Origin: Paracoccaceae bacterium
Lineage (GTDB): Bacteria > Pseudomonadota > Alphaproteobacteria > Rhodobacterales > Rhodobacteraceae
Reading direction: 5' to 3'
NCBI GenBank assembly: GCA_009924775.1
Contig: RFQY01000002.1
Location: 1-44,760, forward strand
DNA: 44,760 nt
Shown: in pieces, positions 1-44,760 of the stretch
How positions within the stretch are numbered: position 1 is the stretch's first letter
Layout: each line of letters begins with the position of its first letter
Notes under the pieces: model-generated
Database searches by the model: none
Seen by the model: the letters and a program-made list of their open reading frames with translations, nothing else
What the model was told of the DNA's origin: nothing
Program-made: the position numbers and the translations under genes

Positions 1-122
1 TGGCCGGGGAAAATACCGCTAAGATGCCCCCAAAACCCACCGTTCAACACTGCCATGATATAGGTGGCGACAACCGCATTTAGCAGTAACGGGGAAACCC
101 CGTTGGAAAAGTAACGCTTCAT
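1..122 (-). CDS. N-terminal fragment, probable phosphoethanolamine transferase (EptA-like)
   Basis: An open leftward frame starts with ATG at 122-120 and runs off the left edge, giving about 40 residues. The peptide begins MKRYFSNGVSPLLLNAVVAT and continues as a hydrophobic helix ending in a LNGGFWGHL stretch. A short basic N-terminus, a membrane helix and an N-x-x-FW motif are what I expect at the start of lipid A phosphoethanolamine transferases, which are inner-membrane proteins that modify lipid A on the periplasmic side. The catalytic alkaline-phosphatase-like domain lies outside the window, so the family call is tentative; another polytopic membrane protein is possible. It is transcribed divergently from the dipeptidase homologue. 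Confidence 0.5.
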   Translation of the reverse strand, partial: MKRYFSNGVSPLLLNAVVATYIMAVLNGGFWGHLSGIFPG

Positions 123-323
123 AAATCTGCATAGCCTTTTGCATTGTTTGCCAGGCTTGATGCCATGGCGCTTTGTCTGCCTATGGCTTGGCGCCCGATT
201 TGGCCATTTAACTTTAGTTGTAGATGGGGGAAACCCCCGGGCCTTGCTTGGCTATGGGGTAGAAATATCAACAGGTTTCTGTTTAGTCTTTGTCAGGCAC
301 ATGGGGTTCCAAAGGGGGGTGCT
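123..323. other. Divergent intergenic region
   Basis: These 201 bases separate two divergent genes. A forward frame is open through part of it, but its translation has no family resemblance upstream of 324, and the ATG at 324 is preceded by a G-rich ribosome-binding site. A small perfect dyad, GGGGG-AAA-CCCCC, sits at 226-238. I see no convincing promoter hexamers or RNA gene. Confidence 0.5.
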
Positions 324-1304
324 ATGCCAGCAGCGGCACTGATTGACGGGCTTCAATATGCCAATTGGTCTGAGAAAATATTCCAACAAATGCGCGCCGG
401 TGGCGTGGATGCGGTGCATGTTACCATCACCTATCACGAAACATTTCGTGAAACCGTGGCCAATATTGAACAATGGAACCGATGGTTCGAACGCTACCCC
501 GATCTGATCTTCCAAGGCCATAGCGCCGCCGATATAGACGTGGCCCAGAAAACGGGGCGCACGGCCATTTTCTTTGGCGCGCAAAACCCCTCGTGCATCG
601 AAGACGATATCGGGCTGGTGCAGATCTTGCACCAACTGGGCCTGCGTTTCATGCAACTTACCTATAATAACCAGTCTTTGCTGGCGACGGGGTGTTACGA
701 GGATGACGATACCGGCCTTACCCGCATGGGCCGCGCGGTTGTGGCCGAAATGAACCGCGTGGGCATGGTGGTAGACATGAGCCATTCTGCCCAACGCTCT
801 ACCCTAGAGGCGATCGAGCATTCCACCCGCCCCATTGCCATCACCCATGCCAACCCCCACAGCTGGCACCCCGCCTTGCGCAACAAAACCGACGATGTCT
901 TGCGCGCCTTGGGTGAAACCGGCGGGATGCTGGGGTTTTCCATCTATCCCCACCATCTGCAAAATGGCCCTGCCTGCACCTTGGCCAGCTTTTGCGATAT
1001 GATCGCCCGCACCGCCGATGTGATGGGGCCAGAAAATATCGGTATCGGCACCGATCTGTGCCAAGACCAGCCCGATAGCGTGGTAGAGTGGATGCGCGTT
1101 GGCCGCTGGACCAAAAGCATCGATTATGGCGAGGGCAGTGCCGCCAACCCCGGCTTTCCCCCCATGCCAGATTGGTTTCAAGACAATCGCCATTTTGGCG
1201 CCATTCGTCAGGGCCTAAAGGCCAGCGGGCTAGATCGTGCCACGATAGACGGTGTGATGGGCGAAAACTGGCGTCGGTTTTTTGCCCACAGCTTTCAGCC
1301 CTAA
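324..1304 (+). CDS. Peptidase M19 (membrane/renal dipeptidase) homologue with altered metal site
   Basis: The predicted protein has 326 residues from the ATG at 324, chosen for the G-rich site just upstream and because homology starts there (LIDGL). M19 family features are clear: GLTRMGRAVVAEMNRVG, the DMSH motif (His154), the second histidine in ITHANP (His175), RNKTDD and the C-terminal GENWRRFF. However, the usual HxD metal ligands after DG are Leu-Gln-Tyr (residues 10-12), and the bridging-glutamate region reads FFGAQN (Gln87). As I recall, this variant resembles a subfamily found beside glycine-betaine/dimethylglycine catabolism genes in Pseudomonas. Dipeptidase activity should therefore not be assumed. 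It probably forms an operon with the next gene, 24 bases downstream. Confidence 0.8.
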   Translation: MPAAALIDGLQYANWSEKIFQQMRAGGVDAVHVTITYHETFRETVANIEQWNRWFERYPDLIFQGHSAADIDVAQKTGRTAIFFGAQNPSCIEDDIGLVQILHQLGLRFMQLTYNNQSLLATGCYEDDDTGLTRMGRAVVAEMNRVGMVVDMSHSAQRSTLEAIEHSTRPIAITHANPHSWHPALRNKTDDVLRALGETGGMLGFSIYPHHLQNGPACTLASFCDMIARTADVMGPENIGIGTDLCQDQPDSVVEWMRVGRWTKSIDYGEGSAANPGFPPMPDWFQDNRHFGAIRQGLKASGLDRATIDGVMGENWRRFFAHSFQP

Positions 1305-1328
1305 CCCCGCCGCCCAAGGTGCCATGCC

Positions 1329-2852
1329 ATGACACAGCCCCACAGCCAGCCGGCCACGCCCCGCAGCTATTACCGCAGCCCCGCGCAGGTAATGCGGCTT
1401 GCGCGCATGGGCAGCGCACACCCCATGCGTTTGTCGTTTTTGCGTATTTTGCTGCGGCGCATGCGCCAAGAAAATTGGCGCTTTGAGCGCCATCTTTGGC
1501 AGGTAGATGCACGCGGTGTGGGCCGGGCGGTGTATTGCGCCCATGGGCCAAAGCGCAGCTACAGCTTGGTGGCCTTTGCCCATGATCTGCCCGACCACAT
1601 GCGATCAGACCGGGTGATTGCCACGGCGTGGGATGCCACATTTGCCCTGTTCGATGGTGTCCCCAGCCGCCAAGATCTGGACCGCCTGCAACAAAACGTG
1701 CCCCTGCAAGAAGCTGGCCGCATTGGTCCGCGCGAATTAACGCTCAGCCGTGCCAACCGCTCGGTTCGGTTGTTTACCCATGTTGTGGGTGCCTTGGCAG
1801 CAGGGCGCCAACCCGATGCGACCGAATTGCAAGAGGTGGGCTACCTGATGCGCACCACTGCGGTTTATGGCGCTGGTAAATTCGGCGCTGCAGATCGCGC
1901 CGATATCGCGCAGCGCCCGGAAATGGCGGCGCCCTTTCAGGCAGAAATGCTGACTGTTTGGCTGATACGGTGGTTCACGGTGGATATCGTCAACCATCTG
2001 GCCACCCAGCAAGGTGGTGCGCAGGCGGTGGCGCTGGCGCCTGAATTGTGCCGCCAATTGGGGGTGGGCAATTCCACGGGCCTTGGCATGGCGCCGTTTT
2101 TGGTGCGCCACCCCGTGCTGTTGAACAACTGGATCTTTGCCCGCGAAGAGGCGTTGGCCCGGGTGCGCGCCCTGCCCATGGCCACGCCCCAGCAGTTGGC
2201 GGGGCTGCGGGCTGCCTTGGCCGATGCCGAAGAAAACGCCAGCTCTTGGCGCTCGTCCCACCCTGTGCAGGTGGAAAAGCTGGCCAGCCTTAGGGCCGAT
2301 TTAGCCTGTATTAGATGCCTTAGCGCCGACGAGCAGGCCAGTTTTCGCATCAACGGGGCCCTGCCATTGGGCCAGCTGCGCCAGATTGTGGCACAGCATT
2401 ACGCATGGGCCCTGCGCACAGATTTTAGCGACCCCGCCCAAATGGCGCGGTTTTGGTATGTATCCGAGGAAAAGCTAGAGCCGCGCTTGGGCGATCGCCA
2501 TGCCGAACCGGGTGCCGACCAAGAGCAGCCTTTGGCCATCGCCCATTTGGTGCAGGCGCTGTGGGCCGATTTGCAGGCGCAGCCCGAAACACTGCCCTTG
2601 GCCCGCTTTCTTTTGGCCCATCCGCAGCATCGTTTGGTGGTGCGCAGGGTGCTGCGTGCCCCCAGCCACCCGTTTGCCGAAGTGCAAGATAACCTGATCG
2701 CCGATACCATGCTGCCGATTGATTTGATGCGCTGTAAACTGGCGTTTTTCGGGGCCAGCCATTTCGATCCGCGCTCGGATAAATGGGTGCGTATCAGCCT
2801 GTTTCGCGGCATGCCCTACCCAACCGATCTGGCGCAGGGCGCCCCGGCATGA
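1329..2852 (+). CDS. Conserved-looking protein of unknown function, 507 residues
   Basis: I do not recognise a family. The protein has 507 residues and looks soluble and mainly helical. Its N-terminal 60 residues are strongly basic (RSPAQVMRLARMGSAHPM, then an Arg-rich helix). Trp-containing patches follow near residue 56, and there is a charged Ala/Glu/Arg segment near residues 285-315. There is no signal peptide, obvious membrane helix, P-loop or cysteine cluster. Its stop overlaps the start of the DUF3726 gene (ATGA at 2849-2852), so the two are almost certainly co-translated. Its position between an M19 homologue and an Ldh-type dehydrogenase suggests an accessory role in the same pathway, which is inference only. 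Confidence 0.7.
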   Translation: MTQPHSQPATPRSYYRSPAQVMRLARMGSAHPMRLSFLRILLRRMRQENWRFERHLWQVDARGVGRAVYCAHGPKRSYSLVAFAHDLPDHMRSDRVIATAWDATFALFDGVPSRQDLDRLQQNVPLQEAGRIGPRELTLSRANRSVRLFTHVVGALAAGRQPDATELQEVGYLMRTTAVYGAGKFGAADRADIAQRPEMAAPFQAEMLTVWLIRWFTVDIVNHLATQQGGAQAVALAPELCRQLGVGNSTGLGMAPFLVRHPVLLNNWIFAREEALARVRALPMATPQQLAGLRAALADAEENASSWRSSHPVQVEKLASLRADLACIRCLSADEQASFRINGALPLGQLRQIVAQHYAWALRTDFSDPAQMARFWYVSEEKLEPRLGDRHAEPGADQEQPLAIAHLVQALWADLQAQPETLPLARFLLAHPQHRLVVRRVLRAPSHPFAEVQDNLIADTMLPIDLMRCKLAFFGASHFDPRSDKWVRISLFRGMPYPTDLAQGAPA

Positions 2853-3514
2853 GCACGGCCTACGCAGCGCCGCTGTCTTTTTCGCTGACCGAAGCAGATG
2901 CCTTGGCGCAAAAGGCCGCGCGCGGTGCCGGCCTTGGCTGGGGCATGGCCGAAGAGGCCGGTTTTGCGGTGCGCTGGTTATGCGGCTATGGGGCCGATGG
3001 GCTGGGCGCGCTTTTGGCCTGTCTGGCCGCACAGCGCAGCATGCCACATTTGGCGCCGGGGCAGGTAATTGGCCAAGGCCAAGGGCTGCTTTGCCCGCTT
3101 CATACAGGCTCTGTTCTGCTGGATAGTGCCGAAATTTCCGATGGTCCCTTGGCCGGCCCCCTGCAGGTGGCGCCCCTGTGCCAGCCGCTGTTGATGCTGC
3201 CCTTTTTGGCACAGGCTGCCAGTGTTTTGGGCCAGCAATTGGTGGTGGCCTATAAGGCGGGCACGGTGGCATTGCCCGGGCCTGCCCCGCTGCCCGTGGC
3301 GCCAAGCGCGCTTTGTGGCGCGTTGCGGCTGGGTTTGGGTGCGCCATTGGGGCCAGAATGGCGGGGGCCAACTGCCCGCGTGCCACAGGGCCGCGCCGCC
3401 TGTGACGCGGCCACGCTGGCCGCGCTCGAGCTGCTGGCGCTGAAAACCACCGTTCCCGCCACCGAGGCCTCGCGCCGCAGCGGGGCAGGGGCTGGCACCA
3501 ATGATAACGACTAG
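2849..3514 (+). CDS. DUF3726-like protein
   Basis: A 221-residue protein starts at the ATG at 2849, which overlaps the previous stop by four bases. It begins with a helical segment (LTEADALAQKAARGAGLGWG, then MAEEAGFAVRWLCGYG) that matches my memory of DUF3726 proteins, which occur beside Ldh-family oxidoreductases in Rhodobacteraceae. The middle is Gly/Leu/Pro-rich, and the C-terminal 25 residues look disordered (SRRSGAGAGTNDND). There is no signal peptide and no catalytic motif that I can name. The gene converges on the Ldh-type gene: the two stop codons share the palindrome CTAG at 3511-3514, so there is no room for a separating terminator. Confidence 0.65.
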   Translation: MSTAYAAPLSFSLTEADALAQKAARGAGLGWGMAEEAGFAVRWLCGYGADGLGALLACLAAQRSMPHLAPGQVIGQGQGLLCPLHTGSVLLDSAEISDGPLAGPLQVAPLCQPLLMLPFLAQAASVLGQQLVVAYKAGTVALPGPAPLPVAPSALCGALRLGLGAPLGPEWRGPTARVPQGRAACDAATLAALELLALKTTVPATEASRRSGAGAGTNDND

Positions 3515-4497
3515 GCGCCTGCGCCCAGGGCAAGCAGCTTTTGCCACAGCGCATCGGGCACATCGACCAAATCTGCGGGCGTGCGGTTTTGCCCGGGCAG
3601 GCGCGTGCCCTCTTCGGCGGCCACGGCATCGGCCAGCCGGGCCAAGCGGGTGGTGAACTGATCGCCAAAGGTGGTGGTATCTATCAGCACATACATTTGC
3701 CCCAGCCGGTGGGGTGGGCCATCGGGCAGTTTCAGCCCGCCAACATCCAGCGAATTGACCGAGCCTGTCATCGCCGCGGCCATCAACTCGACCATCACCC
3801 CAAGGCCCCAGCCCTTGTACCCACCCGCGCTGCACAGGCTGCCGCGCAGGGCGGCGTCTGGGTCTGTTGTGGGGGTGCCGTTTTCGTCAACGGCCCAGCC
3901 CAGCGGTATGGGTTGGCCCGCGTATTTGGCCATGGTGATCTTACCCAAAGCCACGGCCGAGGTGGAAAAATCGAAATGCACCGCCAGCCCACCTTGGCCG
4001 TCGGGCACCGACATGGCCATAGGGTTTGTGCCAATAACGCGGGTTTTGCCCCCGGGGGCCGCCACAACCGGCGAGGCATTGGTAAAGCCCAGCCCAATCA
4101 GCCCCGCGCGGCCGATTTGTTCGGTGAAATAGCCCAGCGAGGTGCAGGTATGGCTTTGCGCCACTGCCAACAGGGCCACCCCGTTCTTGCGTGCCGTATC
4201 AATGGCCAAATCGCGCCCTGCGGCAAAGGCAGGCTGGGCAAAGCCGCATTTGGCATCGGCCAGCACCGCGGCTGGGCGGGGCTGGGTGATGGCGGGCTGA
4301 ACCTGCCCATCAACCCGGCCACTGGCCAGCTGTGTGCAATAGCTTTCCACGTATTGCAGGCCGCAGATAACATTGCCGTGCTGTTCGGAATGGGTGGTGG
4401 CACGGGCCACCTCTTCGGCCTGCCACGTGCCTGCGCCATGGGCCAAAAGTGCTGTTTTAGTGACTAAGTAAATCTCTGCTGCGCGGCGTTCGGTCAT
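3511..4497 (-). CDS. Ldh family (malate/L-lactate dehydrogenase, COG2055) oxidoreductase
   Basis: The start is placed at 4497 (MTERRAAEIY), giving 328 residues. Hallmarks of the malate/L-lactate/ureidoglycolate dehydrogenase superfamily (NAD(P)H-dependent, not the Rossmann-type LDH) are the GLGFTNASPVVAAPGG and VIGTNPMAMSVPDG motifs and the C-terminal GYKGWGLGVMVELM. The family's usual SHG signature near residue 45 reads ICG here, and the second histidine region reads QSHTCTSLGYF, so the active site is atypical. The substrate could be an oxo-acid or a cyclic imine such as pyrroline-2-carboxylate; the sequence alone cannot decide. It faces the DUF3726 gene tail to tail with overlapping stops. 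Confidence 0.8.
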   Translation of the reverse strand: MTERRAAEIYLVTKTALLAHGAGTWQAEEVARATTHSEQHGNVICGLQYVESYCTQLASGRVDGQVQPAITQPRPAAVLADAKCGFAQPAFAAGRDLAIDTARKNGVALLAVAQSHTCTSLGYFTEQIGRAGLIGLGFTNASPVVAAPGGKTRVIGTNPMAMSVPDGQGGLAVHFDFSTSAVALGKITMAKYAGQPIPLGWAVDENGTPTTDPDAALRGSLCSAGGYKGWGLGVMVELMAAAMTGSVNSLDVGGLKLPDGPPHRLGQMYVLIDTTTFGDQFTTRLARLADAVAAEEGTRLPGQNRTPADLVDVPDALWQKLLALGAGA

Positions 4498-4739
4498 GGT
4501 CTGTCCCTTTGTTGGGCTGTTGGCATTTTCGGCAATGTCCCTTTGCCCCCAAGGGTAAGCGCCAAAGCCCCCCGCCGCAACCAAACTGGCCCCATTTGTG
4601 GCCCGGCCTTGGCAGGGGCGGGTTTTGGCCTATCTGCCCATGGCGCGTTATGCGCCCCATCCCCCCCGTGTTTCTGCTGTCTTGGCAAATGGCGGCAGAC
4701 AGGGTGCAATGGCCCAAACGCCGCCAACAGGAGATAAAA

Positions 4740-5885
4740 ATGAGCACTGCCCCAAAACTGTTTCAGCCCTTTACCTTGCGCGGCATTGTGGCCAAAAACC
4801 GTGTGGTTATTTCGCCCATGTGCCAATATTCCGCCCACGAAGGGCATTTGGAAGATTGGCATTTGGTGAATTTGGGCCGCTTCGCCATGGGGGGCGCGGG
4901 CATTATTATAACCGAGGCTACGGCGGTGCAAAAAGATGGCCGCATTACCCATGGCTGCCCCGGCCTGTGGGACGATTCGCAGATTATCGGGCATGCCCGT
5001 ATTGCCCAGTTCTGCCGCCGAAATGGTGCTGTGGCGGGTATTCAGCTGGGGCACGCGGGGCGCAAATCGGGTATGCAACGCCCGTGGTATGGCAATGGCC
5101 CGCTGAACGCAGATGATTTTGCCCGCGGCGACATGCCTTGGCCGCCTGTTGGCCCCTCGGCCGTGCCTGTTGCCGAAGGCTGGCCCGATGTGCACGCCCT
5201 AAGTTTGCCTGAAATAGAGACGCTTTTGGACTGCTACGCCGCTGCCGCGCGGCGCGCAGTGGCGGCGGGCTATCAGCTGATCGAAATTCATGGCGCCCAT
5301 GGCTATTTGGTGCATAGCTTCCTGTCGCCTTTGTCGAATTTCCGCACCGATGCCTATGGCGGCAGTTTGGAAAACCGCATGCGGCTGGCGCTGGATATTG
5401 CCCGCACGGTGCGGGCCGCTATTCCCGATGAGATTGCTTTGTCGTTCCGCACATCGGCGGTGGATGGCGACGAAGATGGCTGGCAATTGTCTGATACCGT
5501 GGTTTTGGCGCAGCAGCTAAAGGCCTGCGGCGTGGACCTGATCGATTGTTCATCGGGTGGCATTGCCGGGCCTGCCACCTCGGCCCGGGGTGGTAAACGG
5601 CAGCCGGGCTTTCAGGTGCCTTTTGCCGAAACCGTGCGTGCAAAAGCCGATATGCCCACCATGGCCGTAGGCCTGATCACCCACCCCCAGCAGGCCGAGG
5701 CCATTTTGCAAGCGGGCCACGCCGACCTGATCGCCATTGCCCGCGAGGCGCTGGTGAACCCGATGTGGGCGCTGCATGCCAGCCAATATCTTGGCCATGA
5801 CACCGAATTTTCCGATTGGCCCGCGCAATCGGGGTGGTGGTTGAACGTGCGTGCAGGGAATTCGGAATTCTATCAGCCAGACTAG
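4740..5885 (+). CDS. NADH:flavin oxidoreductase, Old Yellow Enzyme family (YqjM-like)
   Basis: The 381-residue protein starts at the ATG at 4740, preceded by AGGAGA at a good distance; the frame is open upstream but unrelated. It is a single FMN-binding TIM barrel. The N-terminal SPMCQYS (Cys28, Tyr30) matches the redox-tuning Cys/Tyr of YqjM-type enzymes. QLGHAGRKS (about residue 102) contacts flavin. HGAHGYL (His184/His187) holds the substrate-oxygen-binding pair, followed by DAYGGSLENRMRL and IAIAREAL. Such enzymes reduce activated C=C bonds with NAD(P)H; related proteins act in betaine demethylation, so the natural substrate is uncertain. It starts a rightward set with the GMC and enolase-superfamily genes. 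Confidence 0.9.
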   Translation: MSTAPKLFQPFTLRGIVAKNRVVISPMCQYSAHEGHLEDWHLVNLGRFAMGGAGIIITEATAVQKDGRITHGCPGLWDDSQIIGHARIAQFCRRNGAVAGIQLGHAGRKSGMQRPWYGNGPLNADDFARGDMPWPPVGPSAVPVAEGWPDVHALSLPEIETLLDCYAAAARRAVAAGYQLIEIHGAHGYLVHSFLSPLSNFRTDAYGGSLENRMRLALDIARTVRAAIPDEIALSFRTSAVDGDEDGWQLSDTVVLAQQLKACGVDLIDCSSGGIAGPATSARGGKRQPGFQVPFAETVRAKADMPTMAVGLITHPQQAEAILQAGHADLIAIAREALVNPMWALHASQYLGHDTEFSDWPAQSGWWLNVRAGNSEFYQPD

Positions 5886-5929
5886 GCCGCTGCGTCACAT
5901 CCTAATTTGCGGCCTGCCTTAAAAATTCT

Positions 5930-5952
5930 GTTTGGAAAACCCAAACGCTTTT
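5930..5952 (+). terminator. Weak hairpin between the OYE and GMC genes
   Basis: GTTTGG (5930-5935) pairs with CCAAAC (5941-5946) around a 5-base loop, followed by GCTTTT. The stem is only six base pairs, so this is at best a weak terminator or attenuator in the 110-base gap. Confidence 0.35.
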
Positions 5953-5995
5953 GTCAGGGTGCCGAACTGAACACTGTTTTGGGGCAGGCGGTTAC

Positions 5996-7603
5996 GTGGA
6001 AAACTTCGATTACATTATTGTCGGCGCAGGCTCGGCTGGCTGCGTGCTGGCCGAGCGTTTGACAGCATCGGGCAAGGCCCGCGTTCTGCTGCTCGAGGCG
6101 GGGGGGCAGGGCCGCTCGCCTTGGATTGCCTTGCCGCTGGGCTATGGCAAAACCTATTTTGACCCGGCGGTGAATTGGAAATTCCAAACCGTGGCCGAAG
6201 ACAGTTTGGCAGGGCGTCAGGGCTATTGGCCGCGTGGCAAATGTATCGGCGGGTCGGGGGCGATTAATGCCATGGTTTATGCCCGTGGTTTGCCCAATGA
6301 TTTTGACGATTGGCAAAATGCCGGGGCCGAAGGCTGGGGCTGGCAAAATGTGCGCGCCGAATATCAGCGGTTGGAAACCCGGGTATTGCCCGATGGCAGC
6401 ACGCTGGGCAATGGGCCGCTGCATATTCAGGATGTCTCGGACCAAGTGCATAAGGCCACGCGCCATTTCTTTGCCGCAAATGCCGAATTGGGCCTACCCC
6501 AAACCGACGATTTGAACGGCCCCACCCCCGAAGGCGCGGCGATTTACCAAATCAACACGCGCAATGGCTGGCGCAATTCTTCGGCGCGGGCGTTTTTGCG
6601 CCCTGCCCGGCGGCGTGGCAATCTGCGCATTATCACAGGTGCCCATGTGCAGCGTATTCGCTTTGATGGGCGGCGCGCCACTGGCCTGACCTATATGCAG
6701 GGCGGCCAACAGCACAGCGTGCGGGTCAACCGCGAAATCATCTTGTCAGCTGGCAGCGTGGCCTCGCCGCGGCTGTTACAGCTGTCGGGTATTGGCCCGG
6801 CAGATGTGTTGCGCCAGCACGGGATAACCCCGCTGTTGGACCGGGCCGAAGTGGGCGGCAACCTGCAAGATCATTTGGGCATCAACTATTATTTCCGCGC
6901 CACAGAGCCCACGTTGAACAACCTGTTGTCGCCCTTGTGGGGCAAGGCGATGGTTGCCATGCAATACGCGCTGCGGCGGCGGGGGCCGCTGTCTTTGTCG
7001 GTGAACCAATGCGGTGGGTTTTTCAAATCTAGCACCGATCTGGCCCATCCCGACCAGCAGCTTTATTTTAACCCTGTCACCTATACCACCACGCCTGATG
7101 GCAAACGCTCGGTCATACGGCCCGATCCTTTTGCAGGCTTTATTCTGGGCTTTCAGCCGTCGCGCCCCACCAGCCGTGGGCGCATTGATATCAGCAGCGC
7201 CGATCCTATGGCCGCGCCTTTGATTGTGCCAAATTCGCTGGCCACCGAAGAGGACCGCGCGCAGGTGGTGGCCGGGGCCCGGCTGTGCCGGCGCTTGGCG
7301 CGCACCAAGGCGATGGCGCAGCTGATCGAGGCGCCGATGTATTGCGATATCCGCCAGATGGATGACGCCCAGATTTTGGAAGATTTTCGCCAACGCTGTG
7401 GCACGGTGTTTCACCCTGTTGGCACCTGCCGCATGGGCAGCGACACAGGCGCAGTGGTAACCCCGGACCTAAAGGTGCAGGGGATCACGGGCTTGCGCGT
7501 GGTGGATGCCTCGGTTTTCCCAAATATCACCTCGGGCAATACCAATGCCCCAACCATGATGCTGGCCCACCGGGCGGCCCGATTGATTGCAGACCAGACA
7601 TGA
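5996..7603 (+). CDS. GMC family oxidoreductase (choline/alcohol dehydrogenase-like)
   Basis: About 535 residues if the GTG at 5996 is used; this start puts the FAD-binding strand (FDYIIVGAGSAGCVLAERL) directly at the N-terminus. A TTG at 5951 is an alternative. GMC signatures include the dinucleotide motif GAGSAG, WPRGKCIGGSGAINAMVYAR near residue 80, ILSAGSVASPRLLQLSGIGP near residue 265, and the C-terminal HPVGTCRMGSD containing the catalytic histidine, followed by DASVFPNITSGNTNAP. The family oxidises alcohols with FAD. Choline dehydrogenase is the nearest named relative, but no betaine aldehyde dehydrogenase is nearby, so another polyol or alcohol is equally likely. Its stop overlaps the next start (ATGA). 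Confidence 0.9.
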   Translation: MENFDYIIVGAGSAGCVLAERLTASGKARVLLLEAGGQGRSPWIALPLGYGKTYFDPAVNWKFQTVAEDSLAGRQGYWPRGKCIGGSGAINAMVYARGLPNDFDDWQNAGAEGWGWQNVRAEYQRLETRVLPDGSTLGNGPLHIQDVSDQVHKATRHFFAANAELGLPQTDDLNGPTPEGAAIYQINTRNGWRNSSARAFLRPARRRGNLRIITGAHVQRIRFDGRRATGLTYMQGGQQHSVRVNREIILSAGSVASPRLLQLSGIGPADVLRQHGITPLLDRAEVGGNLQDHLGINYYFRATEPTLNNLLSPLWGKAMVAMQYALRRRGPLSLSVNQCGGFFKSSTDLAHPDQQLYFNPVTYTTTPDGKRSVIRPDPFAGFILGFQPSRPTSRGRIDISSADPMAAPLIVPNSLATEEDRAQVVAGARLCRRLARTKAMAQLIEAPMYCDIRQMDDAQILEDFRQRCGTVFHPVGTCRMGSDTGAVVTPDLKVQGITGLRVVDASVFPNITSGNTNAPTMMLAHRAARLIADQT

Positions 7604-8454
7604 GCATTCCTTATTCCGCATCGGGGGCAGTGCCCCTGCGCCACAAACTGGGCCAGGCCGATACTGGGCCGCGCATTTCCAGCATTGAAACCTTTGCAAC
7701 CCCGCTGGTGGGTTTTGTGCGGGTCACCACCGAAGACGGGGTGCAGGGCTGGGGGCAGGTTTCGACCTATAACAGCGATATTTCGTGCGAAATTTTGCAC
7801 CGCCAAGTGGCACCTTGGGCCTTGGGGCGCGGGGTGGATGCGCTGGAAGAGGTCATTGCCGATATTCCCCTGCGCGAACATAAATACCCCGGCACGTTTT
7901 TGCGCCGTGCCATGGCCGGGCTGGATACCGCGGTGTGGGATTGGCGCGGGCAAGTGGCGGGCCAGCCGGTTGCGGCGCTTTTGGGGGGCAGTGCCGGGCC
8001 GCTGCGGGCCTATGCCTCGTCTATGCGGCGCGATATTTCCCCCCAAGACGAGGCCACGCGCCTGCAGGCCCTGCGCGATGCCCATGGTTTTGATGCGTTC
8101 AAGGTGCGCATTGGGGCCGAATGTGGCCGCGATGTCGATGAATGGCCCGGCCGCACGGAACAGATTATTCCCACCATCCGCCACGCCATGGGCGAGCCCC
8201 ATTGTGCCAACCTGTCTTTGGTTACGTTGTTCACCATGCATGTTTTGCGCGCGCTGCCCAATGCCGGTAAATATCTGGAATTTTCGATCGAGGGGGATGA
8301 TTACTACCCTTGGCAGCGGGAATTGTTTGTAACCGATCCTTACAAAATTACCGATGGGCAGGCCCATGTCAGCGATGCGCCCGGCTGGGGGGTGCAGGTG
8401 GCGCCAGAATGGCTGGCCAAATCGGCCTATCGCTGCAGCACCTTCGAGGGCTAA
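7600..8454 (+). CDS. Internally deleted mandelate racemase/muconate lactonizing enzyme homologue
   Basis: The frame is intact for 284 residues, but full-length members of this enolase-superfamily group are near 390-400. Residues 1-130 form the N-terminal capping domain (FVRVTTEDGVQGWGQVST; RRAMAGLDTAVWDWRG). The barrel begins normally through FKVRIG (Lys168, Arg170), the Kx[KR] motif. After about residue 199 (IRHAMGE) the sequence jumps to the C-terminal part (PHCANLSLVTLFTMH, then YYPWQ and APGWGVQVAPEWL). The region that should carry the three acidic metal ligands and the opposite catalytic acid/base is absent. The product is predicted inactive as an enolase-superfamily enzyme unless repurposed. 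Translation is coupled to the GMC gene by ATGA. Confidence 0.8.
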   Translation: MSIPYSASGAVPLRHKLGQADTGPRISSIETFATPLVGFVRVTTEDGVQGWGQVSTYNSDISCEILHRQVAPWALGRGVDALEEVIADIPLREHKYPGTFLRRAMAGLDTAVWDWRGQVAGQPVAALLGGSAGPLRAYASSMRRDISPQDEATRLQALRDAHGFDAFKVRIGAECGRDVDEWPGRTEQIIPTIRHAMGEPHCANLSLVTLFTMHVLRALPNAGKYLEFSIEGDDYYPWQRELFVTDPYKITDGQAHVSDAPGWGVQVAPEWLAKSAYRCSTFEG

Positions 8455-8471
8455 GGCAGCACTGCACCAAC

Positions 8472-8506
8472 AAAAAGGGCGGCGCCAGTTGGCCCCGCCC
8501 CTTTTT
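8472..8506. terminator. Bidirectional Rho-independent terminator
   Basis: AAAAAGGG at 8472-8479 pairs with CCCTTTTT at 8499-8506, extended by CGG/CCG with one bulged base. It lies between the convergent enolase-superfamily and permease genes and has A and T runs on both sides, so it can serve both strands. Confidence 0.8.
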
Positions 8507-8525
8507 CATGCGTTGCGCGTGGTGC

Positions 8526-9446
8526 TTAGCTGGGGCTGATGCCGCGCAGCCGCTCGGACCGGCGGCGCAACAGTTCCACCGTTGTCAGCAGCGCAATCGA
8601 GATGATCACCAAAATTGTGGCCACCGACAAAATTGCCGGGCTGATTTGTTCGCGGATACCGTTCCACATTTGGCGGGGGATTGTCTGCTCGTCCAAGCCA
8701 CCCACGAACAGCACCACAACCACCTCGTCGAACGAGGTAACAAATGCAAACAGCGCGCCCGAGATCACGCCGGGCAAAATCAACGGCATTTGCACACGGC
8801 GGAACGTGGTGACAGGATCGGCGCCCAAATTGGCGGCGGCACGCGTCAGCGAATGATCAAACCCCACCAAAGTGGCGGTGACCGTAATGATGACAAAGGG
8901 AATGCCCAAAGTGGCATGCGCCAGCACCACGCCCAAATAGGGAATACCCCAGTCTTGAATGCTGATCGACGAGTAGAAAAAGAACAGCCCCGTGGCCACG
9001 ATGATGATTGGCACGATCATGGGCGAAATCAGAATGGCCATAATGACTCGGCGATAGGGCATTTCCGGGCGGCTTAGGCCAAGGGCTGCAACCGTGCCCA
9101 GCACCGTGGCGATCAAGGTCGAGAAAAAGCCGATGATCACGCTGTTTTTCGCGGCGTTGATCCAGTTGGCATTGGCCCATGCATCGGCCCACCAGCTGGC
9201 GTTGCGGGTGGCGTCTGGGTCGGTCATGCCAAAGGTCAGCAGCAGGTCATACCAGCGCATCGAATAGCCAGTTGGATCCAGCTTCAACATCTTTTCGGTA
9301 AAGGTGAAATACGGCTCGATGTTAAAGCTAAGGGGGATCACCACCAAAATAGGGGCAATCAAGAACAGAAAGATCAGCGCGCAGATCACCAGATAGGTGT
9401 AATGCCAAACGCGTTCTAATGTAGAGGCGTGATTAGGAAGTGCCAT
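8526..9446 (-). CDS. ABC transporter permease, PotC-like (polyamine-type)
   Basis: A 306-residue inner-membrane permease with about six helices, the first at residues 15-38. The cytoplasmic EAA loop that docks onto the ATPase is the segment RAAANLGADPVTTFRRVQMP, near residue 205. The TSFDEVVVVLFVGG stretch is characteristic of PotC/YdcV-type permeases of the spermidine/putrescine family. It is the last gene of a leftward four-gene transporter operon (ATPase, binding protein, permease 1, permease 2), three bases after the preceding permease. The substrate is not fixed by the sequence: many PotABCD-type systems in marine alphaproteobacteria carry other cationic nitrogen compounds. Confidence 0.9.
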   Translation of the reverse strand: MALPNHASTLERVWHYTYLVICALIFLFLIAPILVVIPLSFNIEPYFTFTEKMLKLDPTGYSMRWYDLLLTFGMTDPDATRNASWWADAWANANWINAAKNSVIIGFFSTLIATVLGTVAALGLSRPEMPYRRVIMAILISPMIVPIIIVATGLFFFYSSISIQDWGIPYLGVVLAHATLGIPFVIITVTATLVGFDHSLTRAAANLGADPVTTFRRVQMPLILPGVISGALFAFVTSFDEVVVVLFVGGLDEQTIPRQMWNGIREQISPAILSVATILVIISIALLTTVELLRRRSERLRGISPS

Positions 9447-9449
9447 GGC

Positions 9450-10748
9450 TTACCCCAGTTTCAAATTGTCGATGCCAATCAGGCGGTCGTAGAGCCAATA
9501 CAAGATCAAGATGCCGCCCAGCAGCAGGGCTGCCAAAGCAGCGGCCAGCGACCAGTTCAGCGATTTTTGCATGTGAAAGGCGATAAGGTTCGAGATCAGC
9601 TGCCCATCGGCGCCGCCCACCAAGGCGGGCGTGATGTAATAGCCAACCGCCAAAATGAACACCAGCAAAGCGCCTGCACCAATGCCCGGCACGGTTTGCG
9701 GGAAATAAATGCGGCGGAACGCTGTCCAGCTGGTGGCGCCAAGGCTGCGGGCGGCGCGCACATAAGACGGGTTGATCGGGCGCATCACCGAATAAAGCGG
9801 CAACACCATGAAGGGCAACAGAATATGCGTCATGGCGATCACCGTGCCCATTTGGTTATACATCATCTGCAGGCGGTTCTCGTCGTCCAGCAGGCCCATG
9901 CCCACTAGGCTGTCGTTGACCACGCCTTGGCTTTGCAGCAGCACCATCCAGCTGGTTGTGCGCACCAAAAGCGATGTCCAAAACGGCAACAGAACCAAGA
10001 TCATCAGCAAGTTGGAATAGCGCAGCGGCAAGGTGGCCAGCAGATGGGCAATGGGATAGCCCAACATAAAGGTCAAAACCGTGATCAATATCGACAAAAG
10101 CAGCGTGCGGGAAAACAGCGTAACGTAAACCTGCCGGTTTTCATTGACCTGTTCGATGCTGCCATCTGCATTGCGCGTCAGGTCAAGGGCGGCAAGATAG
10201 AAATTAAACGTATAGGCCGACGAGGCATCGCGCATCACGCGCCACAGATCGGGGTTGTTCCAATCTTTATCCAGATCCAAGAACGCATCCTTAAAGGGTG
10301 CTTCCAGATCGTTGGCCTTGCGCGCGGCCTTGGTAAACATCGAGCGCGAGCCAGACAGCTCGTAGTTAATGCGCGTGCCGGCCTGCCCGGGGGCCTTAAG
10401 TTCGCGCAGCACCACCATATCGGCGGCCAGTGCGGCAAAGGCCTCTTCTGTTGGCTCGGTCCCGGCGGGGTTGGCATCGAACCACGCTTTCAAATTGGTC
10501 ATGATCGGCGTGCGCACGCCGCTGCCAATGTCTTCGTGCATGGTGAAACCGTCGTTATGGAACGAACGGTGCAACATTTGCCCAATGGGCGCCACAAAGG
10601 TGATGACGATGAAGGCCAATAACGGCAACACAAGGAAAAACGCCCTGCGTCGTGCATGCGATTGTGCACTGGCCAAAGCAGCCTTGAGCGGCTTTCCATC
10701 TGCTGTCGTCAGCTTGGCGGGGGCGCCATTTGCTGTTGCGTCGGTCAT
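9450..10748 (-). CDS. ABC transporter permease, PotB-like, with large periplasmic insertion
   Basis: The start is the ATG at 10748 (MTDATANGAPAKL), giving 432 residues, longer than the roughly 280-320 of PotB/PotH. The extra length is a hydrophilic region of about 150 residues between the first helix (FFLVLPLLAFIVITF, near residue 40) and the second (SRTLLLSILITVLTFMLGYP, near 208), probably a periplasmic domain. The rest is standard: LPFWTSLLVRTTSW, and the EAA loop RAARSLGATSWTAFRRIYFP. It pairs with the PotC-like permease and the ATPase encoded upstream. The insertion recurs, as I recall, in a subset of PotB-like permeases and might contact the binding protein. Confidence 0.88.
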   Translation of the reverse strand: MTDATANGAPAKLTTADGKPLKAALASAQSHARRRAFFLVLPLLAFIVITFVAPIGQMLHRSFHNDGFTMHEDIGSGVRTPIMTNLKAWFDANPAGTEPTEEAFAALAADMVVLRELKAPGQAGTRINYELSGSRSMFTKAARKANDLEAPFKDAFLDLDKDWNNPDLWRVMRDASSAYTFNFYLAALDLTRNADGSIEQVNENRQVYVTLFSRTLLLSILITVLTFMLGYPIAHLLATLPLRYSNLLMILVLLPFWTSLLVRTTSWMVLLQSQGVVNDSLVGMGLLDDENRLQMMYNQMGTVIAMTHILLPFMVLPLYSVMRPINPSYVRAARSLGATSWTAFRRIYFPQTVPGIGAGALLVFILAVGYYITPALVGGADGQLISNLIAFHMQKSLNWSLAAALAALLLGGILILYWLYDRLIGIDNLKLG

Positions 10749-10774
10749 TTTTTCTTTACCCTGCTGTCGGTGTG

Positions 10775-10827
10775 GGGTGGGCCATTGGCCCACCCGCTGC
10801 GGTGGTGGGGCCGGTGGTGCCGGCCCC
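10775..10827 (-). terminator. Two tandem strong hairpins between binding-protein and permease genes
   Basis: In the 96-base gap there are two perfect inverted repeats: 10775-10795 with 10-base arms GGGTGGGCCA/TGGCCCACCC around a single base, and 10807-10827 with 8-base arms GGGGCCGG/CCGGCCCC around 5 bases. On the leftward transcript they follow the binding-protein stop. No strong U tract follows, so RNA 3'-end protection or attenuation, keeping binding-protein mRNA above permease mRNA, is more likely than full termination. Confidence 0.6.
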
Positions 10828-10844
10828 GTTTTCCGCACTATCGC

Positions 10845-11918
10845 TTATTGAGCCAGCCAAGCGTTGAAACGCTCGTTCAGCTCGGCGTCTTTATCAACCC
10901 AGAACTCGAAGTTGTTGACCAAAGCGTTGGTCAGGTTCGCGGCTGCGGTGGGCATGTGGGGGGCCATTTCGGTTTTGCCATCCGAATATTTGCCAACCAA
11001 TGCGCCCGACGATTTGCGCGCGGGGCCATACGAGATCCACGAGGCCTGATCAGCCAGGCGCTGCGTGTCGGTCGAGAAAGCGATGAACTGCATCGCGGCG
11101 TCTTTGTTCGGTGCGCCTTTGGGTACAACAAACAGGTCAAAGTCTAGGATCTGACCGTCCCACACCACTTCCAGCGGCTGGTTTTCGGCAACGGCTGCGT
11201 TGAAGATACGGCCGTTATAGGCGGTCGACATCACAACTTCGCCATCGGCCAGCAGCTGCGGCGGCTGTGCGCCGGCTTCCCACCAGACGATATCGCTTTT
11301 GATGCTGTCCAGCTTGGCAAATGCGCGGTCTACGCCTGCGTCAGTGTCCAGAACGTCGTATACTTCGCCGGCGGGCACGCCATCGGCCATCAGCGCCATT
11401 TCCAGCAATGACTTGGCCGATTTACGCAGGCCGCGCTTGCCGGGGAATTTGGCGGTATCGAAGAAATCAGCGATCGTGGTGGGGGTGCCGCTGACGTTTT
11501 TCGAGTTATACGCGTAAACGGTGGACCACACGATGTTGGCAACGGCGCAATCTTGCAGCGCGCCTTCGATGAAGTCTTCGGTTGCGGGGGTGCCATCGGG
11601 TGCTGCGGGCAGCATGGCGTGGTCGATCGGCTCTAGCAGGCCTTCATCGCACAGGCGTACCGCATCCGAGAATTCCACGTCGGCCACGTCGATCGAAACA
11701 TTGCCCGCCTCGACCTGTGCTTTGATCGGGGTTGCGGGGTTGTCGGCGTCGACCGAGTTGACCTTGATGTTGGTGGTTGCGGTAAAGGGCTTGTGATAGG
11801 CCTCTACCTGGCTTTTGGTATAGGCACCGCCCCAGGACATAACGGTGATTTCCTGCGCTTGCGCAGCAAACGCAACACCAGTCAGGGCTGTCGCCATCAG
11901 AGCTGTTTTGAGTTTCAT
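10845..11918 (-). CDS. Polyamine-type ABC transporter substrate-binding protein
   Basis: A 357-residue periplasmic protein. The signal peptide (MKLKTALMATALTGVAFAAQ) probably ends with AQA before QEITVMSWGGAY at residue 23. The mature part follows the PotD/PotF (SBP family 1) plan: the first strand ITVMSWGGAYTKSQ, DVADVEFSDAVRLCDEGLLE, WSTVYAYNSK, and WWEAGAQPPQLLADGEVVMS for the second lobe. The binding residues differ from classical PotF, so the ligand may not be putrescine. GGGAGT upstream of the ATG at 11918 is a good ribosome-binding site. It is the second gene of the leftward transporter operon. Confidence 0.9.
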   Translation of the reverse strand: MKLKTALMATALTGVAFAAQAQEITVMSWGGAYTKSQVEAYHKPFTATTNIKVNSVDADNPATPIKAQVEAGNVSIDVADVEFSDAVRLCDEGLLEPIDHAMLPAAPDGTPATEDFIEGALQDCAVANIVWSTVYAYNSKNVSGTPTTIADFFDTAKFPGKRGLRKSAKSLLEMALMADGVPAGEVYDVLDTDAGVDRAFAKLDSIKSDIVWWEAGAQPPQLLADGEVVMSTAYNGRIFNAAVAENQPLEVVWDGQILDFDLFVVPKGAPNKDAAMQFIAFSTDTQRLADQASWISYGPARKSSGALVGKYSDGKTEMAPHMPTAAANLTNALVNNFEFWVDKDAELNERFNAWLAQ

Positions 11919-11997
11919 TTCATACTCCCAAATGTACCCGTATTTTCAATTGGCGGAGGGCAGCGTGACGGGCAGACCATCTACCCTCCTGAAACGA

Positions 11998-12019
11998 CCG
12001 TGCCCCGCTGGGGGCACGG
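11998..12019 (-). terminator. GC-rich hairpin between ATPase and binding-protein genes
   Basis: CCGTGCCCC (11998-12006) and GGGGCACGG (12011-12019) are perfect 9-base arms with a 4-base loop. On the leftward transcript it follows the ATPase stop and precedes the binding-protein ribosome site by about 70 bases. Without a strong U run it is probably an attenuator or processing site. Confidence 0.5.
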
Positions 12020-12033
12020 CTGTTCTTTGGCCG

Positions 12034-13155
12034 TTACGCATCAAGCGCGCGGCAATCCTGTGGCAACCAGCCAATGTCGATCTGGGTGCCGGGCGTCATC
12101 CGCACCTGATCGGGCGCGTTGCGGGTTTTTACGATAAATTCCTCGTTGCCGGCCACACGCAGGCGGGTGCGGAAAATATCGCCCATATAGATGAATTCCA
12201 GCACCTCGGCCTTTAGCGTATGGGCGCCGGGCTGCAGGCGGGCCGGGTTGACCTCGACACGCTCGGGGCGGATAGAAACGCAGGTGCGTTCGCCCACTTT
12301 CGATACGTTCACGGGCTTGGCATCGATCACTTCGCCATTGTCCAGCTTGACCTCGCACAGATCGCCCTTGATCGCGGTGATCACGCCGTTCAGCGTGTTA
12401 TTTTCACCGATAAACTGGGCAACAAAGCTGTTTTGCGGGGTTTCATACAGCTGGTCTGGGGGCGCCAATTGCTGGATCACACCATCGTTGAACACGGCAA
12501 CCCTGTCGGACATGGTCAGCGCTTCGGTTTGGTCGTGGGTTACGTAAACCGTGGTGATGCCCAGTTCGTGCGCCAAGCGGGTAATCTCGAACTGCATGTG
12601 TTCGCGCAGCTGTTTGTCCAGCGCGCCCAGCGGTTCGTCCATCAGCACCAGCTCTGGCTCGAACACCAAGGCGCGGGCAAGGGCGATACGCTGCTGCTGA
12701 CCACCCGACAATTGCGCGGGGCGGCGATTGGCAAACTGGCCCATCTGCACCATGTCCAGCGCCCGCTTGATTTTTTCCTCGCGGGTCGATTTGGCGATTC
12801 CGCGCACCTCTAACGGGAAGCTTAGGTTTTCGCCAACCGTCATATGCGGAAACAGCGCATAGCTTTGGAACACCATGCCAATGCCGCGCTTGTGCGGCGG
12901 GATATTGTTGATCGGACGCTCGTCCAACAAAATCTCGCCATGGGTAGCTGTTTCAAAGCCAGCCAGCATCATCAGGCAGGTGGTTTTACCCGAACCCGAC
13001 GGGCCAAGCATGGTCAAAAACTCGCCACGCGGCAGGGTCAGGTTAAGGTCTTTAACGACCAGCGTTTCGCCGTCGTAACTTTTCTGAACGCGGTCAAACA
13101 CCACGAACGCGTCGTCGTTCTTTCCGTTGGCCAAGGTGGCTCCCCGTTTTATCAT
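12034..13155 (-). CDS. ABC transporter ATP-binding protein, PotA-like
   Basis: A 373-residue ATPase with all nucleotide-binding motifs: Walker A LGPSGSGKTT (near residue 51), Q-loop FQSYALFPHM, signature LSGGQQQR, Walker B LVLMDEPLGALD, and the H-loop THDQTEALT. The C-terminal third is a TOBE regulatory domain (ISIRPERVEV-type segment). The start is ambiguous. The ATG at 13155 has a 14-base hairpin (GCGGG-CGTA-CCCGC, 13158-13171) where its ribosome site would be, whereas a TTG at 13134 has GGGGAG five bases upstream. Either way the first gene of the leftward transporter operon energises the two permeases. Confidence 0.92.
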   Translation of the reverse strand: MIKRGATLANGKNDDAFVVFDRVQKSYDGETLVVKDLNLTLPRGEFLTMLGPSGSGKTTCLMMLAGFETATHGEILLDERPINNIPPHKRGIGMVFQSYALFPHMTVGENLSFPLEVRGIAKSTREEKIKRALDMVQMGQFANRRPAQLSGGQQQRIALARALVFEPELVLMDEPLGALDKQLREHMQFEITRLAHELGITTVYVTHDQTEALTMSDRVAVFNDGVIQQLAPPDQLYETPQNSFVAQFIGENNTLNGVITAIKGDLCEVKLDNGEVIDAKPVNVSKVGERTCVSIRPERVEVNPARLQPGAHTLKAEVLEFIYMGDIFRTRLRVAGNEEFIVKTRNAPDQVRMTPGTQIDIGWLPQDCRALDA

Positions 13156-13455
13156 ATGCGGGCGTACCCGCCTCTTATCCGCCCCTGACTAAACCGACTC
13201 TTGCTTTGTCATGCAATACGCATGCGTCGTTTTCGGCGTGAATTGCGCCAAATTCGGGAACAAAGCCCAAAACTTGGGTCAATCAGCGGGCAATTGCCCG
13301 TGGATTCGCGCCAAATGGGCGATTCACCTTATGCGCAGGGGGCTGTGGCGGCGTTTTGGATGGAAAACCGCAGCAATCTTGCGTCAAAAAGTGTCGTTTC
13401 CGAAATGTCACGGCGCCTTGGGCTTTGCCAATCTATGGGCAAACAGGAGGCCCGA
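13156..13455. promoter_or_regulatory. Divergent control region between the ABC transporter and doeA
   Basis: The 300 bases carry no gene I can support. They contain a perfect 14-base palindrome CGGGCAATTGCCCG (13287-13300), a small dyad CCCAA-AAC-TTGGG (13266-13278), and a perfect 10-base inverted pair CAAAGCCCAA (13261-13270) / TTGGGCTTTG (13418-13427). These are candidate regulator sites for one or both divergent units. A strong ribosome site, CAGGAGG (13444-13450), serves doeA. I could not identify convincing promoter hexamers. Confidence 0.45.
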
Positions 13456-14640
13456 ATGCAAAATCCCGACATCCCTTTTTCGCGTGCGGAATATGACCGG
13501 CGCATCGCCGCCACGCGCCAGGCCATGGCCAAAGCCGGGCTTGATGTGCTGTTTGTGACAGACCCATCCAACATGGCATGGCTGACGGCCTATGACGGCT
13601 GGTCGTTTTACGTGCACCAAGGCGTGATCTTGCGCATGCACGGCGATCCGGTGTGGTGGGGTCGTGGGATGGACGCCAATGGCGCGCGCCGCACCACATG
13701 GCTGGGCGCTGATGATATCCGCCCCTACACCGACAACTATGTGCAATCCACCGAGCGCCACCCGATGCAGCATTTGGCGCAGCTTTTGGCGGAATATGGC
13801 GCCGCGACCCAGCGCATTGGCGTTGAGATGGAGAATTATTATTACTCTGCCAAAGCGCATGAAACCCTGTGCGCCAGCCTGCCCGAAGCCCAGATCGTGG
13901 ACGCCACCGCGCTGGTGAATTGGCAGCGCCTGATCAAATCCGACGAAGAAATCGCCTTTATGCGCCGCGCCGCCCGCATTGCCGAGAAAATGGTAGATGG
14001 CGCGCTGGAACGCGCCCGCCCCGGCCTGCGTAAAAACGAGCTGGTGGCCGAGATTTACCGCGATTCGCTGCTGGGCGTGGGCGCGGATTGGGGCGATTAC
14101 CCGGCCATTGTGCCCATGTGCCCCTCGGGGGCCGATGCCAGCGCGCCCCACCTTACCTGGAATGGCCAAGAGATGCGCCAAGATGAATGCACGTTTTTCG
14201 AATTGGCCGGCGTGTATCGGCGCTATCACACGCCGTTTTGCCGCACCGTTTGGCTGGGCACCCCCCCAGACGAGGTAAAGCGCGCCGAAGCCGCCCTGAT
14301 CGAGGGGCTAGAGGCCGGGCTGCAAGCCGCCCGTGCGGGCAACCGGGCGTGCGATATTGCCAATGCGCTGGGCGATGTGTTGACGCGCGCGGGCATCGAA
14401 CGGGGCGCGCGCTGTGGCTACCCCATCGGCCTGTCTTACCCGCCCGATTGGGGCGAGCGCACGGTGTCTTTGCGCGCCGAGGATGAAACCGTGCTGCAGC
14501 CGGGCATGACATTTCATTTCATGCCGGGGCTATGGATGCAGGATTGGGGTTTGGAAATTACCGAATCCATCTTGATCACGGCCGAAGGCCCGGCAGAAAC
14601 CTTTTGCAACCGGCCCCGGCAGCTGTTTGTGAAACCTTAA
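13456..14640 (+). CDS. doeA: Ectoine hydrolase (M24/creatinase-type)
   Basis: The start is fixed by CAGGAGG just before the ATG at 13456, giving 394 residues, the usual length for DoeA/EutD. The fold is pita-bread: an N-terminal creatinase domain (VTDPSNMAWLTAYDGWSFYV, GRGMDANGARRTTWL, YVQSTERHPM, GVEMENYYYSAKAH) and a C-terminal M24 domain (GDYPAIVPMCPSGADASAPH, YRRYHTPFCRTVWLG, YPIGLSYPPDWGERT, FHFMPGLWMQDWGLEITES). These stretches match my memory of ectoine hydrolases from Halomonas and marine Rhodobacteraceae, which open the ectoine ring to acetyl-diaminobutyrate. The usual partners (DoeB deacetylase, TRAP transporter, EnuR regulator) are not in the window. The nearest transporter is the divergent polyamine-type system. 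Confidence 0.8.
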   Translation: MQNPDIPFSRAEYDRRIAATRQAMAKAGLDVLFVTDPSNMAWLTAYDGWSFYVHQGVILRMHGDPVWWGRGMDANGARRTTWLGADDIRPYTDNYVQSTERHPMQHLAQLLAEYGAATQRIGVEMENYYYSAKAHETLCASLPEAQIVDATALVNWQRLIKSDEEIAFMRRAARIAEKMVDGALERARPGLRKNELVAEIYRDSLLGVGADWGDYPAIVPMCPSGADASAPHLTWNGQEMRQDECTFFELAGVYRRYHTPFCRTVWLGTPPDEVKRAEAALIEGLEAGLQAARAGNRACDIANALGDVLTRAGIERGARCGYPIGLSYPPDWGERTVSLRAEDETVLQPGMTFHFMPGLWMQDWGLEITESILITAEGPAETFCNRPRQLFVKP

Positions 14641-14691
14641 ACTGGGTTTAAGCCGCGCGTGAATTGGCGCAAAATGCATTGGCAGCGCGGC

Positions 14692-16089
14692 CTAGCTGGC
14701 CGCCTGCCAAAGCCCTGCATCTTTCACCTGTGCCATCGCCTCGTCCAGCGACTGGCGGGCGCGGGCGATCAAAATATCCACCTCGTCGCGGGTGATCACC
14801 AAAGGTGGGCTGATAATCATGCGGTCGTATACATGGCGCATGACCAGATTATTGGCAAAGCAGCGCTCGCGCACCATGTAGCCAACGGTGCCTGCCTCGG
14901 CGGCAAATTTTGCGCGGCTTTCCTTGTGCGGGGTCAGCGCGATCGAGCCCATCATGCCCACGATCTTGGCCTCGCCCACCATTGGGTGATCTACCAGCGA
15001 TTCCCATTGCTGTTTCAAATAGGGGCCAATATCGGTGCTGACATAGTCAACCAACCGTTCCTCTTGCATGATGGTCAGGTTTTCCAGCGCCACGGCGGCG
15101 GCCACGGGATGGGCGTTATAGGTATAGCCGTGGTTGAATTCGCACGCTGCCATCACCTGCGCGATCTTGTCCGACACGATCGAGCCGCCAATCGGCTGGT
15201 AGCCCGAGGACAGCCCCTTGGCGATGGTCATAATATCTGGGGCCCAGCCCACGGTTTGGCTGCCAAACCAATTGCCGGTGCGCCCAAAGCCGCAAATCAC
15301 CTCGTCGGCAATCAGTAAGATGTTGTATTTGTTGCAAATACGCTGAATTTCAGGCCAGTATGTTTCAGGCGGCACAATCACGCCACCGGCGCCCTGCACA
15401 GGTTCGGCGATAAAGGCGGCAACCCTGTCTTCGCCCAGCTTTTCGATGGCCAATTCCAATTGGCGCGCGCGTTCCAGCCCAAATTCGGCCGGGTCTGTCT
15501 GGCCGCCTTCGGCCCACCAATTTGGCTGGTCGATATGATAGATATCGGGGATGGGCAGGCCACCTTGGGCATGCATGCCCCCCATGCCGCCCAAGCTGGC
15601 CCCACCCAAGGTAGAGCCGTGATAGGCGTTTTTGCGGCTGATGATGATGTTTTTCTGCGGCTTGCCCATTTCCGCCCAATAGGTGCGCACCATGCGAATA
15701 TTGGTGTCATTCGCCTCGGAACCCGAGCCTGCGTAAAACACATGGTTCAGATCGCCCGGCGCCAATTCGGCCAGCTTGGCCGACAGGGCGATGGCGGGCA
15801 CATGGGTGGTCATGAAAAAAGTGTTATAATAGGGCAGTTCGCGCATTTGCCGCGCGGCCACATCGGCCAGCCGATCGCGGCCATAGCCGACGTTCACGCA
15901 CCAAAGCCCGGCCATACCATCCAAAATCTGGTGGCCTTCACTGTCGTGGATCCACACGCCATTGGCGCGCGTTATCACCCGTGCACCGCGCTGGGCCAGC
16001 GTGTTTTGGGTGGAAAACGGGTGCATGTGGTGGGCTGCGTCCAATGCCTGCAATTCTGCGGTGGGCATATGGTTGGAAATATCGCGCAT
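14692..16089 (-). CDS. spuC: Class III aminotransferase, putrescine:pyruvate (SpuC) type
   Basis: The start at 16089 (MRDISNHMPTAEL) has a GAGG site and gives 465 residues; an upstream ATG at 16143 lacks one. It is a fold-type I PLP enzyme: AGLWCVNVGYGRDRLADVAA, YAGSGSEANDTNIRMVRTYW, KNAYHGST, FIAEPVQGAGGVIVPPETYW, LIADEVICGFGRTGNWFG, and the PLP lysine in IMTIAKGLSSGYQPIGG. The resemblance to Pseudomonas SpuC, which converts putrescine plus pyruvate to 4-aminobutanal plus alanine, is close along its whole length. A related role on diaminobutyrate (DoeD-like) cannot be excluded, since doeA is the convergent neighbour. It lies downstream of gntR in the same direction but has its own promoter. 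Confidence 0.8.
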   Translation of the reverse strand: MRDISNHMPTAELQALDAAHHMHPFSTQNTLAQRGARVITRANGVWIHDSEGHQILDGMAGLWCVNVGYGRDRLADVAARQMRELPYYNTFFMTTHVPAIALSAKLAELAPGDLNHVFYAGSGSEANDTNIRMVRTYWAEMGKPQKNIIISRKNAYHGSTLGGASLGGMGGMHAQGGLPIPDIYHIDQPNWWAEGGQTDPAEFGLERARQLELAIEKLGEDRVAAFIAEPVQGAGGVIVPPETYWPEIQRICNKYNILLIADEVICGFGRTGNWFGSQTVGWAPDIMTIAKGLSSGYQPIGGSIVSDKIAQVMAACEFNHGYTYNAHPVAAAVALENLTIMQEERLVDYVSTDIGPYLKQQWESLVDHPMVGEAKIVGMMGSIALTPHKESRAKFAAEAGTVGYMVRERCFANNLVMRHVYDRMIISPPLVITRDEVDILIARARQSLDEAMAQVKDAGLWQAAS

Positions 16090-16176
16090 GGCGGCCTCGG
16101 CGTTATGGAAATGCCCCGCCCGCGCCCCGCACAGCTGTGGCATGGGGCCGGGATGGGGGCCGGAATGGGTGGCCCA

Positions 16177-16204
16177 AGAATATGATCAAATGTCTGCTTG
16201 TCAA
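16177..16204 (-). promoter_or_regulatory. Promoter with overlapping candidate GntR operator upstream of spuC
   Basis: On the leftward strand, TTGACA (16199-16204) and TATTCT (16177-16182) are spaced by 16 bases, a strong sigma-70-type promoter. A 12-base near-palindrome, ATTTGATCATAT, lies at 16180-16191 across the spacer and -10. The same sequence in reverse orientation occurs upstream of potF. A repressor bound here would block polymerase. Confidence 0.6.
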
Positions 16205-16209
16205 TCGAA

Positions 16210-16917
16210 TCAGCCGCGTTGGCCGGGGCTTTCCAGAATGTGGCGGATCTGTTCCATGCCCTGCAGCATATCTTCGCGCATGGCGCGCGCCGCCCCCTCG
16301 GCATCGCCGGTGCGCATGCAGGCCAGCAGGTCTTTGTGTTTGTCGGGCTGGTTCTGGGTGCCGATACGGCCAATCATAACCCGCAGCGATGGGCCAAAGC
16401 GCAGCCACAGCCCCTCGGCCATATTGGCCAGAACGGGGGCATCGGCCAAGGCATAGATCTTGGCATGAAACAGGTAGTTATGGCGCAGATAGGCATGCAA
16501 TTCGCCCCGCGCGATGGCCTGATCAAGCCGCTGGTCAATCAGCGCCAGTTCCGCCAAATCGCCGGCTTGGGCATTTTGTGTGGCCCGCAGCGCAAGGTGG
16601 CTTTCCAGCCATTGGCGGGCAAAAATAATTTCCCCAACATGGCTGGGCTGTAGCTGTGGCACCGTCACGCGGCGGTTGCCTTGAAACTGCAGGGCGCCTT
16701 CGGCGATCAGGCGGCGAATGGCCTCGCGCACCGGGGTCATTCCGGCGCCCAAACGCAGGCACAGGCCTTGGATTGTCACGGCTTCGCCGGGCGCGATTTC
16801 GCCAAACAAGATTTGGTCGCGCAGCTGGCGATAGATCAGTTCGTGGGCGGGCAGGCCAGCGGCACTGGCGGGGGGCGTGGCCCTTTCAGTGCCGGGTTTT
16901 TGGGCTGGAATGCTCAT
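16210..16917 (-). CDS. GntR family transcriptional regulator, FCD (FadR-type) domain
   Basis: A 235-residue regulator. Residues about 25-85 form the winged helix-turn-helix (LIYRQLRDQILFGEIAPGEA, then GMTPVREAIRRLIAEGALQF, typical of GntR). Residues about 95-230 form an all-helical FCD ligand domain (HNYLFHAKIYALADAPVLA, MRTGDAEGAARAMREDM), with histidines that often hold a metal ion or acid ligand. It sits between spuC (same strand, downstream) and potF (divergent). Matching near-palindromes in both flanking gaps suggest it controls the polyamine module, probably as a repressor relieved by an intermediate. The ligand is unknown. Confidence 0.88.
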   Translation of the reverse strand: MSIPAQKPGTERATPPASAAGLPAHELIYRQLRDQILFGEIAPGEAVTIQGLCLRLGAGMTPVREAIRRLIAEGALQFQGNRRVTVPQLQPSHVGEIIFARQWLESHLALRATQNAQAGDLAELALIDQRLDQAIARGELHAYLRHNYLFHAKIYALADAPVLANMAEGLWLRFGPSLRVMIGRIGTQNQPDKHKDLLACMRTGDAEGAARAMREDMLQGMEQIRHILESPGQRG

Positions 16918-16986
16918 CTAACGTGAAATCCTTTGCGCGCTTTCTGCCATCTCTTGTCAGTTTAGCGGTGTCGTGAAAACATTACC

Positions 16987-17018
16987 ATATTGCCCGCATG
17001 GGCGGGATATGATCAAAT
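16987..17018 (+). promoter_or_regulatory. Candidate GntR operator and dyads between gntR and potF
   Basis: ATATGATCAAAT at 17007-17018 is the reverse complement of the site before spuC. It contains TATGAT (17008-17013), a possible -10 for potF. Immediately upstream, 16987-17010 is an imperfect inverted repeat with ATAT ends and a CCCGC/GCGGG core. I could not assign a clean -35. Confidence 0.5.
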
Positions 17019-17059
17019 TTGGCTCAACGGCACTAGAACCATGACCAACGGGAGATAAC

Positions 17060-18148
17060 ATGATGACACATCGCTTCCTTTCACTAACGGCTGCGGCTGC
17101 GCTTTTGGCAAGTGCCGCAACCGCAGAGGAGGTTCGCGTCTATAACTGGTCTGATTATATCGACGAAGCGCTGCTGGAAAAATTCGAAGCAGAAACCGGT
17201 ATCGACCTGATCTATGACGTATTCGACAGTAACGAAGTTTTGGAAACCAAGCTGCTGGCTGGCGGTTCGGGCTATGATGTTGTGGTGCCAACAGGCAGCT
17301 TCTTGCAGCGTCAAATTCAGGCTGGTGTGTTTCAGAAACTAGACACCAGCAAACTGACCAACATGGGCAATATGTGGGACGTGATCCAAGACCGCACCGC
17401 GCGGTTCGACCCCGACAATGCCTATTCGGTGAACTACATGTGGGGCACCACCGGCATTGGCGTGAACACCGCCAAAGTGGCCGAAGTGCTGGGCGAGGGC
17501 GCGCCGGTGGATTCGCTGGCGCTGATCTTTGATCCCGCCAATATGGAAAAACTGCAGGCCTGTGGCGTGCACATGCTGGATGCCCCAGACGAGGTGGTGC
17601 CCGCCGCGCTGACCTATCTGGGCCTTGATCCCAACACCCAAGAGGCCGATGATCTGGCCAAAGCAGAAGCGCTGCTGATGTCTGTGCGCCCCTATGTGCA
17701 GAAATTCCACAGCTCGGAATATATCAACGCGCTGGCCAATGGCGATATCTGCGTGGCCTTGGGCTGGTCTGGCGATATTTTGCAGGCGCGCGACCGTGCG
17801 GCCGAGGCCGAGAATGGCGTGGAAATTGCCTATAACGCCCCCAAAGAAGGTGCCTTGATGTGGTTCGACCAAATGGCCGTGCCCGCCGATGCGCCAAACC
17901 CGGATGCTGCGCATAAATTCATTAACTTTATCATGGATGCGCAAAACATGGCTGCGGCGTCGAACTACGTGTATTACGCCAATGGCAACAAGGCCAGCCA
18001 AGCGTTTTTGGCCGAAGATGTCATCGGCGATCCGGCCATTTACCCCACAGCCGAAGCGCTGGCCAACACCTATATCAAGGGCCCCTATCCGCCCAAAGTG
18101 CAGCGTGTTGTCACCCGCCTGTGGACCAAGGTTAAATCGGGTATCTAA
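17060..18148 (+). CDS. potF: Putrescine/polyamine ABC transporter substrate-binding protein PotF
   Basis: A 362-residue periplasmic protein starting at the ATG at 17060 behind GGGAGA. The signal peptide ends near ATA-EEVRVYNWSDYID. Residues matching PotF ligand contacts are visible: Ser-Asp in NWSDYID, the Trp and Asp in LGWSGDILQARDR, the Asp in MWFDQMAVP, and a Tyr in NYVYYANGN. These aromatic and acidic residues clamp the diamine, so putrescine or a longer polyamine is the likely cargo. It heads the potFGHI operon and is followed by a strong terminator-like hairpin, which would favour high binding-protein expression. Confidence 0.9.
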   Translation: MMTHRFLSLTAAAALLASAATAEEVRVYNWSDYIDEALLEKFEAETGIDLIYDVFDSNEVLETKLLAGGSGYDVVVPTGSFLQRQIQAGVFQKLDTSKLTNMGNMWDVIQDRTARFDPDNAYSVNYMWGTTGIGVNTAKVAEVLGEGAPVDSLALIFDPANMEKLQACGVHMLDAPDEVVPAALTYLGLDPNTQEADDLAKAEALLMSVRPYVQKFHSSEYINALANGDICVALGWSGDILQARDRAAEAENGVEIAYNAPKEGALMWFDQMAVPADAPNPDAAHKFINFIMDAQNMAAASNYVYYANGNKASQAFLAEDVIGDPAIYPTAEALANTYIKGPYPPKVQRVVTRLWTKVKSGI

Positions 18149-18158
18149 TACCGTTTCA

Positions 18159-18191
18159 GGGCCGCCCCGCTGTGGGGCGGCCCCATTTTTT
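18159..18191 (+). terminator. Rho-independent terminator/attenuator after potF
   Basis: GGGCCGCCCC (18159-18168) pairs perfectly with GGGGCGGCCC (18174-18183) around GCTGT, followed by CA and six T. This is a textbook intrinsic terminator placed between potF and potG, 17 bases before the potG start, so partial read-through is expected. Confidence 0.85.
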
Positions 18192-18207
18192 GCTGTAGGG
18201 GGCAGGC

Positions 18208-19338
18208 ATGGCACAAACGGTTTTCGCGCCTTGGGATAACCCCGATGAAAAGCCGCTGATCCAATTCAAGAATGTTACCAAGCGGTTTGGCGATTTCACG
18301 GCAATCGACAACCTGACCCAAGATATTTACACGCGCGAGTTTTTTGCGCTGCTGGGGCCCTCGGGCTGTGGCAAAACCACGATGATGCGCATGCTGGCGG
18401 GGTTTGAAAACCCCAGCGAAGGGCAGATCTTGATCGCGGGCCAAGATATGGCGGGCGTGCCCCCCAATAAGCGGCCCGTGAACATGATGTTTCAATCCTA
18501 TGCGCTGTTTCCGCACCTGTCCGTGTGGGACAATATCGCCTTTGGCCTGCGCCGCGAGGGGGCTGAAAAAACCCAGCTGGCCGCGCGCGTGGAACAGATG
18601 TTGAAACTGACCCGGCTAGAACGTTTTGCGCGCCGCAAGCCGCACCAAATTTCGGGTGGCCAACGCCAGCGCGTGGCCTTGGCGCGCAGCCTTGCCAAAG
18701 CGCCAAAGCTGCTGCTGTTAGACGAGCCGTTGGGCGCGTTGGATAAAAAACTGCGCCAAGATACGCAGTTTGAGCTGATGGATATTCAGGAAAAAACCGG
18801 CACCACCTTTGTGATTGTCACCCACGACCAAGAAGAAGCCATGACCGTGGCCAGCCGCGTGGCTGTGATGGACGAGGGCCGTATCATGCAAGTGGCCACG
18901 CCCGCGGTGATCTACGAACAGCCCAATTCCGTCTATGTGGCTGATTTCATTGGCGATGTGAACATCATCGAAGGTGCCGCCACCCCGCACCCGCAAGCCG
19001 ATGGATACAGCGTGGCATGGGCCGAGGGGCAGCCGCAGTTTCACGCAAAAACCAACCGCAGTTTTGCACCGGGGCAAAAATGCTTTTTGGCGCTACGCCC
19101 CGAAAAAGTGGCTATTTCCGCTGAACCGCCCGAAGAGGCGGCCAACCGCATTCAGGGTAAAATTATCGATATCGCCTATTTGGGCAACATCTCTACCTAT
19201 CATGTGCGCCTGCCGAACGGGACGATGATGAAGGCCCAAACCGCCAACACCCGCCGCCTGTCGCGCCGCAGCCTGACATGGGAAGATGCGGTTTGGCTAA
19301 GCTGGACAGACACGGCCGCCGCCGTGCTAGAGGGCTAG
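18208..19338 (+). CDS. potG: Putrescine ABC transporter ATPase PotG
   Basis: A 376-residue ABC ATPase. Motifs in order: Walker A LGPSGCGKTT (near residue 51), Q-loop MFQSYALFPHL, signature ISGGQRQRVALARSL, Walker B LLLLDEPLGALD, switch THDQEEAMT, then a C-terminal TOBE domain (FLALRPEKVAISAE). It energises PotHI with PotF as receptor. Four bases separate its stop from potH. GGCAGG precedes the ATG at 18208. Confidence 0.92.
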   Translation: MAQTVFAPWDNPDEKPLIQFKNVTKRFGDFTAIDNLTQDIYTREFFALLGPSGCGKTTMMRMLAGFENPSEGQILIAGQDMAGVPPNKRPVNMMFQSYALFPHLSVWDNIAFGLRREGAEKTQLAARVEQMLKLTRLERFARRKPHQISGGQRQRVALARSLAKAPKLLLLDEPLGALDKKLRQDTQFELMDIQEKTGTTFVIVTHDQEEAMTVASRVAVMDEGRIMQVATPAVIYEQPNSVYVADFIGDVNIIEGAATPHPQADGYSVAWAEGQPQFHAKTNRSFAPGQKCFLALRPEKVAISAEPPEEAANRIQGKIIDIAYLGNISTYHVRLPNGTMMKAQTANTRRLSRRSLTWEDAVWLSWTDTAAAVLEG

Positions 19339-19342
19339 GCAC

Positions 19343-20233
19343 ATGCGGCGCGCTTTGCTGATTGCAGTTCCTTATCTTTGGTTGCTGGCGCTGTTTTTGG
19401 TGCCGTTTCTGATTGTGCTGAAAATCAGCCTGTCCGATACCGCTCTGGCCATTCCACCCTATCTGCCCACGCTCGATTTTACCGAAGGCTGGGCAGGCAT
19501 TTGGGGGTTTCTGCAAGAGCTTGATTTTGAAAACTTCACCTTCCTCACCCAAGACGAGCTGTATTGGCGCGCCTATCTGTCTTCGGTGCAAATTGCGCTG
19601 ATTTCCACGGTGCTGACGTTGCTGGTGGGCTATCCTATTGCCTATGGCATGGCCAGCGCGCCCGAACATTGGCGTGCCACGCTGATGATGCTGGTGATCT
19701 TGCCGTTTTGGACCAGTTTCTTGATCCGCGTCTATTCGTGGATGGGGATTTTGTCGAACGAAGGGTTGTTGAACCAGCTTCTGCAAGGGCTGGGGCTGAT
19801 CGACCAGCCGCTGATCATTTTGAACACCAACACAGCCGTTTATATTGGCATCGTCTATACCTACCTGCCCTTTATGATTTTGCCGATTTATGCGGCGCTG
19901 GAAAAAATGGATGCGGCCCTGCTGGAGGCGGCCGAAGATTTGGGCTGCTCGCGGCTCACGGCCTTTTGGCTGGTGACTGTGCCGCTGTCGCGCCAAGGCA
20001 TTATTGCCGGGTGCTTTTTGGTGTTTATCCCGGCGCTGGGCGAATTTGTTATTCCATCGCTTTTGGGCGGTTCAGGCACGCTGATGATTGGCAAGGTGCT
20101 GTGGGAAGAGTTTTTCAATAACCGCGATTGGCCCGTGGCCTCGGCGGTGGCGGTGATTTTGCTGCTGATCTTGATCATTCCCATCATTTTGTTTCAGCGC
20201 AACGAGCAAAAACAACGCGAGCGCGAGGGCTAA
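19343..20233 (+). CDS. potH: Putrescine ABC transporter permease PotH
   Basis: A 296-residue permease with six predicted helices, the first at residues 3-24 (AVPYLWLLALFLVPFLIVLK). It has the PotH/PotB features LPFWTSFLIRVYSWMGIL and an EAA loop EAAEDLGCSRLTAFWLVTVP before PLSRQGIIAG, and LGEFVIPSLLGG near residue 230. It forms the heterodimeric membrane channel with PotI. Spacing to both neighbours is 2-4 bases, so it is co-transcribed with potG and potI. Confidence 0.92.
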   Translation: MRRALLIAVPYLWLLALFLVPFLIVLKISLSDTALAIPPYLPTLDFTEGWAGIWGFLQELDFENFTFLTQDELYWRAYLSSVQIALISTVLTLLVGYPIAYGMASAPEHWRATLMMLVILPFWTSFLIRVYSWMGILSNEGLLNQLLQGLGLIDQPLIILNTNTAVYIGIVYTYLPFMILPIYAALEKMDAALLEAAEDLGCSRLTAFWLVTVPLSRQGIIAGCFLVFIPALGEFVIPSLLGGSGTLMIGKVLWEEFFNNRDWPVASAVAVILLLILIIPIILFQRNEQKQREREG

Positions 20234-20235
20234 TC

Positions 20236-21054
20236 ATGCGGCGCTTTACATGGTTCAACGCTACCTCCCTGACGCTTGGCTTCGTCTTTTTGTACCTGCC
20301 CATGGTTATCTTGGTGATCTACAGTTTCAATGCCTCGAAACTGGTCACTGTTTGGGCCGGGTTTTCCACCCGCTGGTATGGCGAATTGCTGGGAAACCAG
20401 GCCTTTCTTGATGCGGCATGGGTGACGCTGAAAGTTGCGGTTGCATCCTCTACCTTGGCCACGGTTTTGGGCACGATGGCGGCCTATGTTTTGGTGCGCA
20501 GCGGGCGTTTTGCCGGGCGCACATTGTTTTCTGGCATGATCTACGCGCCTTTGGTGATGCCCGAGGTAATTACAGGCCTGTCGCTGCTGCTGTTGTTCAT
20601 TGGCATAGGGCTGGATCGTGGCGTTCTAACCATCATCTTGGCCCACACAACCTTTGCCATGTGCTATGTCTCGGTGGTGGTGTCATCGCGCTTGGTAAGC
20701 TTTGATCGCTCGCTGGAAGAGGCGGCGCTGGATCTGGGCTGCACGCCTTTTACGGCCTTTCGCCTTGTGACCCTGCCGATCATCGCGCCGGCGGTTGTGT
20801 CGGGCTGGCTGCTGGCCTTTACCCTGTCGCTGGATGATCTGGTGATTGCCTCGTTTACCGCCGGGCCTTCGGCCACCACCTTGCCTATCAAGATTTTCTC
20901 GGCGGTGCGGCTGGGGGTAAGCCCAGAGATTAACGCGCTATCTACCCTCATGATCGCCATCGTTACGGTGGGGGTTATTACTGCCTCGCTGATATCAAAG
21001 CGCGCCAGTCTGGCCCAGCAGCGCGATGCGCAGGCTGCCGCGCGGGCGCAATGA
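20236..21054 (+). CDS. potI: Putrescine ABC transporter permease PotI
   Basis: The ATG at 20236 (MRRFTWFNATSLTLGF) lies two bases after the potH stop and gives 272 residues. Six helices are predicted. The EAA loop is EEAALDLGCTPFTAFRLVTL, and AFTLSLDDLVIASFTAGP is the PotI/PotC signature. It completes the PotFGHI transporter. Its stop overlaps the start of the FAD oxidoreductase by four bases, which ties transport and oxidation of the substrate into one transcript. Confidence 0.92.
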   Translation: MRRFTWFNATSLTLGFVFLYLPMVILVIYSFNASKLVTVWAGFSTRWYGELLGNQAFLDAAWVTLKVAVASSTLATVLGTMAAYVLVRSGRFAGRTLFSGMIYAPLVMPEVITGLSLLLLFIGIGLDRGVLTIILAHTTFAMCYVSVVVSSRLVSFDRSLEEAALDLGCTPFTAFRLVTLPIIAPAVVSGWLLAFTLSLDDLVIASFTAGPSATTLPIKIFSAVRLGVSPEINALSTLMIAIVTVGVITASLISKRASLAQQRDAQAAARAQ

Positions 21055-22382
21055 GGCGTATCTTTGGCGCCCATGCCTATGGGCCGGGGCCAGTTCAGCA
21101 GAATTTCTGGGCCAGCACCGTGCCCGATGCGCAATTGGCCTGCCCTGCGTGGGCGGGCAATGGCCGGGCCGATGTGGTGGTGGTTGGGGCCGGGTTCACC
21201 GGGCTGTCGGCGGCCCTGGCGCTGGCCCAGGCTGGGGCCGATGTTGTGGTGCTGGATGCGGGGCACCCGGGCTGGGGTGCATCTGGGCGCAATGGCGGGT
21301 TTTGCTGTTTGGGGGGCGCCAAGGCCAGCGCCGGGCAAATTGCCGCGCGCATAGGCGCCGAAGGTTTGGCCGAATGGCAGCGCAGCGAACGCCGCGCCAT
21401 CGATACGGTGGCAGCACTGTTGCAGGCCCATCAGATCGATGCCGATTGCCATTCGCAGGGGGAAACCCTGCTGGCCCACAGCCCACGCGCAATGGCGCAG
21501 ATTGTGGCAGGCGTGGGCGATGTGGCCCGGGCCTATGGCGTGGCGCCAGTGCTGCATGACAGGGCCGAATTGGCCGGTTTGGGCATGAATGGCCCGTTTC
21601 ATGGTGGCATGACGCTGCCCTTGGGTTTTGCATTGAACCCGCGCAAATACCTGCTGGGCCTGCTGCGGGCGGCCCAACAGGCCGGCGCCCGGGTTTTTGG
21701 GGGCAGCCCCGTGCAGCGGATAGACAGCGACAGCACCGGCCACAGCCTGCATCTGCCCCAAGGCAGTTTGCAGGCGCGGCGGCTGGTTTTGGCCACCAAT
21801 GGCTATGCCTCGGAAGATGTGCCACCGTGGATGGCCGCGCGCTATATGCCTGCGCAATCGAATGTGCTGGTGACGCGGAAATTAACCGCACACGAGCAGC
21901 AAGTCGCAGGCTGGTACAGCGCGCAAATGGCCTTTGATAGCCGCCATTTGCTGCATTATTTCCGCCTGATGCCCGATGGCCGGTTTCTGTTTGGGCGCCG
22001 TGGCGGGCTGTTGTCCTCGGCGCGCGCCGACCGGGCTGCGGCGGCTGTTACAGAACGCCATTTTCGCGCCATGTTTCCCGCATGGGCCCATGTAGAGGTG
22101 CCTTGGGGCTGGTCTGGCATGGTGTGCCTAAGCGCGCATTTGCTGCCCTATTGCGGCCCGGTGCCCGGTATCGGGCAGGCTTGGGCCGGGTTTGCCTACC
22201 ATGGCAATGGCGTGGCGATGGGCAGTTTCACCGGCCAGTTGCTGGCCGGTCTGGTGTTGGGCCGGCCCAGTGCCGTGCCAAAGGCCATGCAGATCGTGCC
22301 CCCGCGGTTTGCCCTTGGGCGGTTGCGGCGTGTGTGGATGCCCTTTGTCTATGCCGGCGCTGCCTTGGCGGATCTGCGCTGA
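21051..22382 (+). CDS. FAD-dependent oxidoreductase, PuuB-like (amine oxidase, DAO family)
   Basis: A 443-residue DAO-family flavoprotein, translationally coupled to potI (ATGA). The FAD dinucleotide fold is VVVVGAGFTGLSAALALAQA near residue 42, with WGASGRNGG near residue 75. The C-terminal FAD region is YHGNGVAMGSFTGQLLAGLV. The family includes gamma-glutamylputrescine oxidase (PuuB) and its relatives, which fits the transporter context. No gamma-glutamylputrescine synthetase (PuuA) gene is in the window, so the substrate could be a free or modified amine. A D-amino-acid-type activity is the alternative. Confidence 0.82.
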   Translation: MRRIFGAHAYGPGPVQQNFWASTVPDAQLACPAWAGNGRADVVVVGAGFTGLSAALALAQAGADVVVLDAGHPGWGASGRNGGFCCLGGAKASAGQIAARIGAEGLAEWQRSERRAIDTVAALLQAHQIDADCHSQGETLLAHSPRAMAQIVAGVGDVARAYGVAPVLHDRAELAGLGMNGPFHGGMTLPLGFALNPRKYLLGLLRAAQQAGARVFGGSPVQRIDSDSTGHSLHLPQGSLQARRLVLATNGYASEDVPPWMAARYMPAQSNVLVTRKLTAHEQQVAGWYSAQMAFDSRHLLHYFRLMPDGRFLFGRRGGLLSSARADRAAAAVTERHFRAMFPAWAHVEVPWGWSGMVCLSAHLLPYCGPVPGIGQAWAGFAYHGNGVAMGSFTGQLLAGLVLGRPSAVPKAMQIVPPRFALGRLRRVWMPFVYAGAALADLR

Positions 22383-23306
22383 TCAGCCTTGTGGCGTGAT
22401 CCCTTGGCGGGCTTTTTCGCGGCGCAGGCCCAGGGCCTGTTCGCGCCAGATAATCAGCACACCGGCTAAGATGATCAGCGCCGCACCTGCCAGCATTTGC
22501 AGGGTGGGAATTTCCGAAAAGACGAAATAGCCAATGCCAATGGCCATCACCATCGAGGCATAATCAATGGGCGCCACCACGCTGGCTGCGGCATAGCGAT
22601 AGGCCGAGGTTAGGAAAATCTGCCCCAAACCGCCCAGAATACCCGCCACCACCAGCAAACCCGCCTCTGTGGGGGCGGGCATAACCCAGCCAAACGGAAT
22701 GGTCAGCAGCGACAGCAGCGTCGAGGTCAGCGAGAAATAGAAAACGATGGCCGAGGTCTGCTCGGTCTGGACCATTTTGCGCACATAAATCTGCGCCAAA
22801 GCCGCGCAAACCGCGCCCATAAGCACCAGCATGGCCCCAAAGGCGGCGGCGGTTTCGATCGTGTCGCCGGAAAACACCGTCAGGCGCGGGCCCAGCACAA
22901 CTGCCACGCCCACAAGCCCCAAAAACACCGCAGCCAGCCGAAAGGCGCGCACCTCTTCGCCCAAGAACATGGCGGCAAAAACCACCGTCAGCAGCGGCGC
23001 GGCATAGCCAATGGCGGTGACCTCGGGCAGGGGCAGCAGGCCCAACCCGGCAAAGCCAAGCCCCATGGCGCTGGTGCCCACGAAGCCGCGCCAGAAATGG
23101 CCCATCGGGCTGGCCACGCGCAGCCCCGTAGACAGATCGCGCCGCAGCCACAGCCAGACCAAAATGACCGGAATGGCAAAAAACGAGCGGAAGAACACCG
23201 CTTGCCCCGGTGGAACATGATCGGCTGTTGCCTTGATCAGCGAGGCCATGGTGATGAACATGCTGACAGATGCCAGTTTAAACAAAATGCCCCGCAGCGG
23301 GTTCAT
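22383..23306 (-). CDS. DMT superfamily transporter (EamA domains)
   Basis: A 307-residue inner-membrane protein with ten predicted helices arranged as two EamA repeats. The first ends near GLVGVAVVLGPRL (residue 145), and the second ends with ALIILAGVLIIWRE. Each repeat carries the usual conserved segment: EVTAIGYAAPLLTVVFAAMF in the first and VVAPIDYASMVMAIGIGYFV in the second. Such proteins export metabolites or amino acids; the substrate is unknown. Its stop codon abuts the PuuB-like stop with no spacer. It is divergent from matB. Confidence 0.88.
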   Translation of the reverse strand: MNPLRGILFKLASVSMFITMASLIKATADHVPPGQAVFFRSFFAIPVILVWLWLRRDLSTGLRVASPMGHFWRGFVGTSAMGLGFAGLGLLPLPEVTAIGYAAPLLTVVFAAMFLGEEVRAFRLAAVFLGLVGVAVVLGPRLTVFSGDTIETAAAFGAMLVLMGAVCAALAQIYVRKMVQTEQTSAIVFYFSLTSTLLSLLTIPFGWVMPAPTEAGLLVVAGILGGLGQIFLTSAYRYAAASVVAPIDYASMVMAIGIGYFVFSEIPTLQMLAGAALIILAGVLIIWREQALGLRREKARQGITPQG

Positions 23307-23425
23307 GGCCTGTCTCCTGTCGCTTTGTGTGCATGCTTATCTGGGCGTGGGAAATCGTCAATGCCCCGGCTGGACCAAGGGCAGGCGCCCGGCATATAAC
23401 AAGTGCTGAAATAGGGGGGCACACC

Positions 23426-24937
23426 ATGGCAAACACACTCTACGACGCGCTTTTCCAACGCTATCAGGGCCAAGAGTCGGCCTTTATCACCTTGCCCGAT
23501 GGCGCGGTGCTGTCGCATGGGGCGTTTGTGGGCATGGCGGCGCAGTTTGCCTATGTGTTGGGGCATCTGGGTTTGCAGCCCGGCGACAGGCTGGCGGTGC
23601 AAATCGCCAAATCGCCGCAGGCCTTGGCGGTCTATGCTGCCTGTGTGCAGGCGGGGGTTATTTTTCTGCCCCTCAATACCGCCTATACCGCGGCCGAAGT
23701 GGCCTATTTCGTGGAAAACAGCGGTGCCAAACTGCTGATTTGCGATAGTGCCAATGCCAGCACCCTTTTGCCCGTGGCGCAGGCCGCCGGTGCCCAGCTA
23801 GAGGTGCTAAATGGCAATGGCACGGGCAGTTTTGCCGATCTGGCCGCAGGCCAACCCAAGGAATTTGCCACCGTCCCCCGCCAACCCGATGATTTAGCGG
23901 CGTTTTTATATACATCGGGCACCACTGGCCGGTCGAAGGGGGCAATGCTGACCCATGCCAACCTGCTATCCAACGCCGAGGTGCTGGCCGATAGCTGGCA
24001 GTTTTCGGACCAAGATGTGCTGCTGCATGCCTTGCCCATCTTTCACACCCATGGGCTGTTTGTGGCGACAAATATCTGCCTTTTGTCCGGCGCGCAGATG
24101 CTTTTTTACCCCAGCTTCGATGTGCAGGCCATTTTGCGCGACATGCCCCGCGCCACCACCATGATGGGCGTGCCCACCTTTTATACCCGCCTGTTAGACC
24201 AGCCCGAATTCACCGCGCAGCTGGCATCGGGGATGCGGTTGTTCATTTCCGGCTCGGCACCGCTGCTGGCCGAAACCCATGTGCAGTTCGAACAGCGCAC
24301 CGGCCACCGTATCTTGGAACGCTACGGCATGACCGAAACCAATATGAACACCTCGAACCCCTATACCGGCGAGCGGCGGGCAGGCACCGTTGGGTTTCCG
24401 TTGCCCGGGGTCGAGCTGAAGATCACCAGCCCCGATACCGGCGATACCCTGCCACAGGGCCAGATCGGCCAGATCGAGGTGCGCGGGCCCAATGTGTTCA
24501 AGGGCTATTGGCAGATGCCCGAAAAAACCCGCGAAGAGCTGCGCGAAAACGGGTTTTTCATTACCGGCGATCTGGGGATGATCGATGCCGATGGCTATGT
24601 GCATATCGTGGGCCGGGGCAAAGACCTGATCATTTCGGGCGGCTACAATATTTACCCCAAAGAGATCGAAGAGCTGCTAGACGAACAGCCCGGCGTATTG
24701 GAAAGCGCGGTTATCGGTGTGCCACACCCCGATTTTGGGGAAACCCCCGTGGGCGTGCTGGCCCGGCAAAAAGGGGCCACCCCGGACGAGGCGGCCATTT
24801 TACAGGCGCTTTCAACCCAATTGGCGCGGTTCAAACACCCCCGGCGTTTGGTGGTGGTCGATGAATTGCCGCGCAATACCATGGGTAAGGTGCAAAAGAA
24901 CATTTTGCGCGATACCTATAAAAACTTATTTGCCTAG
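23426..24937 (+). CDS. matB: Malonyl-CoA synthetase
   Basis: The start at 23426 (MANTLYDALF) follows a G-rich ribosome site and gives 503 residues, the MatB length. It is an acyl-adenylate-forming enzyme: P-loop LYTSGTTGRSKGAML (near residue 163), HALPIFHTHGLFVATN, MGVPTFYTRLL, FISGSAPLLAETH, ERYGMTETNMNTSNPY (near 298), ITGDLG, and the C-terminal catalytic lysine in RNTMGKVQKN. Similarity to the Rhodopseudomonas malonyl-CoA synthetase is close through all of these. It activates free malonate (or methylmalonate) to the CoA thioester. No MatC transporter or malonyl-CoA decarboxylase is adjacent. Confidence 0.9.
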   Translation: MANTLYDALFQRYQGQESAFITLPDGAVLSHGAFVGMAAQFAYVLGHLGLQPGDRLAVQIAKSPQALAVYAACVQAGVIFLPLNTAYTAAEVAYFVENSGAKLLICDSANASTLLPVAQAAGAQLEVLNGNGTGSFADLAAGQPKEFATVPRQPDDLAAFLYTSGTTGRSKGAMLTHANLLSNAEVLADSWQFSDQDVLLHALPIFHTHGLFVATNICLLSGAQMLFYPSFDVQAILRDMPRATTMMGVPTFYTRLLDQPEFTAQLASGMRLFISGSAPLLAETHVQFEQRTGHRILERYGMTETNMNTSNPYTGERRAGTVGFPLPGVELKITSPDTGDTLPQGQIGQIEVRGPNVFKGYWQMPEKTREELRENGFFITGDLGMIDADGYVHIVGRGKDLIISGGYNIYPKEIEELLDEQPGVLESAVIGVPHPDFGETPVGVLARQKGATPDEAAILQALSTQLARFKHPRRLVVVDELPRNTMGKVQKNILRDTYKNLFA

Positions 24938-24976
24938 CGCCCGTTTCGGGGTGGGCCAACCATAAGGGGCGCGCTG

Positions 24977-27160
24977 ATGCTGCCTGACATACCCCTAACC
25001 CGCGATCTGGTGTTGGTGGGCGGTGGCCATACCCATGCACTGGTATTGCGGATGTGGGCCATGCGCCCGCTGCCCGGTGTGCGGCTGACGGTGATCAACC
25101 CGGGGCCCACAGCGCCCTATTCGGGGATGTTGCCGGGCCATATCGCGGGCCATTACAGCCGCGATCAGTTGGATATTGATCTGGTGCAATTGGCCCGCGC
25201 TGCCGGGGCGCGGCTGATATTGGGCCGGGCCTGCGGCCTCGATCGGGGGGCAAAGCAGGTGCTGCTGCAGGGCCAGCCGCCGGTGGGGTATGACGTGGCC
25301 TCGATCGATATTGGGATCACCGCCGAAATGCCGCAAATGCCCGGGTTTCAGCAGCACGCCGTGCCCGTCAAGCCGCTGGATCGCTATGCCGAGGCGTGGC
25401 AGCTGTTTCTGGCCGATGTGGCAGCAGGCCGCCGCCCCCCCAGCGTGGCGGTGATTGGCGGTGGTATTGCGGGGGCCGAATTGGCCATGGCCATGGCCCA
25501 TGCGCTGCGCGGCCTTGGGGCAGACCCGCACATTACCGTTTTCGAACGTGGGCAGGCATTGGCCGGTGTTCCGCGCCGCACCAGCCGCCACCTACAGATG
25601 GAAATGACTGCGCAAGGCGTGCAGCTTCGGGTGGGCAGCGGTGTGGCGCAGGTGGTGGCCGGCGCGGTGCAGTTGCCAGATGGCAGTCAGCATAGTGCCG
25701 GGTTCATTCTGGGGGCTGCGGGGGCGGTGCCGCACCCTTGGGTGGCCAGCACCGACCTGCCGCAAACCGATGGGTTTATCAGCGTGGATACCCATTTGCA
25801 GGTTGTGGGCGACACCAGCGTTTTTGCCGTGGGCGATTGCGCCAGCATTCAGGGCCACCCACGGCCAAAGGCGGGGGTTTTCGCCGTGCGCGCCGCACCG
25901 TTTTTGTTTCAGAACCTGCGCGCCGCCTTGGGCGCCGGGCGCATGCGCCGCTTTGTGCCGCAACGTGATTATCTGAAACTGGTGTCGCTGGGCGGCAAAC
26001 GTGCCTTGGCCGAAAAGCTGGGCGTGGCGCTAAAGGGGCGGTGGCTGTGGGCGTGGAAAAACCGCATCGACACGCGGTTCATGGCGCAGCTGTCTGATAT
26101 GCCGGCCATGGCCCACGCGGCCGCACCGGCAGATATGGCGCAAGGCGTGGCAGAGATGCTGCAAGAAAAGCCGCTGTGCGGGGGCTGCGGGGCCAAGGTG
26201 GGCCATGGTGTGCTGGGGCAGGCGCTGGCCGGGCTGCACCAGCCACCCCGCGCCGATGTTCTGGCAGGCCCCGGCGATGATGCGGCGGTGCTGCGTGTTG
26301 GCGGCGAAACCCAAGTGCTGACCACCGACCATTTGCGCGCTTTTGTCCATGATCCGCGGCAAATGGCCCAAATTACCGCCGTGCACGCGCTGGGCGATAT
26401 ATGGGCGATGGGGGCGCGCCCGCAGGCCGTGCTGGCGCAGATCGTGCTGCCGCGCATGGCCCCCGCGCTACAGGCCCGCAGCCTGACCGAGATCATGCAA
26501 GCCGCCGGTGCCATTTTTGCCGGCGAAGGCGCGCAGATCGTGGGGGGGCACACCACCATGGGCGCCGAGCTGACGATAGGTTTTTCCATCACCGGCCTGA
26601 TGCCACAGGGCCAGCCTGCCCTTACCATCGCGGGCGCGAAGGCGGGCGATATGCTGCTGCTGACCCGGCCCATTGGCACCGGCACGATTTTGGCAGCCCA
26701 TATGCAAGGGGCGGCGCCCGGCCGCGATGTGGCCCAGATGCTGGCCGAAATGGCCCAGCCGCAGGGCCAAGCCGCCGCGCTGCTGCGCCCGGTGGCCCAT
26801 GCCATGACCGATGTAACGGGCTTTGGCCTTGCTGGCCATTTGGGGCAAATCTGCCGCGCCTCGGGGGTATCGGCGCAGCTGCGTTTGGGGCAGATCCCGT
26901 TTTACCACGGCGCGGTTGCGCTGGCGGTTGCGGGGCATCATTCGGCCCTAATGCAGGCAAATATGGCTGCCATGCCGGTGTTTGGCCCCGATGGCCCGCA
27001 CACCCGCCTGCTGTATGACCCGCAAACCGCAGGTGGGTTATTGGCGGCAGTGCCCCAGCCCCATGCCGATAGGGTTTTGGCCGCCCTGCAACAGGCGGGC
27101 ATTGGGGCGGCGATTATTGGCCAGCTATCTGCCGGGCCAGTCTCTATTTCCCTGCAATAG
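24977..27160 (+). CDS. selD: Selenide, water dikinase fused to an NADH-dehydrogenase-like flavoprotein domain
   Basis: A 727-residue fusion. Residues 1-375 are a pyridine-nucleotide-disulfide oxidoreductase domain resembling type II NADH dehydrogenase: LVLVGGGHTHALVLRMW at the N-terminus, a second dinucleotide fold VAVIGGGIAGAELAMAMAHA near residue 158, and VFAVGDCASI near 285. Residues about 390-727 are SelD: CGGCGAKVG (catalytic Cys/Lys), PGDDAAVL, LTTDHLRAF, HALGDIWAMGARP, GGHTTMGAEL and DVTGFGLAGHLG. SelD makes selenophosphate from selenide and ATP; the flavoprotein half probably supplies or tunes selenide redox chemistry. The fusion is known in several bacteria. It overlaps mnmH tail to tail by 17 bases. 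Confidence 0.92.
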   Translation: MLPDIPLTRDLVLVGGGHTHALVLRMWAMRPLPGVRLTVINPGPTAPYSGMLPGHIAGHYSRDQLDIDLVQLARAAGARLILGRACGLDRGAKQVLLQGQPPVGYDVASIDIGITAEMPQMPGFQQHAVPVKPLDRYAEAWQLFLADVAAGRRPPSVAVIGGGIAGAELAMAMAHALRGLGADPHITVFERGQALAGVPRRTSRHLQMEMTAQGVQLRVGSGVAQVVAGAVQLPDGSQHSAGFILGAAGAVPHPWVASTDLPQTDGFISVDTHLQVVGDTSVFAVGDCASIQGHPRPKAGVFAVRAAPFLFQNLRAALGAGRMRRFVPQRDYLKLVSLGGKRALAEKLGVALKGRWLWAWKNRIDTRFMAQLSDMPAMAHAAAPADMAQGVAEMLQEKPLCGGCGAKVGHGVLGQALAGLHQPPRADVLAGPGDDAAVLRVGGETQVLTTDHLRAFVHDPRQMAQITAVHALGDIWAMGARPQAVLAQIVLPRMAPALQARSLTEIMQAAGAIFAGEGAQIVGGHTTMGAELTIGFSITGLMPQGQPALTIAGAKAGDMLLLTRPIGTGTILAAHMQGAAPGRDVAQMLAEMAQPQGQAAALLRPVAHAMTDVTGFGLAGHLGQICRASGVSAQLRLGQIPFYHGAVALAVAGHHSALMQANMAAMPVFGPDGPHTRLLYDPQTAGGLLAAVPQPHADRVLAALQQAGIGAAIIGQLSAGPVSISLQ

Positions 27161-28187
27161 AGACGATCTGCAGCGCTGCGGCCTGCAAGCTGCTGGGCTG
27201 CATATTGGGCAAGCGCACCTGGCCCATAGGCTGCGCCCGGCTGGCGGCTTTTTTGCCATAGCGCGGGTCGTAATGCTGGGCGATCAGCTGTTCGGCAAGC
27301 GGCACAAACTGGCCGGTTTGGGCCATATTCTGCCATGCCTCTACCTGTTCGGCACAGTGATAGGGGCGCAGCGCCTGCAGGGTGTGCGCCAGCCGCTGTG
27401 CGTCTGCGGTAATCTGCGTATAGGTCTGCGCCAAATACCGCGCCCGGCTGGGCAGATCGGCCTGCAGCACAAGGCGCTGGGCCCCTTGCATGGCCTGCCA
27501 CACCATGGGCGGCAGCAGCAAATCGCCCACCTTGTAGCTTTCCGCCTCGATGTAAAGCGGGCGGTCGGGGGCGCATGTGGCCAGCGCCATGGCGATGCGC
27601 GATTCAAACATTTTCTGCGCCGGTTGCTGGCCCATGCCGCCAAAGACCGAACCACGATGATTGGCCATCCCTTCAAGATCCAGCATTTGTGCCCCGATCT
27701 GTGCCAGATGCGCCAGAATTTCGGTTTTCGCGGTGCCGGTGCCGCCATCGATCAGCACAATGGGTTGGGTGACAGGCTGATGATAAAGCGCCTGCACAAC
27801 CAAGCGGCGATAGGCCTTATAACCGCCCCTGACAACATCGGCACGCCAGCCAATTTGCTGCAAAATCGAGGTAAAGGCGCCAGAACGCTGGCCGCCGCGC
27901 CAACAATAGACCAAGGGCCGCCAGCCCCCCGGCATGGGCGCCAATGGCCCCTCTAGGTGCTGGGCGGCGTTGCGCGCCACCATCGCGGCGCCGGTTTTGC
28001 GCGCTTTGAACGGGTCTTCTTGTTTGTAGATGGTGCCAACGATGGCGCGTTCTGCATTGCTAAGGGCGGGCAGGTTCATGGCGCCCGGCACGTGATCTTC
28101 GGCATATTCCGCGGGCGAGCGCACGTCGATGATGGTGTCAAAGGGCAGCCCGGCCAGCATGCGCAGTGATGTCAGGTCTTGGGGCAA
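27144..28187 (-). CDS. mnmH: tRNA 2-selenouridine synthase
   Basis: A 347-residue protein (also called SelU/YbbB). The N-terminal rhodanese domain has the catalytic cysteine in VYCWRGGQRSG (near residue 94), preceded by IDVRSPAEYAEDHVPGAMNL. The C-terminal half holds a P-loop-like motif, GGTGTAKTEIL, with Ala where the Walker A glycine normally stands. It replaces sulfur by selenium in 2-thiouridine at the tRNA wobble position, using selenophosphate from the convergent SelD, so the two genes are functionally linked. No SelA or SelB is in the window, so selenium use here may be limited to tRNA. Confidence 0.9.
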   Translation of the reverse strand: MPQDLTSLRMLAGLPFDTIIDVRSPAEYAEDHVPGAMNLPALSNAERAIVGTIYKQEDPFKARKTGAAMVARNAAQHLEGPLAPMPGGWRPLVYCWRGGQRSGAFTSILQQIGWRADVVRGGYKAYRRLVVQALYHQPVTQPIVLIDGGTGTAKTEILAHLAQIGAQMLDLEGMANHRGSVFGGMGQQPAQKMFESRIAMALATCAPDRPLYIEAESYKVGDLLLPPMVWQAMQGAQRLVLQADLPSRARYLAQTYTQITADAQRLAHTLQALRPYHCAEQVEAWQNMAQTGQFVPLAEQLIAQHYDPRYGKKAASRAQPMGQVRLPNMQPSSLQAAALQIVSIAGK

Positions 28188-28310
28188 GGCGCTCTCCTAC
28201 GGGTGGGGGTGTATTGCCACAGCTGCCCAGCGCCGCCAAGGGGGGCTGGAAAGGCTTGGCAATTGGTGGGTTTTTGCCTATCCGGGCGGCATGCGTAAAC
28301 AGGCAAAACA

Positions 28311-28862
28311 ATGCAAGACGTAATCCCCGCATGGGTGAATGGGGTGCTGCAGCCAGTGGAAAAGCTGGCGGTGCATCAGCGCGCGCTGCGCCACCGCGCG
28401 GTATCGGTTTTTGTTGTGGCGGGGGGGCGGTTGCTGGTGCAAAGGCGGGCGCTTGGCAAATATCATACGCCCGGCCTGTGGGCCAACACCTGTTGCACGC
28501 ACCCCCATTGGGCCGAGGATGACATGGCATGCGCCCAGCGCCGCCTGCACCAAGAGTTGGGCATTACCGGCCTTACCCTGCAACCGCGCGGCACGGTGGA
28601 ATACAGCGCCGATGTGGGCAATGGCCTGCACGAACACGAGGTTGTGGCGCTGTTTTTGGGGCAGGCCAGCCCTGATTTGGTGCTTGCGCCCAACCCCCAA
28701 GAGGTGATGCAAACCCGCTGGTTGGATATGTCTGAACTGATGGCAGAGCTGTCGAAAACGCCCGATATCTATACGCCGTGGATGCGTATCTATATGGCAG
28801 AACATGCAGAGCGGATTTTTGGCAAAAACGGAGCGGCAGATGACCGAGGCGGAAACCTATAA
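28311..28862 (+). CDS. idi: Isopentenyl-diphosphate delta-isomerase, type 1
   Basis: A 183-residue Nudix-fold enzyme. Visible are RHRAVSVFVV, the catalytic cysteine in LWANTCCTHPHW (near residue 61), the Nudix-like helix CAQRRLHQELGI, EYSADVGNGLHEHEVVALFL with metal-binding glutamates, and TRWLDM. It interconverts IPP and DMAPP, complementing the MEP-pathway genes dxs and ispA elsewhere in the window. It is divergent from mnmH, and the next gene starts within its last 23 bases. Confidence 0.92.
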   Translation: MQDVIPAWVNGVLQPVEKLAVHQRALRHRAVSVFVVAGGRLLVQRRALGKYHTPGLWANTCCTHPHWAEDDMACAQRRLHQELGITGLTLQPRGTVEYSADVGNGLHEHEVVALFLGQASPDLVLAPNPQEVMQTRWLDMSELMAELSKTPDIYTPWMRIYMAEHAERIFGKNGAADDRGGNL

Positions 28863-29439
28863 AGCAAAGATGCAGGCGGTGCAGCAGGCGCATCGTGAAA
28901 AACAGCAGGAATTGCGCGACCCTGAAAAGGGGCTGGTGCTGGTGCATACCGGCAATGGCAAGGGCAAATCCTCGTCCGCATTTGGCGTGGCCATTCGCGC
29001 GCTGGGCTGGGGCCAGCGCGTGGGCGTTGTGCAGTTTATCAAGGGCAAGTGGAAAACCGGCGAAAAGCAGTTTTTCGATCAGCTGGGCCAAGTGGATTGG
29101 CACATGATGGGCGAGGGGTTTACCTGGGATACCCAAGACAAAGAGCGTGATCGCCTTGCCGCCGAGGCCGCATTGGCCAAAGGCGCCGCCATGATGGCAT
29201 CGGGCGATTACGACCTGATCATTATGGACGAGATCAACATTTCCCTGCGCTACGCCCAAATCACCCCTGCCGCAGTGATCGCCGCGCTAGAGGCCCGCGC
29301 GCCCAAAACTGGCGTGATCCTGACAGGGCGCGATGCGCCGATAGAGATCTGCGATTATGCCGATCTGGTCTCGGTGATCGAAGAGGTAAAACACCCCTAC
29401 AAAGCCGGCATAAAAGCCCAGCGCGGGGTTGATTTTTAA
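28840..29439 (+). CDS. cobO: Cob(I)yrinic acid a,c-diamide adenosyltransferase
   Basis: The ATG at 28840 (MTEAETYKAKM) gives 199 residues, the usual CobO/BtuR length. The P-loop HTGNGKGKSSSAFGVAIRAL (near residue 36), VVQFIKGKW, and LIIMDEINISLRY (Walker B) identify the CobA/CobO/BtuR family. It transfers the adenosyl group of ATP to corrinoids. It overlaps idi by 23 bases, so translation is probably coupled, although the pathways are unrelated. A strong terminator follows. Confidence 0.93.
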   Translation: MTEAETYKAKMQAVQQAHREKQQELRDPEKGLVLVHTGNGKGKSSSAFGVAIRALGWGQRVGVVQFIKGKWKTGEKQFFDQLGQVDWHMMGEGFTWDTQDKERDRLAAEAALAKGAAMMASGDYDLIIMDEINISLRYAQITPAAVIAALEARAPKTGVILTGRDAPIEICDYADLVSVIEEVKHPYKAGIKAQRGVDF

Positions 29440-29460
29440 GGCCAAAGCCATGGCACAACA

Positions 29461-29494
29461 AAAAACACCCCGCTGTTGCTGGCGGGGTGTTTTT
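29461..29494. terminator. Bidirectional Rho-independent terminator between cobO and ilvE
   Basis: AAAAACACCCCGC (29461-29473) and GCGGGGTGTTTTT (29482-29494) are perfect 13-base arms with an 8-base loop, with T-rich flanks on both strands. It lies between two convergent genes. Confidence 0.92.
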
Positions 29495-29513
29495 GTTTTT
29501 GGGGCATTTACGC

Positions 29514-30380
29514 TTAGCTGCGCACCAGTTTTTCGTAATCTTCTGCAATTTCGCGCGTTAGGGCGCCCACTTCGAAGGTGTAATCGCCAATCTGGCCCAC
29601 GGGCGTTACCTCGGCGGCGGTGCCTGTCAGCCAGCATTGCTGGAAATCGGCCAGTTCGTCGGGCAGGATGTGGCGTTCATGCACGGTGATGCCTTTGGCC
29701 TGCAGCATGCCAATCACGGTTTGGCGGGTGATGCCGTTTAGAATGGAATCTGGGATGGGGGTGTGCACCTCGCCATCTTTCACGAAAAACACGTTGGCGC
29801 CGGTGGCTTCGGCAACGTAACCGCGGTAATCCATGAACAACGCGTCAGAGCAGCCTTTTGCCTCGGCCGCGTGCTTGGACATGGTGCAGATCATGTAAAG
29901 GCCAGCAGCCTTGGCGGCGGTGGGGATGGTTTCGGGCGAGGGGCGTTTCCATTTCGCGATGTCCAGCTTGGCGCCTTTCATCTTGGCGTCGCCATAATAG
30001 GCACCCCATTCCCACCCAGCCACGGCCAAGCGCACGGGGTTGCGGCTGGAGGATACGCCCATATCTTCGCCAGCACCCCGCCACGCCACTGCGCGCACAT
30101 AGGCATCTGTCCAGCCATTGGCCTTAAGCATGGCGTATTTTGCTTCTTCGATCTGCTCGACCGTGTAGGGAATGGGCATATCCAGCAATTCGCCAGATTT
30201 CAGCAGGCGCTGCGAATGTTCGCGCGACTTGAAGATTGTGCCGTTATAGCAGCGCTCGCCCTCGAATACCGAGCTGGCATAATGCAGCGCGTGGCTAAGA
30301 ATATGGACATTGGCATCGCGCCATTCCACCAGCTTGCCATCCATCCAGATCTTGCCATCGCGGTCGTCATACCCAGCCAT
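29514..30380 (-). CDS. ilvE: Branched-chain amino acid aminotransferase
   Basis: The start at 30380 (MAGYDDRDGKIWMDGKLVEW) is fixed by GGAGG seven bases upstream and gives 288 residues. It is a fold-type IV PLP enzyme: ALHYASSVFEGERCYNGTIF, the PLP lysine in IPTAAKAAGLY (near residue 153), SDALFMDYRGYVAEATGANV, and LTGTAAEVTPVGQIGDY. It performs the last step of Leu/Ile/Val synthesis and their reverse transamination. It is divergent from petP. A small dyad, GACCG-CTT-CGGTC (30426-30438), lies in its upstream region. Confidence 0.92.
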   Translation of the reverse strand: MAGYDDRDGKIWMDGKLVEWRDANVHILSHALHYASSVFEGERCYNGTIFKSREHSQRLLKSGELLDMPIPYTVEQIEEAKYAMLKANGWTDAYVRAVAWRGAGEDMGVSSSRNPVRLAVAGWEWGAYYGDAKMKGAKLDIAKWKRPSPETIPTAAKAAGLYMICTMSKHAAEAKGCSDALFMDYRGYVAEATGANVFFVKDGEVHTPIPDSILNGITRQTVIGMLQAKGITVHERHILPDELADFQQCWLTGTAAEVTPVGQIGDYTFEVGALTREIAEDYEKLVRS

Positions 30381-30479
30381 TTGCGCCTCCATCAGCCAGC
30401 TCTTTGCATAAGTTGCGCATTTTAAGACCGCTTCGGTCATAATATTGCGCAGAAACTGCGATTCGCTACCAGTTCATAC

Positions 30480-30508
30480 TTGGAATGTCAACAAGGCTGA
30501 CATAAACT
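30480..30508 (+). promoter_or_regulatory. Candidate petPR promoter with operator dyad in the spacer
   Basis: TTGGAA (30480-30485) and TAAACT (30503-30508) are spaced by 17 bases. The inverted repeat ATGTCA-N7-TGACAT (30485-30503) fills the spacer, a typical position for a MarR-family autorepressor. Confidence 0.5.
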
Positions 30509-30541
30509 GCCCCACAGCTTGGCAATCACAAAGGACATCCC

Positions 30542-31039
30542 ATGTCTGACCCAGCCCTCGGGGAAAACCTGCTGTTTTTGACAGATGAACAGCTGCGCCA
30601 AGGGATCGAGGCGATGTTTTTTGCCTATCGTGGGTTCACCGCCGATCCCGATCGTATCTTGGCCGATATGGAATATGGCCGGGCCCATCACCGGGCCGTG
30701 CATTTCATCAACCGTGCGCCGGGCACCACGGTCAATAACCTGCTGGCCATTTTGGGGGTGACGAAACAATCGTTGAACCGGGTGTTGCGCACCTTGATCG
30801 AGGATGGCTTGGTTGAAAGCCGCGTAGGCACTGCAGACAAACGCGAGCGGCATTTGTTTTTAACCGATGATGGCCGTGCACTGGAACAGCGCTTATCCGA
30901 CGCTCAACGCGCCCGCATGCGCGCCGCCTATCGTGCCGCGGGGCCGCAGGCCGTGGCGGGCTTTCGGCAGGTTCTCGAGGCAATGATGGACGCAGATATG
31001 CGCCGCCGCTATCTTGCCCTAAAGGAGAGCGGAGCGTGA
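30542..31039 (+). CDS. petP: MarR family transcriptional regulator PetP
   Basis: A 165-residue winged-helix protein starting at ATG 30542. The helix-turn-helix region is TTVNNLLAILGVTKQSLNRV (residues about 61-80), followed by RTLIEDGLVESRVGTADKRE, the MarR wing with the DKRE motif. It is coupled to a response regulator by a GTGA overlap, the same arrangement as petP-petR of Rhodobacter capsulatus, where the pair is needed for growth with the cytochrome bc1 region. The names are transferred on this basis. It probably binds the dyad upstream. Confidence 0.8.
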   Translation: MSDPALGENLLFLTDEQLRQGIEAMFFAYRGFTADPDRILADMEYGRAHHRAVHFINRAPGTTVNNLLAILGVTKQSLNRVLRTLIEDGLVESRVGTADKRERHLFLTDDGRALEQRLSDAQRARMRAAYRAAGPQAVAGFRQVLEAMMDADMRRRYLALKESGA

Positions 31040-31749
31040 GCGATATCGATGCCCATTTGCTGATTGTGGATGACGACCAGCGCATTCGCGCCTTGTTGGC
31101 CCAATTTCTGCTGCGCAACGGTTTTTTGGTTTCTACTGCCCGCGATGCCGCCCATGCCCGGCGCTTGCTGGCGGGCTTGGAATTTGACCTGATCGTTTTG
31201 GATGTCATGATGCCCGGCGAAGACGGTATCAGCTTGGCCCGGGCCATTCGTGACATGATGAAAACCCCCATCATGTTGCTGACCGCCAAAGGCGAAACCG
31301 AAGATCGGATCAAAGGTTTGGAAGCCGGGGCAGATGACTATCTGGCAAAACCCTTCGAACCACGCGAATTGCTTTTGCGTATCAACGCTATTTTGCGCCG
31401 CATGCCCGAGGTGGCCGAAACCGCGATGACGCCCAAAGTGCTGCATCTGGGGCACATTCGCTACGATATCGAACGGGGTGAAATGTGGCAGGGGGACCAA
31501 CCCGTGCGCCTGACAGCCACCGAGGCGCAGTTGATGCGCATTTTTGCCACGACGCCGGGCCATCCCATCAGCCGCCAAAAGCTGGTCGAAGATCTGGGCC
31601 GTGGCGGTGCCGCCCAAGGTGGGCAGGCCCAAGAGCGTGCCGTTGATGTGCAAATCACTCGCTTGCGCCGCAAAATAGAGACAGACCCAAAACAGCCCCG
31701 TTATTTACAAACCGTGCGTGGCGCCGGCTATATGCTGGCCACAGATTAG
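31036..31749 (+). CDS. petR: OmpR family response regulator PetR
   Basis: A 237-residue protein with a GTG start at 31036 overlapping the petP stop, behind GGAGAGCGGAG. The receiver domain (residues 5-120) has the acidic pair in LLIVDDDQ, the phospho-acceptor Asp in IVLDVMMPGEDG, the Thr/Lys switch in LLTAKGE and AKPFEPREL. The C-terminal winged helix (about 140-235) ends with VDVQITRLRRKIETDP and YLQTVRGAGYML. No histidine kinase gene is adjacent, so the cognate kinase, if any, is encoded elsewhere. Confidence 0.88.
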   Translation: MSDIDAHLLIVDDDQRIRALLAQFLLRNGFLVSTARDAAHARRLLAGLEFDLIVLDVMMPGEDGISLARAIRDMMKTPIMLLTAKGETEDRIKGLEAGADDYLAKPFEPRELLLRINAILRRMPEVAETAMTPKVLHLGHIRYDIERGEMWQGDQPVRLTATEAQLMRIFATTPGHPISRQKLVEDLGRGGAAQGGQAQERAVDVQITRLRRKIETDPKQPRYLQTVRGAGYMLATD

Positions 31750-31795
31750 CCGGGCATGGCCCGCCCCCGCTGCGACGCCCAGATTAGAGACTGAT

Positions 31796-32737
31796 ATGAG
31801 CACACGCAAACCCACTGCCCTGTTTACCCATTCAGAATGTTTGGGCCATCAAACCCCCGCAGGCCACCCCGAACAGGTGGCGCGGCTGCACGCCATTGAA
31901 ACCGCCTTGGCCGACAGGCCGGGTTTGCTGCGCTTGGATGCGCCATCATGCAGTGACGAGGATATTTTGCTGTGCCACCCGCGCAGCCATTTACAGCATA
32001 TTCTGTCCAGCGCCCCGGCGCAGGGTTTGGTGATGCTTGACGAAGATACGCATATGTCGCCCGGCTCTGTGCTGGCGGCGCGGCGCGCTGTGGGTGGGGC
32101 TTTGGCTGCGGTGGATACTGTGCTGTCTGGGCAGGCGCATAATGCGTTTGTGGCAACCCGCCCCCCGGGCCACCATGCCGAACGCAGCCGCCAGATGGGG
32201 TTTTGCCTGTTTGGCAATGTGGCGCTGGCCGCGCAACATGCCTTGCAACGCCACGGGCTGGGGCGTGTGGCGATCGTAGATTTTGACGTGCACCATGGGA
32301 ACGGCACCCAAGACCTGCTTTGGGACGAACAGAATGTGCTGTTTTTTTCCAGCCATCAAATGCCGCTGTGGCCCGGCAGTGGCCGCGCAGATGAAACCGG
32401 CGCCCATGGGCAGGTGGTAAACCTGCCCTTGGCCCCGGGCAGCGACGGCAAGGCCATGCGCGCGCTTTACCAGGCCAGCGTATTCCCCCAGATCGATGCG
32501 TTCCGCCCAGATTTGGTGCTGATTTCCGCAGGCTTTGATGCCCACAGCGCCGACCCGCTGGCACAGCTGCACTGGCATGAAGATGATTTCGTCTGGCTTA
32601 CGCAAAACCTGTGCGCCTTGGCTGCAAAACATTGCGCGGGGCGGGTGGTATCGGTACTGGAAGGCGGTTACGATCTGGGGGCATTGGCGGCATCGGTTGC
32701 TGCCCATGTCACCGCATTACAGGAGGCACCCGCATGA
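31796..32737 (+). CDS. Histone deacetylase family hydrolase (class II-like, zinc-dependent)
   Basis: A 313-residue arginase/deacetylase-fold enzyme from the ATG at 31796. Catalytic motifs are complete: RPPGHHAER (paired histidines, near residue 124), MGFCLFGNVALAA, VDFDVHHGNGTQ (zinc Asp/His, near 161), SAGFDAHSADPL (zinc Asp) and VLEGGYDLGALA. Bacterial members deacetylate acetylpolyamines or other small amides, or act on proteins such as acetyl-CoA synthetase. The substrate is not deducible here. It is translationally coupled to xseB and so heads the isoprenoid operon. Confidence 0.9.
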   Translation: MSTRKPTALFTHSECLGHQTPAGHPEQVARLHAIETALADRPGLLRLDAPSCSDEDILLCHPRSHLQHILSSAPAQGLVMLDEDTHMSPGSVLAARRAVGGALAAVDTVLSGQAHNAFVATRPPGHHAERSRQMGFCLFGNVALAAQHALQRHGLGRVAIVDFDVHHGNGTQDLLWDEQNVLFFSSHQMPLWPGSGRADETGAHGQVVNLPLAPGSDGKAMRALYQASVFPQIDAFRPDLVLISAGFDAHSADPLAQLHWHEDDFVWLTQNLCALAAKHCAGRVVSVLEGGYDLGALAASVAAHVTALQEAPA

Positions 32738-32976
32738 GCGATAAACCCGTGGCCGAGATGAGCTTTGAAGAGGCCATGCGCGCCCTAGAAGATGTTGTGG
32801 GCAAGCTGGAACGGGGCGATGTGCCGCTAGAGCAGTCTATCGCCCTGTACGAACGCGGCGCCCAGTTGAAAAAGCGCTGCGAGGCCAAGCTGAAAGAAGC
32901 CGAAGAAAAAGTGGCCGCCATCACGCTGGATGGCCAAGGCAACCCCGCCGGCCTGACCCCGGTCGAAGGGCTGTAG
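32734..32976 (+). CDS. xseB: Exodeoxyribonuclease VII small subunit
   Basis: An 80-residue protein that starts within the previous stop (ATGA). MSFEEAMRALEDVVGKLERG and VPLEQSIALYERGAQLKKRC form the two-helix coiled XseB fold. It binds the large subunit XseA, encoded elsewhere, in the single-strand DNA exonuclease VII. The xseB-ispA-dxs order is common in proteobacteria; the ispA start lies three bases downstream. Confidence 0.93.
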   Translation: MSDKPVAEMSFEEAMRALEDVVGKLERGDVPLEQSIALYERGAQLKKRCEAKLKEAEEKVAAITLDGQGNPAGLTPVEGL

Positions 32977-32979
32977 CCC

Positions 32980-33846
32980 ATGCTGCAGGCGCGTATGGCC
33001 GAGGTTGCCGCGCTGGTGCAAGCCCGGCTTGACCGCGAGATTGGCCAATATGATGGCGTTATTGCCGATGCCATGGCCTATGCCAGCCGTGGCGGCAAAC
33101 GCTTGCGCGCGCTGCTGGTGGTCGAATCGGCCCGCCTGCACGCTGTGCCCCAACATCAGGCCGAATGGCCTGCTGCCGCCATCGAGGCGCTGCATGCCTA
33201 TTCGCTGGTGCATGATGATCTGCCTTGCATGGATGATGACAGCACCCGCCGCGGCCAGCCCACGGTGCATATCAAATGGGATCAGGCCACCGCTGTCTTG
33301 GCGGGCGATGCGCTGCAAACGCTGGCCTTTGAAATGCTGGGCAGCCCGGCCTGCCACCCCATGGGCGATGTGCGCGCTGATTTGTGCCTATCCTTGGCGC
33401 GGGCGGCGGGCGCGGGTGGCATGGTGCGTGGGCAAATGCTGGATATTGCGGCGGAAACAGCAGCGCAACCGCTGGATTTGGCGCAAATCACCGAATTGCA
33501 GGCTGGCAAAACAGGCGCCTTGATTACTTGGTCAGCCACGGTTGGCGCGCGTATGGCTGGCGCCGATTTGGCCCCCTTGGCGCGCTATGGCGATGCGCTG
33601 GGGCTGGCCTTTCAGGTTTGGGATGATGTGCTGGATGTCACGGGCGACGCCGCCAAAACCGGCAAGGCAGTGGGAAAAGACGCCCAAGCTGGCAAAGCCA
33701 CGTTTGTGTCGCTTTTGGGGTTAGAGGCCGCCCAAACCCAAGCGCGCACTTTGGTTGACCATGCCTGCGACGCGCTATCTGGCTATGGCGATGGCGCCGA
33801 TTGCTTGCGTCAGGCTGCCCGCTTCGTTATTGCCCGCGACAGCTGA
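32980..33846 (+). CDS. ispA: Farnesyl diphosphate synthase (geranyltranstransferase)
   Basis: A 288-residue all-helical prenyltransferase. [13 protein letters not shown] is the IPP-binding region. [15 protein letters not shown] (near residue 81) is the first aspartate-rich motif in its bacterial DDx4D form, and [13 protein letters not shown] is the second. [15 protein letters not shown] follows. It condenses IPP with DMAPP and GPP to give farnesyl diphosphate in the cytosol. It is placed between xseB and dxs in one operon. Confidence 0.93.
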
Positions 33847-33865
33847 CACCCCCGGAGGGGCCTTG

Positions 33866-35791
33866 ATGAGTGACAGACCCGTAACACCGCTGCTTGATAC
33901 TGTGCATGTGCCTGCCGATATGAAGCGGCTATCAGATGCGCAGCTGCGCCAGCTGGCCGACGAGCTGCGCGCAGAAACCATCAGCGCCGTGTCGGAAACC
34001 GGCGGGCATCTGGGCGCGGGCCTGGGGGTGGTCGAGCTGACCGTTGCATTGCACGCGGTGTTTGACACGCCCAAAGACAAGCTGGTTTGGGATGTCTCGC
34101 ACCAGTCTTACCCACATAAGATACTGACTGGCCGCCGCGACCGTATTCGCACGCTGCGCCAAAAAGATGGGCTGTCGGGTTTTACCAAACGCAGCGAATC
34201 GCCCTTTGACCCCTTTGGCGCGGCCCATAGTTCAACCTCGATCTCGGCGGCTTTGGGCTTTGCCGTGGCGCGCGATTTGGGCGGTACCATCGAAAGCGGG
34301 CTGGGCGATGCCATTGCCGTGATTGGCGATGGCTCGATGAGCGCGGGCATGGCGTTCGAGGCAATGAACAACGCAGGCCACCTGAAAAAGCGCCTGTTCG
34401 TTATTTTGAATGACAACGAAATGAGCATCGCCCCCCCGGTGGGCGCGTTGTCGTCTTACCTAAGCCGTCTTTATGCCGGCGAGCCGTTCCAAGAATTTCG
34501 TGCGGCCGCAAAAGGTGCGGTCAGTCTGCTGCCCGAACCCTTTCGCGAAGGGGCCAAGCGCGCCAAAGACATGCTGAAAGGCATGGCCGTTGGCGGCACC
34601 TTGTTCGAGGCGCTGGGCTTTTCCTATGTTGGCCCCATCGATGGCCATGATCTGGACCAGCTGTTGCCGGTTTTGCGCACCGTCAAAGCGCGCGCAACTG
34701 GCCCCATGCTGATACATGTGCTGACTAAAAAGGGCAAAGGTTACGGCCCGGCCGAGCGCGCCGATGATAAGGGCCATGCCACCGCGCGGTTCGATGTGGT
34801 GACGGGCAAACAGCAAAAAGCACCCTCTAACGCGCCCTCTTATACATCGATTTTTGGCCGCACTCTTACGGATTTGGCCGCGCGCGACCCGCGCATTTGT
34901 GCGGTAACCGCCGCTATGCCCGATGGCACTGGCCTGAACCTGATGGCCGAACGCTACCCAAGCCGGGTGTTCGACGTAGGTATTGCCGAGCAACATGGCG
35001 TCACCTTTGCCGGGGCTTTGGCCGCCGGTGGGATGCGCCCGTTTTGTGCGATGTATTCCACCTTTTTGCAGCGTGGCTACGACCAAGTGGTGCATGATGT
35101 GGCGCTGCAGGGCCTGCCGGTGCGTTTCGCCATCGATCGCGCTGGGCTGGTGGGTGCCGATGGCGCCACCCATGCGGGCAGTTTCGATATTGCCTATCTG
35201 GCCAATTTGCCCGGCATGGTGGTGATGGCCGCCGCAGACGAGGCGGAATTGATGCATATGGTGGCCACCGCTGCCGCCTATGATGCCGGGCCCATTGCCT
35301 TTCGCTATCCGCGGGGCGAGGGCGAGGGCGTGCAAATGCCAGATGCGCCCGCCCTGTTGGAAATTGGCAAGGGCCGTGTGCTGCGCCAAGGCAAGCAGGT
35401 GGCGATTTTGTCTTTCGGCACGCGGTTGGGCGAAACCCTGAAAGCCGCCGAAGCGTTAGAGGCGCGGGGCATTTCCCCCACCGTCGCTGACGCCCGTTTT
35501 GCCAAGCCGCTAGATCATGCGTTGATCTTGCAATTGGCGGCCAATCACGAAGCGCTGATCACGATCGAAGAGGGCGCCGTGGGCGGCTTTGGCAGCCATG
35601 TGGCGCAGTTTCTGGCCAATGAAGGCGTGTTTGACGGTGGTTTGAAATTCCGCTCGATGGTGCTGCCCGATACCTTTATCGACCATGCCAGCCCCGCCGA
35701 TATGTACGAAAGCGCCGGGTTGAACGCCCCCCATATCGAGGCGCAGGTTCTGGAAGTATTGGGCGCGGCGGTGCTGGGGCGGCGCGCGTAA
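33866..35791 (+). CDS. dxs: 1-deoxy-D-xylulose-5-phosphate synthase
   Basis: The start at 33866 follows GGAGGGG, giving 641 residues, the usual Dxs length. It is a thiamine-diphosphate transketolase-like enzyme: [17 protein letters not shown] (near residue 75), the TPP motif [18 protein letters not shown] (near 152), [11 protein letters not shown], and the pyrimidine-domain glutamate in [16 protein letters not shown] (near 373), then [15 protein letters not shown]. It condenses pyruvate and glyceraldehyde-3-phosphate in the first step of the MEP pathway. The last 247 bases are read antisense by the frame of the damaged SDR gene. Confidence 0.95.
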
Positions 35792-36495
35792 CCTGCGTCG
35801 GGTGGCATGGGCAGGCCCAGCAGCTGGGCTGCGTGGCCAATCACGTCTTGGGGTGGGGCCGGGTCATCGTCGCAAAGGTTATACATGCGGCCGGGGTTCG
35901 GATGCGCCATCGAGGCGCGCAAAACCCGCACGATATCATCACGATGAATGCGCGAAAACACTTGCCCGGGTTTGACAATGCGCTGGGCGGTGCCTGCGCG
36001 CAGCTTGGCAAAGGGCCCGCGCCCGGGGCCGTAAATGCCCGCCAGCCGGAAAATATGCAGCGGCAGCGCGGTCAGGGCCTGCCATTCCGCCTCGGCCAAA
36101 ACGCGGGCTTGGCCGCGGGCGGTGCTGGGTGTTAGGGGGGTGTCTTCATCCACCCATGCGCCTTGGTGATCGCCATAAACCCCGGTGGTAGACAGATAGC
36201 CTGCCCAGCGCAGCCGCGGGGCAGCTGCGGCAATAGCGGGCCCAAAAGCTGCCAAAACCGGGTCGCCCTGCGGGCCGGGCGCTGCCGAGGCCAATAGATG
36301 GCTGGCCTGCCCCATTGCGGCACGAATCGCCCCTTCATCGGACCAAAGCAGGGGTGTAACGCCGGTATTGGCCAGTGCATCGGCGCGGCTGGCATCGCGG
36401 GTGGTGCCAAAAACCTGCCAGCCATCGGCCAGCAATGCCTGCCCCAATGCCTGCGCAACATAGCCATGACCAAAGGAAATCAATGTTTTGTCCAT
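35545..36495 (-). CDS. SDR/NAD-dependent epimerase-like protein with replaced C-terminus
   Basis: Residues 1-234 look like a genuine extended SDR of the YeeZ type: an N-terminal Rossmann fold ([20 protein letters not shown]), [19 protein letters not shown] with the active-site region, [35 protein letters not shown] and [15 protein letters not shown]. Recognisable sequence stops at PPDA, which ends at 35794, three bases from the dxs stop codon. The frame stays open for another 82 residues antisense to dxs, with no family resemblance. About 50 residues of the normal C-terminus appear to be missing. It may be a decaying gene, or one with a new tail. It is divergent from paaA. Confidence 0.65.
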
Positions 36496-36531
36496 GGCCC
36501 ATAGATGCGTGGCAGTGCATTCTTTGGCAAG

Positions 36532-36575
36532 TGTTACAAAAAACAGCTTTCGAATTCATGTTTGTAACATATACT
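36532..36575 (+). promoter_or_regulatory. paa promoter with 9-base inverted repeat
   Basis: TGTTACAAA (36532-36540) and TTTGTAACA (36561-36569) are perfect arms 20 bases apart. The right arm abuts TATACT (36570-36575), a near-consensus -10. The -35 is weak (TTTCGA, 36548-36553). This looks like an operator overlapping the paaABCDE promoter; a TetR-type PaaR repressor is the natural candidate but is not encoded in the window. Confidence 0.55.
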
Positions 36576-36601
36576 CCCCCCCAGCGACAGGAGGAGCACG
36601 C

Positions 36602-37585
36602 ATGTATTCCCAAGGATTGATCGGTGCTGATGGCACCACCACCGAAACGCCCGCGTTCTTGCAAGCGTTCCAAGCCCGTGTGGATGCGGAAGAAAAGATC
36701 GAGCCAAACGACCCGATGCCCGAGGGATATCGCCGCACCTTGGTGCGCCAAATTGGCCAGCACGCGCATTCTGAAATCGTGGGAATGCTGCCCGAAGGCA
36801 ATTGGATTACCCGCGCGCCCAGCCTGAAACGCAAAGCCGCCCTGTTGGCCAAGGTGCAAGACGAAGGTGGGCACGGCCTGTATTTGTATTCGGCCGCCGA
36901 AACGCTGGGCGTCAGCCGCGAACAGATGACCGAAGAACTGTTGTCGGGCAAAGCCAAATATTCCTCGATCTTCAACTACCCCACATTAAGCTGGGCCGAT
37001 ATCGGCATCATTGGCTGGTTGGTGGATGGCGCTGCAATTATGAACCAAATCCCGCTTTGCAGGTGTTCCTATGGCCCCTATGCGCGCGCCATGATCCGCG
37101 TGTGCAAAGAGGAATCGTTCCACCAGCGGCAGGGCTATGAAATTGTGATGACCTTGGCCCAAGGCACGCCCGCGCAAAAAGCCATGGCCCAAGATGCGCT
37201 GAACCGCTGGTGGTGGCCGGCGCTGATGATGTTTGGCCCCCATGATGCCGATAGCCAGCATTCCGACCAATCCATGGCATGGAAGATCAAGCGCTTTACC
37301 AATGACGAGCTGCGACAGAAATTCATCGATGCCACGGTGCCGCAGGCCGAATATCTGGGCCTAACCCTGCCAGATCCGGCACTGCGCTGGAACGAGGACA
37401 AGGGCGGCTATGACCATGGGCCCATCGACTGGGACGAGTTTTGGGCCGTGGTCAAAGGCAATGGCCCCATGGCGCGCGACCGTATCAAGGCGCGCCGCAA
37501 AGCCTGGGACGAGGGCGCCTGGGTGCGCGAGGCCGCCTTGGCCCATGCCGAAAAACGCCGCGCGCGAAAAATGGCCGCAGAATAA
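36602..37585 (+). CDS. paaA: Phenylacetyl-CoA 1,2-epoxidase catalytic subunit A
   Basis: The ATG at 36602 follows ACAGGAGGAG, giving 327 residues. It has a ferritin-like diiron fold with both ExxH pairs: [12 protein letters not shown] (near residue 92) and [13 protein letters not shown] (near 171). [17 protein letters not shown] and [11 protein letters not shown] are typical of PaaA. The multicomponent PaaABC(D)E enzyme converts phenylacetyl-CoA into the ring-1,2-epoxide, the committing step of aerobic phenylacetate degradation. It is the first of five genes in order paaABCDE. The other pathway genes (paaG, Z, J, K) are outside the window. Confidence 0.95.
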
Positions 37586-37617
37586 CCCATGCTGGCGCCC
37601 TGTGGTGCCGGTGGGAT

Positions 37618-37642
37618 GTGAGTATTTGCAGCAAGATGAAGG
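37618..37642 (+). repeat. Intergenic motif resembling a dispersed Rhodobacteraceae element
   Basis: The 25 bases from GTGAGTATTTG to AAGATGAAGG lie in the 65-base paaA-paaB gap, ending just before the paaB ribosome site. From memory, near-identical strings of this form recur in intergenic regions of Roseobacter genomes. Only this one copy is in the window, so the repeat status is unproven here. Confidence 0.35.
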
Positions 37643-37650
37643 AAAGCGCC

Positions 37651-37947
37651 ATGACACAGGCCACCAGCGGGGCCATGCCCCTGTGGGAAGTATTCATTCG
37701 CCCGCGCAACGGGCTGTCGCATAAACATGCCGGTTCGTTACATGCCGCAGACGAGGTGATGGCGCTGCAGGCGGCGCGCGATGTGTATACGCGCCGCGGC
37801 GAGGGCAACTCGATCTGGGTGGTGCGCTCGGCTGATATTGTGGCCAGCGACCCGGTGCAGGCGGGCGAGAATTTTGAACCGACCGCCGATAAGATTTATC
37901 GCCACCCGACCTTTTACGAGATACCCGAAGATGTGGGGCATATGTGA
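37651..37947 (+). CDS. paaB: Phenylacetyl-CoA 1,2-epoxidase subunit B
   Basis: A 98-residue protein from ATG 37651 behind GAAGGAAAG. PLWEVFIRPRNGLSHKHAGS and LQAARDVYTRRGEGNSIWVV are PaaB hallmarks. PaaB bridges the catalytic PaaAC heterodimers in the epoxidase complex. The last codons overlap paaC. Confidence 0.95.
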   Translation: MTQATSGAMPLWEVFIRPRNGLSHKHAGSLHAADEVMALQAARDVYTRRGEGNSIWVVRSADIVASDPVQAGENFEPTADKIYRHPTFYEIPEDVGHM

Positions 37948-38696
37948 TGGCGGTTTTTGAGGCTGTTTTAGAGCTGGCGGATGACCATCTGGTATTGGGT
38001 CATAGGATCAGCGAATGGTGCGGGCATGCACCCATGCTGGAGGAAGATCTGGCCATGCCGAATATGGCGCTGGACCTGATTGGCACGGCGCGCACGCTTT
38101 ATGCCCATGCAGGCGCGCTGGAGGGGCAAGGCCGGGGCGAGGACGAGCTGGCCTATTTGCGGGGCGAGCGTGAGTATCGCAACTGCTTGTTGGTGGAACG
38201 GCCCAACGAAGATTTTGCCCATACGATGCTGCGCAGCCTGTATTTTGCCGCCTTTATGCGGCCCTATTGGCTGGCTGTTTTGGCGCAAAGCGTTGATGAG
38301 GTGTTGCGCGGTGTGGCAGGCAAGGCAGAAAAGGAAATGGCCTACCACATTCGTCACGCGGGTGAATGGGTGGTGCGGCTGGGTGATGGCACCGAGGAAA
38401 GTGCGGCGCGTATGCTGGCTGCGGTCGAGGCGCTGCATCTATATACTGAGGAGCTGTTTGAAAGCTCGGCCGTGGCGGCCGTGGCCGAGGCTGATGGGGT
38501 TTTGCCCCCACGTGCGCAGATGCGCGCCCCTTGGCAGGCGGTGATTGCCGAGGTTTTTGAACAGGCGCTTTTGGCTGTGCCGCAGGGTGGCCCGGTGCTG
38601 CGGGGCGGCAGGCAGGGGCTGCATGGCGAGGGGCTGGGCCATATGCTGGCAGAAATGCAGGTGTTGCACCGGGCGCATCCGGGGGCGCGCTGGTAA
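37947..38696 (+). CDS. paaC: Phenylacetyl-CoA 1,2-epoxidase structural subunit C
   Basis: A 249-residue helical protein of ferritin-like fold. The ATG at 37947 shares a base with the paaB stop; a GTG three bases earlier is an alternative. EWCGHAPMLEEDLAMPNMAL, YRNCLLVERPNEDFAHTMLR and KEMAYHIRHAGEWVVRLGDG are family motifs. It lacks a productive diiron site and supports PaaA in the heterodimer. Its stop overlaps the paaD start by one base. Confidence 0.93.
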   Translation: MAVFEAVLELADDHLVLGHRISEWCGHAPMLEEDLAMPNMALDLIGTARTLYAHAGALEGQGRGEDELAYLRGEREYRNCLLVERPNEDFAHTMLRSLYFAAFMRPYWLAVLAQSVDEVLRGVAGKAEKEMAYHIRHAGEWVVRLGDGTEESAARMLAAVEALHLYTEELFESSAVAAVAEADGVLPPRAQMRAPWQAVIAEVFEQALLAVPQGGPVLRGGRQGLHGEGLGHMLAEMQVLHRAHPGARW

Positions 38697-39184
38697 TGGC
38701 CGTTCTTGCGCTGCAGGAGGCCCGCGCATGGGCGGCTGCCGCTGCTGTGCCCGACCCCGAAGTGCCCTGTGTGACGGTGGCGGATCTGGGGATTTTGCGC
38801 TGGGTGCGCCTGCAGGATGGGGTGGCGGTGGCGGGTGTATCGCCCACCTATTCGGGCTGTCCTGCGGTGCTGGCCATCGAGCTGGCCATTGACGCTGCGC
38901 TGCGCGAGGCAGGGTTCGAGCCGCGGATCGAACGGCTGTTATCGCCGCCGTGGACCACGGATTGGATCACCCAAGAGGGCCGGGAAAAACTGCGTGCTTA
39001 TGGCATAGCGCCGCCGGTGGCGGGGGGGGGCAAGGCCAGCCTGTTTCAGGTGGCCGAGGTGGCCTGCCCGCGCTGTGGCAGTGGCGACACCGAACGCCTA
39101 AGCGAATTTGGCTCGACCGCATGCAAGGCGCAGTATCGCTGCTGTGCATGCCGCGAGCCTTTTGATTATTTTAAATGTATCTGA
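38696..39184 (+). CDS. paaD: Phenylacetate degradation protein PaaD (MIP18/SufT-like)
   Basis: A 162-residue protein. The N-terminal half is a DUF59/MIP18 domain (DPEVPCVTVADLGILRWVRL, SPTYSGCPAVLAIELAIDAA). The C-terminal tail has a cysteine cluster, CPRCGS and CKAQYRCCACREPFDYFKC, that probably binds zinc. PaaD is needed for epoxidase activity, probably in iron-sulfur cluster assembly on PaaE. It is tightly packed in the paa operon. Confidence 0.92.
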   Translation: MAVLALQEARAWAAAAAVPDPEVPCVTVADLGILRWVRLQDGVAVAGVSPTYSGCPAVLAIELAIDAALREAGFEPRIERLLSPPWTTDWITQEGREKLRAYGIAPPVAGGGKASLFQVAEVACPRCGSGDTERLSEFGSTACKAQYRCCACREPFDYFKCI

Positions 39185-39193
39185 GGGGGCTTT

Positions 39194-40234
39194 ATGTTTC
39201 ACCAGCTGAAAATCCGCGAGGTACGGCCTGAAACCGCCCATGCGGTGGCCGTCACATTCGAGGCGGATCGCACCGATTTTGCCTGGCAGCCGGGCCAATA
39301 TTTGACCCTGCGCGCCATGGTTGCGGGGCAGGACATGCGCCGCTCGTATTCGATTGCCAGCTTGCCGGGGCAGCCGGTTTCGGTGGGGATCAAGCATGTG
39401 CCGGGGGGTGCGTTTTCTGGTTGGGCGCAGGGGCTGAAGGCCGGCGATGTGGTGCAGGTGATGCCGCCCGAGGGCCGCTTTACGCTGGGCGATGAAACCA
39501 ACATTGTGTTGGTTGCCGCCGGGTCTGGCATTACGCCCATGGTCTCGATTGCTGCTGCGGCCTTGGCCCGGGGTGGGCGGGTGTGCCTGATTTTTGGCAA
39601 TCGGAGCCATGACAGCATTATGTTCCGGCAAGTGTTGGATGATTTGAAAGACCAATATTTGGATCGCCTGACATTGGTTCATATCCTCAGCCGGGAACCC
39701 CAAGATGTGGCGCTGTTGAACGGGCGCATTACGGGTGACAAGATTGCGGCGCTGGCGGCAGCGGGCGCGGTAGATCTGGCAGGGGCCGATGGTATTTTCC
39801 TGTGCGGGCCGGGTGACATGATCGATGATGTGTGCAGCACGTTGGGCCGATTGGGGATAGACCCGGGCTTGGTGCATTTCGAGCGGTTTTTCCAGCCCGG
39901 CGATGCGCCACGTGCCCCCCGTTCGGCGGCAGCAGAGGCGGCGGCCGAGAAGGGTGCCGCAATCGAGGTGGTGCTAGATGGTGCGCGGCGCCAATTTGTG
40001 ATGCAGGCGGGTGATGATACGGTGCTGGATGCCGCCGCCCGTCATGGGCTAGAGCTGCCTTATTCCTGCAAGGGTGGCATGTGTTGTACCTGCCGTTGCA
40101 AGGTTGCCGAGGGGCAGGCCGAGATGGCGGTGAATTATTCGCTGGAAGCATGGGAATTGCAGGCAGGCTTTGTGCTGGCCTGCCAGGCCCGGCCCACCAC
40201 AGACAAGCTGGTGTTAGATTTTGATGCCAGCTAG
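39194..40234 (+). CDS. paaE: Phenylacetyl-CoA epoxidase reductase subunit E
   Basis: A 346-residue flavin and iron-sulfur reductase. The FAD-binding motif is RRSYSIASLPGQ (near residue 50), the NAD(P)H domain begins with VLVAAGSGITPMVSI (near 105), and the C-terminal plant-type [2Fe-2S] domain has CKGGMCCTCRCKVAEG plus a last Cys in VLACQARP. It passes electrons from NADPH to the diiron site of PaaA. Its stop lies three bases from the convergent phosphatase stop with no visible terminator. Confidence 0.94.
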   Translation: MFHQLKIREVRPETAHAVAVTFEADRTDFAWQPGQYLTLRAMVAGQDMRRSYSIASLPGQPVSVGIKHVPGGAFSGWAQGLKAGDVVQVMPPEGRFTLGDETNIVLVAAGSGITPMVSIAAAALARGGRVCLIFGNRSHDSIMFRQVLDDLKDQYLDRLTLVHILSREPQDVALLNGRITGDKIAALAAAGAVDLAGADGIFLCGPGDMIDDVCSTLGRLGIDPGLVHFERFFQPGDAPRAPRSAAAEAAAEKGAAIEVVLDGARRQFVMQAGDDTVLDAAARHGLELPYSCKGGMCCTCRCKVAEGQAEMAVNYSLEAWELQAGFVLACQARPTTDKLVLDFDAS

Positions 40235-40237
40235 CGG

Positions 40238-40981
40238 TTAGGCGCTGCCCCGTGCACCCTGTGGCAGCGGCGTGCGGCCATGGGGGGTGAGCTGCCACAC
40301 TTGGCCGTTTTCAAACACAGCCGCGCTGATGGGGCGGCCATAGCCTGCGCCACTGTCTAGGTTAATTCGGTTGCCATAATGGGTGGCGTGATCTACCGGG
40401 GTGTGGCCATGCACAACCAAGGCGCCGTGGTCGCGCGGGTCGGTGTGAAACACCTCGCGGATCCATAGCATGTCGGTTTCGGTTTGCTGGGCCAGCGGCA
40501 CGCCGGGGCGAATGCCGGCATGCACGAAAAACAGCCCCTCGACGTGATGGCACAGCTGCAGGCTGCGCAAAAAGGCCGCGTGATGTGGCGGCACCTTGGC
40601 CAGAATTTCGCCGCCCAGTTCGTACAGGCGCCGGCCCTCGATTTCGGTGATACCATAGGCGGCCAGCGTATCTGCGCCCCCAATTTTGGGGCTAAACCAA
40701 TGCATGCCCACCAGCATATAGGGGTCGTGCCGCGGGGGCGTTTCCAGATACCATTCAAACATGCGGTCGTGGTTGCCTTTTAGGCACACCCAGTTGCGCC
40801 CGGCTTGCAGCCCTTGTGCCAAGGTTTCCACCACGGCGCGGCTATCGGGGCCTCGATCCACGTAATCGCCCAAAAACACGATGCGGGCGTTGGTGCCGCC
40901 ATCTTTTTCGACCAGCGCCAAGACATCTTCCAGCATGGTGTTTTGGCCGTGAATATCGCCGATGGCATAGATTGGTTGCAT
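40238..40981 (-). CDS. Metallophosphoesterase, PP2A/PrpA-like serine/threonine phosphatase
   Basis: A 247-residue protein. The start is the ATG at 40981; a TTG three bases upstream is less likely. Metal-binding motifs of the calcineurin-like fold are in order: GDIHGQ (residue 8), GDYVDRGPDS (near 38), KGNHDRMFEW (near 67), FFVHAGIRPG (near 151) and VVHGHTP (near 189). Single-domain bacterial members dephosphorylate proteins or small nucleotides such as Ap4A; the substrate is not clear. It follows the DMSP-lyase-family gene on the same strand. Confidence 0.88.
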   Translation of the reverse strand: MQPIYAIGDIHGQNTMLEDVLALVEKDGGTNARIVFLGDYVDRGPDSRAVVETLAQGLQAGRNWVCLKGNHDRMFEWYLETPPRHDPYMLVGMHWFSPKIGGADTLAAYGITEIEGRRLYELGGEILAKVPPHHAAFLRSLQLCHHVEGLFFVHAGIRPGVPLAQQTETDMLWIREVFHTDPRDHGALVVHGHTPVDHATHYGNRINLDSGAGYGRPISAAVFENGQVWQLTPHGRTPLPQGARGSA

Positions 40982-41000
40982 CAAATCCCCGCAAATTTCT

Positions 41001-41015
41001 GGCCCACTATGGGCC
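41001..41015 (-). terminator. Short hairpin between cupin and phosphatase genes
   Basis: GGCCCA-CTA-TGGGCC is a perfect 6-base-arm hairpin in the 94-base gap. On the leftward strand it is followed by AGAAATTT, too weak for confident termination. Confidence 0.3.
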
Positions 41016-41075
41016 GTTTGCCCGCGCCACAGGCTTAGCGGTTTGGGGGGGCGGTGAAAAGTGGGCAGTCAGGCC

Positions 41076-41678
41076 CTAGCTGGCCAAGGGCACCAGCGGG
41101 TCATCCAGCATGCGGTAATTTTGGGTGCTAACATCGCCAGACCAGCGCCACATGGCCAACACGCCCTGCCGCCCGGTGCGAAAGGCGTGGGGCAGCATGC
41201 TGGGGTGGTGGATCATATCGCCGGGCTTTTTCCATGTGGTGGTGTCGCCTGCTGTCCAGTGGGCGCTGCCTGCCAGAATGGTATAGGTTTCATCGGCGGG
41301 GTGGTCGTGTAGCCCGTAATAGGCATTGGCGGTTTGGTAAAACAGGCCCATGCGCAGGTTAAGCGCGGTAATGGGCGCACTATCGCCCAGCAATTCGGCC
41401 ACGGCAAAAATGGGCTGTGCAGGCCCGGTGCTGACAGGGTTTGTGCCCCATGGAATATGCGCAAACCCCTGCAGCAGTGCCTGCGCGGCGGGCAGGGGCG
41501 ATTGCGCCAAAAGCGCGCACATTTCGGCATGAAACGGGCAGGACTGCCCAGGCGTGGCCAGCGCACTGGGCCCAAGGCTGGCCAGCAGCTGTGCGGTTTG
41601 GGTGGCTTCGGGCCGGTTTTCGCTGTGCAGCAAATCGGCCAGCGCGGTGATGGCGCCCATATGCGCGGTGTTGCCCAT
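41076..41678 (-). CDS. Cupin of the DMSP lyase (DddQ/DddL-like) family
   Basis: A 200-residue protein with GGGGGG upstream of the ATG at 41678. The helical N-terminal half is followed by a single cupin barrel. Cupin motif 1 is complete: YYGLHDHPADETYTILAG, with an HxHx3E pattern and a Tyr two residues after the Glu, plus a preceding Tyr pair. Motif 2 gives the fourth ligand in MLPHAFRTG, followed by LAMWRWSGD. This HxH...E.Y...H arrangement is that of the DddQ/DddL dimethylsulfoniopropionate lyases, which cleave DMSP to dimethyl sulfide and acrylate. The length fits DddQ best. No acrylate-processing gene is adjacent. A related cupin of other function remains possible. Confidence 0.68.
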   Translation of the reverse strand: MGNTAHMGAITALADLLHSENRPEATQTAQLLASLGPSALATPGQSCPFHAEMCALLAQSPLPAAQALLQGFAHIPWGTNPVSTGPAQPIFAVAELLGDSAPITALNLRMGLFYQTANAYYGLHDHPADETYTILAGSAHWTAGDTTTWKKPGDMIHHPSMLPHAFRTGRQGVLAMWRWSGDVSTQNYRMLDDPLVPLAS

Positions 41679-41767
41679 TTTGACCCCCCGTGAATATCTG
41701 GGCCAAAGGTGCGTGGCATTGGCCCTGCGGTCTTTTCACAGGCCGACATTGGCAGGTCGCAAAAGGC

Positions 41768-41796
41768 AAAGGGGCGCCCATGGGACGCCCCTTTTT
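41768..41796 (-). terminator. Terminator after serA
   Basis: AAAGGGGCG (41768-41776) pairs with CGCCCCTTT (41786-41794), with short T runs on both sides. It follows the serA stop on the leftward strand and would end the serC-serA transcript before the cupin gene. Confidence 0.75.
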
Positions 41797-41815
41797 CTAA
41801 TCTGTGTTTGGCATG

Positions 41816-43411
41816 TTAAGCCACGTCAAATTCCAGCGGCTTGATTTGCTGGAAAAGGCCGGTTGCGGCCAGCTCGTCTAGCACGGGCGTGGCAGGCGCG
41901 GCATCGAGATAGAGCAGCGCAATCGCCTCGCCGCCAGCTTTGGCGCGACCAAGGGTAAAGTTGGCAATGTTGACGCCATGTTTGCCCATGCTGCCGCCCA
42001 AGGCGCCGATAATGCCGGGCACGTCTTCGTTGGTGGTGTAAAGCATATGCGCCCCCACCTCGGCGTCGATATTGATGCCCTTGATCTGGATAAACCGGGG
42101 TTTGCCATCGGAAAAGCACGTGCCCGCAACCGAACGTTCGCGTTTGCCGGTGACAACCGTTACTTTCACATAGCCATCGAAGGCGCCGGATTTGTCTTGG
42201 TTGGTGGTGCTGATCTTGATACCGCGTTCCTTGGCGATCACGGGGGCCGATACCATGTTTACGTCGGGGTTGGCGCGGCTCATGATACCGGCCACCACGG
42301 CGCAGTTCAGCGCGGCCAAATTCATTTCCGCGACAACACCATCATACAAAATGTTGATGGCTTTGATCGGCTCGTCCGTCATTTGGCCGATGAAACTGCC
42401 CAAATGGCCGGCCAGCTTTACCCAAGGGCCCATAACCTTGGCTTCTTCGGCTGTCATCGAAGGCATGTTCAGCGCGTTTTCCACAGCCCCCTCTAGCAGG
42501 TAGTTCGACATCTGCTCGGCCACTTGCAGCGCCACGTTTTCCTGCGCTTCGGTGGTGGCGGCGCCCAAATGCGGGGTGCACACCACGTTTGGCAGGTTAA
42601 ACAGCGGGTTTTCGGTGGCGGGCTCTACGCTGAACACATCAAAGGCGGCCCCGGCCACATGGCCCGTTTTCAACATATCGGCCAGCGCGTCTTCGTCGAC
42701 CAAACCACCGCGGGCACAGTTGATGATGCGCACGCCTTTCTTGGTTTTCTTCAGGTTCTCGCGGCTAAGAATGTTGCGGGTGCCATCGGTCAAAGGCACA
42801 TGCAGCGTGATGAAATCGGCACGCGACAGCAGCTCGTCCAGCTCTACTTTCTCGACGCCCATTTTCTCGGCCTTGTCGTTGGACAAGAACGGATCATAAG
42901 CCACAACTTTCATGCGCAGCCCGCGGGCACGGTCGCAGACGATGCCACCGATATTGCCAGCCCCGATCACGCCCAGGGTTTTTGCCGTCAGCTCGACCCC
43001 CATGAATTTGGATTTTTCCCACTTGCCTGCATGTGTTGATGCGCTGGCTTCGGGGATTTGGCGCGCCACTGCAAACATCATGGCAATGGCATGTTCGGCG
43101 GTGGTGATCATGTTGCCAAAGGGCGTGTTCATCACGATCACCCCCTTTTTCGAGGCGGCCTCTTTATCGACATTATCCACCCCAATACCGGCGCGGCCGA
43201 TCACCTTTAGATTGGTGGCTTTTTCCAGAATTTTCTCGGTGACCTTGGTGGCCGAGCGGATGGCAAGCCCATCATAATTGCCGATAATTTCGGCCAGTTT
43301 CTCTTTGTCTTTGCCCAGCTCGGGCATGAAATCTACGTCAATGCCGCGATCTTTGAAGATTTGCACGGCGGCATCCGACAGTTTGTCGGAAATCAGAACT
43401 TTGGGGGCCAT
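41816..43411 (-). CDS. serA: D-3-phosphoglycerate dehydrogenase
   Basis: The start at 43411 (MAPKVLISDKLSDAAVQIF) gives 531 residues, the long SerA type with an intervening domain and a C-terminal ACT domain. Visible are the NAD fold VIGAGNIGGIVCDRARGLRM (near 148), INCARGGLVDEDAL with the catalytic arginine, and the catalytic histidine in CTPHLGAATTEAQ (near 280). The ACT domain ends with DVPGIIGALGGSMGKHGVNI and likely senses serine. It oxidises 3-phosphoglycerate to phosphohydroxypyruvate, the first step of serine synthesis, and lies downstream of serC in one operon. Confidence 0.95.
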   Translation of the reverse strand: MAPKVLISDKLSDAAVQIFKDRGIDVDFMPELGKDKEKLAEIIGNYDGLAIRSATKVTEKILEKATNLKVIGRAGIGVDNVDKEAASKKGVIVMNTPFGNMITTAEHAIAMMFAVARQIPEASASTHAGKWEKSKFMGVELTAKTLGVIGAGNIGGIVCDRARGLRMKVVAYDPFLSNDKAEKMGVEKVELDELLSRADFITLHVPLTDGTRNILSRENLKKTKKGVRIINCARGGLVDEDALADMLKTGHVAGAAFDVFSVEPATENPLFNLPNVVCTPHLGAATTEAQENVALQVAEQMSNYLLEGAVENALNMPSMTAEEAKVMGPWVKLAGHLGSFIGQMTDEPIKAINILYDGVVAEMNLAALNCAVVAGIMSRANPDVNMVSAPVIAKERGIKISTTNQDKSGAFDGYVKVTVVTGKRERSVAGTCFSDGKPRFIQIKGINIDAEVGAHMLYTTNEDVPGIIGALGGSMGKHGVNIANFTLGRAKAGGEAIALLYLDAAPATPVLDELAATGLFQQIKPLEFDVA

Positions 43412-43474
43412 GGTGTGTGGTCCTTCGCTAGGGCGCATGCGCTGCGCCGGGAAATGGAAAAGGGGAAAGGGCGG

Positions 43475-43493
43475 CGGGGCGGTTGGCGCCCCG
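43475..43493 (-). promoter_or_regulatory. Hairpin in the serC-serA gap
   Basis: CGGGGCG (43475-43481) and CGCCCCG (43487-43493) are perfect 7-base arms around a 5-base loop, placed directly after the serC stop on the leftward strand. Only a pyrimidine-rich stretch follows, so mRNA stabilisation or partial attenuation is more likely than termination. Confidence 0.45.
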
Positions 43494-43501
43494 GCCCGAA
43501 A

Positions 43502-44647
43502 TCAGGCTTGGGCGTCCAGCTCGGCGGTAAAGGCGTATTCCAGCCAAGGCAGCAGCGCCGCGATATCGGCCTGCTCGACCGTGCCACCGCACCAAATGCG
43601 CAGCCCGGCAGGGGCATCGCGATAGGCGCCAATGTCAAAGGCCACGCCTTCTTTTTCCAGCCGCTTGGCCACGGCCTTGGCAAAGCTGGCCCCATCGGCA
43701 ATGCGGCTGTCTGTGAATTTCAGGCAAACGCTGGTGTTGGACCGCGTTGCAGGATCTTCGGCCAGATTGGCAATCCATGGGCGTTCATCACAAAACGTCC
43801 AGATGGTTTGCGCATTGGCGGTGGCCCGTGCGATCAGCCCTTGCAGGCCACCCACGCTGCGCGCCCAATCCAGCGCCACCAGATAATCTTCTACCGCCAG
43901 CATCGAAGGGGTGTTGATGGTTTCACCCACAAAAATGCCTTCGATCAATTTGCCACCCTTTGTCAGGCGGAAAATTTTGGGCATGGGCCATGCGGGCGTG
44001 TAGCTTTCCAGCCGTTCCACGGCGCGCGGGCTTAGCACCAAAATGCCGTGCGCAGCTTCGCCGCCCAGCACCTTTTGCCAGCTAAAGGTTGTGGCATCCA
44101 GCTTGTCCCATGGCAGATCCATGGCAAAAGCGGCCGAGGTGGCATCGCAAATGGTCAGGCCTTCGCGGGTGGCTGGGATGGCATTGCCATTGGGAAGGCG
44201 CACACCGCTGGTGGTGCCGTTCCATGTGAATACCACGTCTTTGTTGAAATCGACGGTGGCGAAATCGACAATCTGGCCATAGTCGGCGGTTTTTACCGTG
44301 GCATCCAGCTTTAGCTGTTTGACAACATCGCTCACCCAGCCGGCACCAAAGGATTCCCAAGCCAGCATTTCCACGCCACGTGCGCCCAAAAGCGACCACA
44401 TCGCCATTTCAACAGCGCCGGTATCCGATGCGGGAACGATGCCAATTTTGTAATCAGCCGGGATGCCCAGAATCTCGCGGGTTCCCTCGATTGCGGCTTT
44501 CAGCTTTTCCTTGCCAATGGCGGCACGGTGGCTGCGGCCCAAGGGGGCATCTGCCAGCAAATCAAGCGAAAAATTGGGGATTTTGGCACAGGGGCCAGAA
44601 GAAAAACGCGGGTTAGCCGGCCGCGTTGCCGGTACAGTCATAGCCAT
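43502..44647 (-). CDS. serC: Phosphoserine aminotransferase
   Basis: The start at 44647 ([20 protein letters not shown]) is eight bases after AGGA and gives 381 residues, typical of the alphaproteobacterial form. It is a class V aminotransferase: [20 protein letters not shown], the PLP-contacting [49 protein letters not shown] with the PLP aspartate, and the Schiff-base lysine in [14 protein letters not shown] (near 202). It converts phosphohydroxypyruvate plus glutamate into phosphoserine. It is the first gene of the serC-serA operon. Confidence 0.95.
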
Positions 44648-44700
44648 GTCAGCTATCCTTCCAGATAAGCGCCCCTCGTTGGGGAGGGGTGTCCCGCCTT
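44648..44700 (-). ncRNA. Candidate serC leader RNA
   Basis: On the leftward strand, the 53 bases before serC fold into two hairpins. CCCCT/AGGGG (44672-44689) has an 8-base loop. GCTTATC/GATAGC (44652-44670) has one bulged U and places the ribosome-binding site (GGAAG) in its loop. This agrees with my memory of the alphaproteobacterial serC motif, a cis-regulatory structure upstream of serC-serA. Hiding the ribosome site suggests translational control. Confidence 0.6.
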
Positions 44701-44702
44701 GG

Positions 44703-44731
44703 CATCTACGGTGGTGGCGCGGCTTTCGCAA
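44703..44731 (-). promoter_or_regulatory. Candidate serC promoter
   Basis: On the leftward strand TTGCGA (44726-44731) and TAGATG (44703-44708) are spaced by exactly 17 bases. Transcription would start close to the first base of the structured leader. Confidence 0.5.
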
Positions 44732-44760
44732 GCGCAGAAATGGTAAAATTGCGCCGCTTT

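Follow-up and report, generated by a model that had tools for sequence, protein, structure and literature searches.

Results

The gene gntR, which encodes the proposed regulator, lies between spuC on its own strand and the divergent potFGHI genes, within a window (the whole stretch of DNA analysed, 44,760 nucleotides of a Paracoccaceae bacterium, contig RFQY01000002.1 of assembly GCA_009924775.1) whose relevant features are as follows:

14692..16143, minus strand: spuC, class-III aminotransferase (NF005682, 755 bits, cut-off 510; PF00202)
16177..16182, minus strand: -10 element of spuC, TATTCT, overlapping candidate operator 1 (promoter scan)
16180..16191: candidate operator 1, ATATGATCAAAT / ATTTGATCATAT, exact match, in the spuC promoter within the 66-base spuC-gntR gap
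16199..16204, minus strand: -35 element of spuC, TTGACA (promoter scan)
16210..16917, minus strand: gntR, 235 aa, GntR winged helix-turn-helix plus FCD domain, proposed regulator (PF00392 and PF07729)
16990..16995, plus strand: possible -35 element of potF, TTGCCC (placed by inference; the consensus promoter scan gave no match)
17007..17018: candidate operator 2, ATATGATCAAAT, exact match, in the 142-base divergent gntR-potF gap
17060..18148, plus strand: potF, periplasmic binding protein (best NCBIfam match PotF, 450.8 bits, under its cut-off of 636)
18208..19338, plus strand: potG, ABC ATPase (TIGR01187, 394 bits, cut-off 355.6; best match PotG, 445.7 bits, under 613)
19343..20233, plus strand: potH, permease (best match PotH, 395.8 bits, under the cut-off of 489)
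20230..21054, plus strand: potI, permease (best match PotI, 333.9 bits, under the cut-off of 476)
21051..22382, plus strand: FAD-dependent oxidoreductase of the DAO family (PF01266, 186.4 bits), sharing 4 bases with the end of potI

The spuC product is a probable polyamine transaminase, and the DAO-family gene probably closes the pot operon. The window also encodes an ectoine hydrolase DoeA-like protein (13201-14640; 584.3 bits, under its cut-off of 613) and a 727-aa fusion (24977-27160) of a pyridine-nucleotide-disulphide oxidoreductase part with an AIR-synthase-type part that is SelD-like by eye.

The preliminary description of this DNA reported identical 12-mers on both sides of gntR, and both matches are indeed exact, with gntR sitting between them and each copy in a flanking gap. 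It had also placed them in opposite orientation; both copies are in fact on the plus strand, and they are opposed only relative to the genes that they precede, spuC (minus) and potF (plus). Because the motif is nearly palindromic, ATATGATCAAAT being part of the near-palindrome ATWTGATCAWAT and its complement differing from it at 2 of 12 positions, orientation carries little meaning here. Their description as a pair holds insofar as there are two candidate operators and fails insofar as it would have them act on each other, no sign of looping being found in the window. Near-matches elsewhere do fall in coding sequence, as had been noted: one two-mismatch copy (13146-13157) overlaps the start of the ABC ATPase gene 12034-13155, which belongs to a second polyamine/opine-type transporter set (8526-13155, minus strand) without an exact operator, and another (39673-39684) falls within the gene for a 346-aa oxidoreductase. 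Several relatives (e.g., L020 and L023) also have a two-mismatch copy, ATTCGATCAACT, within the potF coding sequence at a constant position about 360 bases after its start, where it probably reflects conserved codons. The genome scan that had been proposed for further copies returned 6 exact occurrences of ATWTGATCAWAT in the organism's own genome (G000), against about 0.35 expected by a simple independence estimate from 1417 TGATCA sites and the window base composition that ignores AT-rich gaps.

The promoter scan recovered the same TTGACA and TATTCT elements, separated by a 16-base spacer and reading towards spuC, within which operator 1 had been placed. The geometry is nearly fixed across relatives: in the named loci described below, TTGAC starts 13 bases ahead of the operator in 77 of 79 spuC promoters and 14 bases ahead in the other 2, and the -10 element is TATTCT in 61 of 79. 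On the potF side, 52 of the 76 named loci have TTGC exactly 17 bases ahead of operator 2; given a 17-base spacer, the 3' half of operator 2, TCAAAT (17013-17018), would then serve as the potF -10 element.

Six relatives (G037, G028, G022, G077, G111, and G021; loci L305, L306, L307, L310, L303, and L085, respectively) have two operators before spuC, one of them often with a mismatch, at a spacing of 28-29 bases or approximately three helical turns; cooperative binding is possible at such sites. In six loci (L028, L032, L033, L035, L046, and L159), an extra one-mismatch site lies near the first aligned GntR residues, possibly reflecting autoregulation or simply coding sequence.

The gntR product has both features that define the FadR (FCD) subfamily: an N-terminal GntR winged helix-turn-helix (PF00392, 47.6 bits, cut-off 27) and a C-terminal all-helical FCD domain (PF07729, 72.8 bits, cut-off 24.3). 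Its AlphaFold model (mean pLDDT 85.3) has helices from residue 91 to 229, and a fold search with this model gave matches to FCD structures. These are the only domains in the 235-aa protein, in which neither the aminotransferase-like sensor domain of MocR/GabR nor a PuuR-like XRE-type DNA-binding domain was found. Its closest NCBIfam model is the PRK11414 equivalog (NF008504), which we take to represent the McbR group; the protein scores 105.5 of the 225 bits set for it. Metal-dependent FCD sensors typically bind metal through Asp-His-His-His ligands, although this set does not define all FCD proteins. When aligned by eye with 7u5q, the positions that we take to be those usually holding metal read N147, H151, H194, and D216, and all four are invariant in the 11 aligned orthologues; because they read N-H-H-D, metal use by this GntR may differ from that of typical FCD sensors.

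Among 120 genomes of the family, the orthologue search gave a close set (at least 45% identity) covering at least 63 genomes; many genomes also have weaker matches, at 34-42% identity, that we took as paralogues, the border being our own choice. The preliminary description had staked its proposal on the motif lying near orthologous gntR genes, and nearly all of the orthologous loci examined do carry it. Three partly overlapping collections of loci were scored. In the 30 best, spuC is adjacent in 28, with the spuC-side site in 28/28 (27 exact, 1 with one mismatch), and the potF-side site has at most one mismatch in 29/30 and two in the remaining locus. A second collection, of 27 loci, has the spuC-side site in 27/27 and a potF-side site of at most one mismatch in 25/27. 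The 80 named loci, the best 80 of a larger number, come from Ruegeria, Phaeobacter, Leisingera, Roseovarius, Shimia, and others; omitting 1 locus without an adjacent spuC and 4 without an adjacent potF, the spuC-side site is present in 79/79 (78 exact, 1 with one mismatch) and the potF-side site in 74/76 with at most one mismatch, the other 2 having two. A strain of R. pomeroyi (L234) has the gntR locus with both sites conserved. Even among distant orthologues (43-54% identical), at least one site of at most one mismatch lies beside gntR in 20 of 21. In one relative (G078) there is no site beside gntR, and neither spuC nor potF is there. Beyond the family no orthologue was found: of 289 genomes from the class, searched with at most 9 candidates scored per genome, 4 have a match at E ≤1e-45, all from this same family.

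In some distant relatives the place of spuC behind gntR is taken by another gene, a glutamine synthetase homologue in G121, G007, G013, and G054 and a PuuB-like gene in G115 (loci L294, L295, L296, L299, and L297), and the operator is retained before the replacing gene with 0, 1, 2, 0, and 0 mismatches in G121, G007, G013, G054, and G115, respectively.

Across 80 genomes, the exact motif was present in 41 of 42 with an orthologue of the regulator versus 8 of 38 without (Fisher p 1.4e-13, kinship ignored). One of these 8 (G021) holds a cut-off gntR beside spuC, leaving seven regulator-negative genomes with the exact motif (G008, G033, G032, G014, G029, G045, and G059). Site surroundings were inspected in the first five of these, and none of their 14 sites lay next to the reference proteins tested, save for a weak ABC ATPase match (33%) in G029. 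A spuC homologue is present in 10 of the 38 regulator-negative genomes; G021 excepted, a site of at most one mismatch was found before it in 0 of 9, and in G029 and G068 a copy with two mismatches lies there.

One of the six exact sites in G000 lies upstream of a glutamine synthetase homologue on contig 424, unlinked to gntR, which we call puuA-like; its score of 203.7 bits is under the 650 required for gamma-glutamylputrescine synthetase, so that its substrate can only be guessed at. Among the 30 genomes with the highest scores, 19/19 with the regulator and 0/11 without have the site before this gene. Over 51 genomes the figures were 26/32 versus 0/19 (Fisher p 3.7e-9, kinship ignored), and with six genomes added they became 28/34 and 0/23. 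The puuA-like homologue occurs in 58 genomes, of which the last 7 added were G009 and G056 (regulator-positive, exact site), G032, G074, G001, and G045 (regulator-negative, no site before the gene), and G021, whose copy starts at a contig edge and was left out of the count. In the 6 of 34 regulator-positive genomes with no site at their best puuA-like gene, that homologue is at most 66% identical. Within the closest clade of puuA-like proteins, the regulator-negative G068 (a genome only 76% complete), G030, G051, and G026 are without the site, and near neighbours have it.

On the puuA-like protein tree (51 rows), the regulator state changes at least 7 times, 5 of these changes being forced by well supported branches. 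Among 5 independent pairs on such branches, the site tracks the regulator in 2-4 and is the same in the rest, which is too few for significance; no sampled pair has the site running against the regulator. The pairing scored G070 as lacking the site owing to a misplaced start, which is corrected in the 51-genome count.

The remaining exact sites in G000, besides the two in the window, lie before a HisP-like transporter gene, before a second class-III aminotransferase gene, and in a gap between a TetR-family and a peptidase-M20-type gene. The HisP-like amino-acid transporter gene (site at C424:5575) is in the same cluster as the puuA-like gene, together with a second glutamine synthetase homologue and a DAO-family oxidoreductase that we call PuuB-like from family and setting only. 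Of 17 regulator-positive regions upstream of the puuA-like gene, one (G077) is without a HisP homologue and in another (G020) HisP is cut by the region end; upstream of HisP in the other 15, a site of at most one mismatch was found in 0, with two-mismatch sites in G010 and G028. Of the 42 regulator-positive genomes, 7 gave a match for the second aminotransferase, with the site in 3 of these 7. A conserved wider regulon comprising all six exact sites was thus rejected, the HisP-like and second-aminotransferase sites being poorly conserved. The site on contig 113 (C113:12770; exact ATTTGATCATAT at L004 1501-1512) is likewise not conserved, being absent from the exact sites of the congener G041. 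It lies between the TetR-family gene and the peptidase-M20-type (amidohydrolase-like) gene, and it comes after a dihydroorotate-dehydrogenase/ferredoxin gene. Because the adjacent TetR-family product has a C-terminal domain of YcdC type (PF08362), and YcdC is, we take it, RutR, this site may belong to a RutR-type TetR regulator. Of 16 further one-mismatch sites in the genome, most lie inside long reading frames as judged by eye, and none was seen before a recognisable polyamine gene when the list of open reading frames was inspected.

Discussion

We consider it very probable that both sites are operators of the FCD-type GntR encoded between them, which would repress the core promoters and be released by a polyamine or an early breakdown product. 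The sequences compared show directly where the sites lie, how they are positioned in relation to the spuC promoter, how well they are conserved, and that they accompany the regulator. What ties the motif to this protein in particular is that site and regulator occur together where the gene concerned is unlinked. The same gene bears on the extent of the regulon, which the preliminary description had taken to be local: a regulon it appears to be, the sites being conserved at orthologous loci, but a local-only regulon must be rejected because the unlinked puuA-like gene bears a site and belongs to the conserved core. That core, as read from the genomes compared, consists of spuC, potF, and the puuA-like gene, and would link uptake (potFGHI) to transamination (spuC) and probably to glutamylation.

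We infer from these features that GntR binds the sites and that it represses rather than activates, and likewise which effector it senses and which substrates the enzymes use in this organism. GntR, presumably as a dimer, would sit on ATWTGATCAWAT at the core promoters and block RNA polymerase: at spuC the operator lies between the -35 and -10 elements, at potFGHI it lies at the possible -10 element, and at the puuA-like gene it lies just after a possible -10 element (read by eye). We favour repression because the bound protein would cover these promoters. A polyamine or an early breakdown product would then release GntR, so that uptake by PotFGHI, transamination by SpuC, and probably gamma-glutamylation by the PuuA-like protein would be switched on. 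In Ruegeria pomeroyi, PotFGHI serves putrescine, cadaverine, and spermidine, as mutants show (PMC10130141), and an effector common to all three would for this reason be attractive.

One could instead envision GntR as an activator or dual regulator rather than a simple repressor, which we regard as improbable. The sign of regulation is unreadable from sequence, and the two sites 28-29 bases apart before spuC in six relatives could serve other geometries; however, the spuC operator lies both between and over the core elements of the promoter, always 13-14 bases from TTGAC (79/79 loci), which points to a polymerase block. Less probable still is that the motif serves another regulator, such as the second FCD-type GntR in the same genome (at C347), and that gntR merely adjoins it. 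FCD regulators can have similar operators, and a paralogue 34-42% identical to GntR occurs, among the matches listed, in many of the genomes searched. Yet in four genomes without the orthologue (G051, G026, G068, and G030), where a second match of this kind is present at E 5.5e-49 to 5.1e-39, no site lies before the puuA-like gene, and the surroundings of the paralogue in G000 (6001 bases, L051) are without a site of at most one mismatch. A chance repeat, or a common core-promoter sequence serving no regulatory protein, has a negligible probability in our judgement, for although AT-rich promoter DNA gives short repeats (a common 9-mer arose in 318 of 5,000 shuffles), shuffling the 66- and 142-base gaps with dinucleotides preserved gave a common 12-mer in only 22 of 20,000 trials, the motif is conserved at nearly all orthologous loci examined, and the site at the unlinked gene tracks the presence of the regulator.

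Repression by the FCD-type GntR from these operators would fit a wider proposal, which we put forward tentatively and doubt slightly more than we credit: that a Rhodobacteraceae-specific FCD repressor whose metal site is altered (N-H-H-D) serves as the shared polyamine sensor for uptake and for both putrescine breakdown routes, acting through one operator, and that this operator stayed in place while the gene behind it was swapped between spuC, for transamination, and glutamine-synthetase- or PuuB-like genes, for glutamylation.

Known regulators resemble this system in part. E. coli McbR (YncC) of the FadR subfamily is the nearest solved structure in the sequence-profile search (4p9f, 2.1e-32) as well as in the fold search (TM-score 0.80, query length), but at 29% identity over the fold alignment McbR is only a structural neighbour. 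Agrobacterium Atu1419 (VanR), an FCD-type repressor of the same fold and family, was solved with palindromic DNA according to PDB titles; it is 21-23% identical to GntR in fold alignments and serves another pathway. Putrescine breakdown genes (puu) are repressed in E. coli by PuuR, and in Comamonadaceae the MocR-type GabR regulons have puuA, puuD, and a putative putrescine transporter among their members (PMC5320631). PuuR thus also controls putrescine breakdown but belongs to the XRE family, and GabR likewise has a GntR-type DNA-binding domain but an aminotransferase-like sensor, as the same source describes them, in contrast to the GntR/FCD protein here. No description of this regulator, operator, or regulon was found among the best matches in the open literature. 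The regulon of an FCD-type GntR with spuC, potF, and puuA-like targets thus appears to be new.

In the sea, polyamines supply labile nitrogen, and bacteria of the Roseobacter group consume them. The operators described here probably let marine Roseobacter-type bacteria switch on the uptake and breakdown of putrescine-like compounds. In R. pomeroyi, expression of the polyamine transporter has been taken to indicate polyamine leakage from dying phytoplankton (PMC10130141). We equate that transporter locus, SPO3466-3469, with the potFGHI locus here on the basis of the name potFGHI and of the conservation of the locus in a different R. pomeroyi strain. The proposed regulator, operator, and target set would tell what this transporter signal responds to.
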